Assembly: GCA_013420905.1 (NCBI GenBank)
Contig: JAAXNY010000012.1
Coordinates: 802,783 to 866,782 of the forward strand
Origin: Collybia mongolica
Taxonomy: Eukaryota > Basidiomycota > Agaricomycetes > Agaricales > Clitocybaceae
Reading direction: 5' to 3'
DNA length: 64,000 bases
The position numbers and the translations under genes were made by a program. Of the stretch, positions 1 to 64,000 are shown piece by piece. The notes beneath the pieces were generated by a model. That model worked only from the letters and a program-made list of their open reading frames with translations. It had not been told where the DNA came from and ran no database searches. How positions within the stretch are numbered: the stretch's first letter is position 1; every line of letters begins with the position of its first letter.

Positions 1-458
1 GTGGACCCCAATCTGATATGATTCTCTTAGGAATTCCATGGTGTTTCCACATATGATCACAATAGAGGCGAGCTGTTCCTTCTGCTGTTTGTTCTATATT
101 TGTAGGGAATATGTGAATCCTTTTGATCAACCTGCACACAGCAACTTGGATAGCATCATATCCTTGGCATGACAGTAACCCTACAATCATATCTGTGGAG
201 ATGTCCTCCCATGGTTGGGTTGGTACCCGATTTGGAGATAATGTTCCACTTGGTTTTGCTGGAAATGTCTTTGTACATTGACAAGCTTGACATGAGCAGA
301 CATAGTTCAGCATGTATTGGTGAAGGTTTGTCCACCAGTAATTCCTAAGGACTAGCTCAGCTGTTTTATATTGTCCTGGATGTCCAACAATAGGGGTACT
401 ATGGTGTTACTGCATAATTTCATAGCATAACTTCTCATCCCTTGGAACATAGACCCAA
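1..458 (-). pseudogene. Ty3/gypsy integrase fragment
   Basis: Read on the minus strand, this stretch encodes part of a Ty3-type integrase. Visible pieces are the zinc-binding region (VGHPGQYKTAELVLRNYWW, then a C-S-C-Q-A-C-Q-C cluster around 280-305), a DISTDMIVGL segment holding the first catalytic Asp, and a HHGIPKRIISDWGP segment holding the second, at the window edge. An in-frame TAA interrupts it near 408-412 and no usable ATG is present. The fragment runs off the window start and ends at the LTR beginning at 459. It is a dead remnant; integrase would insert the element cDNA into the chromosome. Confidence 0.8.
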
Positions 459-861
459 TGATAGGGCCCAAAAATTGTTTGCACTTGAGAAGTCAACAAG
501 TAAGGCTATTAGTATCATTTCTAATAACCAAGTTAATGGTAATAGAGGATTAGAGTCAAGCTCTGAGATGGCTAATCAGAGTGAACTAGTCTAATGATTA
601 ATACACTATCAGTACAGAGGACTATGAGTATGGACTATTATTAGTTCTATTCACCATGCCCAGTTACAACCTTGGTATCTTAAATCATAAGTAACCATTG
701 TAGTATAATATCATTAGTCCAGGGATCATCATTAATAGGAGATGTAATTGTAAATTCAGGACTTGCACAACCCAAGGCCAGAGTCTGATCAGGGGTGCTT
801 GGTGTTAACTACTGGAAAGACAGGACACTGTAAATAACAACTGGAATGATTAGGAGAAGTA

Positions 862-1083
862 CAGTAGGCAATAAAACCATTTCAATGTTTTCACATTCTG
901 TAAAGATGCATCCATATGTCAGAAAATAAAAATTGGAAAAATATGAAAGAATTACAGAAGCTGCATTGATGTCATATAATGTTGCTTATATAATGTCTTT
1001 GCACCACTTCCATTTTTGGTAGCAAAATCACAGGATACATACAAAGCCATCATTGAAACGGTTTTGTTGCCCATTATTAAAAA
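862..1083. repeat. Left terminal inverted repeat of the Tc1/mariner element
   Basis: About 222 bp, matching the reverse complement of 2150-2371 with only a handful of differences. The outer end CAGTAGGCAAYAAAACCATTTCAATG recurs inverted at the inner end (about 1048-1076), so each repeat can itself fold back. Confidence 0.9.
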
Positions 1084-1100
1084 GTAAGAAAGTGGTAAAA

Positions 1101-2029
1101 CTAGTACTTGGTATATCCTCCTTTGGCCCTCAACACTGCAGCAATACATCTAGGCATGCTCTCAATCAATCCTTGACAGACAGACTTATCTATTGCTTCC
1201 CACTCTTTCTCCACTTGCTCCCAAAGCTCATGCTGGCTGTGTGGAGAATTTTCATATTCATTGAGCTTCATTTTGAGGTGATGCCAAAGATGTTCAATAG
1301 GATTCATGTCAGGTGACTGTGCAGGCCACTTCATAACATTGAAACTATTGTCCTTGAACCAGTTTTGGACCTTCTTGCTTGTGTGTTTGGGGTCATTGTC
1401 CTGCTGGAAGATGATATCAGCAGGGGTTTTCCCATAGTGATGAAGGGAATCTTGAAGCTCATCCTCCATGATGGATACATAGAGGTCTGCATCCATCTTT
1501 CCCTCAATCCTGGTTGCATATCCAACCCCATCCCACCCCATGCAGCCCCATACCATCACATTACCACCTCCAAACTTCAGTGTCCCCTCTACAATCCTAT
1601 CACTCAACTACTCCCCTACCTCTTTCCAGATCCATTTCCTTCCATCTGACCCCAGACAGTTAATTTTGGTTTCATCAGACCATATAACCCTTTTCCAGTC
1701 CTCCAGAGTCCACTCCTTGTGCCTTTCTGCAAAGTCCAACTGATCCCTCCTATGACAGGTTTTGAGAAGAGGCCATTTTTGTTTTACTGCAGGCCATAAA
1801 CCATGCTTTTTCAAGTTGCGACAAATAGTTTGGGAGGAAATGGATTGGTTGGTGACATCTTGAAGAGCTTTGGTGACTTGGACTGCATTATCAGCCTTGC
1901 CCATGCAAATGATGTGCTTTGCATAGCTAATATTGGCAGAAGTGAGCTTGGAAGTGCCTGCATCAAGCAGTGTGATGACATGAGAGCACTGAGCAGGGGT
2001 AAGAGATCACATAGTGTGTTTGGGGGCAT
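1101..2029 (-). pseudogene. Tc1-family transposase, degenerate
   Basis: This is the cut-and-paste transposase of the surrounding element. From the ATG at 2029 the order is helix-turn-helix region (TPAQCSHVITLL..SYAKH), second HTH half (SISSQTICRNLKKHG), then the DDE domain. Catalytic residues are the Asp of WSDETKIN, the Asp of QQDNDPKH, and the Glu of NPIEHLW 34 residues further on (DD34E). Three lesions are visible: a one-base frameshift in the first codons, a TGA in the restored frame near codon 7 that looks like a former CGA, and an in-frame TAG at 1608-1610. Downstream of the TAG the frame is open to 1101. It cannot make a full transposase. Confidence 0.92.
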
Positions 2030-2071
2030 TAGAGCACTTGAACACTCTGTATTTATACTAAAATATGAGCA

Positions 2072-2122
2072 AGTCACATGACTTTGTTTAATACATTAAA
2101 CAATAAACAAAGTCATGTGACT
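2072..2122. repeat. Perfect 19 bp palindrome upstream of the transposase
   Basis: AGTCACATGACTTTGTTTA at 2072-2090 is repeated exactly inverted at 2104-2122 with a 13 bp AT-rich spacer. It lies between the transposase start at 2029 and the right terminal repeat at 2150, where a promoter would sit. It could be a protein-binding site or a hairpin; function is unknown. Confidence 0.8.
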
Positions 2123-2149
2123 ACAGTTAAGATCTCAGCACTTATTTAT

Positions 2150-2371
2150 TTTTTTACAATGGGCAACAAAACCATTTCAATGATGGCTTTGTATGTATCC
2201 TGTGATTTTGCTACCAAAAATGGAAGTGGTGCAAAGACATTATGTAAGCAACATTATATGACATCAATGCAGCTTCTGTAATTTTTTCATATTTTTCCAA
2301 TTTTTATTTTCTGACATATGGATGCATCTTTACAGAATGTGAAAACATTGAAATGGTTTTGTTGCCTACTG
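2150..2371. repeat. Right terminal inverted repeat of the Tc1/mariner element
   Basis: Reverse complement of 862-1083 with few mismatches. It contains the same outer and inner inverted 26-27 bp motif (inner copy at about 2158-2186, outer copy ending at 2371). Confidence 0.9.
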
Positions 2372-3084
2372 TAAAAGACAGTGCCACACTGTTTTAAAAA
2401 TAGCCAAGTGTGCTGCTGAGCATTGATAAGAGTTTAGCCAGCTCTCTTTTTATTGGCCAAGTAATAAGTAATAACATAATTGGCATGAATGGCATGCACA
2501 CCAAGTTGTAGAGGATGAGTCAGCATTAAAACATAAGCCCTTGGTGCAGAAAGGTCTTGTTCTGCATAAATCTTGATTAGAATCATCTCAAAGTATTTGG
2601 CTAAAGAGATCACAGAATTGAAGAGTTCAGTTCACTTGGAACTTAGTACTTGTATCATCCAATGGAATTATTAGGCACTTGGCCTTTGGTGCACTTGGCA
2701 CCTTTGTTTTAAAAAGTCACTTGGACTCATTGATATGTTTGGGATCATTAATAATTGAACATACACTTGGTACTCAGTCTAGTGAATTGAAAGATATTAT
2801 AAAATATACCTAAGGTCTAAACACTTGTATTAAGACTTTGTCCAAATTAAACCTGTTGAGAGATCAGTGAAAAGGCCTTGACTAGTACTATTTAAAAACT
2901 TAGTGCTTTCATGCACTCGAACCTGAACTCAAATCAGGCAATTCCTACTGTTTGTGTGTTGATTGTTAGATTTGGTGTGTGTGTGTGTGTAAGAGATTAC
3001 ATTTCATAACATCAGCACACTTATAGCCCAGGAGCCCCCTTTCACCAATGTGCAAGTGCAAGTGCCAATGCTGATGTCCAATGT

Positions 3085-3776
3085 GTGAAGTCAGAGCCAT
3101 GTGCACAGAATTGGGCATGCCCCTTACAGCTTGGGGCTGAGGCCAACATTAACTGTTACTTATGTGGGCAAACTACAAAGCTCAAAGACATGAGGAATCA
3201 TGTGGGAAGGCACTTGCTTTTTGCTCAGAAGAAAACAAATCAATTTGAGAAGTTACTACCTGGTGTATCTATGGAGTCTCTGATTGACCCATGTGGTTGG
3301 TGTGGGATGGATGGGTGTAATACACAGCTTGTGAAAAAGGGCAATACATTTTCCACCACCTCAAATTGCCAGTATCATTACTCAATGGAAGAGCAAAGCA
3401 GGTGTCAAAAGCATCACCATGTACAAATCTACCAGTCCACTGTCCAATATGTCTGCCTACTCCCATGGGACAACAGAAAACATTCTGGAAATACAATTTT
3501 CTGTGGCACCTTGCAAGTGAGCATCCTGCAGAAGATAACAGTCAGCTATATTCAGTGCCTCCTGAGTTCTACTTACTCACTTACATAACACCTCAAGAGG
3601 AAACATACATGGGTATCAGTCAAGATGAGACAGATACATACAGGGATTATTATACACTTCCTGACACTGACAATATAGATGGGATGGAAGAAGTTGTTGA
3701 GAAAGCTCAGAAAAGGGAAAGAGCAGCATCTAGCACACTACCACAGCCACCAAAAAAGATTATTAGATCAATGTAA
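3085..3776 (+). pseudogene. Cys/His zinc-finger protein relic
   Basis: Two overlapping reading frames together encode a cysteine- and histidine-rich protein end. The first frame has a C2H2-like finger (CYLC, 11 residues, H, 3 residues, H), then CGWCGMDGC and NCQYHY. The second frame continues with SPCTNLPVHCPIC and KYNFLWHLASEH, then an acidic stretch and the basic end PPKKIIRSM. The frame change falls near 3370-3400. Layouts like this occur in multicopy proteins of agaricomycetes, often beside transposons, but I cannot name the family. The N-terminal part is missing. It is a relic, possibly the 3' end of another element's accessory gene. Confidence 0.6.
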
Positions 3777-3995
3777 ACATTAATTTTATTAGGTGGCAAC
3801 TAGATACACTACCAATAGCAGGCCAAGTTAGTACTGGTTGCAGTAAGAAGCAAGAGATTCAGAGTTGTTTTGAAATGTGTTCAACTTAGCCGAAATTAGC
3901 CGAACTGAATTTCCTACTTGAGGCATTGTCCCATGGAGGACCCTACAAGACCCTTGATGTAAGGGTCCAGGGGAGTCATGGTCTTGGATTCTTCT

Positions 3996-4025
3996 ATGGT
4001 GCTGTGTGCTTAGTCACCACCACTT
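3996..4025. repeat. Left terminal inverted repeat of the DDE element
   Basis: About 26 of 30 positions pair with 7120-7149. The core is ATGGTGCTGTG followed by CTTAGTCACC. Confidence 0.7.
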
Positions 4026-4146
4026 CCGGGCAATGGCGGAATTGGCAGGTGGAAAAAAAAAAAATTCAGCCAGTGTATATTTTCCGGTATAGTCATGATG
4101 GAGTAGCATGGTAGACAACATTTGAAATATAAATTATTCATTCTGT

Positions 4147-6934
4147 ATGGCCCAACCACAAAACACACGAAAGGCAGCGGCAGCTTGAGCTCGGACAGGC
4201 AAAGCACAAAAGAAAAACAAGTTCAATGATGAAGCCGCTGGGGAATCAAGTTCAAGCAACACGGCACTAATAGGAGACAGCAACATTGAATGTACCAGCT
4301 GGACAGGAGGTGTCAATCACATCCTGTCAGATTTTGAGGATGATGAAACATGGGAGGATACCCACTCAGTGACTGATAGTCTCAACTCTGCTGAAAGTGA
4401 AATTGACAGTGATGACTCATCACTGATGAGGACCTTGATCTCGAAGAACTTGAAGGCCAGGATCTGGTGGAGGGCCTAAAGAAGCATTGGGAGCTGGAGC
4501 TGGAGCTGCAAATGCTCACACAGCTGACACCATATGAGCTTCTGTTGGAAAAGAGGACATCACAGGAGTGGAAGAATGCCGAAGCAAAGCGAAGACTGGG
4601 GTACAATGGGCTATCAGACTGACGGAAGCGAGAAATCAACCAGAAGCTGCATGAGAAGGAGGAACAGGACAAGGTGACACAAGAAAGGTGAGTAAAGACT
4701 GCTCAAGTGACATGGAACCTCACCAGAGCTCTCTGGTACAGTGAGCAAGCAGCGAGATTCTGCAGCTTCTTCACCCTAAAACCTCCCAGCCCATCACCAG
4801 CCCCAGGTGGTGTATCTGATGTCCCAAATGCACATGCAAATGAGTCAAGTGCACCCACATCACCAAGACCAGAGAATGACCCACCCAATGACTCAGCAGT
4901 TCTCGATAACTTGGATATGGATGCTGTCTGCCATGGATACTGGTCCAACATGTCTGATGACGAGCTTCAGGACAATGAATGGAATAATTTGGATAACGAC
5001 CAACCTGAGACAGAGCACGCTGACAAGGCACCCACACTTCATCCAACTTCATCCACCAATGTTGTCCCACCCCCTCCACAAAAATGACAAAAGCTTGACA
5101 TCCGAGCTCATGACACAAGAAAAAAAGCCCAGGAAGTCTGTCGCCAGATCCTGCAGAAAAGCCTAGTTGACATTAAGAAGCTTATTGCATCAAAGTGAAC
5201 CGAGTTCAATGCTGGTCAAAATGGGTTGCAGGCATATCATGCACAATCGATTCAAAGCTGCCTGCATATGATTATCAATAATTCCCGGAGGTTGATCGAC
5301 GCATCCAAACGTGCTGCTGAAAGCCAGGGCTTCGCTGCAAAGTGGGGTGGACAGATGGTATGGAAATGGGTTGCAAGCTGGATCAAATCTTGTGAGCTGC
5401 CAAAATCTGAAAGGGGTTGTCACATGAAGGTCTTTTCACTGTTGGATGATCCCGAGGTTGTGACTGAGCTCCGGTCATACCTGCAAACAAACAAATGGTC
5501 AATGGACCCACAGAAGCTTTCAGCTTTCACCAAAAACAAGCTCCTGCCTGACAAGGCAAAGAAATACTTCCAGCGCATTGTTGAGAAGGAGATGCCAGCT
5601 GGTTTGAAGAAGTATCTGGAGGTTGAGTTGTTCCCACGTGTTCAGATGAAAGTTGGCAAGGGAGTCTCCCTCCAAACTGCATGTTGATGGCTGCACAAAG
5701 AGGGTTTCCGATACACTGCGCACAAGAAAGCACTGTATCATGATGGGCATGAGTGAGAAGATGTCATTGAGTATTGTCAGACAGCTTTTTTGCCGAAGAT
5801 GAAAGAATATGAATCGCGGTTGGTCAGTTATGTGGTGGGTGATGTGGGAAAGGAAGTGGAGATGCAGCTTGTGCCTGGTGAACGCAAGGCGGTGCTGTTG
5901 GCACATGACGAGATGACAGCCCAGGCAAATGACAGGAAGACAATGTCATATGTGTGGCAAGGCGAGCAGCCATTGAAAAAGAAGGGTGTTGGATGTGGGC
6001 TTCATCAGTCTGATGTTATCCGTTCCACAGTGGGATGGCTCAAAGATGCCAGTCAAACTCTTGAGTATGGCAAAAATTACGATGGATATTGGAATGGAGA
6101 ACTCTTTGTCAAACAGGTCTGTCTCAGGTATTCACATGTATACAACTTAACTGACTTCAGTTCATGTTAAAGTTGACCAAGAAGATTATCCCTGCCTTTG
6201 AAAAGGCTCATGGACTGTTATATCAAGCACTTATCATGGTCGATAACTCTCAGGGCCATTCTGCATATTCTGTGGATGCCCTTCTGACATCCCGAATGAA
6301 CATGAGACCTGGTGGAAAACAAGCAAAGATGCGGGATGGGTGGTATGTCATGGATAGCCAGCGAATTGCCCAGGAAATGTGTTTCCCTGCCAATCATCCA
6401 GAATTCCCTGGGCAGCCGAAGGGAATGCGTCAAGTCCTTATCGAGCGGGGCCTGTGGAGGAATGGCCTTGTGATGCAGTGCAAGAAGACCAAAGATGGGT
6501 CAGGAGGAAAATGCAAACCAGGTGCCACTGATTGTTGTGCAAAGTGTATTCTTGATCTGCAGCCGGATTTTCAGGAACAGAAATCACTTGTACAAGAGGT
6601 TATTGAGGCGGCTGGCCATCTCTGCATCTTTCTGCCAAAATTTCACTGCAAACTCAACTTCATTGAGTTCTTCTGGGGTGTGGTGAAGAGATACCTCTGT
6701 GAGAATTACAATTACAGCTTTGCAATGTTGCAAGAGAACATGCCGAAAGCACTTGCATCAGTCTCAGTTGAAACCATCCGAAAATGGGAGCACCAGATGA
6801 AGCGATGGATGGAGGCATACCAGGGTGGCCTGGGTGCAAAAGATGCTCAAATACAGGTCAAGAAGTTCAGTTCCAGATGCTATGCATCTCATAGGAGGGT
6901 TCCCGAGCATGTTGCAGCGGCCTTGGACACATAA
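4147..6934 (+). pseudogene. DDE-superfamily transposase (large agaricomycete type), degenerate
   Basis: Predicted to catalyse excision and insertion of the surrounding element. From the ATG at 4147: an Arg/Lys/Ser-rich start, an acidic stretch, a KRRLGYNGLSD.RKRE motif (about 4590-4640), a central helical region, then the DDE core. Likely catalytic residues are the Asp of LLAHDEMTAQAND (about 5900), the Asp of IMVDNSQGHSAY (about 6240), and the Glu of LNFIEFFWG (about 6660). A cysteine patch (CCAKC) sits between the last two. One intron at about 6118-6163 is plausible. Lesions: a frameshift near 4415 and at least five TGA stops (about 4180, 4620, 5197, 5686, 5753), several of them clearly former CGA. 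The tail ending in SHRRVPEHVAAALDT is intact. Inactive. Confidence 0.8.
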
Positions 6935-7119
6935 ATTACCTTTTTAGGCATGTTTACATAATGGCGGCGGAATTGAGAATGTAAAAAAATAATATCTTTG
7001 TCAGTTTTGAGTATTTTGGAAAACTGTCTTGGGGTTGTGTTCCCTTCATTAAAACAAGCATTTTGGCTAGAGGAATAGGTAATCTGACTGCTTCCCGAAG
7101 TGGAGTTTTAGTTGTTCAA

Positions 7120-7149
7120 AAGTAGCGGTGACTAAGTGCACAGCACCAT
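7120..7149. repeat. Right terminal inverted repeat of the DDE element
   Basis: Reverse complement of 3996-4025 with about four mismatches. It lies 190 bp after the transposase stop; the gap holds an AT-rich stretch with no gene. Confidence 0.7.
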
Positions 7150-7315
7150 ACTGCCCCCCTGGACCACCCAATGAGACCATGATGCGAGAAGTCTACTGCT
7201 TGCTGCCAAATCCCTAGGCTATGTAATATGTATGCATGTGGTGTTGGATTGATCATCTCCTTTCGAAAGGAAGTATGGGCAATGTGAACTTGGCCGAAGC
7301 GGGTAGGATGACGGT

Positions 7316-8014
7316 AGTGGTTTGCAAGGCTGGGCTCAAAGCCCTGAAGCCCGGGCTGCCGAGCCCTGAAAGCCTGAGCCCAGCCGAGCCCTGCCACAAG
7401 GCCCATTCGGCTCAGGGCTTGGCTCATGAGATTGAAAGCCCGAGCCGAGCCCTCGAGCCCGGGCTTTGTATGGTTATTCCACAGCATGCCGCCATCAATA
7501 TTGATGGCGGACATTCACCGACTATACAGTTCTTCAGCCACTAAAAAAGGAAAAATCAGGACCAGGGACAAACTATTGTTCCTGTGATGTCGGCCCCACG
7601 CCCAAAACGGGCAGTCATCACGTCAAGCAAACTCTTGGACCCACACAATATTGCTCACTCCGATGTACGTTCACACCAGCATGCTATGGAGGCAAGGACA
7701 GCAGAACCGGCTGATAAACAACCTGCAAGAAACGGTACTCCCAAGTCTCCCTCCGAATTACCAAATCAATCATCGTTCAAAGGTTTCCAGGATGTTGACA
7801 AAGATGAGGTTTTTGTGCAAAGTATTACATAGACACCATCGTCCTTCTCAATCTATGGTTTCTTCACCCAAAAGCCCAGGCCCAGGCCTGAGCCCAGCCT
7901 GAGCCCAGCCCGAGCCCTTGGTCAGGGCTCGGCTCAGGGTTTCTTCAAGCCTGAGCCCCCTCAAGCCGAGCCCAAGCCCGGGCTTTTGAGCCCAGCCCGA
8001 CCCTGCAAACCACT
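7316..8014. mobile_element. Non-autonomous element with GGGCTC-rich inverted repeats
   Basis: AGTGGTTTGCA at 7316 is matched by TGCAAACCACT at 8004-8014. Inside each end lies about 130 bp of GGGCTC/GAGCCC-type tandem motifs (7330-7465 and 7875-8000), in inverted arrangement overall. The middle holds an 82-codon open frame (7584-7832) with Ser/Pro-rich sequence that may be a leftover of a transposase N-terminus; I do not recognise it. No convincing target duplication was found. The layout is that of a deletion derivative of a TIR transposon whose subterminal repeats would bind transposase. Confidence 0.6.
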
Positions 8015-8285
8015 AGACGACGGTTCTTTCACCCACCCCATATTAATGTGGTGGGGAAAATGTAGGTGCATTAGTAACCTACCCCGGCCGGCCACCCTCT
8101 GAATCCGCCCTTGATTTGTACAATATCCGCTCATCGAAACTACGTAACCGGCTATCATCAATGACCAATGAGAAGCATTCCATACCGTCGCGACTCCTAT
8201 TCGCCCATGATTGGCCACACACACGATACAATACACGGGTACATCATACGACACAATAAATTCTGAAGTTTGTGAACCACCCACC

Positions 8286-8879
8286 ATGATACAACACACA
8301 ACCAGAGTAGCGGTGTACAGCGGATTCACGGTCTCCCCTGAAGATTTCAAGACGCTCGTGAAGGGTGTTTGTCCTACCGCACATACCTTGCCCGACGTTC
8401 TCGAAAACTACACGACTGCATACGACCAATGGAGAAGGCGCATCCCGAAACCTGAGCGGCATAGAGTACCGAGACCCAAAGGTGCGTGCTGCGAGCATGG
8501 TATATATCTTGAAACATAGCTAACTCAGACATAATAGTACTCTTCAAGCCAGGGTATAACATTGATTTGGGGTACGACAAAACCGTTGATAGGTTCTTCT
8601 TCCCTATCCGTTGGGTCCCATACGAAGATGATATCCAGCTTGAGCATAACGGCGAAAACGAGGAGCTCTGGACGCCGAACGATACTGATAAAGCTAGGCT
8701 TGCACAGTTCGGGAAATTTGTCGCATCTCAGCCAGGTTGTCACGCCTTCAGGCTTCCGGACCTAATGCATCTAGAGTTCATGTGTATCAAGGACATTCAC
8801 CCAGCGTTTGAGTGGAAGGACGTGAGTCATAGCTACCGCCCTGCCTGTCATGGACGGCTGTCTAATCCAAAAATAGTGA
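8286..8879 (+). CDS. Hypothetical protein, 160 aa, three exons
   Basis: I do not recognise this protein. The ATG at 8286 opens exon 1 (8286-8481); introns 8482-8537 (56 bp) and 8822-8876 (55 bp) have GT..AG ends and consistent phase. Exon 2 (8538-8821) carries most of the protein, including GYNIDLGYDKTVDRFFF and an acidic DDIQLEHNGENEELW segment. Exon 3 begins directly with the TGA stop. There is no signal peptide or membrane segment, and the composition is that of a soluble globular protein. If the second intron is retained, the frame continues 23 codons to 8890. It lies between transposon debris and an F-box pseudogene and shows host-like CpG content. Confidence 0.55.
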
Positions 8880-9591
8880 TGCAGCTATGACTCTTCCCAC
8901 CTTGAAATCTTGATGCGTATACACATCTTCTACATTTAATCGTGCCTAACCTACAACTACCTTTGATGGAATTATATTATTGTTCGCATTCCACTTTTGT
9001 TTTTCGTTCAACCGGTCGCTGAGGTTCGATACGTTCCCTCGACATATTCGCACCACGATGGCCCCCCGTTCCCTCTGTCTTATCAGCTGGTCCCATGAGT
9101 ATGACTAGTCAGTCGCGTCGGGTTGTTCGTCAGAGTCTTTGTGTATACATGTTCTTGTTGGGGGAGGCCTATAAAACAACCACCGCTAGGTTTTTTTTGA
9201 GCCCGAGAATGCGGGTTCGAATCATAATTAAGCCGTTTTCCCCCATCGGTAATTTCATTCATCCTGCGCCAGACCTGCCTCATTTTCAGCTTCTGTGACT
9301 CCCTAGTAGCTACTTCTTGGGGCCACCTGACTTCTGCAAATTTGGCGTCGCGACCAGAAGTGCCCAAACACTTCGTTATTCACCCAAAAAGAAAGGAACA
9401 TACTTGCTTAACACCTGCTTCGAATCGAACGCTCAGCGTTCTATGTTCGGTTCTCAAAACTTCACATAGCCACATATCATATGTTGGGCGATGCCAACTG
9501 TGTGAGCGCAGCCTTCATCTAATCAGGCATCTCTACTAAAACACACTGTCCCGTCACGCAGAGCTCTGGAATCCAGACCGCTTATAGGACA
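8880..9591. other. Intergenic stretch without a supported gene
   Basis: Short open frames only. A GGGTTCGAATC string near 9212 resembles a tRNA B-box, but no cloverleaf can be drawn around it. Confidence 0.5.
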
Positions 9592-11782
9592 TTGAAAATT
9601 GAACGGTCTAATGCGCATCCAACGGCCATAGAAGCAACCGCAGTGCGAGGTCTTGTGAAGATAGTCGAAAAGCAACTGCACTATCTTGAAAGTTCCATTT
9701 CTCTCTCCATTTCAAGCCGTGCGTATGAACTCGGGCAAATTCGTCGTTTCTCGAATCAGATAGCGGAATGGGCACGAGTCCTTGATCAACTTGATCGTTG
9801 CAAAATTGCTCTGGCACCACACAAAAAGCTCCCTGTTGAACTCATCACATATTATCACGTTTATTCCCTGTCATGTAGCCGTTTACCAAGCAGATGGATC
9901 CCCAACCCAACGATACCTGACCCAAATCTAGGGTTCCGGAAGAAACCCCTTATTTATTAACATTGTAGTTTCTAACAGGTTAGTAACATGTTAGTAACAT
10001 GTTAGTTATTAACTCGCTCAAAAGGGTATGTTAAATATTGTTAATAACCAAACTAAAAAACAGTCCCACAGATCGTTTGAATCTATTAACTCCTATTGAT
10101 GATTAACCACTAAGCATCTCCCCACACACTGTTACCTCAGGACTGCATGGTAATGGCATAATCCCACTTTTTATCTGGACAGTTTTGGGCAACTTTAGGT
10201 GATTTTGATCCATGTTTTTCATCTAGCCTCTGAAAGATTATTGGAAAATTATGAAAATCACAATTTTTCTCATATTGCTCTAAGACTACATCCTAACATC
10301 ATCATCATGGCTTCTGTCTCATGCATAGTCTTACAAACTCTAAAAACCTTACTTGACTGATCTTACATATCCAATTTTTGTTAATATGTTCTCAGAGAGT
10401 TCAGGAGAGGTCAATATCACTCAGAAAAAAGTAAAAGGGTCAGATGTAGTGCAGGAAGATGAAGGGGAAGGGCCTAACTGGGATTGGTAGGGGGGAGGGA
10501 TTTTTTAACAATTATTAACAATTATTAACAGTGTTAATAACATTTCTAACAATTTTTAACCTGTTACTAACATGGATGTTAGTAACATGTTATTAACGTC
10601 TGTGAATAACCCCCTTCAAAGCTGCCATGTTAGTAACCTGTTAGTTACTAACCTCAGAGTTTCTTCCCAAACCCTACCCAAATCTGCTCTTCTTGGCGCG
10701 AGATTGCCTTCAATATCCCCCTTCTGTGGGAGATGGTTCTACCACGGATGCAAGGGTGCGATAACCTGTTTAAACTAACCAGCTCGTGGTTTCGACAATC
10801 TGTCCGTCCACGCCTATCATTGATACTGACATATAAAGACTTGATTGGGCACCTGGACTGGGAATGGACACCTTCAAGGGAACTCATTGACGGTGCCGTT
10901 ATTCCCCATTCTCGCCGATTTCAGAAGCTGTCGGTCATTGTTTCGATGGAGGCCTTCAAGGCGCTGGTGGAGCTTCAGCAGGGGTCTTGGGATAACCTTG
11001 AGGTCCTGTTTTTCCGAATTTCATGACAAAGAACAAGCGAGGTATCAGCACCCAACCCCATCATTCGAACTCGCTCCGCGTCTCCGCGAGCTTGGAACAG
11101 ACGTCACCTCAGGCTGCCACATATGGTGTACTTTTCGTGGGCCCAGATCACGAAATTCTACCTCAATGGAACGCTTGACGCAGACATTCATCTGCGAACA
11201 CTATCTCACTGCCCTCTGCTCACAGATCTAATCCTCACCACCATGTACAAAATCGATACTGATATGGAATCCCTTATCGCACAGATTCCGAACTTGCCTT
11301 TGCAGTTCAAGTTCCTCACCATGATCCAGCTGCACTTCTCATGTTCATACCCGTACTCGTTTTTGAGCGCATTACACTTACCAAGTGTCACGAGCGTCCG
11401 TGTTGCCCATCAGGAAGGACTAGATTGGACATCGCCGGGTCTGGTTGAATTTCTCCAACCGATGAAACCAAGCCTCCAGCAATTTGAATCCACGTTCACT
11501 CGTGGACCTCTCACAGTGGTCAATCATTCCATCTTTGACCACATTCCAAGTTTACGTGTGTTAAAACTATCTCAAAATTACCTGATACTAGAGCCCACCT
11601 TAATCAAGACAGGAACAGGGGAATTCCTCCCAAACCTGCGGCAAATTGAGTTCAACGTGGATGAATTGCATCTTGCTCTGGATATGCTGAGAGTGCGCTT
11701 GACGCATGCAGAGTCATCGAATGAGCCGCCTAACTGTTCGGTGGCAACCGTTAAAGCTGCAAGTATTGGCTGTTCATCCTAA
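9592..11782 (+). pseudogene. F-box / leucine-rich repeat protein, broken by a MITE
   Basis: F-box proteins recruit targets to SCF ubiquitin ligases. Here an N-terminal helical region leads to the F-box start (IALAPHKKLPVELI, about 9800-9845). After the inserted element at 9930-10675 the frame resumes with QICSSWREIAFNIPLLWE, the end of the F-box, then IVPHSRRFQKL- and LRR-like segments up to FLPNLRQIEFNVDEL. Removing the insertion and one 10 bp repeat rejoins ...RYLTQ with ICSSW... in frame. Independent frameshifts exist near 9870, 11015 and 11115. The last open part (11123-11782) is 219 codons. It is damaged in at least four places and certainly not functional as one protein. Confidence 0.8.
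9930..10675. mobile_element. MITE with 10 bp target duplication inside the F-box gene
   Basis: ACCCAAATCT occurs at 9920-9929 and again at 10676-10685. Between them the element starts AGGGTTCCGGAAGAAAC and ends with the inverse GTTTCTTCCCAAACCCT (15 of 17 matching). Subterminal regions are filled with GTTAGTAAC, GTTAATAAC and AACATGTTAGT motifs in both orientations. No coding frame is present. A 9-10 bp duplication and long AT-rich subterminal repeats suggest a Mutator-like non-autonomous element. The interrupted F-box reading frame confirms both ends. Confidence 0.88.
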
Positions 11783-12317
11783 AGGCCAGAGGGTGGAGAA
11801 ACCATGAATGACCTACATTTACAAGATGTTACCGTTGAACTTTTTCAGATAGATTAAAGTACATGACAGGTATCTCGAAGCTCGCTGTCGTGTAGCGTGT
11901 TTTTATTTCGGGTGAGATTTGATGAAACAGATATTCCTCGTATATCTAATTTTTCATGAACTGCGTTACCACAAGACTACTAACATTGTCTCTGTATACC
12001 TCATGACAGGAAAACTCAATACCCGAAAGAGCCACCATGAAAGAGTATTTATTGTGGTCTAAATACTGGTCGCTGTGGATACTGTTAAATAGTATAATAC
12101 ATGAAGGAAAGCATTGAGACTGCGTTTCTGCAATGGCGGTGCACCACAATGAAAATGGTAAAGCCTTCGACGCCTAAACCTCTGTCAGCGATGAAGGGGG
12201 TCCTGACAGTCAACGAGGTTAATCGGAGCGAGGAGGCGGTACACCCTGCATGCATGCCAGAGCCGAACCAGGGCCACGTTATCTTCTTTGCAACCCATTC
12301 CTAAGAAGCGCCGTTCA
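11783..12317. other. Intergenic region between convergent genes
   Basis: Lies between the 3' ends of the F-box pseudogene and the membrane-protein gene. I see no gene or repeat in it. Confidence 0.5.
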
Positions 12318-13673
12318 TTATTCAGAATATTGTGGCGGCGGCTCCTCCATTTCCCCTTGCAGGCGTCTATATTCAATATACACGCTTGTCTGTAACATTG
12401 CAGGAGAAGTGTTGGGGTCAGGCGGGCCACGCCGCGGGTCCACTCCCATCTCCCGTAATTCCTGTTCTGCTGCACGAAGCTGACTTTCTAGTTGTGCCCG
12501 CCGAGCTCTACGCGCGGCGTCGCTAGACGTGGAACTGGGATATGGGTTCGTCAATATAGAGTCGCTTCCTATCGCAGTATTGTCCGGTGAGGAGGAGTGT
12601 TCGGAAGATGGAGGCTCGGTGCGAATACCAGGCGCATTGATGGATTGCAGTAGTGATTTCCGATCGTAATTTTTCGAAGACTTCGTAAGCAAGGTTCGAG
12701 TGAAGCTTCTAACATCTCGGGGCACTTCTCCGGTAGAAGGAGTAATGTCTTGTGTATGTAGCGGCAACCCCGGCGATTTCCGTCGAACCTTCTTGTCGCG
12801 GTAGATGTACAACAGTACGATGAGCCCAAGAATCACTGCCAAGCCACCTAGGGTCCCTCCTACGATTGCGCCTAAAGGAGGCTTACGTTCGCTCTCACTA
12901 TCTGTGTTAAGAGCGGGGGCTCCAGAAGGAGTAGTCGTCTCGGGTGGTGATAGTGTGGTGGAAGGGGTGGATTGGACAGTCATTGGGTCGGGAGTATCGT
13001 CGAACCTAAATCAGGTTCGAGGGTGTTTAGTTCGATGTAACAACCTGAATGGTAGAAAACGAACGTGTATATTGCATAATCGAAGTTCAGAAGAAGATGA
13101 TAGTTCACTCCCTCAGTAGTGACTCTCACAGTATGGTCAACGTTAGGTAGTCCCGTTTTGCTGAAAGCCAAGACGTTATATTGGAAATCCTGTGATTTGT
13201 CGGGGATGTGCTGAAAGAAACCTGCATGTAAGCCGTCGAGGGTAAAATTACATTCCATTAAAGTCGTGATGATTCCGCCTGCGATCTGATTTCCTGTAAT
13301 GAAGAAAACATAGATAGCTGTTCCTGCGCACGAAGGATAAACTATGATACATATGATAAGTGGAATAGTGCTCACCTTTGAATGATAAATCAATAGATAA
13401 TGGTCCACTTCCTCCAACCTCTGGTCTAAACGTAGCAGCCTGCCACGTTCCTTTGAAAGCAACAGCTTTGTCAGGCTGAAATCGACATCCCGTACAAGTC
13501 TCTCCGTCCCAAATGCCCGGTGAAGTTGGAAGGAAGATCGGCTTCTGTCCAGTTACTGAATCGCCGAACCTGTCGTCAATGGTTCTGTTCGTTTCTCGAC
13601 CAGCAGCGTGTCTAAGGAGAAGAACAAAGTAAAAAAATAAAGCCCAGGAACCCGTCCCTAGTACGCCGAACAT
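12318..13673 (-). CDS. Single-pass membrane protein with signal peptide, Ser/Thr stalk and PPxY tail
   Basis: Three exons: 13673-13376, 13323-13065, 13005-12318; introns of 52 and 59 bp, phases consistent, 414 aa. The N-terminus is a hydrophobic signal peptide (about residues 1-25). The ectodomain contains the WDGETCTGCRF and TAIYVFFI..TTLMECNFTLDG patterns seen in many agaricomycete surface proteins, probably a beta-sandwich. A Ser/Thr/Pro stalk leads to a Gly-rich transmembrane helix (about 231-254), a basic stop-transfer RDKKVRRK, and a cytosolic tail ending in PPPQYSE, a PPxY motif of the type bound by WW domains of Nedd4/Rsp5 ubiquitin ligases. The ligand is unknown. Convergent with the F-box pseudogene. 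Confidence 0.85.
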
Positions 13674-15772
13674 GAAAAATGCGAAGGCGCTCAGAAAGTG
13701 TTACGAATAGAGCGGGTAGATTTCCCATAGTAAAGTGGGATCGTGGCAGTGCTTGACCGCAAATTTGGTCAGCATCCGGATATAGTTGTAAGGAGTATAT
13801 GTATACGTCATGAAGGTCGTGATGCAACAGATTGATCCCTTCAGGAGTTGTACCATCAGAATCTGATGGAATAGCCAATGATTCTGTCCGCTGTCTGCGA
13901 CAGTCTACTCAAGTACTTTTTGCAATCATGTTTTGAGGTTCAGCCCAAAAGAACAAAGTCATCGGGTAAGAGGCAATATCTTCTGCGTCAATAGGTGGTA
14001 TCAAGCTGTATCAAGCCAGAACAAATTAATGCTTAGTTAAAAACAGGGACATGAGCCGATGTCAAAGATATTGAGAATCTATCATTTCTTTCCCTGATGA
14101 TATCAGGCGACCCAAAATGCCTTATATTTAGATCAATGATCATTTCGGGCAGTGGCTTGCTCCCACACCGCACAATCACAACAAAGTTCTCATTACACTA
14201 ATGCAACACTCCCTATAGTATCAGGAGGCGTCGCTGACAGTTGGGCTGCAAGGTCTGGAACGTCGGACTAACAGAACCAGGGCGTAAACCTATTCTCTAA
14301 TAACACCGCGATGAATTGAGGGCGGTGCTATATCAGGTCGGATAACACGCGGAGGGGTCAGAAGACGGGGGAATATACGTATATGGGGGCATCAACATTT
14401 GATATGGAACTTTGCTGGGACGAGGGGGTGGGTCCAACGGGCGGGCAAAGGTACAAACCCTTATGTGCATTGTGAGAGATAAAGGGAGATGCGCACGGGG
14501 AACACCCGACATGCGCTCCCTCGGCGCTCTTGATCCATGACGAGGATAAGGAAGTGACATTTTTCGGTGAGGATTAGTTAGACGAAGCGCAGGGAATGGG
14601 CAGAGTCCATAACGCTAACAAAACGTGCCTGCCGGATGAGATAGGATGGGGCGTATCCGCACAAAAACTGATTGAGGTATCGAGGTTGAACCGGAAAAAG
14701 TAGGGATGATGGAATAGTTGTGAAAAGGTAATGTCGACGTGGTCAAAGACGCACTATGAATCTGAGTTTAAGCGGAGGGAGCGCTCCCTGTCATGCCAAA
14801 AGGTCCATGCAAGCCTCCTGGTCACTGGAGGTCTATTCCTGGAAATAAAAGACTTCTTTAGGGAAGCGTGAGGTTGACAAGGCGTAAGGTGAACGAACTG
14901 TCTGTTCAGAATGCCACGCTCCTCCACTGGATGCTTGAAATAGTCTCTCCGTGCCCATGCCCGTCCACTCGGGGTTCATATGCCAAATCCTACCCTAGAT
15001 ATTAGGGATTGTACTCATAAAGGTGCTCCCAACCGCTCCCAACCGGGCACATCACTGGGTGGTAAGGCGTTGCGAAAAGGCCCTTCGCATAGTCAAGCCT
15101 AGCGTGTGTGTATTTCCAGGTAGAGCTAACCAGGCCTCCATGTCATCGTCGCTTGAGTCGGCATAGGATGAAACGGCTTCAAAACCCTTATTATGATATC
15201 AACACTCTCAGCCTCCCCAAAGTGTCATAAAAGTGCTCACTTAAGTTTTTGACTCCCAACACGACGTATAATACGCCATGAGTATGTGACAAAATCCCGA
15301 GGCCGGGGCGGAACGTTGGTAATTTGACTCGACACGAAACAAGCGACGATGAGGAAACCAAGAAGATTCGAGAAACATGGAAATTTCTTCAAAAATTTAC
15401 GTAATGATCAGTTAGATCAACTGTAAGGCCGGAGTCCGAATCACTGTAACCGTTCGCACCACAATAGGTTCAGATAAGTTCAGACACCTTCATCTGATAT
15501 CCACGGAAAATTAATGCTGCTAGAGACCTTGAATGAGTTATTCTCAACACTGGCGATGAAACATAAGCAGAACCATGATACCCGATATTTATATTCCAAC
15601 TTTCCGCTCAATATCTCTCGTTCGCCAGTAGCTACGCCCATTCATCACCTCCTTGAAATTACAAAACCTCATCTATCCCGGAGACTGAGGATCCGATGGA
15701 GCCGATAGAGACTAAAGTCCATAAAAACCTATTCGTTTAGGCCAAAGGTTTCCCGATAAAGTTTCTCCCGTT
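13674..15772. other. 2.1 kb intergenic region, no gene seen
   Basis: Balanced base composition with only short frames on both strands. The minus-strand part next to 13673 should hold the promoter of the membrane-protein gene. No repeat or recognisable relic was found. Confidence 0.5.
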
Positions 15773-16429
15773 CTACGCCCACCGTCTTCCTTCTTCCAGG
15801 CGTGCGAGATCAGGCATAGCATCAAATGCGTTTTCTCCGTATGTCATGCGCTGCGAAATTTCGCTCAAAGTCACCCGTGACTGTGCCCTCGACAAATCGG
15901 AATAAGTCGGTGGTGATTGGCTTTGTGTCGTTTCCGGATAGGAGGGCAGAGTTGTAGCAGTGTACACTGAGTCGGGATATTTCGGTTATAAAGGGGGTGC
16001 GTGGTGTATAGTACTGACAGGCCAATTAGTTCTAGACTGCCGTGGAGATCTCTCGATCGTTTCTATCTCTGATCTGGTCGAAACGTTTGTTGAATGTTGT
16101 GAAGCACGCGCGGGTTGAGGGCTTCGATTGGGGGTGGAGTCCGTGCGCGTTTGGCCAGCTGTAATTTGTTGTCTCGGAGATTCAAGCAAGATAGATGCTC
16201 TCTCCCGCTTTATGATTATTACACTCGCGTCGAGAATTTCTGCAGGTGAGTGTAAGCTGTTTGACGCGCTCTCCGTTGATCCACGACTGTCTGGTACGTT
16301 TCCAAATTCCGTTTCACCCCCCTCCGATGCCTTTTTTAGCTGGCGAAGGCGGATGAAGAACAGAATGATGAGTATGAGAAATACGGCCAAAATGGCAATA
16401 AGAAGAGCGGTGTTTGACGCTGATTCCAT
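15773..16429 (-). pseudogene. Membrane protein C-terminal part with one internal stop
   Basis: From the ATG at 16429 a hydrophobic helix (ALLIAILAVFLILIILFFI) is followed by a long Ser/Arg/Thr-rich cytosolic tail. An in-frame TAA (15986-15988, codon 148) interrupts it, after which the same frame stays open for 70 more codons with a PPTY motif (SQSPPTYSDL), like the tail of the gene at 12318. The frame is open a few codons upstream of the ATG and a CAG acceptor lies there, so the ectodomain exons may once have stood upstream; I find no clear remains. Either a pseudogene, or a short product ending at the TAA. Confidence 0.6.
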
Positions 16430-17527
16430 TGTTGTCAATGGTGCAATCCAAACTGGAAATGTGGCACCGCGGAAGATGTGGACTCAGCTTTCAGGCTATA
16501 AAGTCTTGAGGATAGGCCCCTGCATAGTAATCAACACTCAACGGTGACACAAGCAATGTGATAAACACTCTTACACGGGGTGAAATTTGGGAAGAAGAAC
16601 ATTTGCTGTTCCTGTGAGTTGTGAACCTTTATACTAGGTCATTAAGCCTAACTTATTCACCGAAACCCGAGCATAATTGAGGGTGAAGATATCCTACATC
16701 CAATCTAAGAAACGAAAGCATCATGATCAACACAACCATCAATCTTCCTATTGCAGTGCAAGCGCAGCGATTGGTCCGCATCACTATTAAGAAACATCAG
16801 AATAAAACTAGACGACATAGTATGCTCCGAGTTACCAAGTATAATGGAAAGACCATTGAAGGATCCGGAGGACATCGTTGTTATGACCAAGATAAAAAGT
16901 GGCTTTCGCGGACGAGGACGAATTTGGGACGAACTATGGATCTTATGTTAATGTTATTACTATCAAGATTGATTCGATAGCTTATGATTTTTGATGAAGT
17001 TATGCCCTAACACTGGAAAGGGCTTTCATCGTTCGTCACGCCACCATCAGGTGCAAGTTGCGTCTAGCTCGGACGCGCACATGTTTAGCATTTACTAGAA
17101 ATCGGCCTCTCAGAACTAAGGAGGAAATGGACAAACCATCCTAAAGTGTTCGTTTCTGTATTAAAACTGGAGTTTTCTCCTTAAAAGAATTCGCCTTCGT
17201 CTCTGTAGGACGAGTCTGCTGAAAATAGATTGGCGCCCAGGACTAGTAGGAGTACGGGCCGGATCCGGTGTCACGTGCTAATTCGCCCGCCCTGAACTGT
17301 GCAGCCATTCCGCATCAATCGCAGGGATGAACTTGAACCAGCGCTTGTCAAAGTTCCGTTAGAGAGAAGTTGTAAGTTTTTAGATTTTTGTCTAGGTCTG
17401 GCTGATTCAGAATGACTGAGTCTTGTTTTGCTGTGGAATATCCACATAGTGCTCTAGCCGCTTCCTTGTTTCCCGAATCTACCTTGGAACCCCCTAACGA
17501 CGTCAGAGCGTCACCTTTTCGTGTTCA
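16430..17527. other. Intergenic region
   Basis: Only short frames. It may contain decayed ectodomain exons of the membrane-protein pseudogene at 15773, but nothing can be aligned by eye. Confidence 0.4.
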
Positions 17528-18869
17528 ATGGCCGGGGAACGACTCAAGGTGATTTATGAGCTCCAAAACCTCTTGTGTAGAACATGTATCGTGGGGGATA
17601 TCTGCCAGTGCCGCCTATTACCAAGTGAATCCGTGACAATCTGGCAGTGGAATTGGTACGCTCTTTACCTTTTGAAACTCTTGAAAGCTTTACATCGTCT
17701 CGTTATTATCCGGCTCTCCGAATTCCCGAACTAGTCTGCTCCTATCTGCGTCATCTCTTCAGGGGTTTCCATCTCGGATGCGTATCTTATAGGGAAAACA
17801 AACCCGTCGACCTTCCTATTTTTCCTTGGTCCCGACTCACAATCTTGTGTCTTACTGGGGAACTCGCCTGCGTCAGCATTCTCAAGACCTCGGCACAACA
17901 CACAGGACCTTCAATCCATCATTCATACCCTTCCCTGTGCCATTTTCTGAAACATCACTTTGGTGGTCGCTTTTAGGATCATTGTCGATACTCGTCTCTC
18001 CCAATTTATACAGCATGTTGTCAATTTTCGTGCGCTTGTGTCTGATTATGGTGAAGAATCGTATCAATACTTAGTTCAATCTACCAAATCCATCTCAACC
18101 ACGTTTCGCCCATAAATTGGCGAGAGCTTTCTGTCCACCGTTCCACTTTCAACAGAATTGGCCCTCCTTCGAGGATATAGCTCGAGTACGTTTACACCAT
18201 CAAAGATTAGAAGTAGGGGCCTCCTTCAGCAAATTGATGTTTGCAGTTCAGGATACAGAGAGCGATTCTAGAGGCACGGATATGGGGCAAATCAAGCTTG
18301 ACATTATCCTCCGAAAACCCTACCTTCATCATTAACACTGCGGCGGTGTTTGCTTTCGTTTCGATTTCAGTGTTTCAGGGGGAGTCAAAGAACAGATCCC
18401 AAATGCCACACCCGTTTCTAGTCCATTGGGGCATACAATATCTCCATATGATTCACACACGATAATATGAGCGAAACACATCACAGTATCAGCATCACGT
18501 TATAGAAAGCTCCAAGGGCACAGTTATGACACGACAGTCTGATAAACACGTAAGGTAGATGGAAGCAGCGACCTCTTTGCCTTGTGGGAGCCCTGTCCTT
18601 CTTTGGTGCCAGGACAGGAGTGTACTTTCCCTCACAAAAAAATGTTGGGTTCAGTGCGGCGTAGTTACCGTCAATATAGACGACAGACATGGCATGAACA
18701 TAGATATCCCCGATTGGCCGTTAGGCCCACACCCATGCCAACGCCCCATGAAACAGACTCTAATCTCATGTGGAACAAGGTCGTTCCAGCCGTAAGTCGG
18801 CTGCGACGGCCTTTTTGCTCGGTAGATAGTATATTTGTGGGTTCCGATGTCCTAAAATTACGTTCATAG
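17528..18869 (+). pseudogene. Possible F-box/LRR relic
   Basis: Fragments in several frames recall the other F-box genes of the window: LPFETLESFTSS followed by LPIFPWSRLTILCLTGELA (about 17665-17880), the usual style of the leucine-rich part in agaric F-box proteins. The F-box itself is not recognisable and frames change repeatedly. Low confidence; a decayed duplicate is the best explanation. Confidence 0.35.
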
Positions 18870-19606
18870 AATTTTATTGTTCACGACTAAGTATAGGTAT
18901 ACAATGTCGCGTAGAATGCTATATAACAGAATCTTAAATGAGTTGGCGAGTAATTTGTTGTTCGATAAGATTATACCTAGAGTGGTGGCTTGGTGAGAAA
19001 CAATTCATTAGTACTCAGACAATTTTATACACGCCGCTGTCAACTTCATAACGTACTACATACAATGTCCCATTGCTTACAGTATTTCTTACTTGGCGTA
19101 GTCATAGGTAGGGATTCAAGGGAGACTTCCGCGATGACATCTTCCATGTAATCACCATATATCGCCCCTTGGTAAGCAGCTCATTCACCTTACGATCTTT
19201 CTAAGAAATCGCACTCGTGGGCCGACCACCACTTGCGGAAGGAGTGACAGAAATAAGTCTCATGCCATCGCCTATTTTCACTGAGTAACAAACAAGGACT
19301 TCCTAGATAAAGTAAGATAGAGAAGTAAATGCGATATGGTACATCCGATTTAAATGGAGAGCAATGCGTGGTCGACAGGGAGGTATAAATGTATGTGCAG
19401 GGAGAGCAGTGTGGGATGGTGGGCCCCGGGTTTCAGCAAAAGAAATCGATGTAATTAGGGATATATGAACAGTCCGTTTGATCGGCCTACCTGTCCAACG
19501 CAGAGCACGACATTTAGCACGTCGACGAAGTGGAAGACATGAAATGGCCTGATGGAATGGTGGACATAGTTTCCGTCGGGCGTCGACAGAGCCGGAGGGG
19601 TCAATA
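18870..19606. other. 3' flank of the Galpha gene
   Basis: AT-rich, no gene seen. The part next to 19606 should hold the 3' untranslated region and polyadenylation site of the Galpha gene. Confidence 0.5.
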
Positions 19607-21635
19607 TCAGACGAAGTCTGCATTTTTGAGGTGTTCTCTAAGAATACTATCTCGAACTATCCGTTTATTTGATAAGCGATCGGAGTATGACGGCACAAGG
19701 GGATGAGGGTACCTGTTCTCAATGTCGTCGCAGTCGCTTTTGTGTCCTACGAGAGAAAGGCACAGTCAGCTACTAAGTTTATCAAATGTAAGAGTCGCCT
19801 CACTGTAACAGACGTCCCATAAAAATAGCTCACGCGAGGTTCGGGTGAGCAGCTCTTCAATATGTCCTTGAACTTCTCCTTCAAATCTGGGAACGGTTAA
19901 TTTCCCTGAACTAAAAAATTTGAATCGACCACTTACATTTAAGGACCGTAGGGGCCTCGTTTAATCTGTCTCCATAACTCGGCAGAAAGTCACGAACCAT
20001 GACGCCACTGCGCAGCTTGCGCTTGAGAATATCGCATTTGTTAAGGAAGAGAATCATGGTCGTCTTCCGAAGAAGCTTTGAGGAACATATTGCCTTCCAG
20101 AGCAGGAAGGAATCTTCGAGTCGGTTGACATTTGGGTCTTCGAGTAGACGTTCGTCGAAGCATGAGATAGCTAAACGGAAAGAGAGGTCCAATGAATAGT
20201 CGAAAGATAAACTGATATGGAGAACAATTACGGGCAACTGGTTGGGAAAGTAGATGAGAAAGGGTCGTGGAGGATGGATGCGGTTACTAACGGAAAATAA
20301 TAGCGTTGACTGTGTCGAAGAATGGTAACCATGCGTGTCGCTGTTCGTTTAATTAGCGTAGGCGTCGGGGCATCAACCTGGTAACGTACTAGGGTGCGTG
20401 CGCCGCCTACATCATATAATAACCACTCATTTCCGAAATTCGCACCGCCGACGCCTGATTATAAGTAATGGGATGGTTCAACAAGGATTAACTGCTCACC
20501 ACCTAAGAATGAGTTCCCCGTGTTATTATTATTATCGAACTGTATTCGGTATTCCTGGACGCCGAGTGTCCGTAGTCGTGCACGGACAACGTCATCATCC
20601 GAGGGTTCGTATTCCCTCGTTGCGATACGATCCAGATCATTTAGGAAGCTGAAGATGCGATTAGCAGGGTCTCCACAACGAAATACCACGAGTTACTTAC
20701 AACCCAGCCGAGTCTTCCAACCGTATCCTTTTATTAGCCAACACCGTCTGGACCACCTCATCTGACCACAGCAGTTTAATGTCTTCCTTACAACTTGAGA
20801 TCACTTCAGTGGCCTCATCGACGACCGCCTCTTTTTCATCCCCGCCTAGGATAGGCTGGGGTGCGCCGTGTTTCATCGCCTTCACTAGTGCGGCCGGGTT
20901 CTCGAGTGCGCTCTTCCAGCCCCGAACACAAAACTCCTTCGGCCGCCCTCCAGGCGTTTCTCGCTCGTCCAACACGCCCGCATCCTCATCCGTCACCTCA
21001 TCCGACCCTGCACCTAAGCGTCGCTTCAAGTCCGCCTCGACACGTCGCAATGGCCCAAGGCGTAACCTGAGCAGTTGATGCTTCTCGGTAAGTGCAGAAC
21101 TCGACCGCGGTAAAAACATAGCCGAGTCGGTGGAGTCTCGGTTGGAGTCATACTCTACGGCGGTTCCTTCGATCTCGGCTTGAAGAATTTCGACTATGAT
21201 GTTGATAGATCGGATAAGATTCAGCTGGATCACTGAGCGCCAAGATGCACGCTCTTTCTTCCATGCTGCGCGCGCATATTTCATGCGGAAGTCTGCCAGA
21301 GCATTATTAGTTGTGAAGGAGGATGGAGGCGGTAAGACATACTTTTTAAAGTAGTAGATTTCCCTGCAATGATGGTTCGGAAATCAATTTAACGATGGCG
21401 AGGAAGGGAGACTAGGTAAGGGCATACCGCTCTCCGACTGTCCCAGTAACAATACTTTGACAGTTCCACGATGCTTCTTCAGGAATGCCTTCTCCGCCTT
21501 GATTTCCTCGTCGATCCTGTCACTAACCCTTTGTGCCTCAAGCTCCCTCCGCTCTCTTGCCAACTTCTCTTCCGGCGTCTCGTCCGGTGGAGGCGCAGTG
21601 AAGATCGCAAACGGGTCCTGTTCGATTCCGACCAT
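19607..21635 (-). CDS. Heterotrimeric G protein alpha subunit (expanded basidiomycete type)
   Basis: GTP-binding switch coupling membrane receptors to effectors such as cAMP or pheromone pathways. Ten exons give 485 aa: 21635-21428, 21363-21343, 21292-20701, 20648-20500, 20454-20378, 20340-20292, 20170-19937, 19886-19804, 19746-19713, 19617-19607; all phases fit. Motifs: P-loop GQSESGKST (about 63-71), switch I RARLRTLG (about 297-304), DVGGAR (about 338-343), NKCD (409-412), and SVTDTKATATT near the C-terminus. Between P-loop and switch I lies an unusually long helical domain of about 200 residues with an acidic insert. Odd points: the catalytic Gln of DVGGQ is Ala, no Met-Gly myristoylation start (MVGIEQ), and the C-terminus is short (LRTDFV). 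A divergent Galpha family member rather than a classical Gpa. Confidence 0.9.
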
Positions 21636-23922
21636 GTTGAATGGGTGCTTGTCCCTGCCGTGACTATTATTAATGCAGGACGACGTAACGTCAAATGTTG
21701 TGAGACTGGATCAGCGTGGTATCCTTCGAGTGGGGCGCTGCTCGACCCAGCTTGAGATGATCGGGGACCGTTGGTGGAGACCGAAGCCTGGTATGTTGAC
21801 GGTTATATCAAGTAATTGGGATAGAGATGGTGGGAAGAGAGCCGGGTAATGCTACGTAGAAGCAGGAGAGCTTACCACGTGAAGGAAAGAGCGATTTGGG
21901 ATGGTGTCAAGACGATGTACTTGTCTGTCAGCGAGTGGCGTCTATCAACCCAGGTCACCTATGAAACAGGCTGAATGAGTACCAATCAAGATATAAACAG
22001 CTCCAGCTGGACTTACCTTGAGAGAGGCCACGGTGAGACCACTGATGAGTCGGGTTGAGGGAAAGATGACAAGAAGGGGGAGGAACGCGAGAAGAAAAAT
22101 CTGGCAGCTGGGATTCATTAGGCGACCCTGGGATAGATGTGATCTTCTTTACACATAGCCTCGCATAACGGCCAGCCTTCTTGATGCCCGTTTGGTGGTC
22201 AGCCCCGCCCCTGCTGCGATTGACTCTCTTGCTCTGGCATTCATGGATATCACGAAACTAACCACCAAAGTCGATTTGAAACACCCCATCAGTATCACCT
22301 GTCCCCAGCAGGCCAGCGCCGTCGGAATGCATACCTGCGGCAAGTAGGAATGAGTAATCACGGCTAGTAAAGGAGCGGCATCCAAAGGGGGAACGGCGGC
22401 TGATCTGTGATTCCTGGAGACCCTGATGTCCCGTTTATCCGGTCCGATGATTTTTTTCGTCAAACAAGGGTCAACGGAGTAGAGCGATGAATGATGTGGT
22501 TCATCCTTCTTGAAGTACAAGCCGTCCTGAGCATATACCCGTTATGTATGTGGAAGATTTGTGCGCGCAACAGTGCTCTGAAGCTCCGGGTCTCTCATTT
22601 GGGTTGACATACGGCCTTGATGAGGTTTGTAATTCATTGTAACAGGCCTGGGAGGAGATGGCTCGGACGTGGGAGGCGAGATAAGCGGCATTCATCTATG
22701 AGGGTCTTGTAGTGACGGTGTGCCGAGGGCGACAGCTGACTAGTTGACATGCTTCCTTAAGCATAGACAAGTGGTAATGGATCGTGGATTGGATGGAGGA
22801 AAAATCAAGGAAAAATGCCAAGAACCGCACTACCGAACTAGGTTAATTGCCGATGGACCCACACTCTCGAACTCCGACAACTTTTTTGTTTCCATGGCGT
22901 GTAAAGACGTTGACCACGACGCACTCGTTAAAATGAGCAGGCATGAGTGAGCTCTATATATGCCTTTCCGTAAATTTAACCAAAACCCAGACTGAAGCGT
23001 AGCCCCGGATCCTCGGCCCCCGTCCAGGGTTCCAAGCAACAATATGACTGAAGTTCTCCTAGATGCGGAAACGTAATTACCGTCTCAATCAACCGCCCAC
23101 AAAAGTTACCAAGCAACAAGCGCGCATCGGGGCCAAGATCACTATCGGTCTTTGCGCTTTATGAACTCGTGCGTTGATGCATGTTCTTTCATTTGCAAGT
23201 AGGGTCTCTGCTCAAGGGATTATGTAATTCTTAAAATCAAATCCAAAAAGCCTAGGTCAAGCCTAGGCCGCGGAATACAGGGGATTTTGGTTTACAGGTG
23301 CCAAACTGTCACGACTTTTTCGATCCCTCCCTGGAAGATTGGTAGTGGGCCGCACCTTACAAAGGACTGAAGTAAACACTGAAATAACGAGACCTACGCC
23401 TGCCCACTCCATCATGCGAAGCACATTTCAAGTTGAGATTGGCCATGCCTGATTCGTGCGTGTAGGTTCTACTTTTGAGAGTTTGCAGTTTTTGAGAAAA
23501 AAGGAATTTCATACAGAGTATAACTGTTCGTTACTTATAAAATTTACAACACTATGCAAAGATTTCAGAGCCTACCATGCTGCTTCCATAGCCAAACCAC
23601 GCGCTCCATGCGTCAGAAGCGGTCAGGAGGCGTCCTCGCAAAAATATTAACAAAATATCTTATTAGACTCCGCTTACGAGAACGTCGAAAAGCTCTTGGT
23701 CAAAAGTTTGAGTTTGCGAACGTCGTGCTGTGAAGGAACGGTATGTTGCCAATGTAGAGAAGTATAACACAGCCACATTCCTTTCGGCCAGCCCTAAATT
23801 ACTGATCTTCGACGACACGCCCTGATTGTTTCTTCTTCTAGAAGAACATCCATTAAGAGGGTAGGTAACACTCGCCCCTGCAGTATGTGACAATGATGTC
23901 CTAACCTAAATCCACTAGAACC
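21636..23922. other. 2.3 kb region without a supported gene
   Basis: Contains the presumed promoter of the Galpha gene at its left end and of the F-box gene at its right end. A 123-codon minus-strand frame at 22149-22520 has no recognisable features and uneven composition; I do not call it. Confidence 0.45.
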
Positions 23923-25374
23923 ATGGAACATGGAGGTACTAGCATCAACTTCGATTTACCCTACTCGAATAATCCATGCAGTGAAACCGATGCGACCCGA
24001 GCCTATATCAAGCTCAAAGCACTCCGAGCCGAGCTGCAGCATGTCGAGGTAGAACTAGCGCTCCTTCTCACCAGAAGAGAGGGCATTTTACATCAAATTT
24101 TCCGGTGTAATCCGCACAAACATCTACCACAAGAGTTGATCGGGGAAATCATCTCAGCTTATGCCATGGTATCCGAGGTTAAAACCCTCCCTCTGGACGA
24201 AGACGAACAAGATCCCCGCCTTGTGATGACACAGATATGTTCTTCCTGGAGGTAAACCGCATTCAGTGTATCCGATTTATGGAACATCGCGTTTTTCTGC
24301 AATGATCCCCCACACGGCTCTGTCCATCTCGCAAGTTATTGGTTCAACCAATGTTTCGGCTCCGCGCTCGTCCTGAAAACAGGCGGACTCTCCATATCGA
24401 CAACGTCTCAGTGGCATTCGCGGGCAAACTTCGTGCTCACAGAACTGGTAGTTCCCCATTCGAGGCGTATTACAACTTTAGACCTAGACATCGACGTTGC
24501 TCAATGGGGGATGATTCGGCTTTGCCCGTTTGATCATCTCACTACATTATATCTTCCGCCCAGTATTGTTTCGAGTGCCGATGATGATCCCGGCGAACTC
24601 GTCTCCTGTCCATCACTCCGCTCAGTGTGTCTCAAAGGCACTAAGGTACATTATTACGTTCGTTTCCTGCCTGGACTCCCTTCGCAACTGACGAATATTT
24701 TTATGTCGGGGCTCTTTGTTGTTGACAATCTTCCAGAACTCCTAGCTCAATACACCTCACTGCAGAGCTTGAAGATAAATCGCATTTCGTTGGACTCTAT
24801 CGGGCGGTTCCCAGACACACTAATTCACTTGCCATGACTTGAATCTCTGTCGATCGCATTCGCCGCACCACAGCTGTTCGACCTACTATCCCTATTCAGG
24901 GCACCTCGCATATCATTTATCGAGCTCGACACGCTTCCAAGAGATGAACGGGTGATCCCAATTTTTATCGAGTTCATTTCTTCCATTGCTGATACTCTCC
25001 GCCATTTCGAAATCGCGCGAGCGGGGTGGCACGGCTTCGTCCAACCGGTCTATCTCTCCTCGATGACTTCGCTAACGCACTTCGTTGTTCCTTATGGCCA
25101 CTTCTTTACCTCGAATGCACTCGCTCTCATCGGCACGGGTGACCTTCTCCCCAACATTGAATATCTTCGCTTTTTCGTGAACGGGGTGGAGAGCGAAGTT
25201 GTCGAGATGTTGGCCGTACGGTATGCACACGATGTCCGTGTCGCGCAGAAGTTGAAACTTAAGAGGGTAGATATTTTGAGTCAAGGTATCCATTGGGGAG
25301 ATTCATATCTCTTGAGGCTACAAACGCTCAGATCCCAGGGGATGGATATCAATCTTATGCACTCGAGCCCTTGA
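23923..25374 (+). pseudogene. F-box / leucine-rich protein with two premature stops
   Basis: One reading frame of 484 codons runs from the ATG at 23923 to the stop at 25372-25374, interrupted only by TAA at 24253-24255 (codon 111) and TGA at 24835-24837 (codon 305). Order: N-terminal coiled region, F-box (HKHLPQELIGEIISA, then QICSSWR just before the first stop), IVPHSRR-like motif (ELVVPHSRRITTLDLDI), leucine-rich segments, and a C-terminal SNALALIGTGDLLPNIEYLRF signature shared with the pseudogenes at 9592 and 25943. No frameshifts, so inactivation looks recent. The GT after the first stop could suggest an intron, but the frame continues with typical F-box sequence (TAFSVSDLWN), so a point mutation is more likely. 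Confidence 0.8.
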
Positions 25375-25942
25375 TCGCATGGGACCAAAGCGACCAAGGT
25401 TGATGGTAGTAAATGATGTTGAGTACTGACACATACCTTCACGCGACATGTGAGTGTTGTGGTATTAGGCAGGATCCTTCAAACAATGTCTTTCACTCTC
25501 CGATGTGTCAGATCCTCGGGTTTCATACTCAATATAAAATTTATTACTTTTTTTGTTTCTAACGTTTAAGCGCCTTTAATGGAACTACCCACTCTGGAGT
25601 ACACATCCGTTGTAAGGCGACACGTCCACATGGAAAACACTCCTTTGGATGCTTGTTGTCGTAGTGACACTAAGTACACACTTCTAAAGGTCCTACATTT
25701 CAAAGTATCACCATTGCGCATCTGCCGTCAATACGATGCTTCTGTGAGATCATGCTAAACAATGCCAGATTCGAAATAGAAAATATATCTACCTTGCAGG
25801 GTTACACATAAAAGCACTAACCTAGACAGTCGTAATCAGAAATGGTAACAGGTTTACGCCCTCTCATTTAAACTAACAGTCGTTCCAGAGATATCTGCAG
25901 TTCTTAATTACTACGACGTCTATTCCTTGGGAACAAAATTCA
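25375..25942. other. Intergenic region between convergent F-box pseudogenes
   Basis: AT-rich, no gene or repeat seen. Confidence 0.5.
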
Positions 25943-27010
25943 TCAACCGGAATCTTCAATTTTACCGGAGATGACAACTTTCTTGATGTGCGGGATACGT
26001 CCTGGATGTGCTTGAGCGCCCGTCCGGCGCGTAGTCAGTGTGTCATATAGGAACTGTAAATCGACATTAACATGTTCCAATTTTAGATATTTCAGGTTTG
26101 GAAGGAGTTCTCCCATTCCTATCTTGACAAGGGTCGATGGGAAAAATGTATACCCCCTGATAATGACTATCGTGGAGGGAGCAACAGACGTGGTGCAAAA
26201 CAGGACCCTACGTGTTGTGATGTGGTAAAGGTACTTGAACCTATGGAATAAGGGGGTGTATGTCTGGGATGATATATCGATGTCCGTTGAAAGTGACAAT
26301 AGCTCTGGCGCCTCCAATAGAGGTAGAAATATGTTGGTAGTAGATCCGAGAAGTATTTGCAAGGAGTGGAGATGAGGGAGTAATATTGGGGTACTTGGGA
26401 GCGGGGGAACGGCTGGCCGTCCTCGGTCACTTGAGCCGTTTCAATAATGCGTTGTTCAAGAGAAACGCATGCTGTCAACACGGGGATAAGATGGGCAACA
26501 ATGACCTTGCCGACATTTTTGAGCCTCGTTAGCTGAGATAGTGGAAATTGTAAATATAAGTTGCTGTGAATAGTTCCTGACGACACTTCCACCGCTATTG
26601 ACCGAAGGGACGGGGCTAATATATATTGAGAAACTTCTCCCCTCCAACTATGAGGGGCCAGTTCATTATGTTAGAATGACAGATGTTCCAGGTTCTCGAA
26701 TGGGTAGGAACAAACCGATTCCCAGAGTGGCTTATCGACAGGTAATACTAATGATATGAGCCGGCGGGAATGCGGAACGATGATTCTCTGTGCCACTGCC
26801 CTCCAGTATGGGGCTACGATTAAACGGCATGTATCGAGTCGTGAAATGATCTGTGCTCTTCTTGCGAGAATCAGCGAAAGCTCGACATTGTATTTGTGCA
26901 GTTCTTCCTCTGCTATCTTAATCTATGTGCGAGCAGAAGCGACATCTGTATCGCTGGGAGCACCTAGCGGTAACGGTAGGAATTGGTACGTGGATGATGG
27001 ATCAATGTGA
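25943..27010 (-). pseudogene. F-box / leucine-rich protein relic
   Basis: Read on the minus strand from about 27010: an N-terminal helix (AEEELHKYNVELSLILARR..LIVAPYW) like that of the other F-box genes, then directly IVPHSRRLISLVLPVDKPLWES and LRR-type segments (FPLSQLTRLKNVGKVIVAHLIP), ending in LVKIGMGELLPNLKYLKLEHV. The F-box core between the N-terminal helix and IVPHSRR is missing, so an internal deletion has occurred, and the frame changes at least twice (about 26400 and 26660). Tail-to-tail with the F-box pseudogene at 23923. Confidence 0.65.
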
Positions 27011-27907
27011 TGAGGAAGCATCTGTGACGAAAACGAGCCTTAGTTCGGAGGGAATATTGAGCTAGTGAATCTAAACCATACGGACATTGTCTTGGAAATG
27101 TTTTAGCCTCTTTGCTCTTTCTTCGGACTGAATGCGGAGATGAGGTCCAGATGAAAGCGATTGTGGGGAATGAATGTACCACATGTGTGTTTGGCGCGTA
27201 GAGGGTTAGGACCGGTGTAGAGAAGCGCCGCATTGAAGTCGTTGCGTCGCCGCACTGTTACTTGCTTATCAGGATACTCGAACGCGAAGGATAGAAGAGT
27301 ACAACTGACAATATGCCTCAATAACAGAGTCTCTTATTCGTTTTTCTACTACGAGGCTGCGAAACGTGAACAAGGCATAGTACCCCACCCCCCATGCGTC
27401 GACCAGGTATGGTATTGGATGCTGGAATTAATGGGTGGGTACGTTAGCTTCACAATACATATACCGCAGTTGCCGAGCCGGAAGACGGAAGTATGAATGG
27501 CTACCTAAATGCAAATAGTGTCTTCTGGGCGAGATATCTGTGCTTCGAGTTGAATTTTCGCAATTTCCCCAAATCTTGACATTTGGAATAGAAAAATGTG
27601 CAATAGGGCACGATATAAGCGCTATTGAGATTATATATATGGATTTTAGAAGCGCCCTTCTGTATCATTGTCACTTACTGCACATAAACGCAACTTCCCG
27701 TGTGGGCACTGGGCATGTGATTTCCCATGTGATTGCTGGGTACATCGCTTATTCCCCGCGGTGACTGTAAAAATGTATGTCGCTTTACTCTTGCTCTAAT
27801 ATAACTACACTAATGATATGAAGGTCCAAGTGGATAGGAGGAGCACGGCCACGTCTCAAATATTCGGTTACTCTTTGTAACTAAACGAGAAGAAAAAAAT
27901 GACATCT
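27011..27907. other. Intergenic region
   Basis: No gene supported. The right end should hold the 3' untranslated region of the membrane-protein gene. Confidence 0.5.
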
Positions 27908-28998
27908 TCAGTGCATGCTGCCTTTCTCGTTGCCCGAGAAGAAGTTCATTCCCGGAGCCGCTCTCATCACTCTCCGCCATTTATGCGTCTCGTGTGACCT
28001 GATGCTTGATGAGTCGTCACATGCTGCTGGAGAAAGACTGCGTGGGTCGAAAGAAAAGTTCGGGAGAGCGGTCATTGAGTAAGGGCTAATGGGCACTTCG
28101 TCAGGGCTAGGACATTGAGGTCTCCTGGACGTCCCATGACAGATAGGTTGAGAATACCTATCCACCGTATCTTTGTCACAACCACCAAAGGACCCATTAC
28201 CTCCTGAGGCCGTATGCGGATCCTGTTGTCCGTACGTTGTGATCCGGTAGAATGTACCTGGGTTTTCCTTTCTACGGAACGCGAAACGCGCATGCCAGGG
28301 GATGACTGCCTCCACATCCGTACCAGAGACACCCTCGATCTGTCTTTTTCTTGTGAACTTCACAACGACTACTACGAAGATACCGAGAACGACAATAATA
28401 ACAGCACTGGTGACCCCAGCAACCGCAGCTCCGTTTTGTAGAAACCTATCAAATAAGCTTGCATTAATTCTTGGGATCGGGAGACAGTATAATGGTTTAC
28501 CCCTTAAACGCGTCGGGAGAGGGCGAGGCCGTCACGCTTATAGAGCTCGCACTGGAGGTCGTTGTACGCGTTGTATTTGGAATTTCTCGGATGGTACTAC
28601 TTGCGTTTGATAGGGGGGCCGCAGTTGAGGTTCTTGTTTTGTAATTCTCTCCCCGAGCGCTTGTTTCCGGGGATGAAAGAGTGAAGGAAGGGCTAGAGTT
28701 GGGCGTTTGGAGGGTTAGGGAATCGAATAGCGTGAGAGTGCGTCCTGCAATACCGCCAACCGAAGAATGATAAGGATGTGTTGGTTTTCACGAAATCCGA
28801 CACGGGCTCACGAATTGTTATAGTTACCGGGCCGTCGGCATCCATCCTGTGTAAGCGCTTCAGGGCCCGGTTTAACGCGTAAATTCTGGCTTGGGGTGGT
28901 AGAGGGTAATAGTGGAAGACCACTCGAACTTTGGGGGGTCCTGATTTTATTTGATGACAGGGAGTTCCGTACAGCCTTGGTGGGTCATATCTCATCAT
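27908..28998 (-). CDS. Single-pass membrane protein with Ser/Thr-rich stalk
   Basis: Predicted exons 28998-28812, 28744-28501 and 28445-27908 give 322 aa with consistent phase; introns are 67 and 55 bp with GTGAGC and GTAAAC donors. A Ser/Thr-rich, mucin-like stalk (roughly residues 70-142) precedes a transmembrane helix of Val/Ile (about 150-172), a basic stop-transfer KFTRKRQ, and a cytosolic tail of about 145 residues. The N-terminus lacks a signal peptide, so a further upstream exon may be missed or the gene may have lost it. Same architecture as the gene at 12318, but without a PPxY motif. Function unknown. Confidence 0.6.
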
Positions 28999-30367
28999 GA
29001 GTCAGTGGAATTTTGAGAGATAAATCATCATTTAGATGTTCCCCTGAAGTGGGATTTATTGAGGCATAGGGGAACCGAGATGTATTTTTAGCAACCAAAC
29101 ATGGACGAAGTAGTGATTCTTACACCCGCCCCATGGATTTCTCCCAAGAAATTGGCGGCATTATATTCGCAAATAACGATATGGTGCTCTTATGAGTCCT
29201 ATAGAGGTATCTGCAACCTTTGCAAAGCGCGAGACATCAGGGATGGACGAGGAGAATTCAAAATCATGTAACACAGTTCCACCTACTTCTTTCTGCTCGC
29301 CGGGCTAGGGATTGCGGCTTGATCTATCCGCATGTATATTGTATCTATATCGCTTAATGTTGGTATAAACCTTATCACATGTCTCTAGATTCCCCATACG
29401 ACATCGAGGAAGAGAGGGGTATTGGCGGCTAAAAAGGGGTCAGGGGCATTGAGCTAGTCTTACATAAGATGGGACGATTGTCCTTGTTCTTCTCGAGCCA
29501 TGATGCTGTGCTTGGAGATTGTTTGCGGTTGGTGTGGGGAATGTACCGCCCGTCGTTATAAATAACGTTCTGTCCAGTAGTGTGATTCCGAGCGCTGCCA
29601 TCATTGCCCTAGTAAGCTTCCGGATAATCGTGGACCTGGATAGGTTACATGCTTATATTCAATAGCCGCATAAAACGTCTGGTGGTTGGGCGCTGTGAGA
29701 TGGATAGAAGAGAAAAAATTCATACTTTTAAAACATTATTGCCGCCTGATATTATCAATTCTTTTCAAAGGAGCCTACGCTTACATCGAGTCTTGTGAAG
29801 GTTGGTCGCCAGCATGCCATATGAAATGGGGGAAGTGAGTGTGGAGTAAGACAAAGGGGCAAGTAGCAAAGTGCGTGGTCCGTGCGTGCAGCTTAAATTT
29901 GGTACATGTAAGGTACATACAGCTGAATGTACTCTCAATATCCCTTGTACACTCTCAATGGTGGTTGTGGCGATCACAACGATCATTCCTGTGGATATTG
30001 AATAGTGATTCTGATATATAAATTATGTGGGTATGATGGGTGCTTGTGTGTGTATGTGCGTATATATATATGTTAGTGGTCCGCAACATAAATAAGCATG
30101 TGTGTGTGTTTTTCACATCAGGATGTATTGAAGCACCATGGGACGCAAAGTATGAAGGAAGAAGTGAATACCAATATTCCGAAACCTCCTTAGTCTGGGC
30201 TCAGGTAATGACCGCATTTATGATGTGCGTACGCACTAGGGGCTTTGTTGATGCTGTGGCAACGTACACGCGGTTTTCGGGGATGTGACTTCAACCTACC
30301 TACCCGGCCAGAAATAACCAGTCTATTTCTGTGGTATTTTGTGACACAGAAGTATTACGCAAATTAT
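28999..30367. other. Intergenic region up to the Plavaka left end
   Basis: No gene supported. GT/TA-rich simple repeats lie at about 30043-30075 and 30109-30117. Confidence 0.5.
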
Positions 30368-30400
30368 CGGAAATTTCCTGAGCCGGTTATAACCGGTACG
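30368..30400. repeat. Left terminal repeat of the Plavaka element
   Basis: CGGAAATTTCC then CCGGTTATAACCGG. The inverse arrangement is found at 41524-41570. Confidence 0.6.
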
Positions 30401-30571
30401 TGATTAGATCCCGGCACAATCGGAGCTGTATGCCCGTGACCTTGACCGTGATCGTGGTCATGACCTGATCACGAGACGGCTTGATGATTGTTATCGACTG
30501 ATGATCGCACTTACCTGCTGCATACCCGCTCCTATACCCCACGCTCCCTTTGTAAACTTGTATGTATCATT

Positions 30572-33500
30572 ATGTCCTCCAAAAATGTATCACTACCCCC
30601 CTACTTCTGCTCTGGCTGCCAAAAGCAGTTCAAGCCTCAAGGGTTCTCCCGTCATCAGCAAAAATATGCGAAGCGCATGAATCAACGGGATCGCGACCGC
30701 GAGTTCGAAGAAAGTCTGCGTGCTACCGAAGACCAAGCCAACCAAGCCCGGAATCATACCCCCAACCGTGGTACGCAACTCGATGTGCTGATCACGGCAT
30801 TTTGAGTGCTCTAATTATCCGAGTAATAATAAGCATCGAAACGTCGACGAATCATTGAATGGGATAACACTTCGGCTGTGCATCCAGGTGTGGGTAGTGC
30901 TCCGCAGGAGACAGGTACGTGCTCTGTGTTTCTATATCTCGACGCAATCTGACTGAAATCCCTGACAGATCAACCTAATACCCCATCGCCGCTGCCAGGC
31001 TTCTCTCCTGCACCCACTGATTTCGAAGAATTCAACCGTGAGTATCCTGATCTTAGTTTCTTGACATATAGCATATAACTTCTCTCTTTATAACAGATGG
31101 CATCCCCACGCGGTCATCGACTTCATTGCAATTCATTACCGATGACATCCGGGTAGAATACCACCCAAGTAGCAACCGTCCTACACAAATCCACTCATTT
31201 GAAGACTTCGGCAGAAGAGATGCTGTGCCACCGCCAATTCACAATCAGAAACCCTGGCTACCATTCCACTCTCAAACCGAGTTTGCGTTTGCAGAGATCG
31301 CACTCCAGACTGCGATGTCAAACAAGCAACTCGACTCCCTTATTGATATTGTGCATACTCTGATTGAAGGAAATGAGGCATTTAAGTTAAAGAGTCATCG
31401 TGATGTGCAGAGCTTATGGGACAAGGCTTCGGATTCACTGATACCTGTATGCAAAATTTATCACCTTTGTAACTGAATGTTGAATCTACTGTAGTTCTCG
31501 ATGCATGACATCCTAGTACTGTACAAAAATGACGTGAAGCACTTTGAGTTTTGGTGCCGACCACTGTGGGATTGGCTTACAACCCTCGTTGAAGACCCAT
31601 AGCTAGCACCGCTTTTTGAATGGGATGCAACGAAACTCTCTAAGTTCAATGGGGACACCTGGAGAACCTTTGTACATGAGCCCTGGACAGGTCAAAGGTT
31701 CTGGGATGTACAGGTATGCACAATCACGCCCCACTCTTTCCAATTCCGTGATTGAACACTCCCAGTTCCAAAAACAGTCCAAACTACCTCCTGGTGCAAA
31801 ACCATTGTGTATCACGTTGTATGCTGACAAAACAAGACTCTCTTCATTTGGCACAGCACAGGGATACCCTATCATGGCGCAGTGCCTAAATCTTCCCCAA
31901 GAAGTACGGAATGGGAAGGGACTAGGTGCAACTCAAGTCGTTGGATGGCTTCCAATTGTTTGCATCATGAATTCTCGGATGGTTGACTGCAGCTAACAAC
32001 CCATCATTGACAGGTCCCAGAGGATGAGGGGGAAGCGGGAAAGCCAGGATTTGTTAATTTCAAGCATGCAGTATTACATGGGTGTTACAAAGTCCTCCTC
32101 GGCTCAATCTCAGCACGCTCGTATACTGGCTGTTGGACTCTATGTGGGGATCAAGAAAACTGACACCTGTTTCCATTGGTATTCATCTTGTCAGCCGACT
32201 ATGAGGAACAGTAAGCATATTTTCATTGTCCCACACCCAACTTAACTCGATTGTTAGATGTGTTTTGGCCCTGATCCGTGGCGAGAAGGGACTGTTCCCT
32301 TGTCCCATTTGCCTTGTACCAAGAGACTGCCAGTCTGATCTCTCAACAACATATCCTATTCACACTGCTGAGCATACCCAAGTGACTTACATTGCTGGGA
32401 TGGAGTTGACTGCCATCAATCATGAGGAGCTCCTTAAATCAATGGGTCTTCGGAACGTTGAGGTACTGTGATTTCATGCATCCGCTGATATGATCTGGGC
32501 ACCAACAGTACACTTGTAAATCCTTTAGAATGTGTTCTGGGGCATTCAATTTTCAGATCCTCATGAAGCACTATCATGGGATCACATGCATAACTATGCA
32601 CATGGTTTGGGTGGCAAGCACATTTGGCTGGAGATCCAATGCCACATTCAAGACTTGGGTCGTCAAGCTTTAAAACAGGTTGATGATCAGTAAGTGAATC
32701 ACGTCTCTAACAGGGCGTACTTATAACGAGGTATGCGTATTGAGAATGAATGCCCTCCCACAATGGCAGAACCTCAACCATTTTGAGAGGATAATGTTGG
32801 TCAATTTCTCAAATGCAAACAAGTACGAAGACATTCTCAAGGTAGTAAACACATTCCGTAGTGTTTTGAAAGAGTCGTGCTCAATTTTGCTCTCATCCAG
32901 ATGCTAGTTTTTACGACACACAATGTCCTTACTGCAAAGACAAGTCCCCTTGGATTTTGATGTTGCGTTGCTTACGCAGCTACCTCAATCTTGATATGTG
33001 GGCATCAATGGAAGTACACACTGATGACACAATCAGTGAATGGCATGAAGAGTTGCTACATTTTTCAGCACTCATCCAAGTAAGAGTTTCAGTTGGAGAT
33101 ATTCATATCCAGAAATAAATCCATGGGGCAGAGCTATGTTGAAGAACAGAAATGCCTTGCTATCGAGGTCGATGATGATGCAGAATCAATGCCAATCAAA
33201 GATTTCAACTTTCCAAAGATGCATGCGCACCAACATGTCTTCGACCATGTATTAGCCAAGGGAGTCACCTCTGTGTACTCTACGAAGCTCTTTGAAAGGC
33301 TCCATGGTCCACTCAAGACTTGGTACTTGCTTTGAACGAATTTCAAAAACATAGCCCCCCAGGTTAGCCATGCTTCTATACTACAACTCATTGCCCACAA
33401 TGAACTGATATTGTTTTTGAGATCTTGCAAGCTGACCATCACATGCTCACCTCGCTTTTCATCCGAGGTCAGATCGACGCACTTCAGGATGGAGATTGTG

Positions 33501-34243
33501 ATGAGAATGATGAGGATCATGATGATCTGCAGGATCTGCAGGAGATCCCAGGATCGTTTGGAAATGTCTGTCTTGGGGCACCACAGCCATCATGCAGCTT
33601 CCGCGAATTGGAGCAGAATCAACAGCAAGACCCAGCCTTCGATCCAATTTGCATCATTCCTTGACACCTTGCTCAGGAGATCTGACAGTCCCATTCAAAT
33701 CAATAACGACTGTCCACTGAGCATAGGAGCTGACCAATCTGTGGGTATATGCTGCAGCATTATTATGGCATGACTAATTATTAAAACCTGCGTTCTGCTT
33801 AACAGCTAACTGAATTTCATTTTCTCAAGTCTCATTATGAGTCCCTGGTCGACTGGAAAGCAAAAAGCGATTACCTGTGGTGCAGCCCAAGGTTTTTTTC
33901 CAGGGAGCGATACAACTGTGTCATTGTTCATGGTGCAGAGAGAGACTTCTTTGCCCGCCTCCTATTCCTCTTCACTTACTTGTTCGAGGATGTCATCCTC
34001 CCAATTGCTTTGATCCAGCCATTTTCAGAGGTTGTAACTTTACGACAAAAAGACAAGGAACTAAATCTACACTGGCTACGTGCACGACTCCGTGGAGAGT
34101 CAGTTTTTATCTCAATTCGATCAATTTACCATGGGGCATTTCTTGTTCCAGAATTAACAAAGGATAGTGATTTCTTGGTGGTTGACGTTGTAGATACAGA
34201 TATGTTCCTCCATATTAGATCTATGTATCCTCCGAATCAATAG
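30572..34243 (+). pseudogene. Plavaka transposase, degenerate
   Basis: Multi-exon gene for the transposase of the surrounding element. Exon 1 starts at 30572 with a C2H2-like finger (CSGCQKQFKPQGFSRHQQ). Later exons show the family's landmarks in order: EDFGRRDAVPPP and PWLPFHSQTEFAFAEIAL (31200-31300), RPLWDWLTTLVEDP (31555), LPPGAKPLCITLYADKTRLSSFGTA in parts (31790-31860), RGEKGLFPCPICLVPRD (32280), NVFWGIQFSDPHEALSWDHMH (32520), NFPKMHAHQHVFDHVLAKGVTS (33210), ERLHGPLK (33295), and the C-terminal FFARLLFLFTYLFED..DFLVVDVVDTDMFL (33950-34230). Introns of 50-70 bp lie between most blocks. Stops such as TAG at about 31600 and shifts near 33330 and 33660 make it non-functional. Confidence 0.85.
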
Positions 34244-34632
34244 ATACTTGATGCGATTGTAATGGCAGTTCAAATATTATAAACTTACTCAGTCTAAGAC
34301 ATGTGGTAAAATCACAACCCAGTTATTAGGCAAGCTCTTAATTTGTAGGATATGATAATACCTTTTTTCACCGTGCTCAAGGTGCGATGTCGTTGCATCA
34401 ACAGGTACGTTGAGATGGGAAATTCTTCTTTTGGACTTATCTAATCATCAACAATTTAAATCTTTCATCTACCTGGCTCCTGGTTTAGCCATTATGCTCA
34501 CCAATGCTCACCAATTCACCTTTCCCTTGTTCTTGTGCCAATATTACCCTTGGGAGACTTTTACAACTTGTTTTCCTCATTAATTCGGTTCTGCCCCCAC
34601 CCACCCGATCCCGTTATCCCTCGTTTCCAATC
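34244..34632. other. Spacer between transposase and captured RPB1 fragment
   Basis: No coding sequence. The last 130 bp before the captured exon may be the 5' untranslated region or promoter taken along with it. Confidence 0.4.
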
Positions 34633-35105
34633 ATGATTGGTCATCATTTCACCTATTCTGCGGCTCCGATTCGCAAAGTGCAGTTTGGTATCCTTTCACC
34701 CAAGGAAATTGTACGTGGGGGTACCATTTCTGAGACGCACATAATCTGATTCAGCTCTGGCAACCTTTTTTAGAAAACCTATTACTCCATTGCCACAATT
34801 GAACACCCAGAAGAAATTATGGACGAATCCATGCACAAACCCAAGATGGGCGGACTCATTGACCCACGGATGGGCACCATTGACCACAATTTCAAGTGTC
34901 AGACTTGTGGTGAAGGGATGTCCGAGTGTCCTGGTCATTCTGGTCACATCGAGCTTGCAAGACCGGTCTTCCATCCTGGTGCATGGTTTTATGTGGTTCT
35001 TATCAACCAACTCATGTTCGTGGCTTCGCCTTTGTACAGGCTTCATAGTGAAAGTGAAAAAGATCCTGGAGAGTATCTGTGTACATTGCAGAAAGCTGAA
35101 AGCCG
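34633..35105 (+). pseudogene. RPB1: RNA polymerase II largest subunit (RPB1), N-terminal fragment
   Basis: Three exons with two introns still in place. Exon 1 (from the ATG at about 34633) reads HHFTYSAAPIRKVQFGILSP; exon 2 (about 34775-34980) has [20 protein letters not shown] and the zinc-binding [14 protein letters not shown] of the clamp; exon 3 (about 35042-35105) has [23 protein letters not shown] and stops at a GTGAGT donor with no further RPB1 exon. This covers about the first 105 codons of a protein of roughly 1700. Two residues of the usual KVKQVQFG are missing, and GHFGH is GHSGH. Lying inside the Plavaka borders on the same strand as its genes, it is a host gene piece copied at DNA level. 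A truncated protein could be made if transcribed; no function can be claimed. Confidence 0.9.
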
Positions 35106-36325
35106 ACATTGTGAGTCGCGTTTTCCCTTCCCTCTACTCGTTTTGCACCCCACATCCCAAATTTCTGGGGGCTCTCTCCATGGAGAACCCCAAGCCCACA
35201 CCACATTTTGTTGCCTTGATATTTGAGGGCATTCTTCCATGTCATAGTGGGGGATCCTGTAGCATGCATTTTTGATTGCTTGATCGCTGCGTTGACCCCA
35301 TTGCATCTGCTTGGTGTTTGGTTGGACACAGGTTTGCATGGTGAAATGGGGGGCTGAACGAGGAGTGCAAAAACAGTTCGTGCAGCTTGTGTGCCGTCAA
35401 ACACCACGTTGCACTGATGGAATTGCCTGACCACATGGCACTGTGACCCAGTGGTCATTGCACGTCTGTGGCACCTAGCACTCTGTGACTCGATGTCTGT
35501 TGCCCCCTGTGTTGTGTTTGTTTGTTGCCTGTGTTTCATGTTCTTGGTTCGGATTTGTGGGGGTTATTGTTGCCATAGACCTCTGACATATTTCCTAACA
35601 TCACAAGCTCACAAGCTCACATCTCCAGTGTATTTTGCCACCCAGCCCAATTCCATCACTCATCAAATCTCTCCGCCATTTAATTCTCACTTGCTTAGAT
35701 CATTAATCCTGTTTCCGATATCAGAACCTGCTTCAGTGCAGGTGAACTCCACCCTCACTTATCTTTGGACCATGTTCGCCTCATACAAGCCTTGGAGAAG
35801 TGTCAATTCACATAAGATGCATTTGATTGGGTCCAGGGTGAAGTAGAGGCGGTGTTCATGACTCTGTTGTGGGAGGTAAGGTAATATCTGCATTCTGGCT
35901 GCCCAGTCTATCAGTGAACCCTGCCATGCTGATAACTTCCACTATCCTCATGGCAGCACATGGTGCGATTAAGTTGGAGTCCTTTCACCTGGACCGGCTA
36001 CCCTGGCTTCTTTTGCTGGATTCAGCTACAAGAAATTGAGGTGCTGTCTTCAAAATGTCAACCCCTGCCACCCTGCCATTTTACGGTGTATTAACAATTC
36101 ACAACATTGCCTTACACTTTTTTTCTATGAAGATGTTCTTTCAGGTTCAGATCTTCCTTCAATATCCAGATGATAAGCAATATTCTGACATCCATCATAC
36201 TGTCGCAGCTGCTGCCCCATGGATGTCCTTGAGCCCATCAAGAACTGCCTTGATGTAAAGCAAGTAGTTAGGGTATAAGATTTCGACGCACGACCATTGA
36301 ATCTCCCACTTCCCACTCCCCACAT
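35106..36325. other. Spacer with one possible exon
   Basis: Begins as the unspliced third RPB1 intron. A segment at about 35740-35877 reads ELHPHLSLDHVRLIQALEK and DAFDWVQGEVEAVFMTLLWE between AG and GGTAAG splice-like ends, suggesting one exon of another gene with one TAA inside. No family recognised. Confidence 0.35.
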
Positions 36326-36752
36326 ATGGCTGGACACGACAGCAATGACTCCGATGACAATGGAAGCCAGACCAATAGTGATGTGTTCACCAATGTTGTC
36401 ACTCCTCCTGTGGGTGCATCGCTTTGTGTCTACCAGGAGGTACAGCATCCCCAGTTCAACTTCGTCACAACACACTCACATTTGTCTTAATTTATGGTCT
36501 AGACCCTGAAGCATTCCCAACTAGAATTTAGCAAACTAAGAGAGGCATACAACACATCACAGCTCTGAATTAGGGAACTTGAAGCACAGATTGCAAGCTC
36601 TGGCCACCAATCTTTGAAGAACCTGGGCAACCCCCTCACGAAACACAACAAGGAGGTGAAAATGTGTGGAAAGAAGTTTGCCATTCTCCACGGACTCTTT
36701 CTCCCTTCAGACGAATCATTTTTTACTTGCGCTCGGCCCCCCATTGATGTGA

Positions 36753-36766
36753 TATGGGATGCCAAT
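36753..36766. repeat. 14 bp target-site duplication, left copy
   Basis: TATGGGATGCCAAT, identical to 38981-38994. It flanks the poly-T end of the LINE. Confidence 0.92.
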
Positions 36767-36767
36767 C

Positions 36768-38980
36768 TTTTTTTTTTTTTTTTTTTTGGGTCAACATTTT
36801 ATATACCAACTGTACCTAATACATGCGCTGGTCACTACGAGTAATGATTGGAGGAGTGGGGAGGGGGGGCAGAAGACAAAGCACCATGGAGCTGGGATGC
36901 TCGCCCAACTGGGGTCGAACTAGTGAATGGAGCCGGAGCTCATTGTACACAGGCTGGAAGGGCCAATCTACACCAGGGGGTAGGCCCCCCACTGCAGTGC
37001 CCCGCAGTGGGTGGTGGCTTCAAGTCCACCAATTATCCAGGTTCGCATGTTCTGGCAGGGAGCACCCTATAGCCGTCACTTAGAACACTGAGTACCGCCC
37101 CTAGCCTGTTTAGGATTAGGGAACATTGAACACGAAAGCACTCTCATTCTCTGAGAGGAAGTCAACCAGCCACGCATAGCGCAGCTGATGGCTGGGCTTG
37201 TCTTCCCATCCATGTTGTGGACAGTCATATAGGACATGTTGTACGGTTTCCAGGGGAGCACTGAACCTACAGGAGACAGATTCCTCTTTGAAGAACCAGG
37301 ACTGGAACGCCCCAATTGGAGCATGTCCAGTGATGCATTGCACCATGCAGGCAGTCAAAGCATGGCTGTGACCAGTCTTGTGCATCCACGGCCCATTGTT
37401 TACATGGGTTGGAGTGAGCAGGGTGTCCTTTTTCGCATAGAGCATCAAGAAATTGGAGCCAAATCCAATAGACTGAGTACCAAGTGTACGTTCAATTATT
37501 AATGATCCCAAGCGGATCTATAAGTCCAAGCGACTTATTAAACAAACAGTGCCAAGTGCACTAAGGCCAAGTGCCTAGTAATTCCAACAGACAATGTGGT
37601 ACTAAGTTCCAAGTGAACTAAGACTCTTTAATTCTGTGATCTCTTCAAACAATTCCAATCAAGACGACTTTGAAGCAATCTGAGCCTTAATTTGGGCATG
37701 CAATAGTGTTTTAACAAATGTGATTTGTATACTCTATAGTAGTGCAAAGTGAGGGCAAGATCCCTTACCTTTGCGCTACTCATCTACAGTCTATTTATAG
37801 TGTACAAACTAAATGTCATACGGAATTGTAAATTTTATACAGAACCGCGCTCCCCTGTGCCAAGGATCCATATTTAATGCTGACGCGTCCTCTATGACTT
37901 GGCGCGCATGCCATACATGCCAATTATGCTGTTACTGGTTACTTATCAAATATTGAAAGAGCTGGCTAAACTCTTATCAAGTCCCAACCATGCACTTTGT
38001 TATTTAAAACAGCGCGGCACTGTCATTTACTTCTCCTGATTGTCCTGGTTGTTATTCACAGTGTCCCATCTCTTCCAGTAGTTAACACCAAGTGCCCCTG
38101 ACTAGGATTGGGTTGTGCAAGTCCCGAATTTACAATTACTTCTCCTATTAATGATGATCCCCAGACTAATGATATCATACTACAACGGTTACTTATGAAC
38201 TAAGATACTGAGGTTGTAACCAGGCATGGTGAATAGGACTAATAATAGACCATACTCATAGTCCTCTGTACTGATGGTGTATTATCCATTAGACTAGTTC
38301 ACTCTGATTAGCCGTCTTGGAGCTCGACTCTAACCCTTTATTACCGTTTACTTGGTTATTAGAAATGATACTAATAGCCTTACTTGTTGACTTTATAAGT
38401 GCAAACAATTTCGGGCCCTATCAGCGCTGATGTGTGCCAGTTGGTGATCTTCAATCTCCACTCCATTTGTAATGTGGTGGAGGTGTATCTTGTGGATGGC
38501 GCGGAGCTGCAGCCAGGGCAGCAGCACATTGCATACTTTGAGGGTGGACGCTTGACCTGAGTGGTGAGATGTGTCGAGGGAACACCTAAGGGCATTGGTG
38601 GAGTCGGAGAAGATATGGACATCATGGATGTCCTCTAGTCCAATGTCAGCTGCCTGTTGGATGCCTTCCGCAATTGCTCGCAGCTCGGCGTCATCAGACG
38701 TAGAGAGGCCGGTAGCATACCAGTCCTCATATAGGTCCCCAGTGTGCCAGACGTGGTAGACTGTGACTGACTGCATGGGAGGGGGGGGAGTGGATGCATC
38801 AGTGACAATGCAGATGCTCCATGGGGAGTGAGAGGCCTCATTGACAGCGCTCTTCAGCAATGTGATGCGGTCCTTCATGAAATCCTTGCAGTGATCACTG
38901 CCCTTGGGTGGGGGGGTGATGATATTGTAGACTATGTGATCAGGGAACAAGTCCTTGGGGCGCATGCCTGGCTGGTTGAG
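36768..38980 (-). mobile_element. 5'-truncated LINE (RNase H-bearing non-LTR retrotransposon)
   Basis: Minus-strand element ending in a 20-nt poly-A (T run 36768-36787) and flanked by 14 bp duplications. It begins just upstream of the RNase H domain, so it is strongly 5' truncated, as expected of incomplete target-primed reverse transcription. RNase H residues are visible: Asp in CIVTDAS, Glu in DDAELRAI, Asp in IFSDSTNALR, and a final Asp in LAHISAD (38993-38430). After an LTR insertion the C-terminal part follows (37116-37460) with the zinc-binding pattern C, 10 residues, H, C (CRFSAPLETVQHVLYDC), the usual end of such ORF2 proteins. Inactive. Confidence 0.88.
37463..38423 (-). repeat. Truncated LTR (copy B) inside the LINE
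   Basis: Matches the LTR of the large Ty3-type element in minus orientation, from the TGATAGGGCCC start (at 38423) for 961 bp; about 255 bp of its downstream end, including the CCCTTTCA terminus, are missing. It splits the LINE reading frame between RNase H and the C-terminal zinc motif. CpG decay is intermediate between copy A and the young LTRs. Confidence 0.85.
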
Positions 38981-38994
38981 TATGGGATGCCAAT
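38981..38994. repeat. 14 bp target-site duplication, right copy
   Basis: TATGGGATGCCAAT, exact match to 36753-36766. The coding frame of the interrupted gene continues directly after it. Confidence 0.92.
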
Positions 38995-40211
38995 TGCTAC
39001 AAGGATGAACCATCAAAACTCAAAGCTAGTCTTGCCGAGGTTTACCTTGTTTGTCCCAATCATCTGCATAATTTGCCCCAGTCCTTTATCCATCAGCAAT
39101 GAGAGCACGCCACAATGAAAGGAAAATATTCCAGGCAGAGGAATTGGCAAAGGTATGTCCATAATATTCTTTTGCTCTTGTGCAATGATCTAATCCTCAT
39201 GGCAGTTGATGAAGGTCATCCTTTTCGGCCTAGCGTCAATTGATTGCAAGGGGAAGTATGCAAAACCCAAGACCCTGGGCATGCAATGGGGTCTTACATC
39301 TGATGACTTTACAGCTGGAATGGTTGCCACAGCTGCTGTGATGGTATCTACTTCACATAGCTGCAATGTTTCGCATGGCTGAATATGCATCACAGGGGGT
39401 TTTTATTGTTTCACCAGACAAGGAATTTGGTGTCAAAGGCGCACATTCAAATATTGATTACTGGAAACTATTCAATGCATACAAGGAAATGGTGATCAAT
39501 CATTTGCGTAATGGGACTTTGCAGAGCGGCCAAATAATGGCGGTGTTCAAAGCAGTCATTTTTGGCAGCAGCACCATCTCAGTGGAGGTAGATGGTGATA
39601 CTGACAGCAGTGAGCTTGACTTAGGGATGGAGGACCTTTCACTCGGTGAAGCTGATGATCACTTCGACATTCACTTGGACCCCATCCAACTCTCTGCCCA
39701 GGAAGGGATGTCCAAACACCTTAGTTCTGTCAGTGAGATGGGGGTCCAGGGGACTGCCCCACGCCCTGCTACGTTATTGGCACAGCGCACCGTCCTGTCC
39801 CAGCCACCACCTCCAGTTCATCCTCTGCCATCTGAATCGACAACTAAACAAACTTCTCATTCTTCCTCATCTCGACAATGGCTTACACCAACGATATCAC
39901 ATTCCATTCCACCTCTACCTATTGTCAATCAGTCCCCGGAATCTGAACTTTCTGAGGATTTGTCAGGCCCGGAGGTTGAGATGGACATACATCCTGTGAA
40001 CGCTCCCTCTAAGAAAGGGAAGGGAAAGCAGCTCACTGACCACATATCCGCTGAGGAGCTCACCATTGAAGTTTCACCAGAATTTAAACCCACCACAAAG
40101 GCACAAGCAAAGAAGGCAAACAGGCCAGCATTGACAGTTGAATTACCTGTACCCCCTGTCAATGTTGCCCTGCGACGTGGGACATGCACTAAGAATACTC
40201 AAGCTTTATAG

Positions 40212-41570
40212 TGCTTGGTGTCTTCTGGTCACATGCAGATGTTTTGTCAAAGTCATTTGAAGCTCTGCTCCAATAGTAACTCATATGTTTGCGCAATTTT
40301 TTCCTCTTCTTTCCTTATGCCCCCATCTCCCCTCCCCCATCCTCCCCTGTCCTCGTCCTCGTCATCTTACTAGAATTGACCCCACTCGCTCAACACTTAT
40401 ACACATGCTTTCCACTGTAATACCATGTCCTGTTTATTGTCAAACAATACACAAGGTTTGACATCATTGTCAGCTGTGAGTTTTTTACCTACCTGTTGTT
40501 GCTTTAACTTCATGCAACCGATGACAAGGGTTATCTACCAGGTCATCATGCTTCTGTAATGTAGTTCAGCACAGGTATGTCTGCCACATCATTCATGATT
40601 TTGCCATGTCACTCATCCTCATCTTGTATTGTATAAGGGGTTCTTGTCATCCACTTCAGCCTTGGCAACAGGTAGGACTCCCATGCATGCTAGGGTTCAG
40701 TATAATCTGACAATGTGTGAATCCCCAGGTGCTGTTGGATAGTGTCATTGAACATTCACTCATCCCATGCCGCTTCGATGTCATCACCTTCAACCTCGTG
40801 CTATGCCAACAGATTATCATTGATGCCACCTTTTCAATATCAAGCCCCTCCCTGTCAAAGTCTTTCTCATACAATGCTTTCTGAACCCAAGTTCCTCCTC
40901 ACCACACCAATATACCACCATTGACACACCCCTCCCCTCAAAGCAATGCTCTTTGATGGCAAGTTGCTTGCCACCCGGTTCTTTCCCATCCAATGGTCTC
41001 AGCCCAACCTTCACATCTCATCCTGCCCAAATGCCGTTCCAATAACTGGCCACAATAAAGCCCACCTGACCCCACCTGCTAGGCAAACAACGCCTGCTGA
41101 CTATATTCAAAACCAACCCCTGCCAGCCTCACTCCTGAATGTCAGTGTGGTAAGTATCTGCATCCAAATTCTTGAATAACAGGCTGACAACAATGAGCTA
41201 CAGCAGGAACAGCAATCTCAATGGTTGAACCACCATTGATTGTGCTGCTTGGTTTTAGCCCATGATCATGACAACATCCTTGAAATGTAGAATTGTAATT
41301 GTAGTGATAGTTGTAGTTGTAGCAATCATTGTAACAATAGCTGTAATCATAGTTGTAAACACAGTAGCCATCATGGTCAAATCCATGCCACAATCATCAT
41401 CATAATCTTGGCCATGACCATGGTTACAACCAGGATCTCTAGAGTGATCATGACCATGACGTAAGCCGTTATAACCAGAACTTTCTGATCGAATAGGGTT
41501 ATGAGTTCCTTTTTGATCATGCAGGTTATAACTGGTTATAACCGGTTATGTCCAACTTGGGAAATTTCCG
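40212..41570. other. 3' region and right end of the Plavaka element
   Basis: No coding sequence supported. At 41285-41360 lies a run of TTGTAG/TTGTAA-like imperfect hexamer repeats. The terminal inverted repeat with GGTTATAACTGGTTATAACC and GGAAATTTCCG closes the element at 41570. Confidence 0.5.
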
Positions 41571-43794
41571 ACAAATGCCAAAAGGTGCCTAGTTTGAAAC
41601 AGTTCTATTAACAAAATGATTCAGTAAAATCAGTGCTTCTTGTATCCGGCGCGCGCTACGGACTTGGTATGGAAATTCTCTGAAGGCTGAATGTTGATGT
41701 TGAAGAACAAAGCAAGCTTGCCCTCATATGTTCCCATGATTCGGATCAATTCGGCAGGCTACTCAGCATCATCCAAAATCTATGTTTGTAGTGCGCAAAG
41801 GGCCATTCTCAAGTCATTCTGCATTTCTGCTGTTCCATAATGGTTACATCCGGGAATATGTGATGACCTATGAAACCTTGATGGAATCATTGGAGTGGTG
41901 ATTTGTTCTGACAGATGAAGATGGGTGAGATATATCATATCATACTGATGCTGAGTTTACTATTAACGATGTACAAAAAGAAATTGGTTGAGTTCCAACA
42001 GGTCTGGTTCCCTCTTGGCCCATATCCTAGAAATCATTGATATTTTGCACTCCAGAATTCTTAACTGTCATCCTTCTCACCATGGACAGTAAAGGATCAG
42101 TCTAGCCACAGTTTGTCCTTTTTAAACTAAACAGGCAACCATGACAAAGGGATACACCCTGACAATAGTTTTAGTCTAACTACAATCATGTTAATAAGAT
42201 CAAAGGAATCTGTTCCTACCAAGCAAGGGAGATATGGAGTATCAGCCCTCCCCATGCCCTTGTCCCAAGAACAGCAGTGGAAAGTTGCAACCGACCTTTG
42301 GCCAATCATCCCCTCTCCCTCCCCTGTGTCCAGCTCCTCAACGCTGCACACATTATTTTCCCAACCCTCCTACCCCCCGTCCTCATTTTCTACTCCTGTA
42401 TCGTCAATGCTGTATGTTGACTTTTGTCCACCTTCAGATGAAAGCATTCTCATCCAGTCTGTATCCTTAATGCAGGATATTTCAATAAATTGGTGTGAAG
42501 GCAGGTATATCTGCCACCATGGGAGGTTGTCTTTACAGCGCTTATTACTGCATTTTCATCATTATAAAACGCCTCTGGCGGCCAGCAGTAAAGCACGTGT
42601 AGCTACTGAATCGCCTGTCAGGTCTTCATTGGCAAACATTGCCAGTATTGCGAGGGAAAAAAGGGGGACCAAGAGATATGGAAACTATCCCTGACGGAGG
42701 CATACTTAGCAGATTTTACAGGCATGCCATGCGTTTATGACTCTGAAAAGGGAATGGAAAGCCTGAACAAGAACGCCCCCCAAAACCAGGTGAAGGTGCG
42801 AGCAGATTTCCCAAAAAGATGGCAATACCAGTATTGGAGAATTCAGAGAAGGAAGAGATACGGGGCCTGTTGATGCCAATACTGAAGAGAATTCACCTTC
42901 CGGATGAGATTCAGGTGTTCCTTCATGGGCCTCATGTACCATACCTCCCAAAGTGATCTGGGGCGGTTCTAACCTGTCAGTGTCACATCAAAGAGAAGAA
43001 CACGAGTGTGAGAGCCTACCTTCCGGATTGCCGTAGCCACGGTTGAACCGGGCCGAGTCTATATATCCTCCTTCAACATACCTAGCATCAACCTTACCAG
43101 GACACCGAGAAATCGCACGGAGCACAACTCTGCCACCTGGCCACTATGACTTATTGAGGGATCATGCATTGAGAAGCACGCGCAGCTTCCAATCAACGTA
43201 TGACCCAAAGCATTGGAAAAATAATATACCAGAATTGAACAACTATGGGAGCCAGGAATGTGCAGTCATCATCTAACCTTGTATGCTTCATGAAACTTAG
43301 GTGCAGTGCAGTCAATAGTTTCTTCCTTAGGTAGCAGGTCAAGGACACTAAGTTTAATCTGTATGTGTAGCCTACCTTTAAAATAATGGGGTATTACCCT
43401 CGTGAATTATCTTTGGTTTTGAGGTATCAAAATAGGTTAAATAACACCAAATCGATATCTAATAAATGATATCCTTGCAGGTTTCATTCCAGGGCCTCCC
43501 GTGGCTATGTGAGAGACTTGATGCTATTTTTGCAGCCACAAGGATTTTTATACTTTTTCATGAGGATGATGATGACCATTGTACAAATGCTTTGGATCTT
43601 TGAAAAGTTGTATGTATAGCGCTATGTACAATTCCTTGTTAAAAATCAACATTCAAAATGTTGATCGTCATGTTTCTTACAGGTGCCAGATCAGCTCCAT
43701 AGAATGGCATGGGCTGGAGTGCCTGAGATTGGGTGTTAGTAGCGTACACAGGGACAGATGGTTGCACCTTCATATAAGTGATGTACATCGACCT
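41571..43794. other. Region without a named gene
   Basis: A minus-strand fragment near 41640-41800 (GTYEGKLALFFNINIQ) and a 168-codon plus frame at 42188-42694, rich in Ser/Pro, look like gene debris, but I recognise neither. An Arg/His-rich frame lies at 43043-43276. Probably old repeat-derived sequence. Confidence 0.4.
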
Positions 43795-44034
43795 TGTTAG
43801 AATAGGGTGATCCAGCGTACTATTCACATCACACAGACATTTCACATGACATGTACAATCACATGGACATATTAGTTTCGCATTTGTTTTTATAACGGAC
43901 TCACATATGATTTACTATTTCTATAGGAGTTATATTATTTGTGTATTTATATGAGCAATTATGTACTTTATTTAATTATCTCAATTCACTCTTTTGTTTC
44001 TCGCTCTTTCCTTCCCTTGCTGCTAAGTTCAACA
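43795..44034 (+). repeat. 5' LTR of the copia element
   Basis: Begins TGTTAGAATAGG and ends AGTTCAACA, giving the inverted TGTT..AACA termini. It is directly followed by GGTTATGGACCCC, the likely primer-binding region. The 3' LTR is not in the window, so the left border rests on the terminal motif alone. Confidence 0.65.
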
Positions 44035-44121
44035 GGTTATGGACCCCAGCCTTAATTGTCTTGAACATCATTACCATGTCCATACGTCATCCATCAAACC
44101 CTGATCAAGTTGTTACGGACC

Positions 44122-47100
44122 ATGACCGAATCATCCGGAAACATCTACCGAATCGAAGCGCTATGCGGCGCCGAGAACTTCCACACATGGAAAATCAAAA
44201 TGATTGATATCTTGACCAATCAAGGTCTAATTGGTTACGTGGACGGTTCAAATTCAAGTCCAACTGATGAAGGGAATGCAGAAGAATGGCGTATGAAGGA
44301 CAGGAAGGCTCTTTTGACCATACGGCTCTGTGTAGGGGACGGACCACTAGTTTATGTAGCAGGTGCTGGGACATTGAATGAGGCCTGGACCGCATTGTGC
44401 TCTATGTATGAGGCATGTGGTCCGATTGGAATTGTAATGGTGCGTCGAAAGTTATTTTGAGCACAATGTGCCGAGGGTGCCGATATCGAGGAACACATTT
44501 GGACCCTGTGCGGCTACATCGAAGAATTGGCCGGATTAGGCTCAAAAATCAACAATGAAGATTTCAGCATAACATTGCTGATGTCCCTACCTGACACGTG
44601 GGACCTATTTATCTCTTCAGTTAATTCTACCACTCTCAAGGAGAGCCACAAGTTAATTGCCAGAATTTTGGAGGAAGATCGACGGATCAAATCTCGGCAA
44701 CAGGGGGATATGGCCCTGGCAGCAAAATACAATCCAAATGTGACATGCTACAAATGCAATCAGAAAGGTCACATTGCCTTCCATTGCCCCAAAAGGAAAG
44801 GGGGATCATCAGATCAAAAATGGAGGCCAAAGTGGAAAAAGAAAAATGGCAGTAAGCCAGACAAGGCTAACCAAGCCTTGGATGATTATGCTTTTGTAGC
44901 AGCACCTGAAAATCAGGTGGATATTGCCTTGCCAGCATTAACCTCAAATTCTATTTTAGCCAATTGTGCAGCAACATCCCACATTTTTTGTGACCAATCA
45001 ATCCTCATAAATTACAAAGAAACTCCCGGACACAAAATTATCAGATTTGGATCAACTCCTGGACTTGGAAGAGGATTGGTAAAGATCTGGTGTAAAGTTG
45101 GCAATCGCCATATACCAATCATGTTGAAAAATGTTGTCCATGCTCCAAGCGCCCCCTACAATCTTATTTTGGTTGGGCGCATCATGGATGCAGGGTTCAC
45201 CCTTAACCTAAAAGGAGAATACATCAATATATCACCCCCGAAATCCACTGACATCATTTTACAAGGTCAAAAAATTGGCCGACTTTACAATTTGATGGCA
45301 AAGATCAGTATTCCTGATATGGTTTTGATCACATCAGAAGCTCACACATGGGACGAATGGCACCGAATCTTTGGACATCTCAACATTGCATCAGTTAAAA
45401 TGTTGAAATCAAAGAAAATGATTGATGGAATGGAAGTCAACAAATCAATTCATCCCAGTGATTGCACGGCCTGCATCCAAGCAAAACAAACCATGGCATC
45501 ATTCCCGAAATTTTCAAACACAACTTATAATGAAATTGGTGAGATGACCCTCACAGATTTATGGGGACCTGCCCAGACAACAGGAATTTGAAAGATATTA
45601 CATCTCATTTACTGATGGGAAATGCTGCTGGACCATCATCAATTTTCTCAAAACCAAAGAAGCCACAGAAATCAACACTTCGATCAAAAATTATAATGCT
45701 TACATAAATACTCAAGTTGGAAAAACATTGAAAGCCATACAATTCAACAACGGAACAGAATATGTAAATGACAAAGTACAGAAATTCCTAGTGGAAAAAG
45801 GAATCTGCTCCGAGGTCACAGCCCCATACTCTTTGGCCCAGAACGGAATTGCTGAGTGGGCAAACCGGACAATCGTAGAACATGCGCGTGCAATGCTTAT
45901 TGCAAAAAATATTCCGAAATTTTTGTGGCCCAAAACAGTGGCCTATGCTGTGTACCTCAAAAATCAATCACCAACTCGGATCTTGATTGATAAAACACTG
46001 GAAGAAATTTTCACAGGCAAGAAGCCTAATGCATCAAATTTGCGGGAATTCGGGACGCTGGGTATTACATCAGGGTGAAAACCTTAGCAAACTTGAGCCA
46101 AAATCACGTGAATTCATTTTCACTGGCTTTTTGGATCAATCCCGTGCTTACCGTTATTTTAATCCTGGTGCGAGACAAGTTCAATCATCGCAAAATGTCA
46201 AATTCTTGGATAGCAAAACTCCAGAAACAATTGAATTTTTTTTGCCATCACAGCTTGAGGGGGAGATGGCAATAAACAAGCAAACAATGGCTCAAATGCC
46301 AGAAACTGCCCCCACACCTTCTACAATTCAAATGATCAAAAAATCAACACAGCCACGATCACAACCTATTCGAGAACCTTCAAGCCGAATTGCATCAACT
46401 ACTCAACCGAATTATCAATTATTACATAATCCCGTGGCCCGAGGCCCCAAAGAAGTACATCAAGAATCACCCGACTCTGGCTACATCACCAAAATTATTG
46501 ATGAAGAAGAAAATACTCCTACATTTGATATCCCTGATTTTGCCTTCATCAGCAATACAATTTATGAACCCACTGAAATCAAAGAGGCATTACAAAGCAC
46601 TTTATGGAAGAAATCTATGGAGGAAGAAATCCAACAATTGAAAGATCTCGGCACATATGAATTAGCCAAATTACCTGAAGATCATGATCCCATCAAGTCC
46701 AAATGGGTATGGAAGGCCAAGACCAATGGAGATGGAAAATTCTACAAGGCCAAGTCTAGACTTGTTGCCAAGGGATGCTCATAGAAGCCTGGCATAGACT
46801 ATTTGGAAACCTATGCCCCAGTCATTCGGATGGACACCCTCCGCTTCATGGTAGCCATTGCCGCTGCCTATAATCTACATTTTCACACCATCAACATCAA
46901 AGGCGCTTATCTAAATGCCATTCTCAAAGAAGATATTTATTTATTGCAGCCTCCAGGCTTTGAAGACGGCACATCATGCATCTGGAAATTATTGAAAACT
47001 ATTTATGGACTTAAACAATCTGGACAAGAATGGAACAAACTCCTCAACTCTGCATTTTTCAAAATGAAGTTCCGAAAAATGATGGCTGATCAATGCGTCC

Positions 47101-47569
47101 ATATCCGAGGATCTGGGGATAATCTGGTAATTGTTGGAGTACATGTGGATGACATGTCTATTTTGGGTGCAACCCTTGTAACCGTCAAAAACTTCAAAGC
47201 TGAACTCAAAACACACTTTGAAATTTCTGACCTAGGAGAAGCTAGCCAAATTGTTGGCATCTCAGTAAAAAGGTTCACCAATGAATCTATTAAATTATTG
47301 CAACAGCCATACCTCAAGAAAATTATCAAGAAAATGGGTCTTGAAAATGCGAACCCTGTTGCAACACCTCTCGATCACGGCATCAAATTGATCAAACTCA
47401 CCAAAAATGATTGGCGATATCCCGAAATCAAGAAATTCTATCCTATGGCTATCGGAATGCTCATCTGGGGAGCAATCTCAACGCGTCCCGAGACTGCATA
47501 TGCTACACAACACCTCAGTCAATTCTCAAGTCACCCAGGACCCGAGCATTGGACTGCAGTCAAACGCGT
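44122..47569 (+). pseudogene. Copia gag-pol polyprotein, degenerate
   Basis: Gag starts MTESSGNIYRIEAL with the zinc knuckle CYKCNQKGHIAFHC near 44748. The protease site reads NCAATSH where D-S-G-A-T-S-H is expected, so the catalytic Asp is gone. Integrase has TDLWGP, then FNNGTEY where a DNG is expected (second Asp is Asn), and a preserved Glu in GIAEWANRT. Reverse transcriptase shows KARLV-like start, INIKGAYLNA, and HVDD instead of YVDD. Stops: TGA 44458-44460, TGA 45589-45591 with a shift, TAG 46782-46784; another shift near 46050. The frame ends at SHPGPEHWTAVKRV where the LTR of E1 begins. Several lesions fit C-to-T or G-to-A change. Confidence 0.9.
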
Positions 47570-48786
47570 TGAAAGGGGGCTCCTGGGCTATAAGTGCGCT
47601 GATGCTATGAAATGTAATCCCTTACACACACACACCAAACTTAACAATCAACACACGAACAGTAGGAATCGCCTGTTTTGAGTTCGGGTTCAAGTGCTTA
47701 GAAGCACTAAGCTTTGAATAGTACTAGCCAAAGCCCTTTTCAATGATCTCCCAACGGGTTTGATTCAGACAAAAGCTTCAACACAGGTTTATAAACCTGC
47801 TAGGTATATTTATAATATTTCTCGATCCAATAGACTGAGTACCAAGTGTACGTTCAATTATTAATGATCCCAAACGGATCTGTAAGTCCAAGCGACTTAT
47901 CAAACAATACAGTGCCAAGTGCACTAAGGCCAAGTGCCTAGTAATTCCAACGGACAATACAATACTAAGTTCCAAGTGAACTAAGTCTCTTTAATTCTGT
48001 AGTTCTTCAATCAATTCCAATCAAGACACGTTGAAGCAATCTGATCCTTAATTCGGGCACGCAATAGTGTTTTTAACAAATGTGATTTGTATACTCTATA
48101 GTAGCGCGAAGTGGGGGCAAGATTCCTTGCCTTAGCGCTACTCATCTACAGTCTATTTATAATGTACAAACTAAATATCATATGGAATTGTAAATTTTAC
48201 ACGGAACCGCGCTCCCGCGCGCCAAGAATCTGTATTCAATACTGACGCGTCTACTACAACTTGGCGCGCGCGCCATGCGTGCCAATTATGTCGTTTACTG
48301 GTTACTTATCAAATATTGAAAGAGCTGGCTAAACTCTTATCAAGTCCCGACCGCGCACTCTGTTATTTAAAACAGCGCGGCACTGTCGTTTACTCCTCCT
48401 GATTGTCCTGGTTGCTATTCACGGTGTCCCGTCACTTCCGGTAGTTAACACCAAGTACCCCTGACTAGGATCAGGTTGTGCAAGTCCCGAATTTACAATT
48501 ACTTCTCCTATTAATGATGATCCCCGGACTAATGATATCATACTACAACGGTTACTTATGAACTAAGACACCGAGGTTGTAACCGGGCATGGTGAATAGG
48601 ACTAATAATAGACCGTACTCATAGTCCTCTGTACTGATAGTGTATTATCCATTAGACTAGTTCACTCTGATTAGCCGTCTCGGAGCTCGACTCTAATCCT
48701 TTATTACTGCTTACTTGGTTATTAGAAATGACACTAATAGCCTTACTTGTTGACTTTATAAGTGCAAACAATTTCGGGCCCTATCA
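47570..48786 (-). repeat. 3' LTR of Ty3-type element E1 (minus orientation)
   Basis: 1217 bp. On the minus strand it runs from TGATAGGGCCC (48786) to GCCCCCTTTCA (47570). Differences from the E2 LTR at 51616 are few (three in the first ~370 bp by eye). A purine-rich tract GGTATGGGGGAGA stands directly before its start on the minus strand, so this is the 3' LTR of a longer element, not a solo LTR. Its U3 start also adjoins the upstream region of gene Y. Confidence 0.92.
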
Positions 48787-48799
48787 TCTCCCCCATACC
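48787..48799 (-). other. Polypurine tract of E1
   Basis: Minus strand GGTATGGGGGAGA immediately upstream of the LTR start. It is the expected primer for plus-strand DNA synthesis. Confidence 0.75.
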
Positions 48800-49236
48800 A
48801 CAAATGTAGACTGTCCTCAGTCTCTCTTTGCCGGCAGGTTGGTCCAATACTTCGGGTCTGCACGCGTCTAATCTTTCAGTACAATGTTACAACGGTTCCG
48901 CTTTTAGACAGGTAGGCGCGCGATGTTGGGATCGAGCCCAGAGGTTTACTTCCCATCAGGATCGTGACAGTTATATACGTCTCCTGAGAGAGTACTTGAC
49001 ATTTGGACATCGCTTTACAGATATTTCAGTCATCTGGACATTTTTCTCGTTATGTTTCTGACACTTCAGCAAGAGATCGGTACTCCTGTTTGTTCTTTAG
49101 AGCTTCGCAATGCAGGGTTGTGCGTTTTAAAAAGCTCGCGTCCTTGCTAAGTTTTAGACAATTTGGACTTTATAGCCCATTTCTAAATCTCTTTGCTATC
49201 TGCATCGCTCAAACGCTCCAACCTTTTCAAACAGAA

Positions 49237-51186
49237 ATGTCTTCCACTTCTACTTCCGCCATGGCTCGTGCTCTGCGCTCGCCTTCCGCGCTGTCTCTCT
49301 CGCTCTCTGCCGCGATTCTACCGACTGAGGGCCGTTCCCCCACTATGGTCTATGTGGACCAGCCGGTCCCCTCATTTTCCGACCTCCTTGAAGATGCCGA
49401 GGGCGATGTCTTTGTCGCCATGGAGCAAGGGTGGATTATTATGGCCGAGGAACTCGCGCCCCGTATGGACCATCAGGGCCCCCTTGACCTCGACGAGTTG
49501 ATTGACTTCGTCGATCACTGCTCCATGCTCATCGTACGCCCATCTTTTACTTATTAAAACCTTTTACTTATTTACTGGTCTCAGGATGCCATCACTGGCG
49601 TGGTCCGTGGCGCGCGTTTTTCGCTGCCATATCCGGCTATTCTCCTCCTGTGCGCGCTTCACCTTCAAGTGATGCGCATCCCAGTCAACGCGCGCGAGGC
49701 TTCGTGGTCTTCCTGGCGCACGGTCATATCGACTGACCTGGGCCACAATTCCATTCTTCTGGTAAGTGACTTGTTTACTTCTTTACTCTGCCTGCCCTTG
49801 TCAAGCTGACTACCTTTTACTTTAGGGCCAGGCTCCCACTGTGGAGCAAGTCCTGGACCAGGTGGGGTCGCGCTTCGAGCGCGACAATGGTGAAAGTATC
49901 TTTCAGGATACTTTCCTCGTCCCTCCTCGCATGGTTGGTGCACCGCGCCGTTACCATCAGTACCGGGACAGTTGGTCCGCCGCGCCCTTGCCGGCGCGCT
50001 CCCCGGTCTTGGTACCCGCGGTTCGTTTATTACTGCTTTTTATTACTTTTCTTCGGTAGTTGACTTATTTTAATAGCCCCTCAAGCGGAAGCGTACAGCT
50101 GGGTCCAAGGGCAAAGGCCGTGCGGTTCCCCAGGTATATCCTTTACTTTATGAGTTTCACATTATTGCTGACTTGATTTCAAAATTCTAGTCCGACATGT
50201 CGCGCGCCCAGGGGACTGGCAGTGCTTCCGCGCCGCGTCCCTCGGAAGCAGGCCCGGTATGTCTCTTTTCTCTCTTGAAGTCATTTACTTTTACTCATCT
50301 TTATCTCCTTAGTCCTCTGGGCAGCCGCTGGTGAAGGTTGAAGTCCCTGAACTTCGGCTCTTCGATGATGAGATCGCCCGCCAGTTGGCTCAAGAGGGGT
50401 TCGCGGAGTTGTTGCCTCCCGCGGCCCCTTCTCCTCGTCGGTCGCGTAAGACCACTCGCTCTAGGGATAGGGCACAGGCGACACGCCGCAAGCACGCGCT
50501 GGTTCCCAACCGGGAGCTGACGCCACTACAGTCCCCCATTACCTCCCTGCTGGCTGACCTTGCGCCGCGGCGCTCTTCCGTATGTTTATTACTACTTTAT
50601 TTCTTGTTACTGATCATTTTTACTAGGTGGGCTATCCTTGCACGATGTGCGCCACCCGCGGCGACATTGAGTGCACCTTCAACGGTTGGGGTAAACCGTG
50701 CGTGGAATGCGCCACCGCCAAGAAGGGGAAGTGCAGCTTCAGCCTCACTCCCCAGAAGCGCGCTAGGCTCCGTGAGGATCTGGGGCCCATGCTTGGTGCG
50801 GGCATTTCTAGTAAGCCATCTTCTTTCCGTCTTTTTGTTTACTACTGATTTTACTTATTCTACTAGCGGTTGCTGAAGCCTATGCTCAGCTCAGCGACGC
50901 GGACACCCTTGCCGCGGAGGTCATTCAGGCCGCTAACCGCGCGCTTGAAATGCGCGACTCCTTGTTGGCGCGCATAGTTGGCACCATTGGTAGGTTGTAC
51001 GAGGAGGAAGGCCTGGAGGGCCTTCAAAACCTCTTGCTGACTACGCCAGCCACGGAGAGCGCCCTCCTCTTCTACGCGGACTTCCAGAATCTCCCTTGGC
51101 CGCCCTTGGAAGAAGAAGTAGAGGTTGATGACAGTTCTTCGTCGTCAAGATCTTCTGCGTCCGTGCCTGACAGCGAGGAGGAGTAG
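49237..51186 (+). CDS. Gene Y: antisense accessory protein of the Ty3-type element, Zn-cluster-like (copy 1)
   Basis: Eight exons: 49237-49533, 49585-49761, 49826-50020, 50077-50133, 50191-50256, 50313-50579, 50627-50810, 50867-51186. All GT..AG, phases fit, 520 aa. It lies on the strand opposite to the element's gag-pol. Residues 224-242 hold a nuclear-localisation-like PLKRKR. Exon 6 has a very basic run (RRSRKTTRSRDR). Exon 7 has six cysteines at 358, 361, 369, 378, 381 and 389, spacing C2C7C8C2C7C, close to fungal Zn(II)2Cys6 clusters (C2C6C5-12C2C6-8C). The tail is acidic and Ser-rich. Probably a nuclear, possibly DNA-binding protein; no known family recognised. The upstream 450 bp up to the LTR must contain its promoter. 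Confidence 0.85.
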
Positions 51187-51615
51187 CCGCGCCGCGCCCC
51201 CCCCCCACCTACGTTTTCTTTCTATATGTGTTTTCCCGGGCCCTAGTGCCCTTACATATCACTTATTCCCCCGCCTTTCGTTGGGCTTCAATTTTATTAA
51301 TTGAAGTCCAACACTTTGTCTTACATACAGTCCCTCGGACTATAAACAATGCTATTGATTTGGCTGTGGTTCTATTGTCTTCATAAGAAAGCTTCCGCCC
51401 TTGCCCCGGCTACTTAAGTTATAAATAGTACAGTTTAATTCTGGTGCAATTCTCTCGATCATTAAAAACCGTGGCGCGATCACTGACTTTTTATAGACAA
51501 TCTATTTCAATCCTTGTAACCTTGGTAAGGTTTTTCCAATTCGATTTTGCTTATACCCATCTCCCCCTCAACACTGATAACAACTGTCCCAGTTGTCATG
51601 CGGACACTGCCGCGC
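51187..51615. other. Downstream region of gene Y in E1
   Basis: No coding sequence. It matches 61801-62233 inverted, ends in GGACACTGCCGCGC, and stops exactly where the E2 LTR starts. Confidence 0.8.
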
Positions 51616-52833
51616 TGATAGGGCCCGAAATTGTTTGCACTTATAAAGTCAACAAGTAAGGCTATTAGTGTCATTTCTAATAACCAAGTAAGCGGTAATA
51701 AAGGATTAGAGTCGAGCTCCGAGACGGCTAATCAGAGTGAACTGGTCTAATGGATAATACACTATCAGTACAGAGGACTATGAGTACGGTCTATTATTAG
51801 TCCTATTCACCATGCCCGGTTACAACCTCGGTGTCTTAGTTCATAAGTAACCGTTGTAGTATGATATCATTAGTCCGGGGATCATCATTAATAGGAGAAG
51901 TAATTGTAAATTCGGGACTTGCACAACCCGATCCTAGTCAGGGGTACTTGGTGTTAACTACCGGAAGTGACGGGACACCGTGAATAGCAACCAGGACAAT
52001 CAGGAGGAGTAAACGACAGTGCCGCGCTGTTTTAAATAACAGAGTGCGCGGTCGGGACTTGATAAGAGTTTAGCCAGCTCTTTCAATATTTGATAAGTAA
52101 CCAGTAAACGACATAATTGGCACGCATGGCGCGCGTGCCAAGTTGTAGTAGACGCGTCAGTATTGAATACAGATTCTTGGCGCGCGGGAGCGCGGTTCCG
52201 TGTAAAATTTACAATTCCATATGATATTTAGTTTGTACATTATAAATAGACTGTAGATGAGTAGCGCTAAGGCAAGGAATCTTGCCCCCACTTCGCGCGA
52301 CTATAGAGTATACAAATCACATTTGTTAAAACACTATTGCGTGCCCGAATTAAGGATCAGATTGCTTCAACGTGTCTTGATTGGAATTGATTGGAGAACC
52401 ACAGAATTAAAGAAACTTAGTTCACTTGGAACTTAGTACCGTATTGTCCGTTGGAATTACTAGGCACTTGGCCTTAGTGCACTTGGCACTGTATTGTTTG
52501 ATAAGTCGCTTGGACTTATAGATCTGCTTGGGATCACTAATAATTGAACGTACACTTGGTACTCAGTCTATTGGATCGAGAGATATTATAAATATACCTA
52601 GCAGGTTTTTGAACCTGTGTTGAAGCTTTTGTCTAAATCGAACCCGTCGAGAGATCATTGGAAAGGGCTTTGGCTAGTACTATTCAAAGCTTAGTGCTTC
52701 TAAGCACTTGAACCCGAACTCAAAACAGGCGATTCCTACTGTTCGTGTGTTGATTGTTAGGTTTGGTGTGTGTGTGTGTGAAGGATTACATTACATAGCA
52801 TCAGCGCACTTATAGCCCAGGAGCCCCCTTTCA
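51616..52833 (+). repeat. 5' LTR of Ty3-type element E2
   Basis: 1218 bp from TGATAGGGCCC to GAGCCCCCTTTCA, with a (GT)n run near 52765. Rich in CpG, unlike copies A and B. It should hold the promoter and polyadenylation signals for the genomic RNA. Confidence 0.92.
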
Positions 52834-52835
52834 TC

Positions 52836-52853
52836 TGGAGCCCACCGCGAGGG
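52836..52853 (+). other. Primer-binding site of E2
   Basis: TGGAGCCCACCGCGAGGG begins two bases after the LTR. TGG pairs with a tRNA CCA end. I cannot say which tRNA. Confidence 0.7.
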
Positions 52854-53288
52854 TTCAGAGTTTTGAATAGTCTAAAGAGAGCATCTTTCTTTGAAAAATA
52901 TTATACCAAGACGAGTAACGTCGTCTACAAATTGAAGTAGAGCGGAGAAAGTTTAGTCAATCTGTCTCAAGAGCCGCGCCCACAAGCCAGCTCGTCAAAC
53001 AGACTAACTAATCAGCCACTTGCAAGACAAGTAGCTACAAAAACGCGGAAGACTAAAAATTCGCAAAACGCTGGAGCAACAGAGTCGTTACCACCTCCTA
53101 GGCGAGCGCGCACACGAGGATCTTCACAACCAGCCTTTGGATCTTCAGGACCAAGGCAAGTATTTAGAACCCCAGAGCCCTTAGGAAACATATCGACTAC
53201 TAGTAGACCAGTAGCGCGCGGAAGATCGTCCGTAGTAAACCCAGTAGCAAACCCGAACTCGTTAGCTACTCAGAACCGTTCAGTAATC

Positions 53289-54800
53289 ATGACTGAACCC
53301 CCTCGTAAATATATGCCCCAACCAGGCGTCCGTGATGCACCAGTATTCAAAGGAAAAGAGCCCACGGGTTTAATCCGGTTTCTGGAGCGAATGGAGGTCC
53401 TATGGAAGGAGTGTAACATTACAAATGATGAAGAAAAGAAGTTAATGTTGGGAAAATACGCAGACCTACAATCAGAGAATGAGTGGAGGGCATTAGACCA
53501 CTATAAGACAGGCACTTGGACGGATTTCAAGACAGAGTTGATCTCTAGTTATCCGGAAGCACTCGATCAAGTAGAAGGATCAGTAGCCAAGTTAGAGGCA
53601 GTGTGTCGCGCCAACCCACGTATTGGAGTAACCGATGAGGCCGCGCTGAAAAAGCTGAAGCGTGAATTCAAAGCAGAATCTATTAAACTCTTGGGAGTTA
53701 GGCCACCTATTATCTCTAACCGTGAATTAGTTACCAAGTTCTTGGGATGTCTAGACGAAGTCTTCAGATCCCAAGTACAAGGAAGGCTAACCCTGCTAGG
53801 GAATAATCAGTCTAATGCTACACAGGCAGGACAAGCCGTTGCTACAAACAACCGAGCAGATCCTAATACTATTGCCGAAGCCGCCGCGCTCGCGCGACGA
53901 AAAGGGGATCAGTACGATCTGGAGGAAGTTATAGCAACTGCAATCAGCATTTCTGAAGGTGTAGCCAACATGAATATTCCAGACACAAATAGATCGTTTA
54001 TAACGTCCGTAACAGCAACAGCAGCGCCCAAAATCAAAGTAGAGATGGATGAAATAAAACAACAAATAGTTAATTTGTTAGACCGTCTCCAAGTAAATGA
54101 GAAGAATACGAGGAGTGGATTCGAGGATGTAATGAAAGCGCTTCAACAAGCAACTGTTCAGAACCATGCCACAAATAGCGCACCCCAGCAGCATCAGTAT
54201 CAGAATCAGTACGGAAAGCCTAAAGAAGGACAACCGCAAAGACCAAATGCGTATAAATGTCACTACTGTTTTACACCCGGACACTTCATAATGGCCTGTC
54301 CCGAGAAACAGAAACATTTTGAGGAAGGGAAAATAAAAACCAACGCAAATGGAGGAGTATGCTTACCAGACGGATCATATATTCCAAGAGAACCAGAAAC
54401 GGTATCATTGAAAGATAAAGTGGAACACTTCCATTCAAAGAAGGTAGCGGCCCTTTATTACGGAGATGTCACAGAAGGACCCGCTCCAGGAGTATTGTCC
54501 GTTATGCAGTCACATAATGCAGTAGACAATAGTAACGACATTGGAACCTTGAAAGCCATAATGGCACAAATGGCACAATTTCAAGCGCAACAAATGTTAG
54601 GACAACAGAGCGCGCAAACCGCGCTGCCAGTAGCGCCTCAGATGCAGAAACAGGAATATATAAATAATAACTATAATCCTACGGCAAAGAGCGCGCCGAA
54701 CCCTGACATAGTAGCCTTACAAGCACAAATGAGTACTTTATTAGGGCAGGTAGCAGAACTCAATAACCAAAACAAGGTTAAAGAGTCGGGTTTCAATTAG
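53289..54800 (+). CDS. gag: Gag of E2
   Basis: Structural protein of the virus-like particle that packages element RNA; 503 aa from the ATG at 53289. It shows a helical capsid-like region (about residues 20-170) and one zinc knuckle CHYCFTPGHFIMAC (C2C4H4C) at about residues 324-337, followed by a Gln/Asn-rich tail. The frame is open but without ATG for about 115 codons upstream (to about 52940), Arg/Ser/Pro-rich, so translation may start at a non-AUG codon or the leader may be chance. The stop overlaps a slippery heptamer that leads into the protease frame. Confidence 0.92.
   Translation: MTEPPRKYMPQPGVRDAPVFKGKEPTGLIRFLERMEVLWKECNITNDEEKKLMLGKYADLQSENEWRALDHYKTGTWTDFKTELISSYPEALDQVEGSVAKLEAVCRANPRIGVTDEAALKKLKREFKAESIKLLGVRPPIISNRELVTKFLGCLDEVFRSQVQGRLTLLGNNQSNATQAGQAVATNNRADPNTIAEAAALARRKGDQYDLEEVIATAISISEGVANMNIPDTNRSFITSVTATAAPKIKVEMDEIKQQIVNLLDRLQVNEKNTRSGFEDVMKALQQATVQNHATNSAPQQHQYQNQYGKPKEGQPQRPNAYKCHYCFTPGHFIMACPEKQKHFEEGKIKTNANGGVCLPDGSYIPREPETVSLKDKVEHFHSKKVAALYYGDVTEGPAPGVLSVMQSHNAVDNSNDIGTLKAIMAQMAQFQAQQMLGQQSAQTALPVAPQMQKQEYINNNYNPTAKSAPNPDIVALQAQMSTLLGQVAELNNQNKVKESGFN
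54788..54794 (+). promoter_or_regulatory. Gag-to-protease -1 frameshift site
   Basis: The heptamer G GGT TTC in the gag frame (codons GGT TTC) fits the X XXY YYZ rule. Slipping back one base enters the frame that reads CAA TTA GGT CCG ATG AAG, the protease ORF. It sits two codons before the gag TAG. A hairpin GACCTA-CGAC-TAGGTC lies at 54831-54846, farther away than the usual 5-9 nt. Confidence 0.7.
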
Positions 54801-54805
54801 GTCCG

Positions 54806-56011
54806 ATGAAGGAGGCTAAGGAACACGCTAGACCTACGACTAGGTCGCGTTCCAAGAGACAGCCAGAGGACCGAAGTAAAAATAGAAATAGTCGTCAAGA
54901 AAGTAACAATTCAGAGAGTAGTCAGGATAGTAGTGAAGAGGAGTTGGTAGCGCCGTCTCCTAGTAAAAAGAAAGTAAAATTTGTTGAACCATCAGTAAAG
55001 TCCCCAGTACGAAAAGAATTACCCTACATCGATGTGCCCGTGGTACCCTACATACCCCGGAGAACGGAACGCAACCCTGAACCAGTTGATCCGCTACCTA
55101 ATTTTAACACTAAGCGCGGTCCGACTTATGAAACTAAGTCCCCGATAGAAGTAAAATTAAAAGGTGGCGATATAATTGCTAAAGTGTTAGACAACCCTAT
55201 CACATTGACCACGGGAGAGTTAATGGGCTCGTCAAAAACCATTAGAGATGGAATAAAGAATATTGTAACTGCCAGACGTAAGTCCCTTACCCAAAGGGAC
55301 GCTAACTTGCAAATAAACGGAATAGATGAGGAAGACGTCTTACCCTTTGGAGGGGACTGGGAACTTGATGATAACTACTTACGGCATGACGCGCTACCAG
55401 TAGAGTCAATCCCATTCCAGTCTTTCTTCATCTCAGAGTATGACCGCGGCGGAATACCTAAGGGATCTATAATATGCGGGGACCCAGTCCTACAGTATTT
55501 AGAATCTTTACCAGCCGGGGAAGAGCCCAAACAGTTGTATGTAGCAAAAGAATCGGCCTCTTTGCGCGCAGTATATCCAGTAATAAATGGGGTAGGAACG
55601 GAGGAATCTTTATTAGATGGGGGATCCCAAATAGTATCAATGGCTAAACAAACGGCTTTAGACTTGGATATTTCATGGGATCCGGACGTTGTCATACACA
55701 TGCAGAGTGCTAATAAACAAGTGGAGAAAACAGCGGGATTAGCGCGCAATGTCCCTTTCTTGTTTAATGACATGGCCATCTACCTCCAAGTACATATTAT
55801 AAATTCACCCGCATACAAAGTATTGCTCGGGAGACCGTTTGATACGCTCACGGAAAGTCAGATCAAAAATGCTCGGGACGGGGGACAAGTAGTCACTATC
55901 ACGGACCCGAACACGGGACGAAGGTGTACTATTCCTACCCATGCAAAGGGATCACCGCCTAAGCTGTTGAAAAGACAACCGGAGCAGGATTTTCGGCCTT
56001 CGATGAATTAA
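54806..56011 (+). CDS. Protease of E2
   Basis: Retropepsin that would cleave the polyproteins; 401 codons from the ATG at 54806, in the -1 frame relative to gag. The N-terminal 90 residues are Arg/Lys/Ser-rich ([15 protein letters not shown]). The active-site region is [13 protein letters not shown] (Asp at about residue 271; D-G-G in place of the usual D-S/T-G), with the second landmark [10 protein letters not shown] at about 340. It overlaps the open pol frame by about 50 nt, again in the -1 direction. Confidence 0.88.
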
Positions 56012-56139
56012 TCCAAAGTGATCAAGGAGAGCTAGCCGTAGAAATTGCTGAAGATGAGGACGGGAACTTTATTATAACGGGTTATAGACACCCTACTGAT
56101 AAGCGGAATTTTGGTCACAAAGAACTTAGAGATGTCTTT

Positions 56140-59100
56140 TTGTCTAGAAGTGATGTAAACATGAATAGTACAGTACCTGAACGCGAATTACTAGCCACGT
56201 ACTTGGCTTCTGTAGATGAGCGCGATGGACCAGTAATAAACTACGAGCAGAACAGTAGGGACCCAGCAAGCACACCCACTAGACCGCTGACATACGCTCA
56301 AGAACAGCCCATGATCAATAAAGCTTTAAGTAAATTAAAGCAGTGGCAAATTGGCACAAATGAGCGCGGTCTTGGAACGGCAACAAGTGAAAAGTGTAAT
56401 ATTGAGACCATGGATCAGCTAGTAGGAAAGAAGTATAAACCAGTACATTTGAAAACAAAACCAACACTGGCGGACCTGCCTGATAAATTTAGAATTATCA
56501 GAGATATAAAGGGCGACCCTTTAGCAGCCCTACCAGTTCTAACACCTAACCCACCTCCGTTTAAACCAACTGGGAGGTACACTGAGGAAAGGCGCGCGGA
56601 ATTCCAAAGAGTACACGAAGAAGAAAGCTTCTTAAAACCTAAAGAGATGGATATAATCCACGACTTTATGTGCAAACATAATGATGGTTTTGCTTGGAAT
56701 GATAGTGAGCGCGGTAGTTTTAAGAAGGAATATTTTCCTCCCGTCGAAATACCAGTAGTCCCACATACGCCGTGGACAGAGAGGAACATTAGAATCCCAC
56801 CAGGAATCTATGAAGATGTTTGTAAAATCATCAAGACAAAAATTGATGCAGGAGTCTATGAGAGATCCAATTCATCATACAGGTCTAGATGGTTTACCGT
56901 ATTAAAGAAAGGCCCAGGAAAGAAGCTTAGAATTGTACATAGTCTAGAACCACTGAATGCAGTCACAATAGCGCACTCGGGTCTACCACCCGCTACCGAA
57001 GAACTAGCAGAACACTTCGCAGGGCGCGCTTGTGGCGGAATGATGGATCTATATGTAGGATACGATGAGAGGCCTTTAGCAGAAACCTCGCGCGATCTAA
57101 CCACGTTCCAAACACCATTTGGCGCGCTGAGATTAGTAACACTCCCTATGGGATGGACGAATTCTGTTCCAATATTTCATGACGATGTCACGTACATCCT
57201 ACAGGATGAGGTACCACATGTCACAATACCCTATATTGATGATGTACCCGTGCGCGGTCCAGCAACGCGTTATGAACTACCGGACGGAACAGAAGAAGAG
57301 CTACCTGGTGCTCCAGGTGTTAGGCGCTTCTTCTGGGAACATATGCAAAATGTAAATCGCGTCGTACAGAGAATGAAGTATTCTGGAGGAACATTTTCAG
57401 GATATAAGTCTATGTTATGCGCAAGTGAAATTCTAGTGGTAGGACATAGATGTACCTATGAAGGACGAAAACCTACTACAGATAGAATCGGTGTAGTTGA
57501 AAGATGGGGACCATGCAAAGATGTCAGTGAAGTACGCGCTTACATGGGAACTATTGGTGTATGCAGGAATTTCATTAAAGACTTCGCCCGTATAGGTCAA
57601 CCAATTCAAAAGTTAACTAGGAGTAGTGAACCTTGGATATGGGGGCCTGAGCAAGAAGAAGCGCAGCAGCTATTATTAGACGCACTTAAAAATAGCCCCG
57701 CGCTCCGTCCAATTAATTACACCTGGAATACGCCAGTAGTACTGTCAGTAGATACGTCATGGAAAGCCGTAGGCTACTATATCTATGAGGAAGACCCTGA
57801 TATACCTGGAAGAAAGCACTATGCTAGATTTGACTCGATAACTCTGAATGAGCGCGAAGCGCGCTTCTCACAACCCAAACGAGAGCTATTCGGATTGATG
57901 AGAGTTCTAATGGCATGTTATTATTGGTTTATTGGAGTACGAAATTTGGTAGTGGAAACGGATGCAAAGTACATTAAGGGGATGTTATCAAACCCAAGTC
58001 TAGGACCTAATGCAACGGTAAATAGGTGGATTGATAGGATACTTATGTTCCACTTTACTCTGGTTCATAAAGCTGGTAAAGGCTTTGGCCCAGATGGTCT
58101 GTCAAGACGAGACGCGCGGCTAGGGGATCCTGTCTACCCGGACCCAGACGATGGTTACGACGAACCCTCAGGTCCTTTAAGGTTTATCAACCCAACGGAA
58201 GGATTGGATGACCCTTTGGAGCTGTCAGATTTTAAAGAGGAGATCGACACGCGCGGCGGATATTTATTCCAACTTGCGAAGGAAATCTCTGATTTTGAAG
58301 TGGAAGTAAACAATGCCTGGGCTGGTGAAGCAGCATTTATCGGAGAAGTAAAACAGCACTTAGGTTTAGGACGGTTCGGTATTCAAAGAGAAGCTTATCT
58401 AAAGCAACTTGTAAATACTACTGTCATACCCAATGAAAAGTTTAAATACGACCCTAATGTAAGGGAAGTATATGATGAGTCTAAACGGACACCTACGGCA
58501 CAGGAACAGGATAAAAACCTACCTTTAATAAAAGAATGGTTAAAAAGACCACAAAAGAGACCAAAAGGAATGACAGATCGCGCCTACCTAAAGTTTGCAA
58601 GGCAGGCATCTAATTTCTTTTTGGATCCAGAAGGCAGGATGTATAGGAAAAATATCGATAGCGCGCACCAGCTTGTTGTTGATAAAAATCACCGAACATA
58701 TATGATGAAGGCGTCTCACGATTCTGTTGGACATAGGGGTTTCTATGCAACAAAATCTTTAATAGATAAAAGATTTTGGTGGCCAGAAATGGAACGCGAT
58801 GTATCATGGTATGTGAAGTCATGTCACATCTGTCAGACAAGGCTTTTAACTTTGTTGAGAATCCCTCCTGTTATAACCCACACACCGTCTATATTCCAAG
58901 TATTGCATGCGGACACCATGTATATGAGCCCATCGTCTAACGGTTATAAATACATTGTCCAAGGAAGATGTGCGCTGTCTTCATGGATGGAAGGCGCGCC
59001 CCTCAAATCTGAGGACGGCAAGACCTTGGGAAGGTGGCTGTTCGAAGAAGTAATTTGTAGATGGGGTTCTCTAACGGAAATTGTAACGGATAATGGTCCT

Positions 59101-60006
59101 GCCTTTGTCGCAGCCAAAGCGTGGCTGGAATCCAAGTATGGTATTACAGGAATAAGTATATCACCATACAATTCCAAAGGAAATGGGATCGCCGAGCGCG
59201 CACATTGGGATGTGCGTCAAGCTGTCTTCAAAGCTACAGGTGGTGATGTAAAGAAGTGGTACGACTTCTTCCACCATGTAATGTGGGCTGACAGGATTAC
59301 TATACGGAGAGGGACGGGTTGCTCCCCCTATTTTATGATTACGGGCGCGCACCCAACCTTACCGTTAGATATCATTGAAGCCACTTGGTTAGTAAAGTTA
59401 CCAGGAAAAATATTGACTACAGAGGAACTCATTGGGTTTAGAGCGCAGGCTCTAGCTAAGCACGTCCAGCATGTGGCCGATATGAGGAAACATATCAATA
59501 TAGAAAAACGAAGGAGACTATTACAGTATGAGAAGGATCACAGCGCGACCATCAGAGACTATGATTTCAAACCAGGAAGTTTAGTACTAGTTAGAAATAC
59601 CGAGGTCGAAAGTTCGCTCGATAAAAAGCTGAAGCCACGGTACCTGGGACCAATGATAGTCCTGAGACGAAACCGCGGGGGAGCCTATATTGTTTGTGAA
59701 ATGGATGGATCGGTGTGGCAACATAAAGTGGGGGCGTTTAGGGTTATTCCCTATTTTGCTAGGAGTACAATTGAGCTGCCGGATAATCTGCAAGATCTAA
59801 TAGACATCTCTAGCGAAACATTAAATGCTTTAGTGGAATCGAAAGATCCCGCTAATAGACAAGTTTATAAGGAGCGTGACTATACCTTTGACAGAGTCCA
59901 ATTGGATCAGTCCGATTCAGAGTCAAGCTCTAGTGAAAACACTGAAGAGGGGATAGCGCCGGCGCTACCACAAACTACTATGTCACACCGGAAGTTGCAT
60001 AAGTGA
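56140..60006 (+). CDS. pol: Pol of E2: reverse transcriptase, RNase H, integrase
   Basis: Copies the RNA genome and inserts the cDNA. 1288 codons from 56140 (a TTG; the first ATG in frame is 56161, and the frame is open back to about 55963, so it is likely reached by frameshift from the protease). Reverse transcriptase: [12 protein letters not shown] and [15 protein letters not shown], catalytic YIDD at about residue 365. RNase H: VDTSW (about 534), [14 protein letters not shown] (about 605). Integrase: H-H-C-C zinc region ([15 protein letters not shown], about 858-898), Asp in LHADTM (about 923), Asp in TDNGP (about 984), Glu in GIAERAHW about 35 residues later, then a GPY-type [11 protein letters not shown]. 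The tail is acidic and Ser-rich without a chromodomain. Intact. Confidence 0.95.
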
Positions 60007-60152
60007 TAAATCAGTATGAAAACAGAAGCAGTAAAGACAGTGTAAGCAACGAAGCTAAGTAGTAAGGACAGTGTTAAACCGAGTAAAGACAGTAATACAA
60101 AGGAGCGTGGGGAGGGACACCATAACTAAGGAGGAAGTTAATTGGACTACCC

Positions 60153-61530
60153 TCAAGCAGATATGAAGTCGTCTTCAACCTCGGGCAAGGGCACATCAGC
60201 CGGAGCTACCTCCTCTTTATCATTGTCATCCTGGTCATGGACTTCGGTAGCGCTTGCAGTGGCAGCCTCGTCAGAGCCTCCCTCCAGAGCGGCCTCGTTC
60301 ATTAGACCGTTGAGGCGAGTAACCTCGTCCATAGTGGCGTCACGACGCTTCAATAAGAAGGACACTGTATGACTGATCTCCTCCAACTCAGCGCGGTAGT
60401 TTAAAAGCATCCTACCGAGGGCTTGCTTGGTGTGTGACAAGGGATCGCCCGCGTCAGCAATCAAGCGCGCCCGCGCTAAGACTACATCGTGCTCCTTGGA
60501 GGGACGGAAGTCAATAAAGACACGAGTATCTGATACACAGTCAGTATAAAAATAGAACCATCTATTATTAGAAAACGTACCCTCAGCAGATGCCTTTGGA
60601 TCTTCATCCGGGGTGTCCTGCCTCGTACGCTTTTTGGGACGAAGAGTGCTGCCGCGGTTGAGCTCGGAACGCTTACCGTCCTGTAGGAATAAGAAACAAA
60701 GTAATAGACAGAGCAAAAACAAGAATGGGTACCTTGATGGCAGCCTTTTCAGCCTTAGTCCTTTTGACACGGGGAACCTTAATGTTCTCCTTCTCCTTGC
60801 GACTACGGGTGATTGGTCCTTCACTAAGGAGACGACTAGTCACTGGTCCAGAGACAGTAGCGCTAGCCGTAGCGCCGGAATCAATGACCATATTCTTGAG
60901 TAAAGAAGAGACGCCATTGAGTATGTCGCGCACTGACAGCGCGGTAGCTAAAAAGAAACATACCGAGTCAGTACCAGACATTTCAATGTCACCGTCATAT
61001 TCACTGCCAGCAATGACCTCGCCTGGAATAGCGGGACTATCCGCATCACCACCAGTAGCAGGGACCTAGTACCAGAAAACCATGGTTTAAGAACAGTACA
61101 GTGCAAGATAAGGTAAAAAGCACGCACCGCGGTTTGAGACAGGTGCTCGGTGCGGACCTTTTCACGGTGACGGTGAATAGCGGCAGTAAGAGTCACAATG
61201 TTGCGGTAGACGGGCTCTTGAAGTAACTCGGGGTATACATGTTGTAGTCCCTGGAATGCTTTACGGACGCCAAAGATAACATTCTGCCAGGACCGCTCCG
61301 TCAAAACCATTTTGGACTCAGTCAGGAGTAGCTGTAAATTGTAAAAGTTGTTACGATAACGGCGTATATAAGTTAATTGGTAAAAAGTGTACCGCGGTTT
61401 CGCCTAACTTCCGGACGCTGACCCTTTGTTCAACAAGGGTGTCCATCGATAAACGAGCTTGAAAGGTGTGCCACTGAGCTTGGACCATCTTGAAGTTCTC
61501 GATGTCTTGATAGTTGGGGGGGCTAGTCAT
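60153..61530 (-). CDS. Gene X: antisense accessory protein of the Ty3-type element
   Basis: Five exons: 61530-61393, 61331-61128, 61065-60733, 60680-60581, 60529-60153; introns 51-62 bp, phases fit, 383 aa. It lies opposite to gag-pol, 147 bp beyond the pol stop, tail-to-tail with pol. Exons 1-2 are helical (MVQAQWHTFQARLSMDTL; ERSWQNVIFGVRKAFQGL). The end of exon 3 and exon 4 carry basic patches (KVPRVKRTKAEKAAIK, RPKKRTR) that could be nuclear signals. Exon 5 is helical (HTKQALGRMLLNYRAELEEISHTVSFLL in parts) with an acidic tail. I do not recognise the family. An earlier in-frame Met at 61617 is possible. Follows gene Y on the same strand. Confidence 0.8.
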
Positions 61531-62233
61531 AATGATGCAGAGGAAATTGATTCTTCGAACCAGAACGTTGTAAAGAGAGTATAATAGAGTTGGGCGATGT
61601 CTTGGGACAAAAAGCACAGCCAGTGCCCTTTTTATACCTCTACGACTAGAGAAGTGCTACCCAGTCTCTCATTCGTTGCGCGCGTTCTATCCCCAGAAAA
61701 ATCTATACATTTCAACTGAACAGGTCCGAGACGCGTGCCTAATTGAAATGCTGGGCCCAATTAAAAAAAAAAAAAGGAGCTCCGTAAAAATTCATGTGGA
61801 GCGCGGCAGTGTCCGCATGACAACTGGGACAGTTGTTATCAGTGTTGAGGGGGAGATGGGTATAAGCAAAATCGAATTGGAAAAACCTACCAAGGTTACA
61901 AGGATTGAAATAGATTGTCTATAAAAAGTCAGTGATCGCGCCACGGTTTTTAATGATCGAGAGAATTGCACCAGAATTAAACCGTACTATTTATAACTTA
62001 AGTAGCCGGGGCAAGGGCGGAAGCTTTCTTATGAAGACAATAGAACCACAGCCAAATCAATAGCATTGTTTATAGTCCGAGGGACTGTATATAAGACATG
62101 TGTTGGACTTCAATTAAAGAATTGAAGCCCAACGAAAGGCGGGGGAACTTAGGTAGCAGTAATAAAAGGGCCAGGGGCCCGGGAAAACACATATAGAAAA
62201 AAAAAAACGTAGGTGGGGGGGGGCGCGGCGCGG
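61531..62233. other. Spacer between genes Y and X
   Basis: Must contain the 3' end of gene Y and the promoter of gene X. A poly-A run lies at about 61765-61777. From 61801 on it is the inverted match of 51187-51615. Confidence 0.7.
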
Positions 62234-64000
62234 CTACTCCTCCTCGCTGTCAGGCACGGACGCAGAAGATCTTGACGACGAAGAACTGTCATCAACCTCT
62301 ACTTCTTCTTCCAAGGGCGGCCAAGGGAGATTCTGGAAGTCCGCGTAGAAGAGGAGGGCGCTCTCCGTGGCTGGCGTAGTCAGCAAGAGGTTTTGAAGGC
62401 CCTCCAGGCCTTCCTCCTCGTACAACCTACCAATGGTGCCAACTATGCGCGCCAACAAGGAGTCGCGCATTTCAAGCGCGCGGTTAGCGGCCTGAATGAC
62501 CTCCGCGGCAAGGGTGTCCGCGTCGCTGAGCTGAGCATAGGCTTCAGCAACCGCTAGTAGAATAAGTAAAATCAGTAGTAAACAAAAAGACAGAAAGAAG
62601 ATGGCTTACTAGAAATGCCCGCACCAAGCATGGGCCCCAGATCCTCACGGAGCCTAGCGCGCTTCTGGGGAGTGAGGCTGAAGCTGCACTTCCCCTTCTT
62701 GGCGGTGGCGCATTCCACGCACGGTTTACCCCAACCGTTGAAGGTGCACTCAATGTCGCCGCGGGTGGCGCACATCGTGCAAGGATAGCCCACCTAGTAA
62801 AAATGATCAGTAACAAGAAATAAAGTAGTAATAAACATACGGAAGAGCGCCGCGGCGCAAGGTCAGCCAGCAGGGAGGTAATGGGGGACTGTAGCGGCGT
62901 CAGCTCCCGGTTGGGAACCAGCGCGTGCTTACGGTGTGTCGCCTGAGCCCTATCCCTAGAGCGGGTGGTCTTACGCGACTGACGAGGAGAAGGGGCCGCG
63001 GGAGGCAACAACTCCGCGAACCCCTCTTGAGCCAACTGGCGTGCGACCTCATCATCGAAGAGCTGAAGCTCAGGGACTTCAACCTTCACCGGCGGCTGCC
63101 CAGAGGACTAAGGAGATAAAGATGAGTGAACGTAAATGACTTCAGAAAGAGACATACCGGGCCTGCTTCCGAGGGACGCAGCGCGGAAGCACTGCCAGTC
63201 CCCTGGGCGCGCGACATGTCGGACTAGAATTGTGAAATCAAGTCAGCAATAATGTGAAACTCGTAAAGTAAAGGATATACCTGGGGAACCGCACGGCCTT
63301 TTCCCTTGGACCCAGCATTACGCTTCCGCTTGAGGGGCTATTAAAATAAGTCAACTACCGAAGAAAAGTAATAAAAAGCAGTAATAAACGAACCGCGGGT
63401 ACCAAGACCGGGGAGCGCGCCGGCAAGGGCGCGGCGGACCAATTGTCCTGGTACTGATGGTAACGGCGCGGCGCGCCAACCATGCGAGGCGGGACGAGGA
63501 AAGTATCCCGAAAGATACTATCACCATTGTCGCGCTCGAAGCGCGACCCCACCTGGTCAAGGACTTGCTCCACTGTGGGAGCCTGGCCCTAAAAGAAAAA
63601 GGTAGTCAGCTTGACAAAGGGAGGCAGAGTAAAGAAGTAAACAAGTTATTTACCAGAAGAATGGAGTTGGCGCCCAGGTCAGTCGATATGACCGTACGCC
63701 AGGAAGACCACGAAGCCTCGCGCGCGTCGACAGGGATGCGCATCACTTGAAGGTGAAGCGCGCGCAGGAGGAGAATAGCCGGATATGGCAGCGAAAAACG
63801 CGCGCCACGGACCACGCCAGTGATGGCATCCTGAGACCAGTAAATAAGTAAAAGGTTTTAATAAGTAAAAGATGGGCGTACGATGAGCATGGAGCAGTGA
63901 TCGACGAAGTCAATCAACTCGTCGAGGTCAAGGGGGCCCTGATGGTCCATACGGGGCGCGAGTTCCTCGCCATAATAATCCACCCTTGCTCCTGGCGACA
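62234..64000 (-). CDS. Gene Y, copy 2 in E2 (5' part of exon 1 outside window)
   Basis: Exons read on the minus strand: beyond 64000 to 63882, 63830-63654, 63588-63394, 63337-63281, 63223-63158, 63107-62841, 62793-62610, 62553-62234. Lengths of exons 2-8 (177, 195, 57, 66, 267, 184, 320) equal those of copy 1 exactly and all frames are open. Amino-acid differences are few, for example ELQLFDDEV against ELRLFDDEI. The six-cysteine motif and acidic tail are conserved. The start codon should lie near 64178. Confidence 0.88.

Follow-up and report, generated by a model that had tools for sequence, protein, structure and literature searches.

A Ty3-type LTR retrotransposon with two spliced genes, X and Y, predicted on the strand opposite to gag and pol lies in a 64,000-nt stretch of Collybia mongolica DNA (GCA_013420905.1, contig JAAXNY010000012.1, hereafter C12, positions 802,783-866,782, forward strand; hereafter the window). 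Judged from comparison of its copies, the element is a member of a young, multi-copy family, and X and Y are selected genes belonging to the element itself. We consider it likely that the whole reading holds, namely a young Ty3 family in which antisense, spliced X and Y serve as the element's own genes, with introns protected by their orientation and with a nuclear accessory role for the encoded proteins. The original prediction, two spliced genes antisense to the coding regions of a Ty3-type element, is supported by the linkage of X and Y to pol and by purifying selection on both genes, as described below.

Architecture and insertion site of the element

The element starts at 51616 and measures about 14.2 kb across the window and a second contig, C23, in agreement with the predicted size of about 14 kb. 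Its 5' LTR (51616-52833, plus strand, 1218 bp, TGATAGGG...CCCTTTCA) is followed after 2 nt by a tRNA-like primer binding site (52836-52854, plus strand), whose 19 nt pair with the 3' terminus, CCA included, of a tRNA family. The plus strand then encodes gag (53289-54800, 503 aa), a protease ORF (54806-56011, 401 aa) and pol with RT, RNase H and integrase (55963-60006), which is open from 55963 and overlaps the protease ORF in a different frame. Two genes follow on the minus strand, X (60153-61530), with 383 aa encoded in 5 exons, and Y (62234 to past 64000), of which exons 2-8 lie wholly and exon 1 partly in the window, so that the order and strands originally proposed for this locus are confirmed. 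The primer binding site complements a tRNA gene family of the genome, one member of which ARAGORN labels tRNA-Leu; our reading of the anticodon of the matching gene differs from ARAGORN in assigning Lys, in a gene with an intron. ARAGORN finds no tRNA in the window.

Pfam places RT, RNase H, Integrase_H2C2 and rve in this order along pol, with RNase H and H2C2 scoring over cut-off and RVT_1 and rve under it. RT-RNase H precedes integrase, the Ty3-type order shared with yeast Ty3, an element that is not known to carry antisense genes. The best solved-structure match of pol is likewise Ty3 Gag-Pol (7q5b, E 6e-28), over RT-RNase H. A zinc-knuckle match at gag residues 319-339 scores 26.3 bits, slightly below the Pfam cut-off of 27, and the protease ORF gives a weak gag-asp_proteas match, also under cut-off. 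With matches accepted at E up to 1, Pfam returns no chromodomain at the end of the integrase; one that has diverged strongly may be present. No env-like sense ORF was found from pol to 64000, the interval covered, which ends 628 bp ahead of the 3' LTR; the plus-strand ORFs of at least 80 aa in this interval are 96, 114, 82 and 97 aa long.

The window's last position, 64000, is the contig end. Reversed C23 overlaps the last 554 bases of the window with 0 mismatches and 2 gaps, from which we infer that C12 and C23 adjoin. Beyond the overlap, C23 contains a polypurine tract, a 1218-bp 3' LTR that begins 628 bp after 64000 (within the roughly 2 kb anticipated), the motif GCGC, and then the sequence expected for the continuation of the interrupted element E1. 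The two LTRs differ at 6 positions, all transitions (99.5% identity). The target repeat is the 4-bp GCGC, duplicated inside E1 (5' copy at 51612-51615, plus strand; 3' copy on C23), and not the 5-bp CGCGC first proposed.

E1, which lies in the opposite orientation and houses the 51616 element, retains a complete, open gene Y (49237-51186, plus strand, 8 exons, 517 aa), a polypurine tract (48787-48799, minus strand, ending GGGGGAGA) and a 3' LTR (47570-48786, minus strand) that shares 97.6% identity with the 5' LTR at 51616; after this LTR comes ACGC, which fits NCGN. Its X-Y intergenic part (51187-51615, minus strand) is broken by the insertion. The claim that E1 places Y beside the polypurine tract and 3' LTR is therefore borne out within the window.

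Conservation of X and Y across the family

With window positions 60010-64000 as the query, we obtained at least 40 matches, 34 of them full-length at 95-100% identity and 6 partial. Of the 40 pol copies listed, 36 were tested, and X-Y adjoins pol in every one of these, so that no copy without X-Y was found among them; both the search for further copies ordered LTR-gag-pol-X-Y-LTR and the search for copies lacking X and Y thus came out in favor of the original prediction. The tested set comprises 32 copies with an X-Y match at the expected offset (partly so on C23) and 4 examined directly. The latter come from eight pol matches with no listed X-Y match, considered at first as candidate X-Y-less copies; all four examined contain X-Y, so the limit on matches listed accounts for the eight at least in part. 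In 3 further pol copies, the distance from pol to the 3' LTR is as expected (about 4.7 kb), and in the remaining copy, on C18, only 1992 contig bases are left after the match. Among the matches listed, 32 of 38 X-Y loci lie next to a pol match.

A polypurine tract and full LTR occur at the expected distance in 17 of 20 copies examined. In L019 and L020 the LTR is about 380 bp closer than expected, and L025 shows no 3' LTR. The LTR near L020 has no polypurine tract and carries ACGG on each flank, features by which we identify it as a separate insertion and not as that copy's own 3' LTR. These two copies are 99.85% alike and probably represent one locus at two contig ends. Of the 18 copies listed, all but L020 have the tract ahead of the LTR, as does the 51616 element.

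Identity within 20 LTR pairs ranges from 97.8 to 100%, with identical 4-bp flanks in 17. We regard the family as young because 7 of the 20 pairs are free of mismatches. One copy beyond these pairs, L034, has no 5' LTR within the 1.3 kb examined. Target-site repeats of the family measure 4 bp and have the form NCGN, the preference for CpG being near-absolute. Among the LTR-pair mismatches of 18 elements, 34 of 44 are CpG to TpG/CpA, a pattern that suggests a methylation background.

The gene models of X and Y are sequence predictions, compared across 25 aligned sequences that are related to one another and include the near-duplicate pair L019/L020. The exons of X, from the 5' to the 3' end of the gene, span 61530-61393, 61331-61128, 61065-60733, 60680-60581 and 60529-60153; Y has 8 exons and 517 aa in sister copies. 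Across the 4 introns of X and the 7 of Y, GT-AG is kept at all 11 in 25/25 sequences with zero intron losses. X reads open in 24/25 sequences and Y in 22/24. Length differences in introns are frame-breaking, whereas, L021 and L026 aside, exon indels measure 30 and 9 nt. Each gene has a separate predicted internal TATA box, that of X (61626-61638, minus strand, GGTATAAAAAGGG) being identical in 25/25 sequences. A relative of X in Collybia nuda shows 63% identity over 390 columns, and the alignment runs continuously across all four predicted junctions. Exon 3 of X may hold a hidden 42-nt in-frame intron, given that the Collybia relative is without 9 residues within this stretch.

The distribution of substitutions demonstrates purifying selection on X and Y, which are invariably present in the copies examined. 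Read in their predicted antisense frames, X has a pN/pS of 0.18 and Y one of 0.21; in both remaining antisense frames the ratio lies above 1. The single sense frame with low pN/pS shares silent positions with the predicted one and contains 11 stops in X and 17 in Y. X has 23/12/49 and Y 29/34/95 variable sites at the three codon positions, a third-position excess (chi-square p = 2.5e-6 and 7e-12, respectively). Against one sister copy, pN/pS is 0.09 for gag, 0.11 for protease and 0.07 for pol; the same pair yields 0.20 for X and 0.21 for Y, two to three times these values, and constraint on X and Y is therefore weaker than on gag-pol.

Predicted proteins and related systems

Pfam assigns neither X nor Y to any family at E up to 1, and the TRP28 domain (PF04195) is absent from both at this threshold. 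Protein searches returned no relatives of Y. Against solved structures, Y reaches only E 0.9 at best and the Collybia X relative gives no match at E up to 10, and structure models are too poor to be of use (mean pLDDT 40 for the Collybia X relative and 52 for Y exon 7). Both proteins contain basic NLS-like stretches, and Y contains a six-cysteine cluster, C-x2-C-x7-C-x8-C-x2-C-x7-C. The six cysteines are invariant in 7 distinct exon-7 sequences, which at 98% identity to the first are little informative. Assignment of Y as a Zn2Cys6 (GAL4-type) factor was rejected, there being no Pfam zinc-cluster match. From these compositional features, the basic stretches and the cysteine cluster, X and Y are probably nuclear accessory factors.

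The X-Y region resembles a family-conserved antisense coding region found between pol and the 3' LTR in the plant Ty3 elements Retand, maize Grande (gene23) and rice RIRE2 (PMC7264820, PMC11963269). The antisense gene of Grande has its own promoter and encodes a nuclear protein, and DNA binding is suspected for TRP28 of Retand (PMC7264820, PMC11963269). The element described here differs in its fungal host, in having two genes, one with 4 introns and one with 7, and in the lack of a TRP28 match; the word "intron" is missing from the main text of both sources.

A second parallel is HTLV-1 HBZ, whose transcript is spliced. Antisense retroviral genes including HBZ combine an antisense promoter with a nuclear regulatory protein (PMC7264820, PMC11963269), and the HTLV antisense promoter is located in the 3' LTR (PMC7264820). 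X and Y likewise have predicted antisense promoters and putatively nuclear products, but they differ in having internal TATA boxes of their own and in being two multi-exon genes, and no sequence relation to HBZ is shown. Bdelloid rotifer Juno and Vesta also carry an extra gene after pol, the family-specific ORF3, which encodes enzymes or transmembrane or env-like proteins and is expressed from spliced messages; in the available portion of this source, none is reported as antisense with introns (PMC5408684).

The near-absolute CpG target constitutes a second point of importance, given a 2017 review that restricts sequence-specific integration to errantiviruses and their derivatives (PMC5408687). 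ZAM-group Drosophila errantiviruses integrate at the palindromic, CG-containing target CGCG (PMC5408687); the present family shares a CG-containing target but uses NCGN and shows no env-like ORF in the interval searched. The belief that no such fungal element had been described is not contradicted by the open-access full-text literature searched, which is not proof of absence, and the portions available of PMC9674265, PMC2864245 and PMC3411680 describe none.

Alternative explanations and significance

As retroelements pass through RNA, intron loss is expected. Because the sense strand reads CT...AC at the introns of X and Y, these would escape splicing from the genomic RNA and would then be copied intact through reverse transcription. 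Antisense placement would in this way permit a retroelement to hold intron-containing genes with their own promoters. Somewhat less firmly, the X and Y proteins most probably work in trans within the nucleus, as accessory factors that regulate the element; candidate tasks are expression, escape from CpG-methylation silencing and integration-site choice. Such regulation has been proposed for the antisense ORFs of plants and is known in the case of HTLV-1 HBZ. Antisense transcription, splicing and translation of X and Y are themselves predicted.

That X and Y represent captured host genes, carried as passengers or host-beneficial cargo and not as element functions, would accord with their host-like introns and promoters and with the X relative in Collybia nuda. 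We nevertheless consider it improbable, because the pair accompanies every pol copy tested (36 of the 40 listed) and is constrained among copies, for which selection between rounds of transposition is the simplest cause. The location of 32 of 38 X-Y loci beside a listed pol match also speaks against it, although a diverged host copy may exist beyond the matches listed. Absence of Pfam relatives, separate promoters and a block confined between pol and the polypurine tract could mark the genes of a formerly independent mobile element fused with a Ty3 element. Such a composite origin is quite unlikely, for no direct or inverted repeats of at least 60 bp bracket the X-Y block in the window, nor was a free X-Y unit seen among the loci checked.

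It is more doubtful still that antisense RNA, and not protein, is what matters, through complementarity to genomic RNA and copy-number control by RNA interference or transcription interference. Antisense RNAs of this kind have been discussed for plant elements (PMC7264820), and pol and X are convergent, their ends lying 147 bp apart, which would make the genomic RNA overlap with the mRNAs of X and Y; purifying selection at the codon level and mainly frame-preserving exon indels nonetheless show that the proteins matter, and an RNA effect may be additional. A chance insertion of two unrelated genes or of another mobile element into a single copy was conceivable while one locus alone was in view, as it was for the original prediction. 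The sister copies refute it and leave it a negligible probability, given the same order in 36/36 pol copies tested and the equal spacing of the polypurine tract and 3' LTR in 17/20 copies examined.

Returning to X and Y as genes of the element, this family holds 11 introns across 25 aligned sequences, in genes under selection, and their antisense position offers an explanation; the pattern suggests that introns can persist in a retrotransposon whose intron-containing genes are oriented backwards. The antisense genes of plant elements, themselves unexplained, thereby gain a fungal counterpart in which the genes are spliced and constraint is measurable, and the youth of the family means that tests of expression, splicing and mobility should be feasible in the living fungus. 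As a far more tentative proposal, which we think unlikely in this full form, a mushroom Ty3 lineage may have evolved a two-gene regulatory module that can be carried only in antisense, its spliced, separately promoted nuclear proteins countering CpG-methylation silencing or steering integration to CpG. If this were true, the element would insert at CpG, be silenced by CpG methylation and encode its own answer.

Completion of the element and its setting

The last base of the window (G000:C12:802783-866782) is also the last base of contig C12. The missing 3' end of the element that starts at 51616 was therefore taken first from sister copies, which are many in this genome of 45.97 Mb and 26 contigs, and then from contig C23. 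The final 554 bases of the window recur, reversed, at the end of C23 (556 alignment columns, no mismatches, two gaps), and from this overlap we infer that C12 and C23 adjoin. Beyond the overlap, C23 carries a polypurine tract (PPT), GGTATGGGGGAGA, then an LTR, GCGC and the sequence expected where E1 resumes, E1 being the second, oppositely oriented family copy that the element interrupts. Together these give an element of about 14.2 kb, close to the 14 kb proposed originally, lying inside E1 with a 4-bp target repeat, GCGC; the 5-bp repeat CGCGC of the original prediction does not hold. The PPT and 3' LTR predicted past position 64000 are found on C23, where the 1218-bp LTR begins 628 bp on, with six transitions separating it from the 5' LTR.

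The window part of E1 (47570-51615) comprises the 3' LTR, the PPT, a complete gene Y with an intact open reading frame and the X-Y spacer, which is the place of interruption; E1's gene Y thus adjoins the PPT and 3' LTR, as claimed. If C23 is the continuation of C12, E1 has a mosaic make-up: the pol and X that it has on C23 (G000:C23:115883-120688) are 100% identical to the inserted element, and its window half (47570-51615) matches that element at 96.5% in the Y half and 97.6% in the LTR. Either recombination or an assembly fault could account for this.

A 19-nt primer binding site, 2 nt beyond the 5' LTR, is complementary to the 3' terminus, with CCA added, of one tRNA gene family, which we read as an intron-containing tRNA-Lys; ARAGORN assigned one member to Leu. 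Against Pfam, gag has a zinc-knuckle match slightly below cut-off and the protease ORF a weak match; in pol, whose closest solved relative is Ty3 Gag-Pol, the RNase H and integrase zinc-binding domains exceed the cut-offs and the reverse transcriptase and integrase core fall below them. A Pfam search for a chromodomain found none.

Sister copies, CpG decay and target sites

The PPT and a full LTR lie at the same distance in 17 of 20 fetched copies. In L019 and L020 an LTR without a PPT lies some 380 bp closer than the expected 3' LTR; because these copies are 99.85% alike and located at two contig ends, they are probably one locus. The extra LTR in L020 has ACGG on either side, as for a solo LTR. 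In L025 no LTR was seen on the 3' side. X-Y stands at the correct offset beside 32 of the 40 listed pol matches (one of them, on C23, in part only). Four further matches, when fetched, all carry X-Y, three unfetched ones show the expected distance from pol to 3' LTR, and the remaining one stops near a contig end. Copies without X and Y, which would point to a local insertion, were not encountered among the tested pol copies listed.

Family members often lie beside or inside one another: the window copy (51616) sits within E1, L037 adjoins X-Y sequence, and L022 and L026, with identical 5' flanks, adjoin LTR sequence at almost one place. Diverged LTRs of the same kind occur at 37463-38423 (92% identical) and 459-3044 (75-86% identical), the latter broken up and containing an inverted repeat (860-1094/2139-2373).

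Seven of 20 LTR pairs are free of mismatches. Across 18 pairs there are 44 mismatches, of which 43 are transitions and 34 are CpG to TpG/CpA changes, at a CpG share of 106 in 1218 LTR positions; this count excludes L026 and L037, the two with the most divergent LTRs, and retains L035 though its flanks differ. With L026 and L037 included, the figures are 80/88 and 53/88. The excess of CpG to TpG/CpA suggests that the copies are methylated at CpG in Collybia mongolica.

The 4-bp flanks are identical in 17 of 20 elements, differing in L026, L035 and L037, and NCGN is present at all 40 flanks as well as at both flanks of the window element (5' copy 51612-51615). Exact matches to the first 25 LTR bases number 277 genome-wide, 83 of them directly after a PPT. 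CGN precedes 148 and YRN 193 of the other 194 LTR starts, which include solo LTRs and possibly duplicated segments and are not all independent; chance expectation for YR is about one quarter. Among the 100 matches listed, those that lack CG have CA or TG instead, which is what deamination of CpG would leave. By these flanking sequences, insertion is almost confined to CpG, with a 4-bp NCGN duplication. A 2017 review limits sequence-specific integration to errantiviruses and their derivatives (PMC5408687).

Gene structure and selection on X and Y

Gene models were built by enumerating candidate GT-AG introns and choosing the chain that preserves an open frame. Gene X, on the minus strand, has exons at 61530-61393, 61331-61128, 61065-60733, 60680-60581 and 60529-60153 and encodes 383 aa; gene Y, also on the minus strand, has eight exons and encodes 517 aa in L014. 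The X-Y end was aligned across 25 sequences (L014-L037 and the window). Upstream of the X start lies a TATA box, GGTATAAAAAGGG, identical in 25 of 25, and upstream of the Y start another, GGACTTTATAGCCC, identical in 22 of 24; the two exceptions, displaying a single G, are most likely clipped by the alignment edge.

GT-AG is kept at all introns in all 25 sequences, with no intron lost, and intron lengths differ from the commonest by 1, 2, 3, 4 or 6 nt. The reading frame is open in 24 of 25 sequences for X and 22 of 24 for Y (the incomplete window copy of Y being excluded), with frame-breaking changes in L026 (both genes) and L021 (Y); other exon indels measure 30 nt (L035) and 9 nt (L036, L037). 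Diversity at codon positions 1/2/3 is 0.0090/0.0036/0.0239 in X (introns 0.029) and 0.0111/0.0136/0.0497 in Y (introns 0.022), with 0.023 in intergenic sequence; chi-square values for codon positions are indicative only, since the aligned sequences are related. The predicted frames give pN/pS of 0.182 (X) and 0.208 (Y), the remaining antisense frames 1.38 and 2.33 (X) and 2.09 and 1.48 (Y). A low ratio (0.22 in X, 0.26 in Y) also occurs in one sense frame, because its codons share silent positions with the predicted frames, and this frame contains 11 and 17 stops, respectively; another sense frame of Y has only one stop, yet its pN/pS is 1.47. Between the window and L035 (its gag-pol being L058), pN/pS is 0.09 for gag, 0.11 for protease, 0.07 for pol, 0.20 for X and 0.21 for Y.

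Antisense introns and the role of the proteins

X has one relative among the scored proteins, an unnamed Collybia nuda protein 63% identical over its full length. The alignment is unbroken over all four exon junctions; a gap of 9 residues falls within exon 3, and there X may hold an in-frame intron of 42 nt. Protein searches reaching only proteins with shared 5-residue words returned no relative of Y, which has six spaced cysteines. Basic stretches (RPKKRTR in X, PLKRKR in Y) suggest that both proteins enter the nucleus.

In the plant elements Retand, Grande and RIRE2, antisense ORFs occupy the position that X-Y has here, and their products, of unknown function, are suspected to be nuclear or to bind DNA (PMC7264820, PMC11963269). 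A rotifer study describes ORF3 capture (PMC5408684). The literature searched, mainly open-access, yielded no example of a Ty3 element in fungi with spliced genes on the antisense strand.

A sense gene with introns would lose them upon splicing of the genomic RNA. Those of X and Y are reversed in that RNA, should go unrecognised and would then survive reverse transcription; their orientation and retention are consistent with such antisense protection. The two genes could be host cargo, but selection acts across the copies, and this makes cargo the less likely reading: X and Y more likely act in trans for the element.
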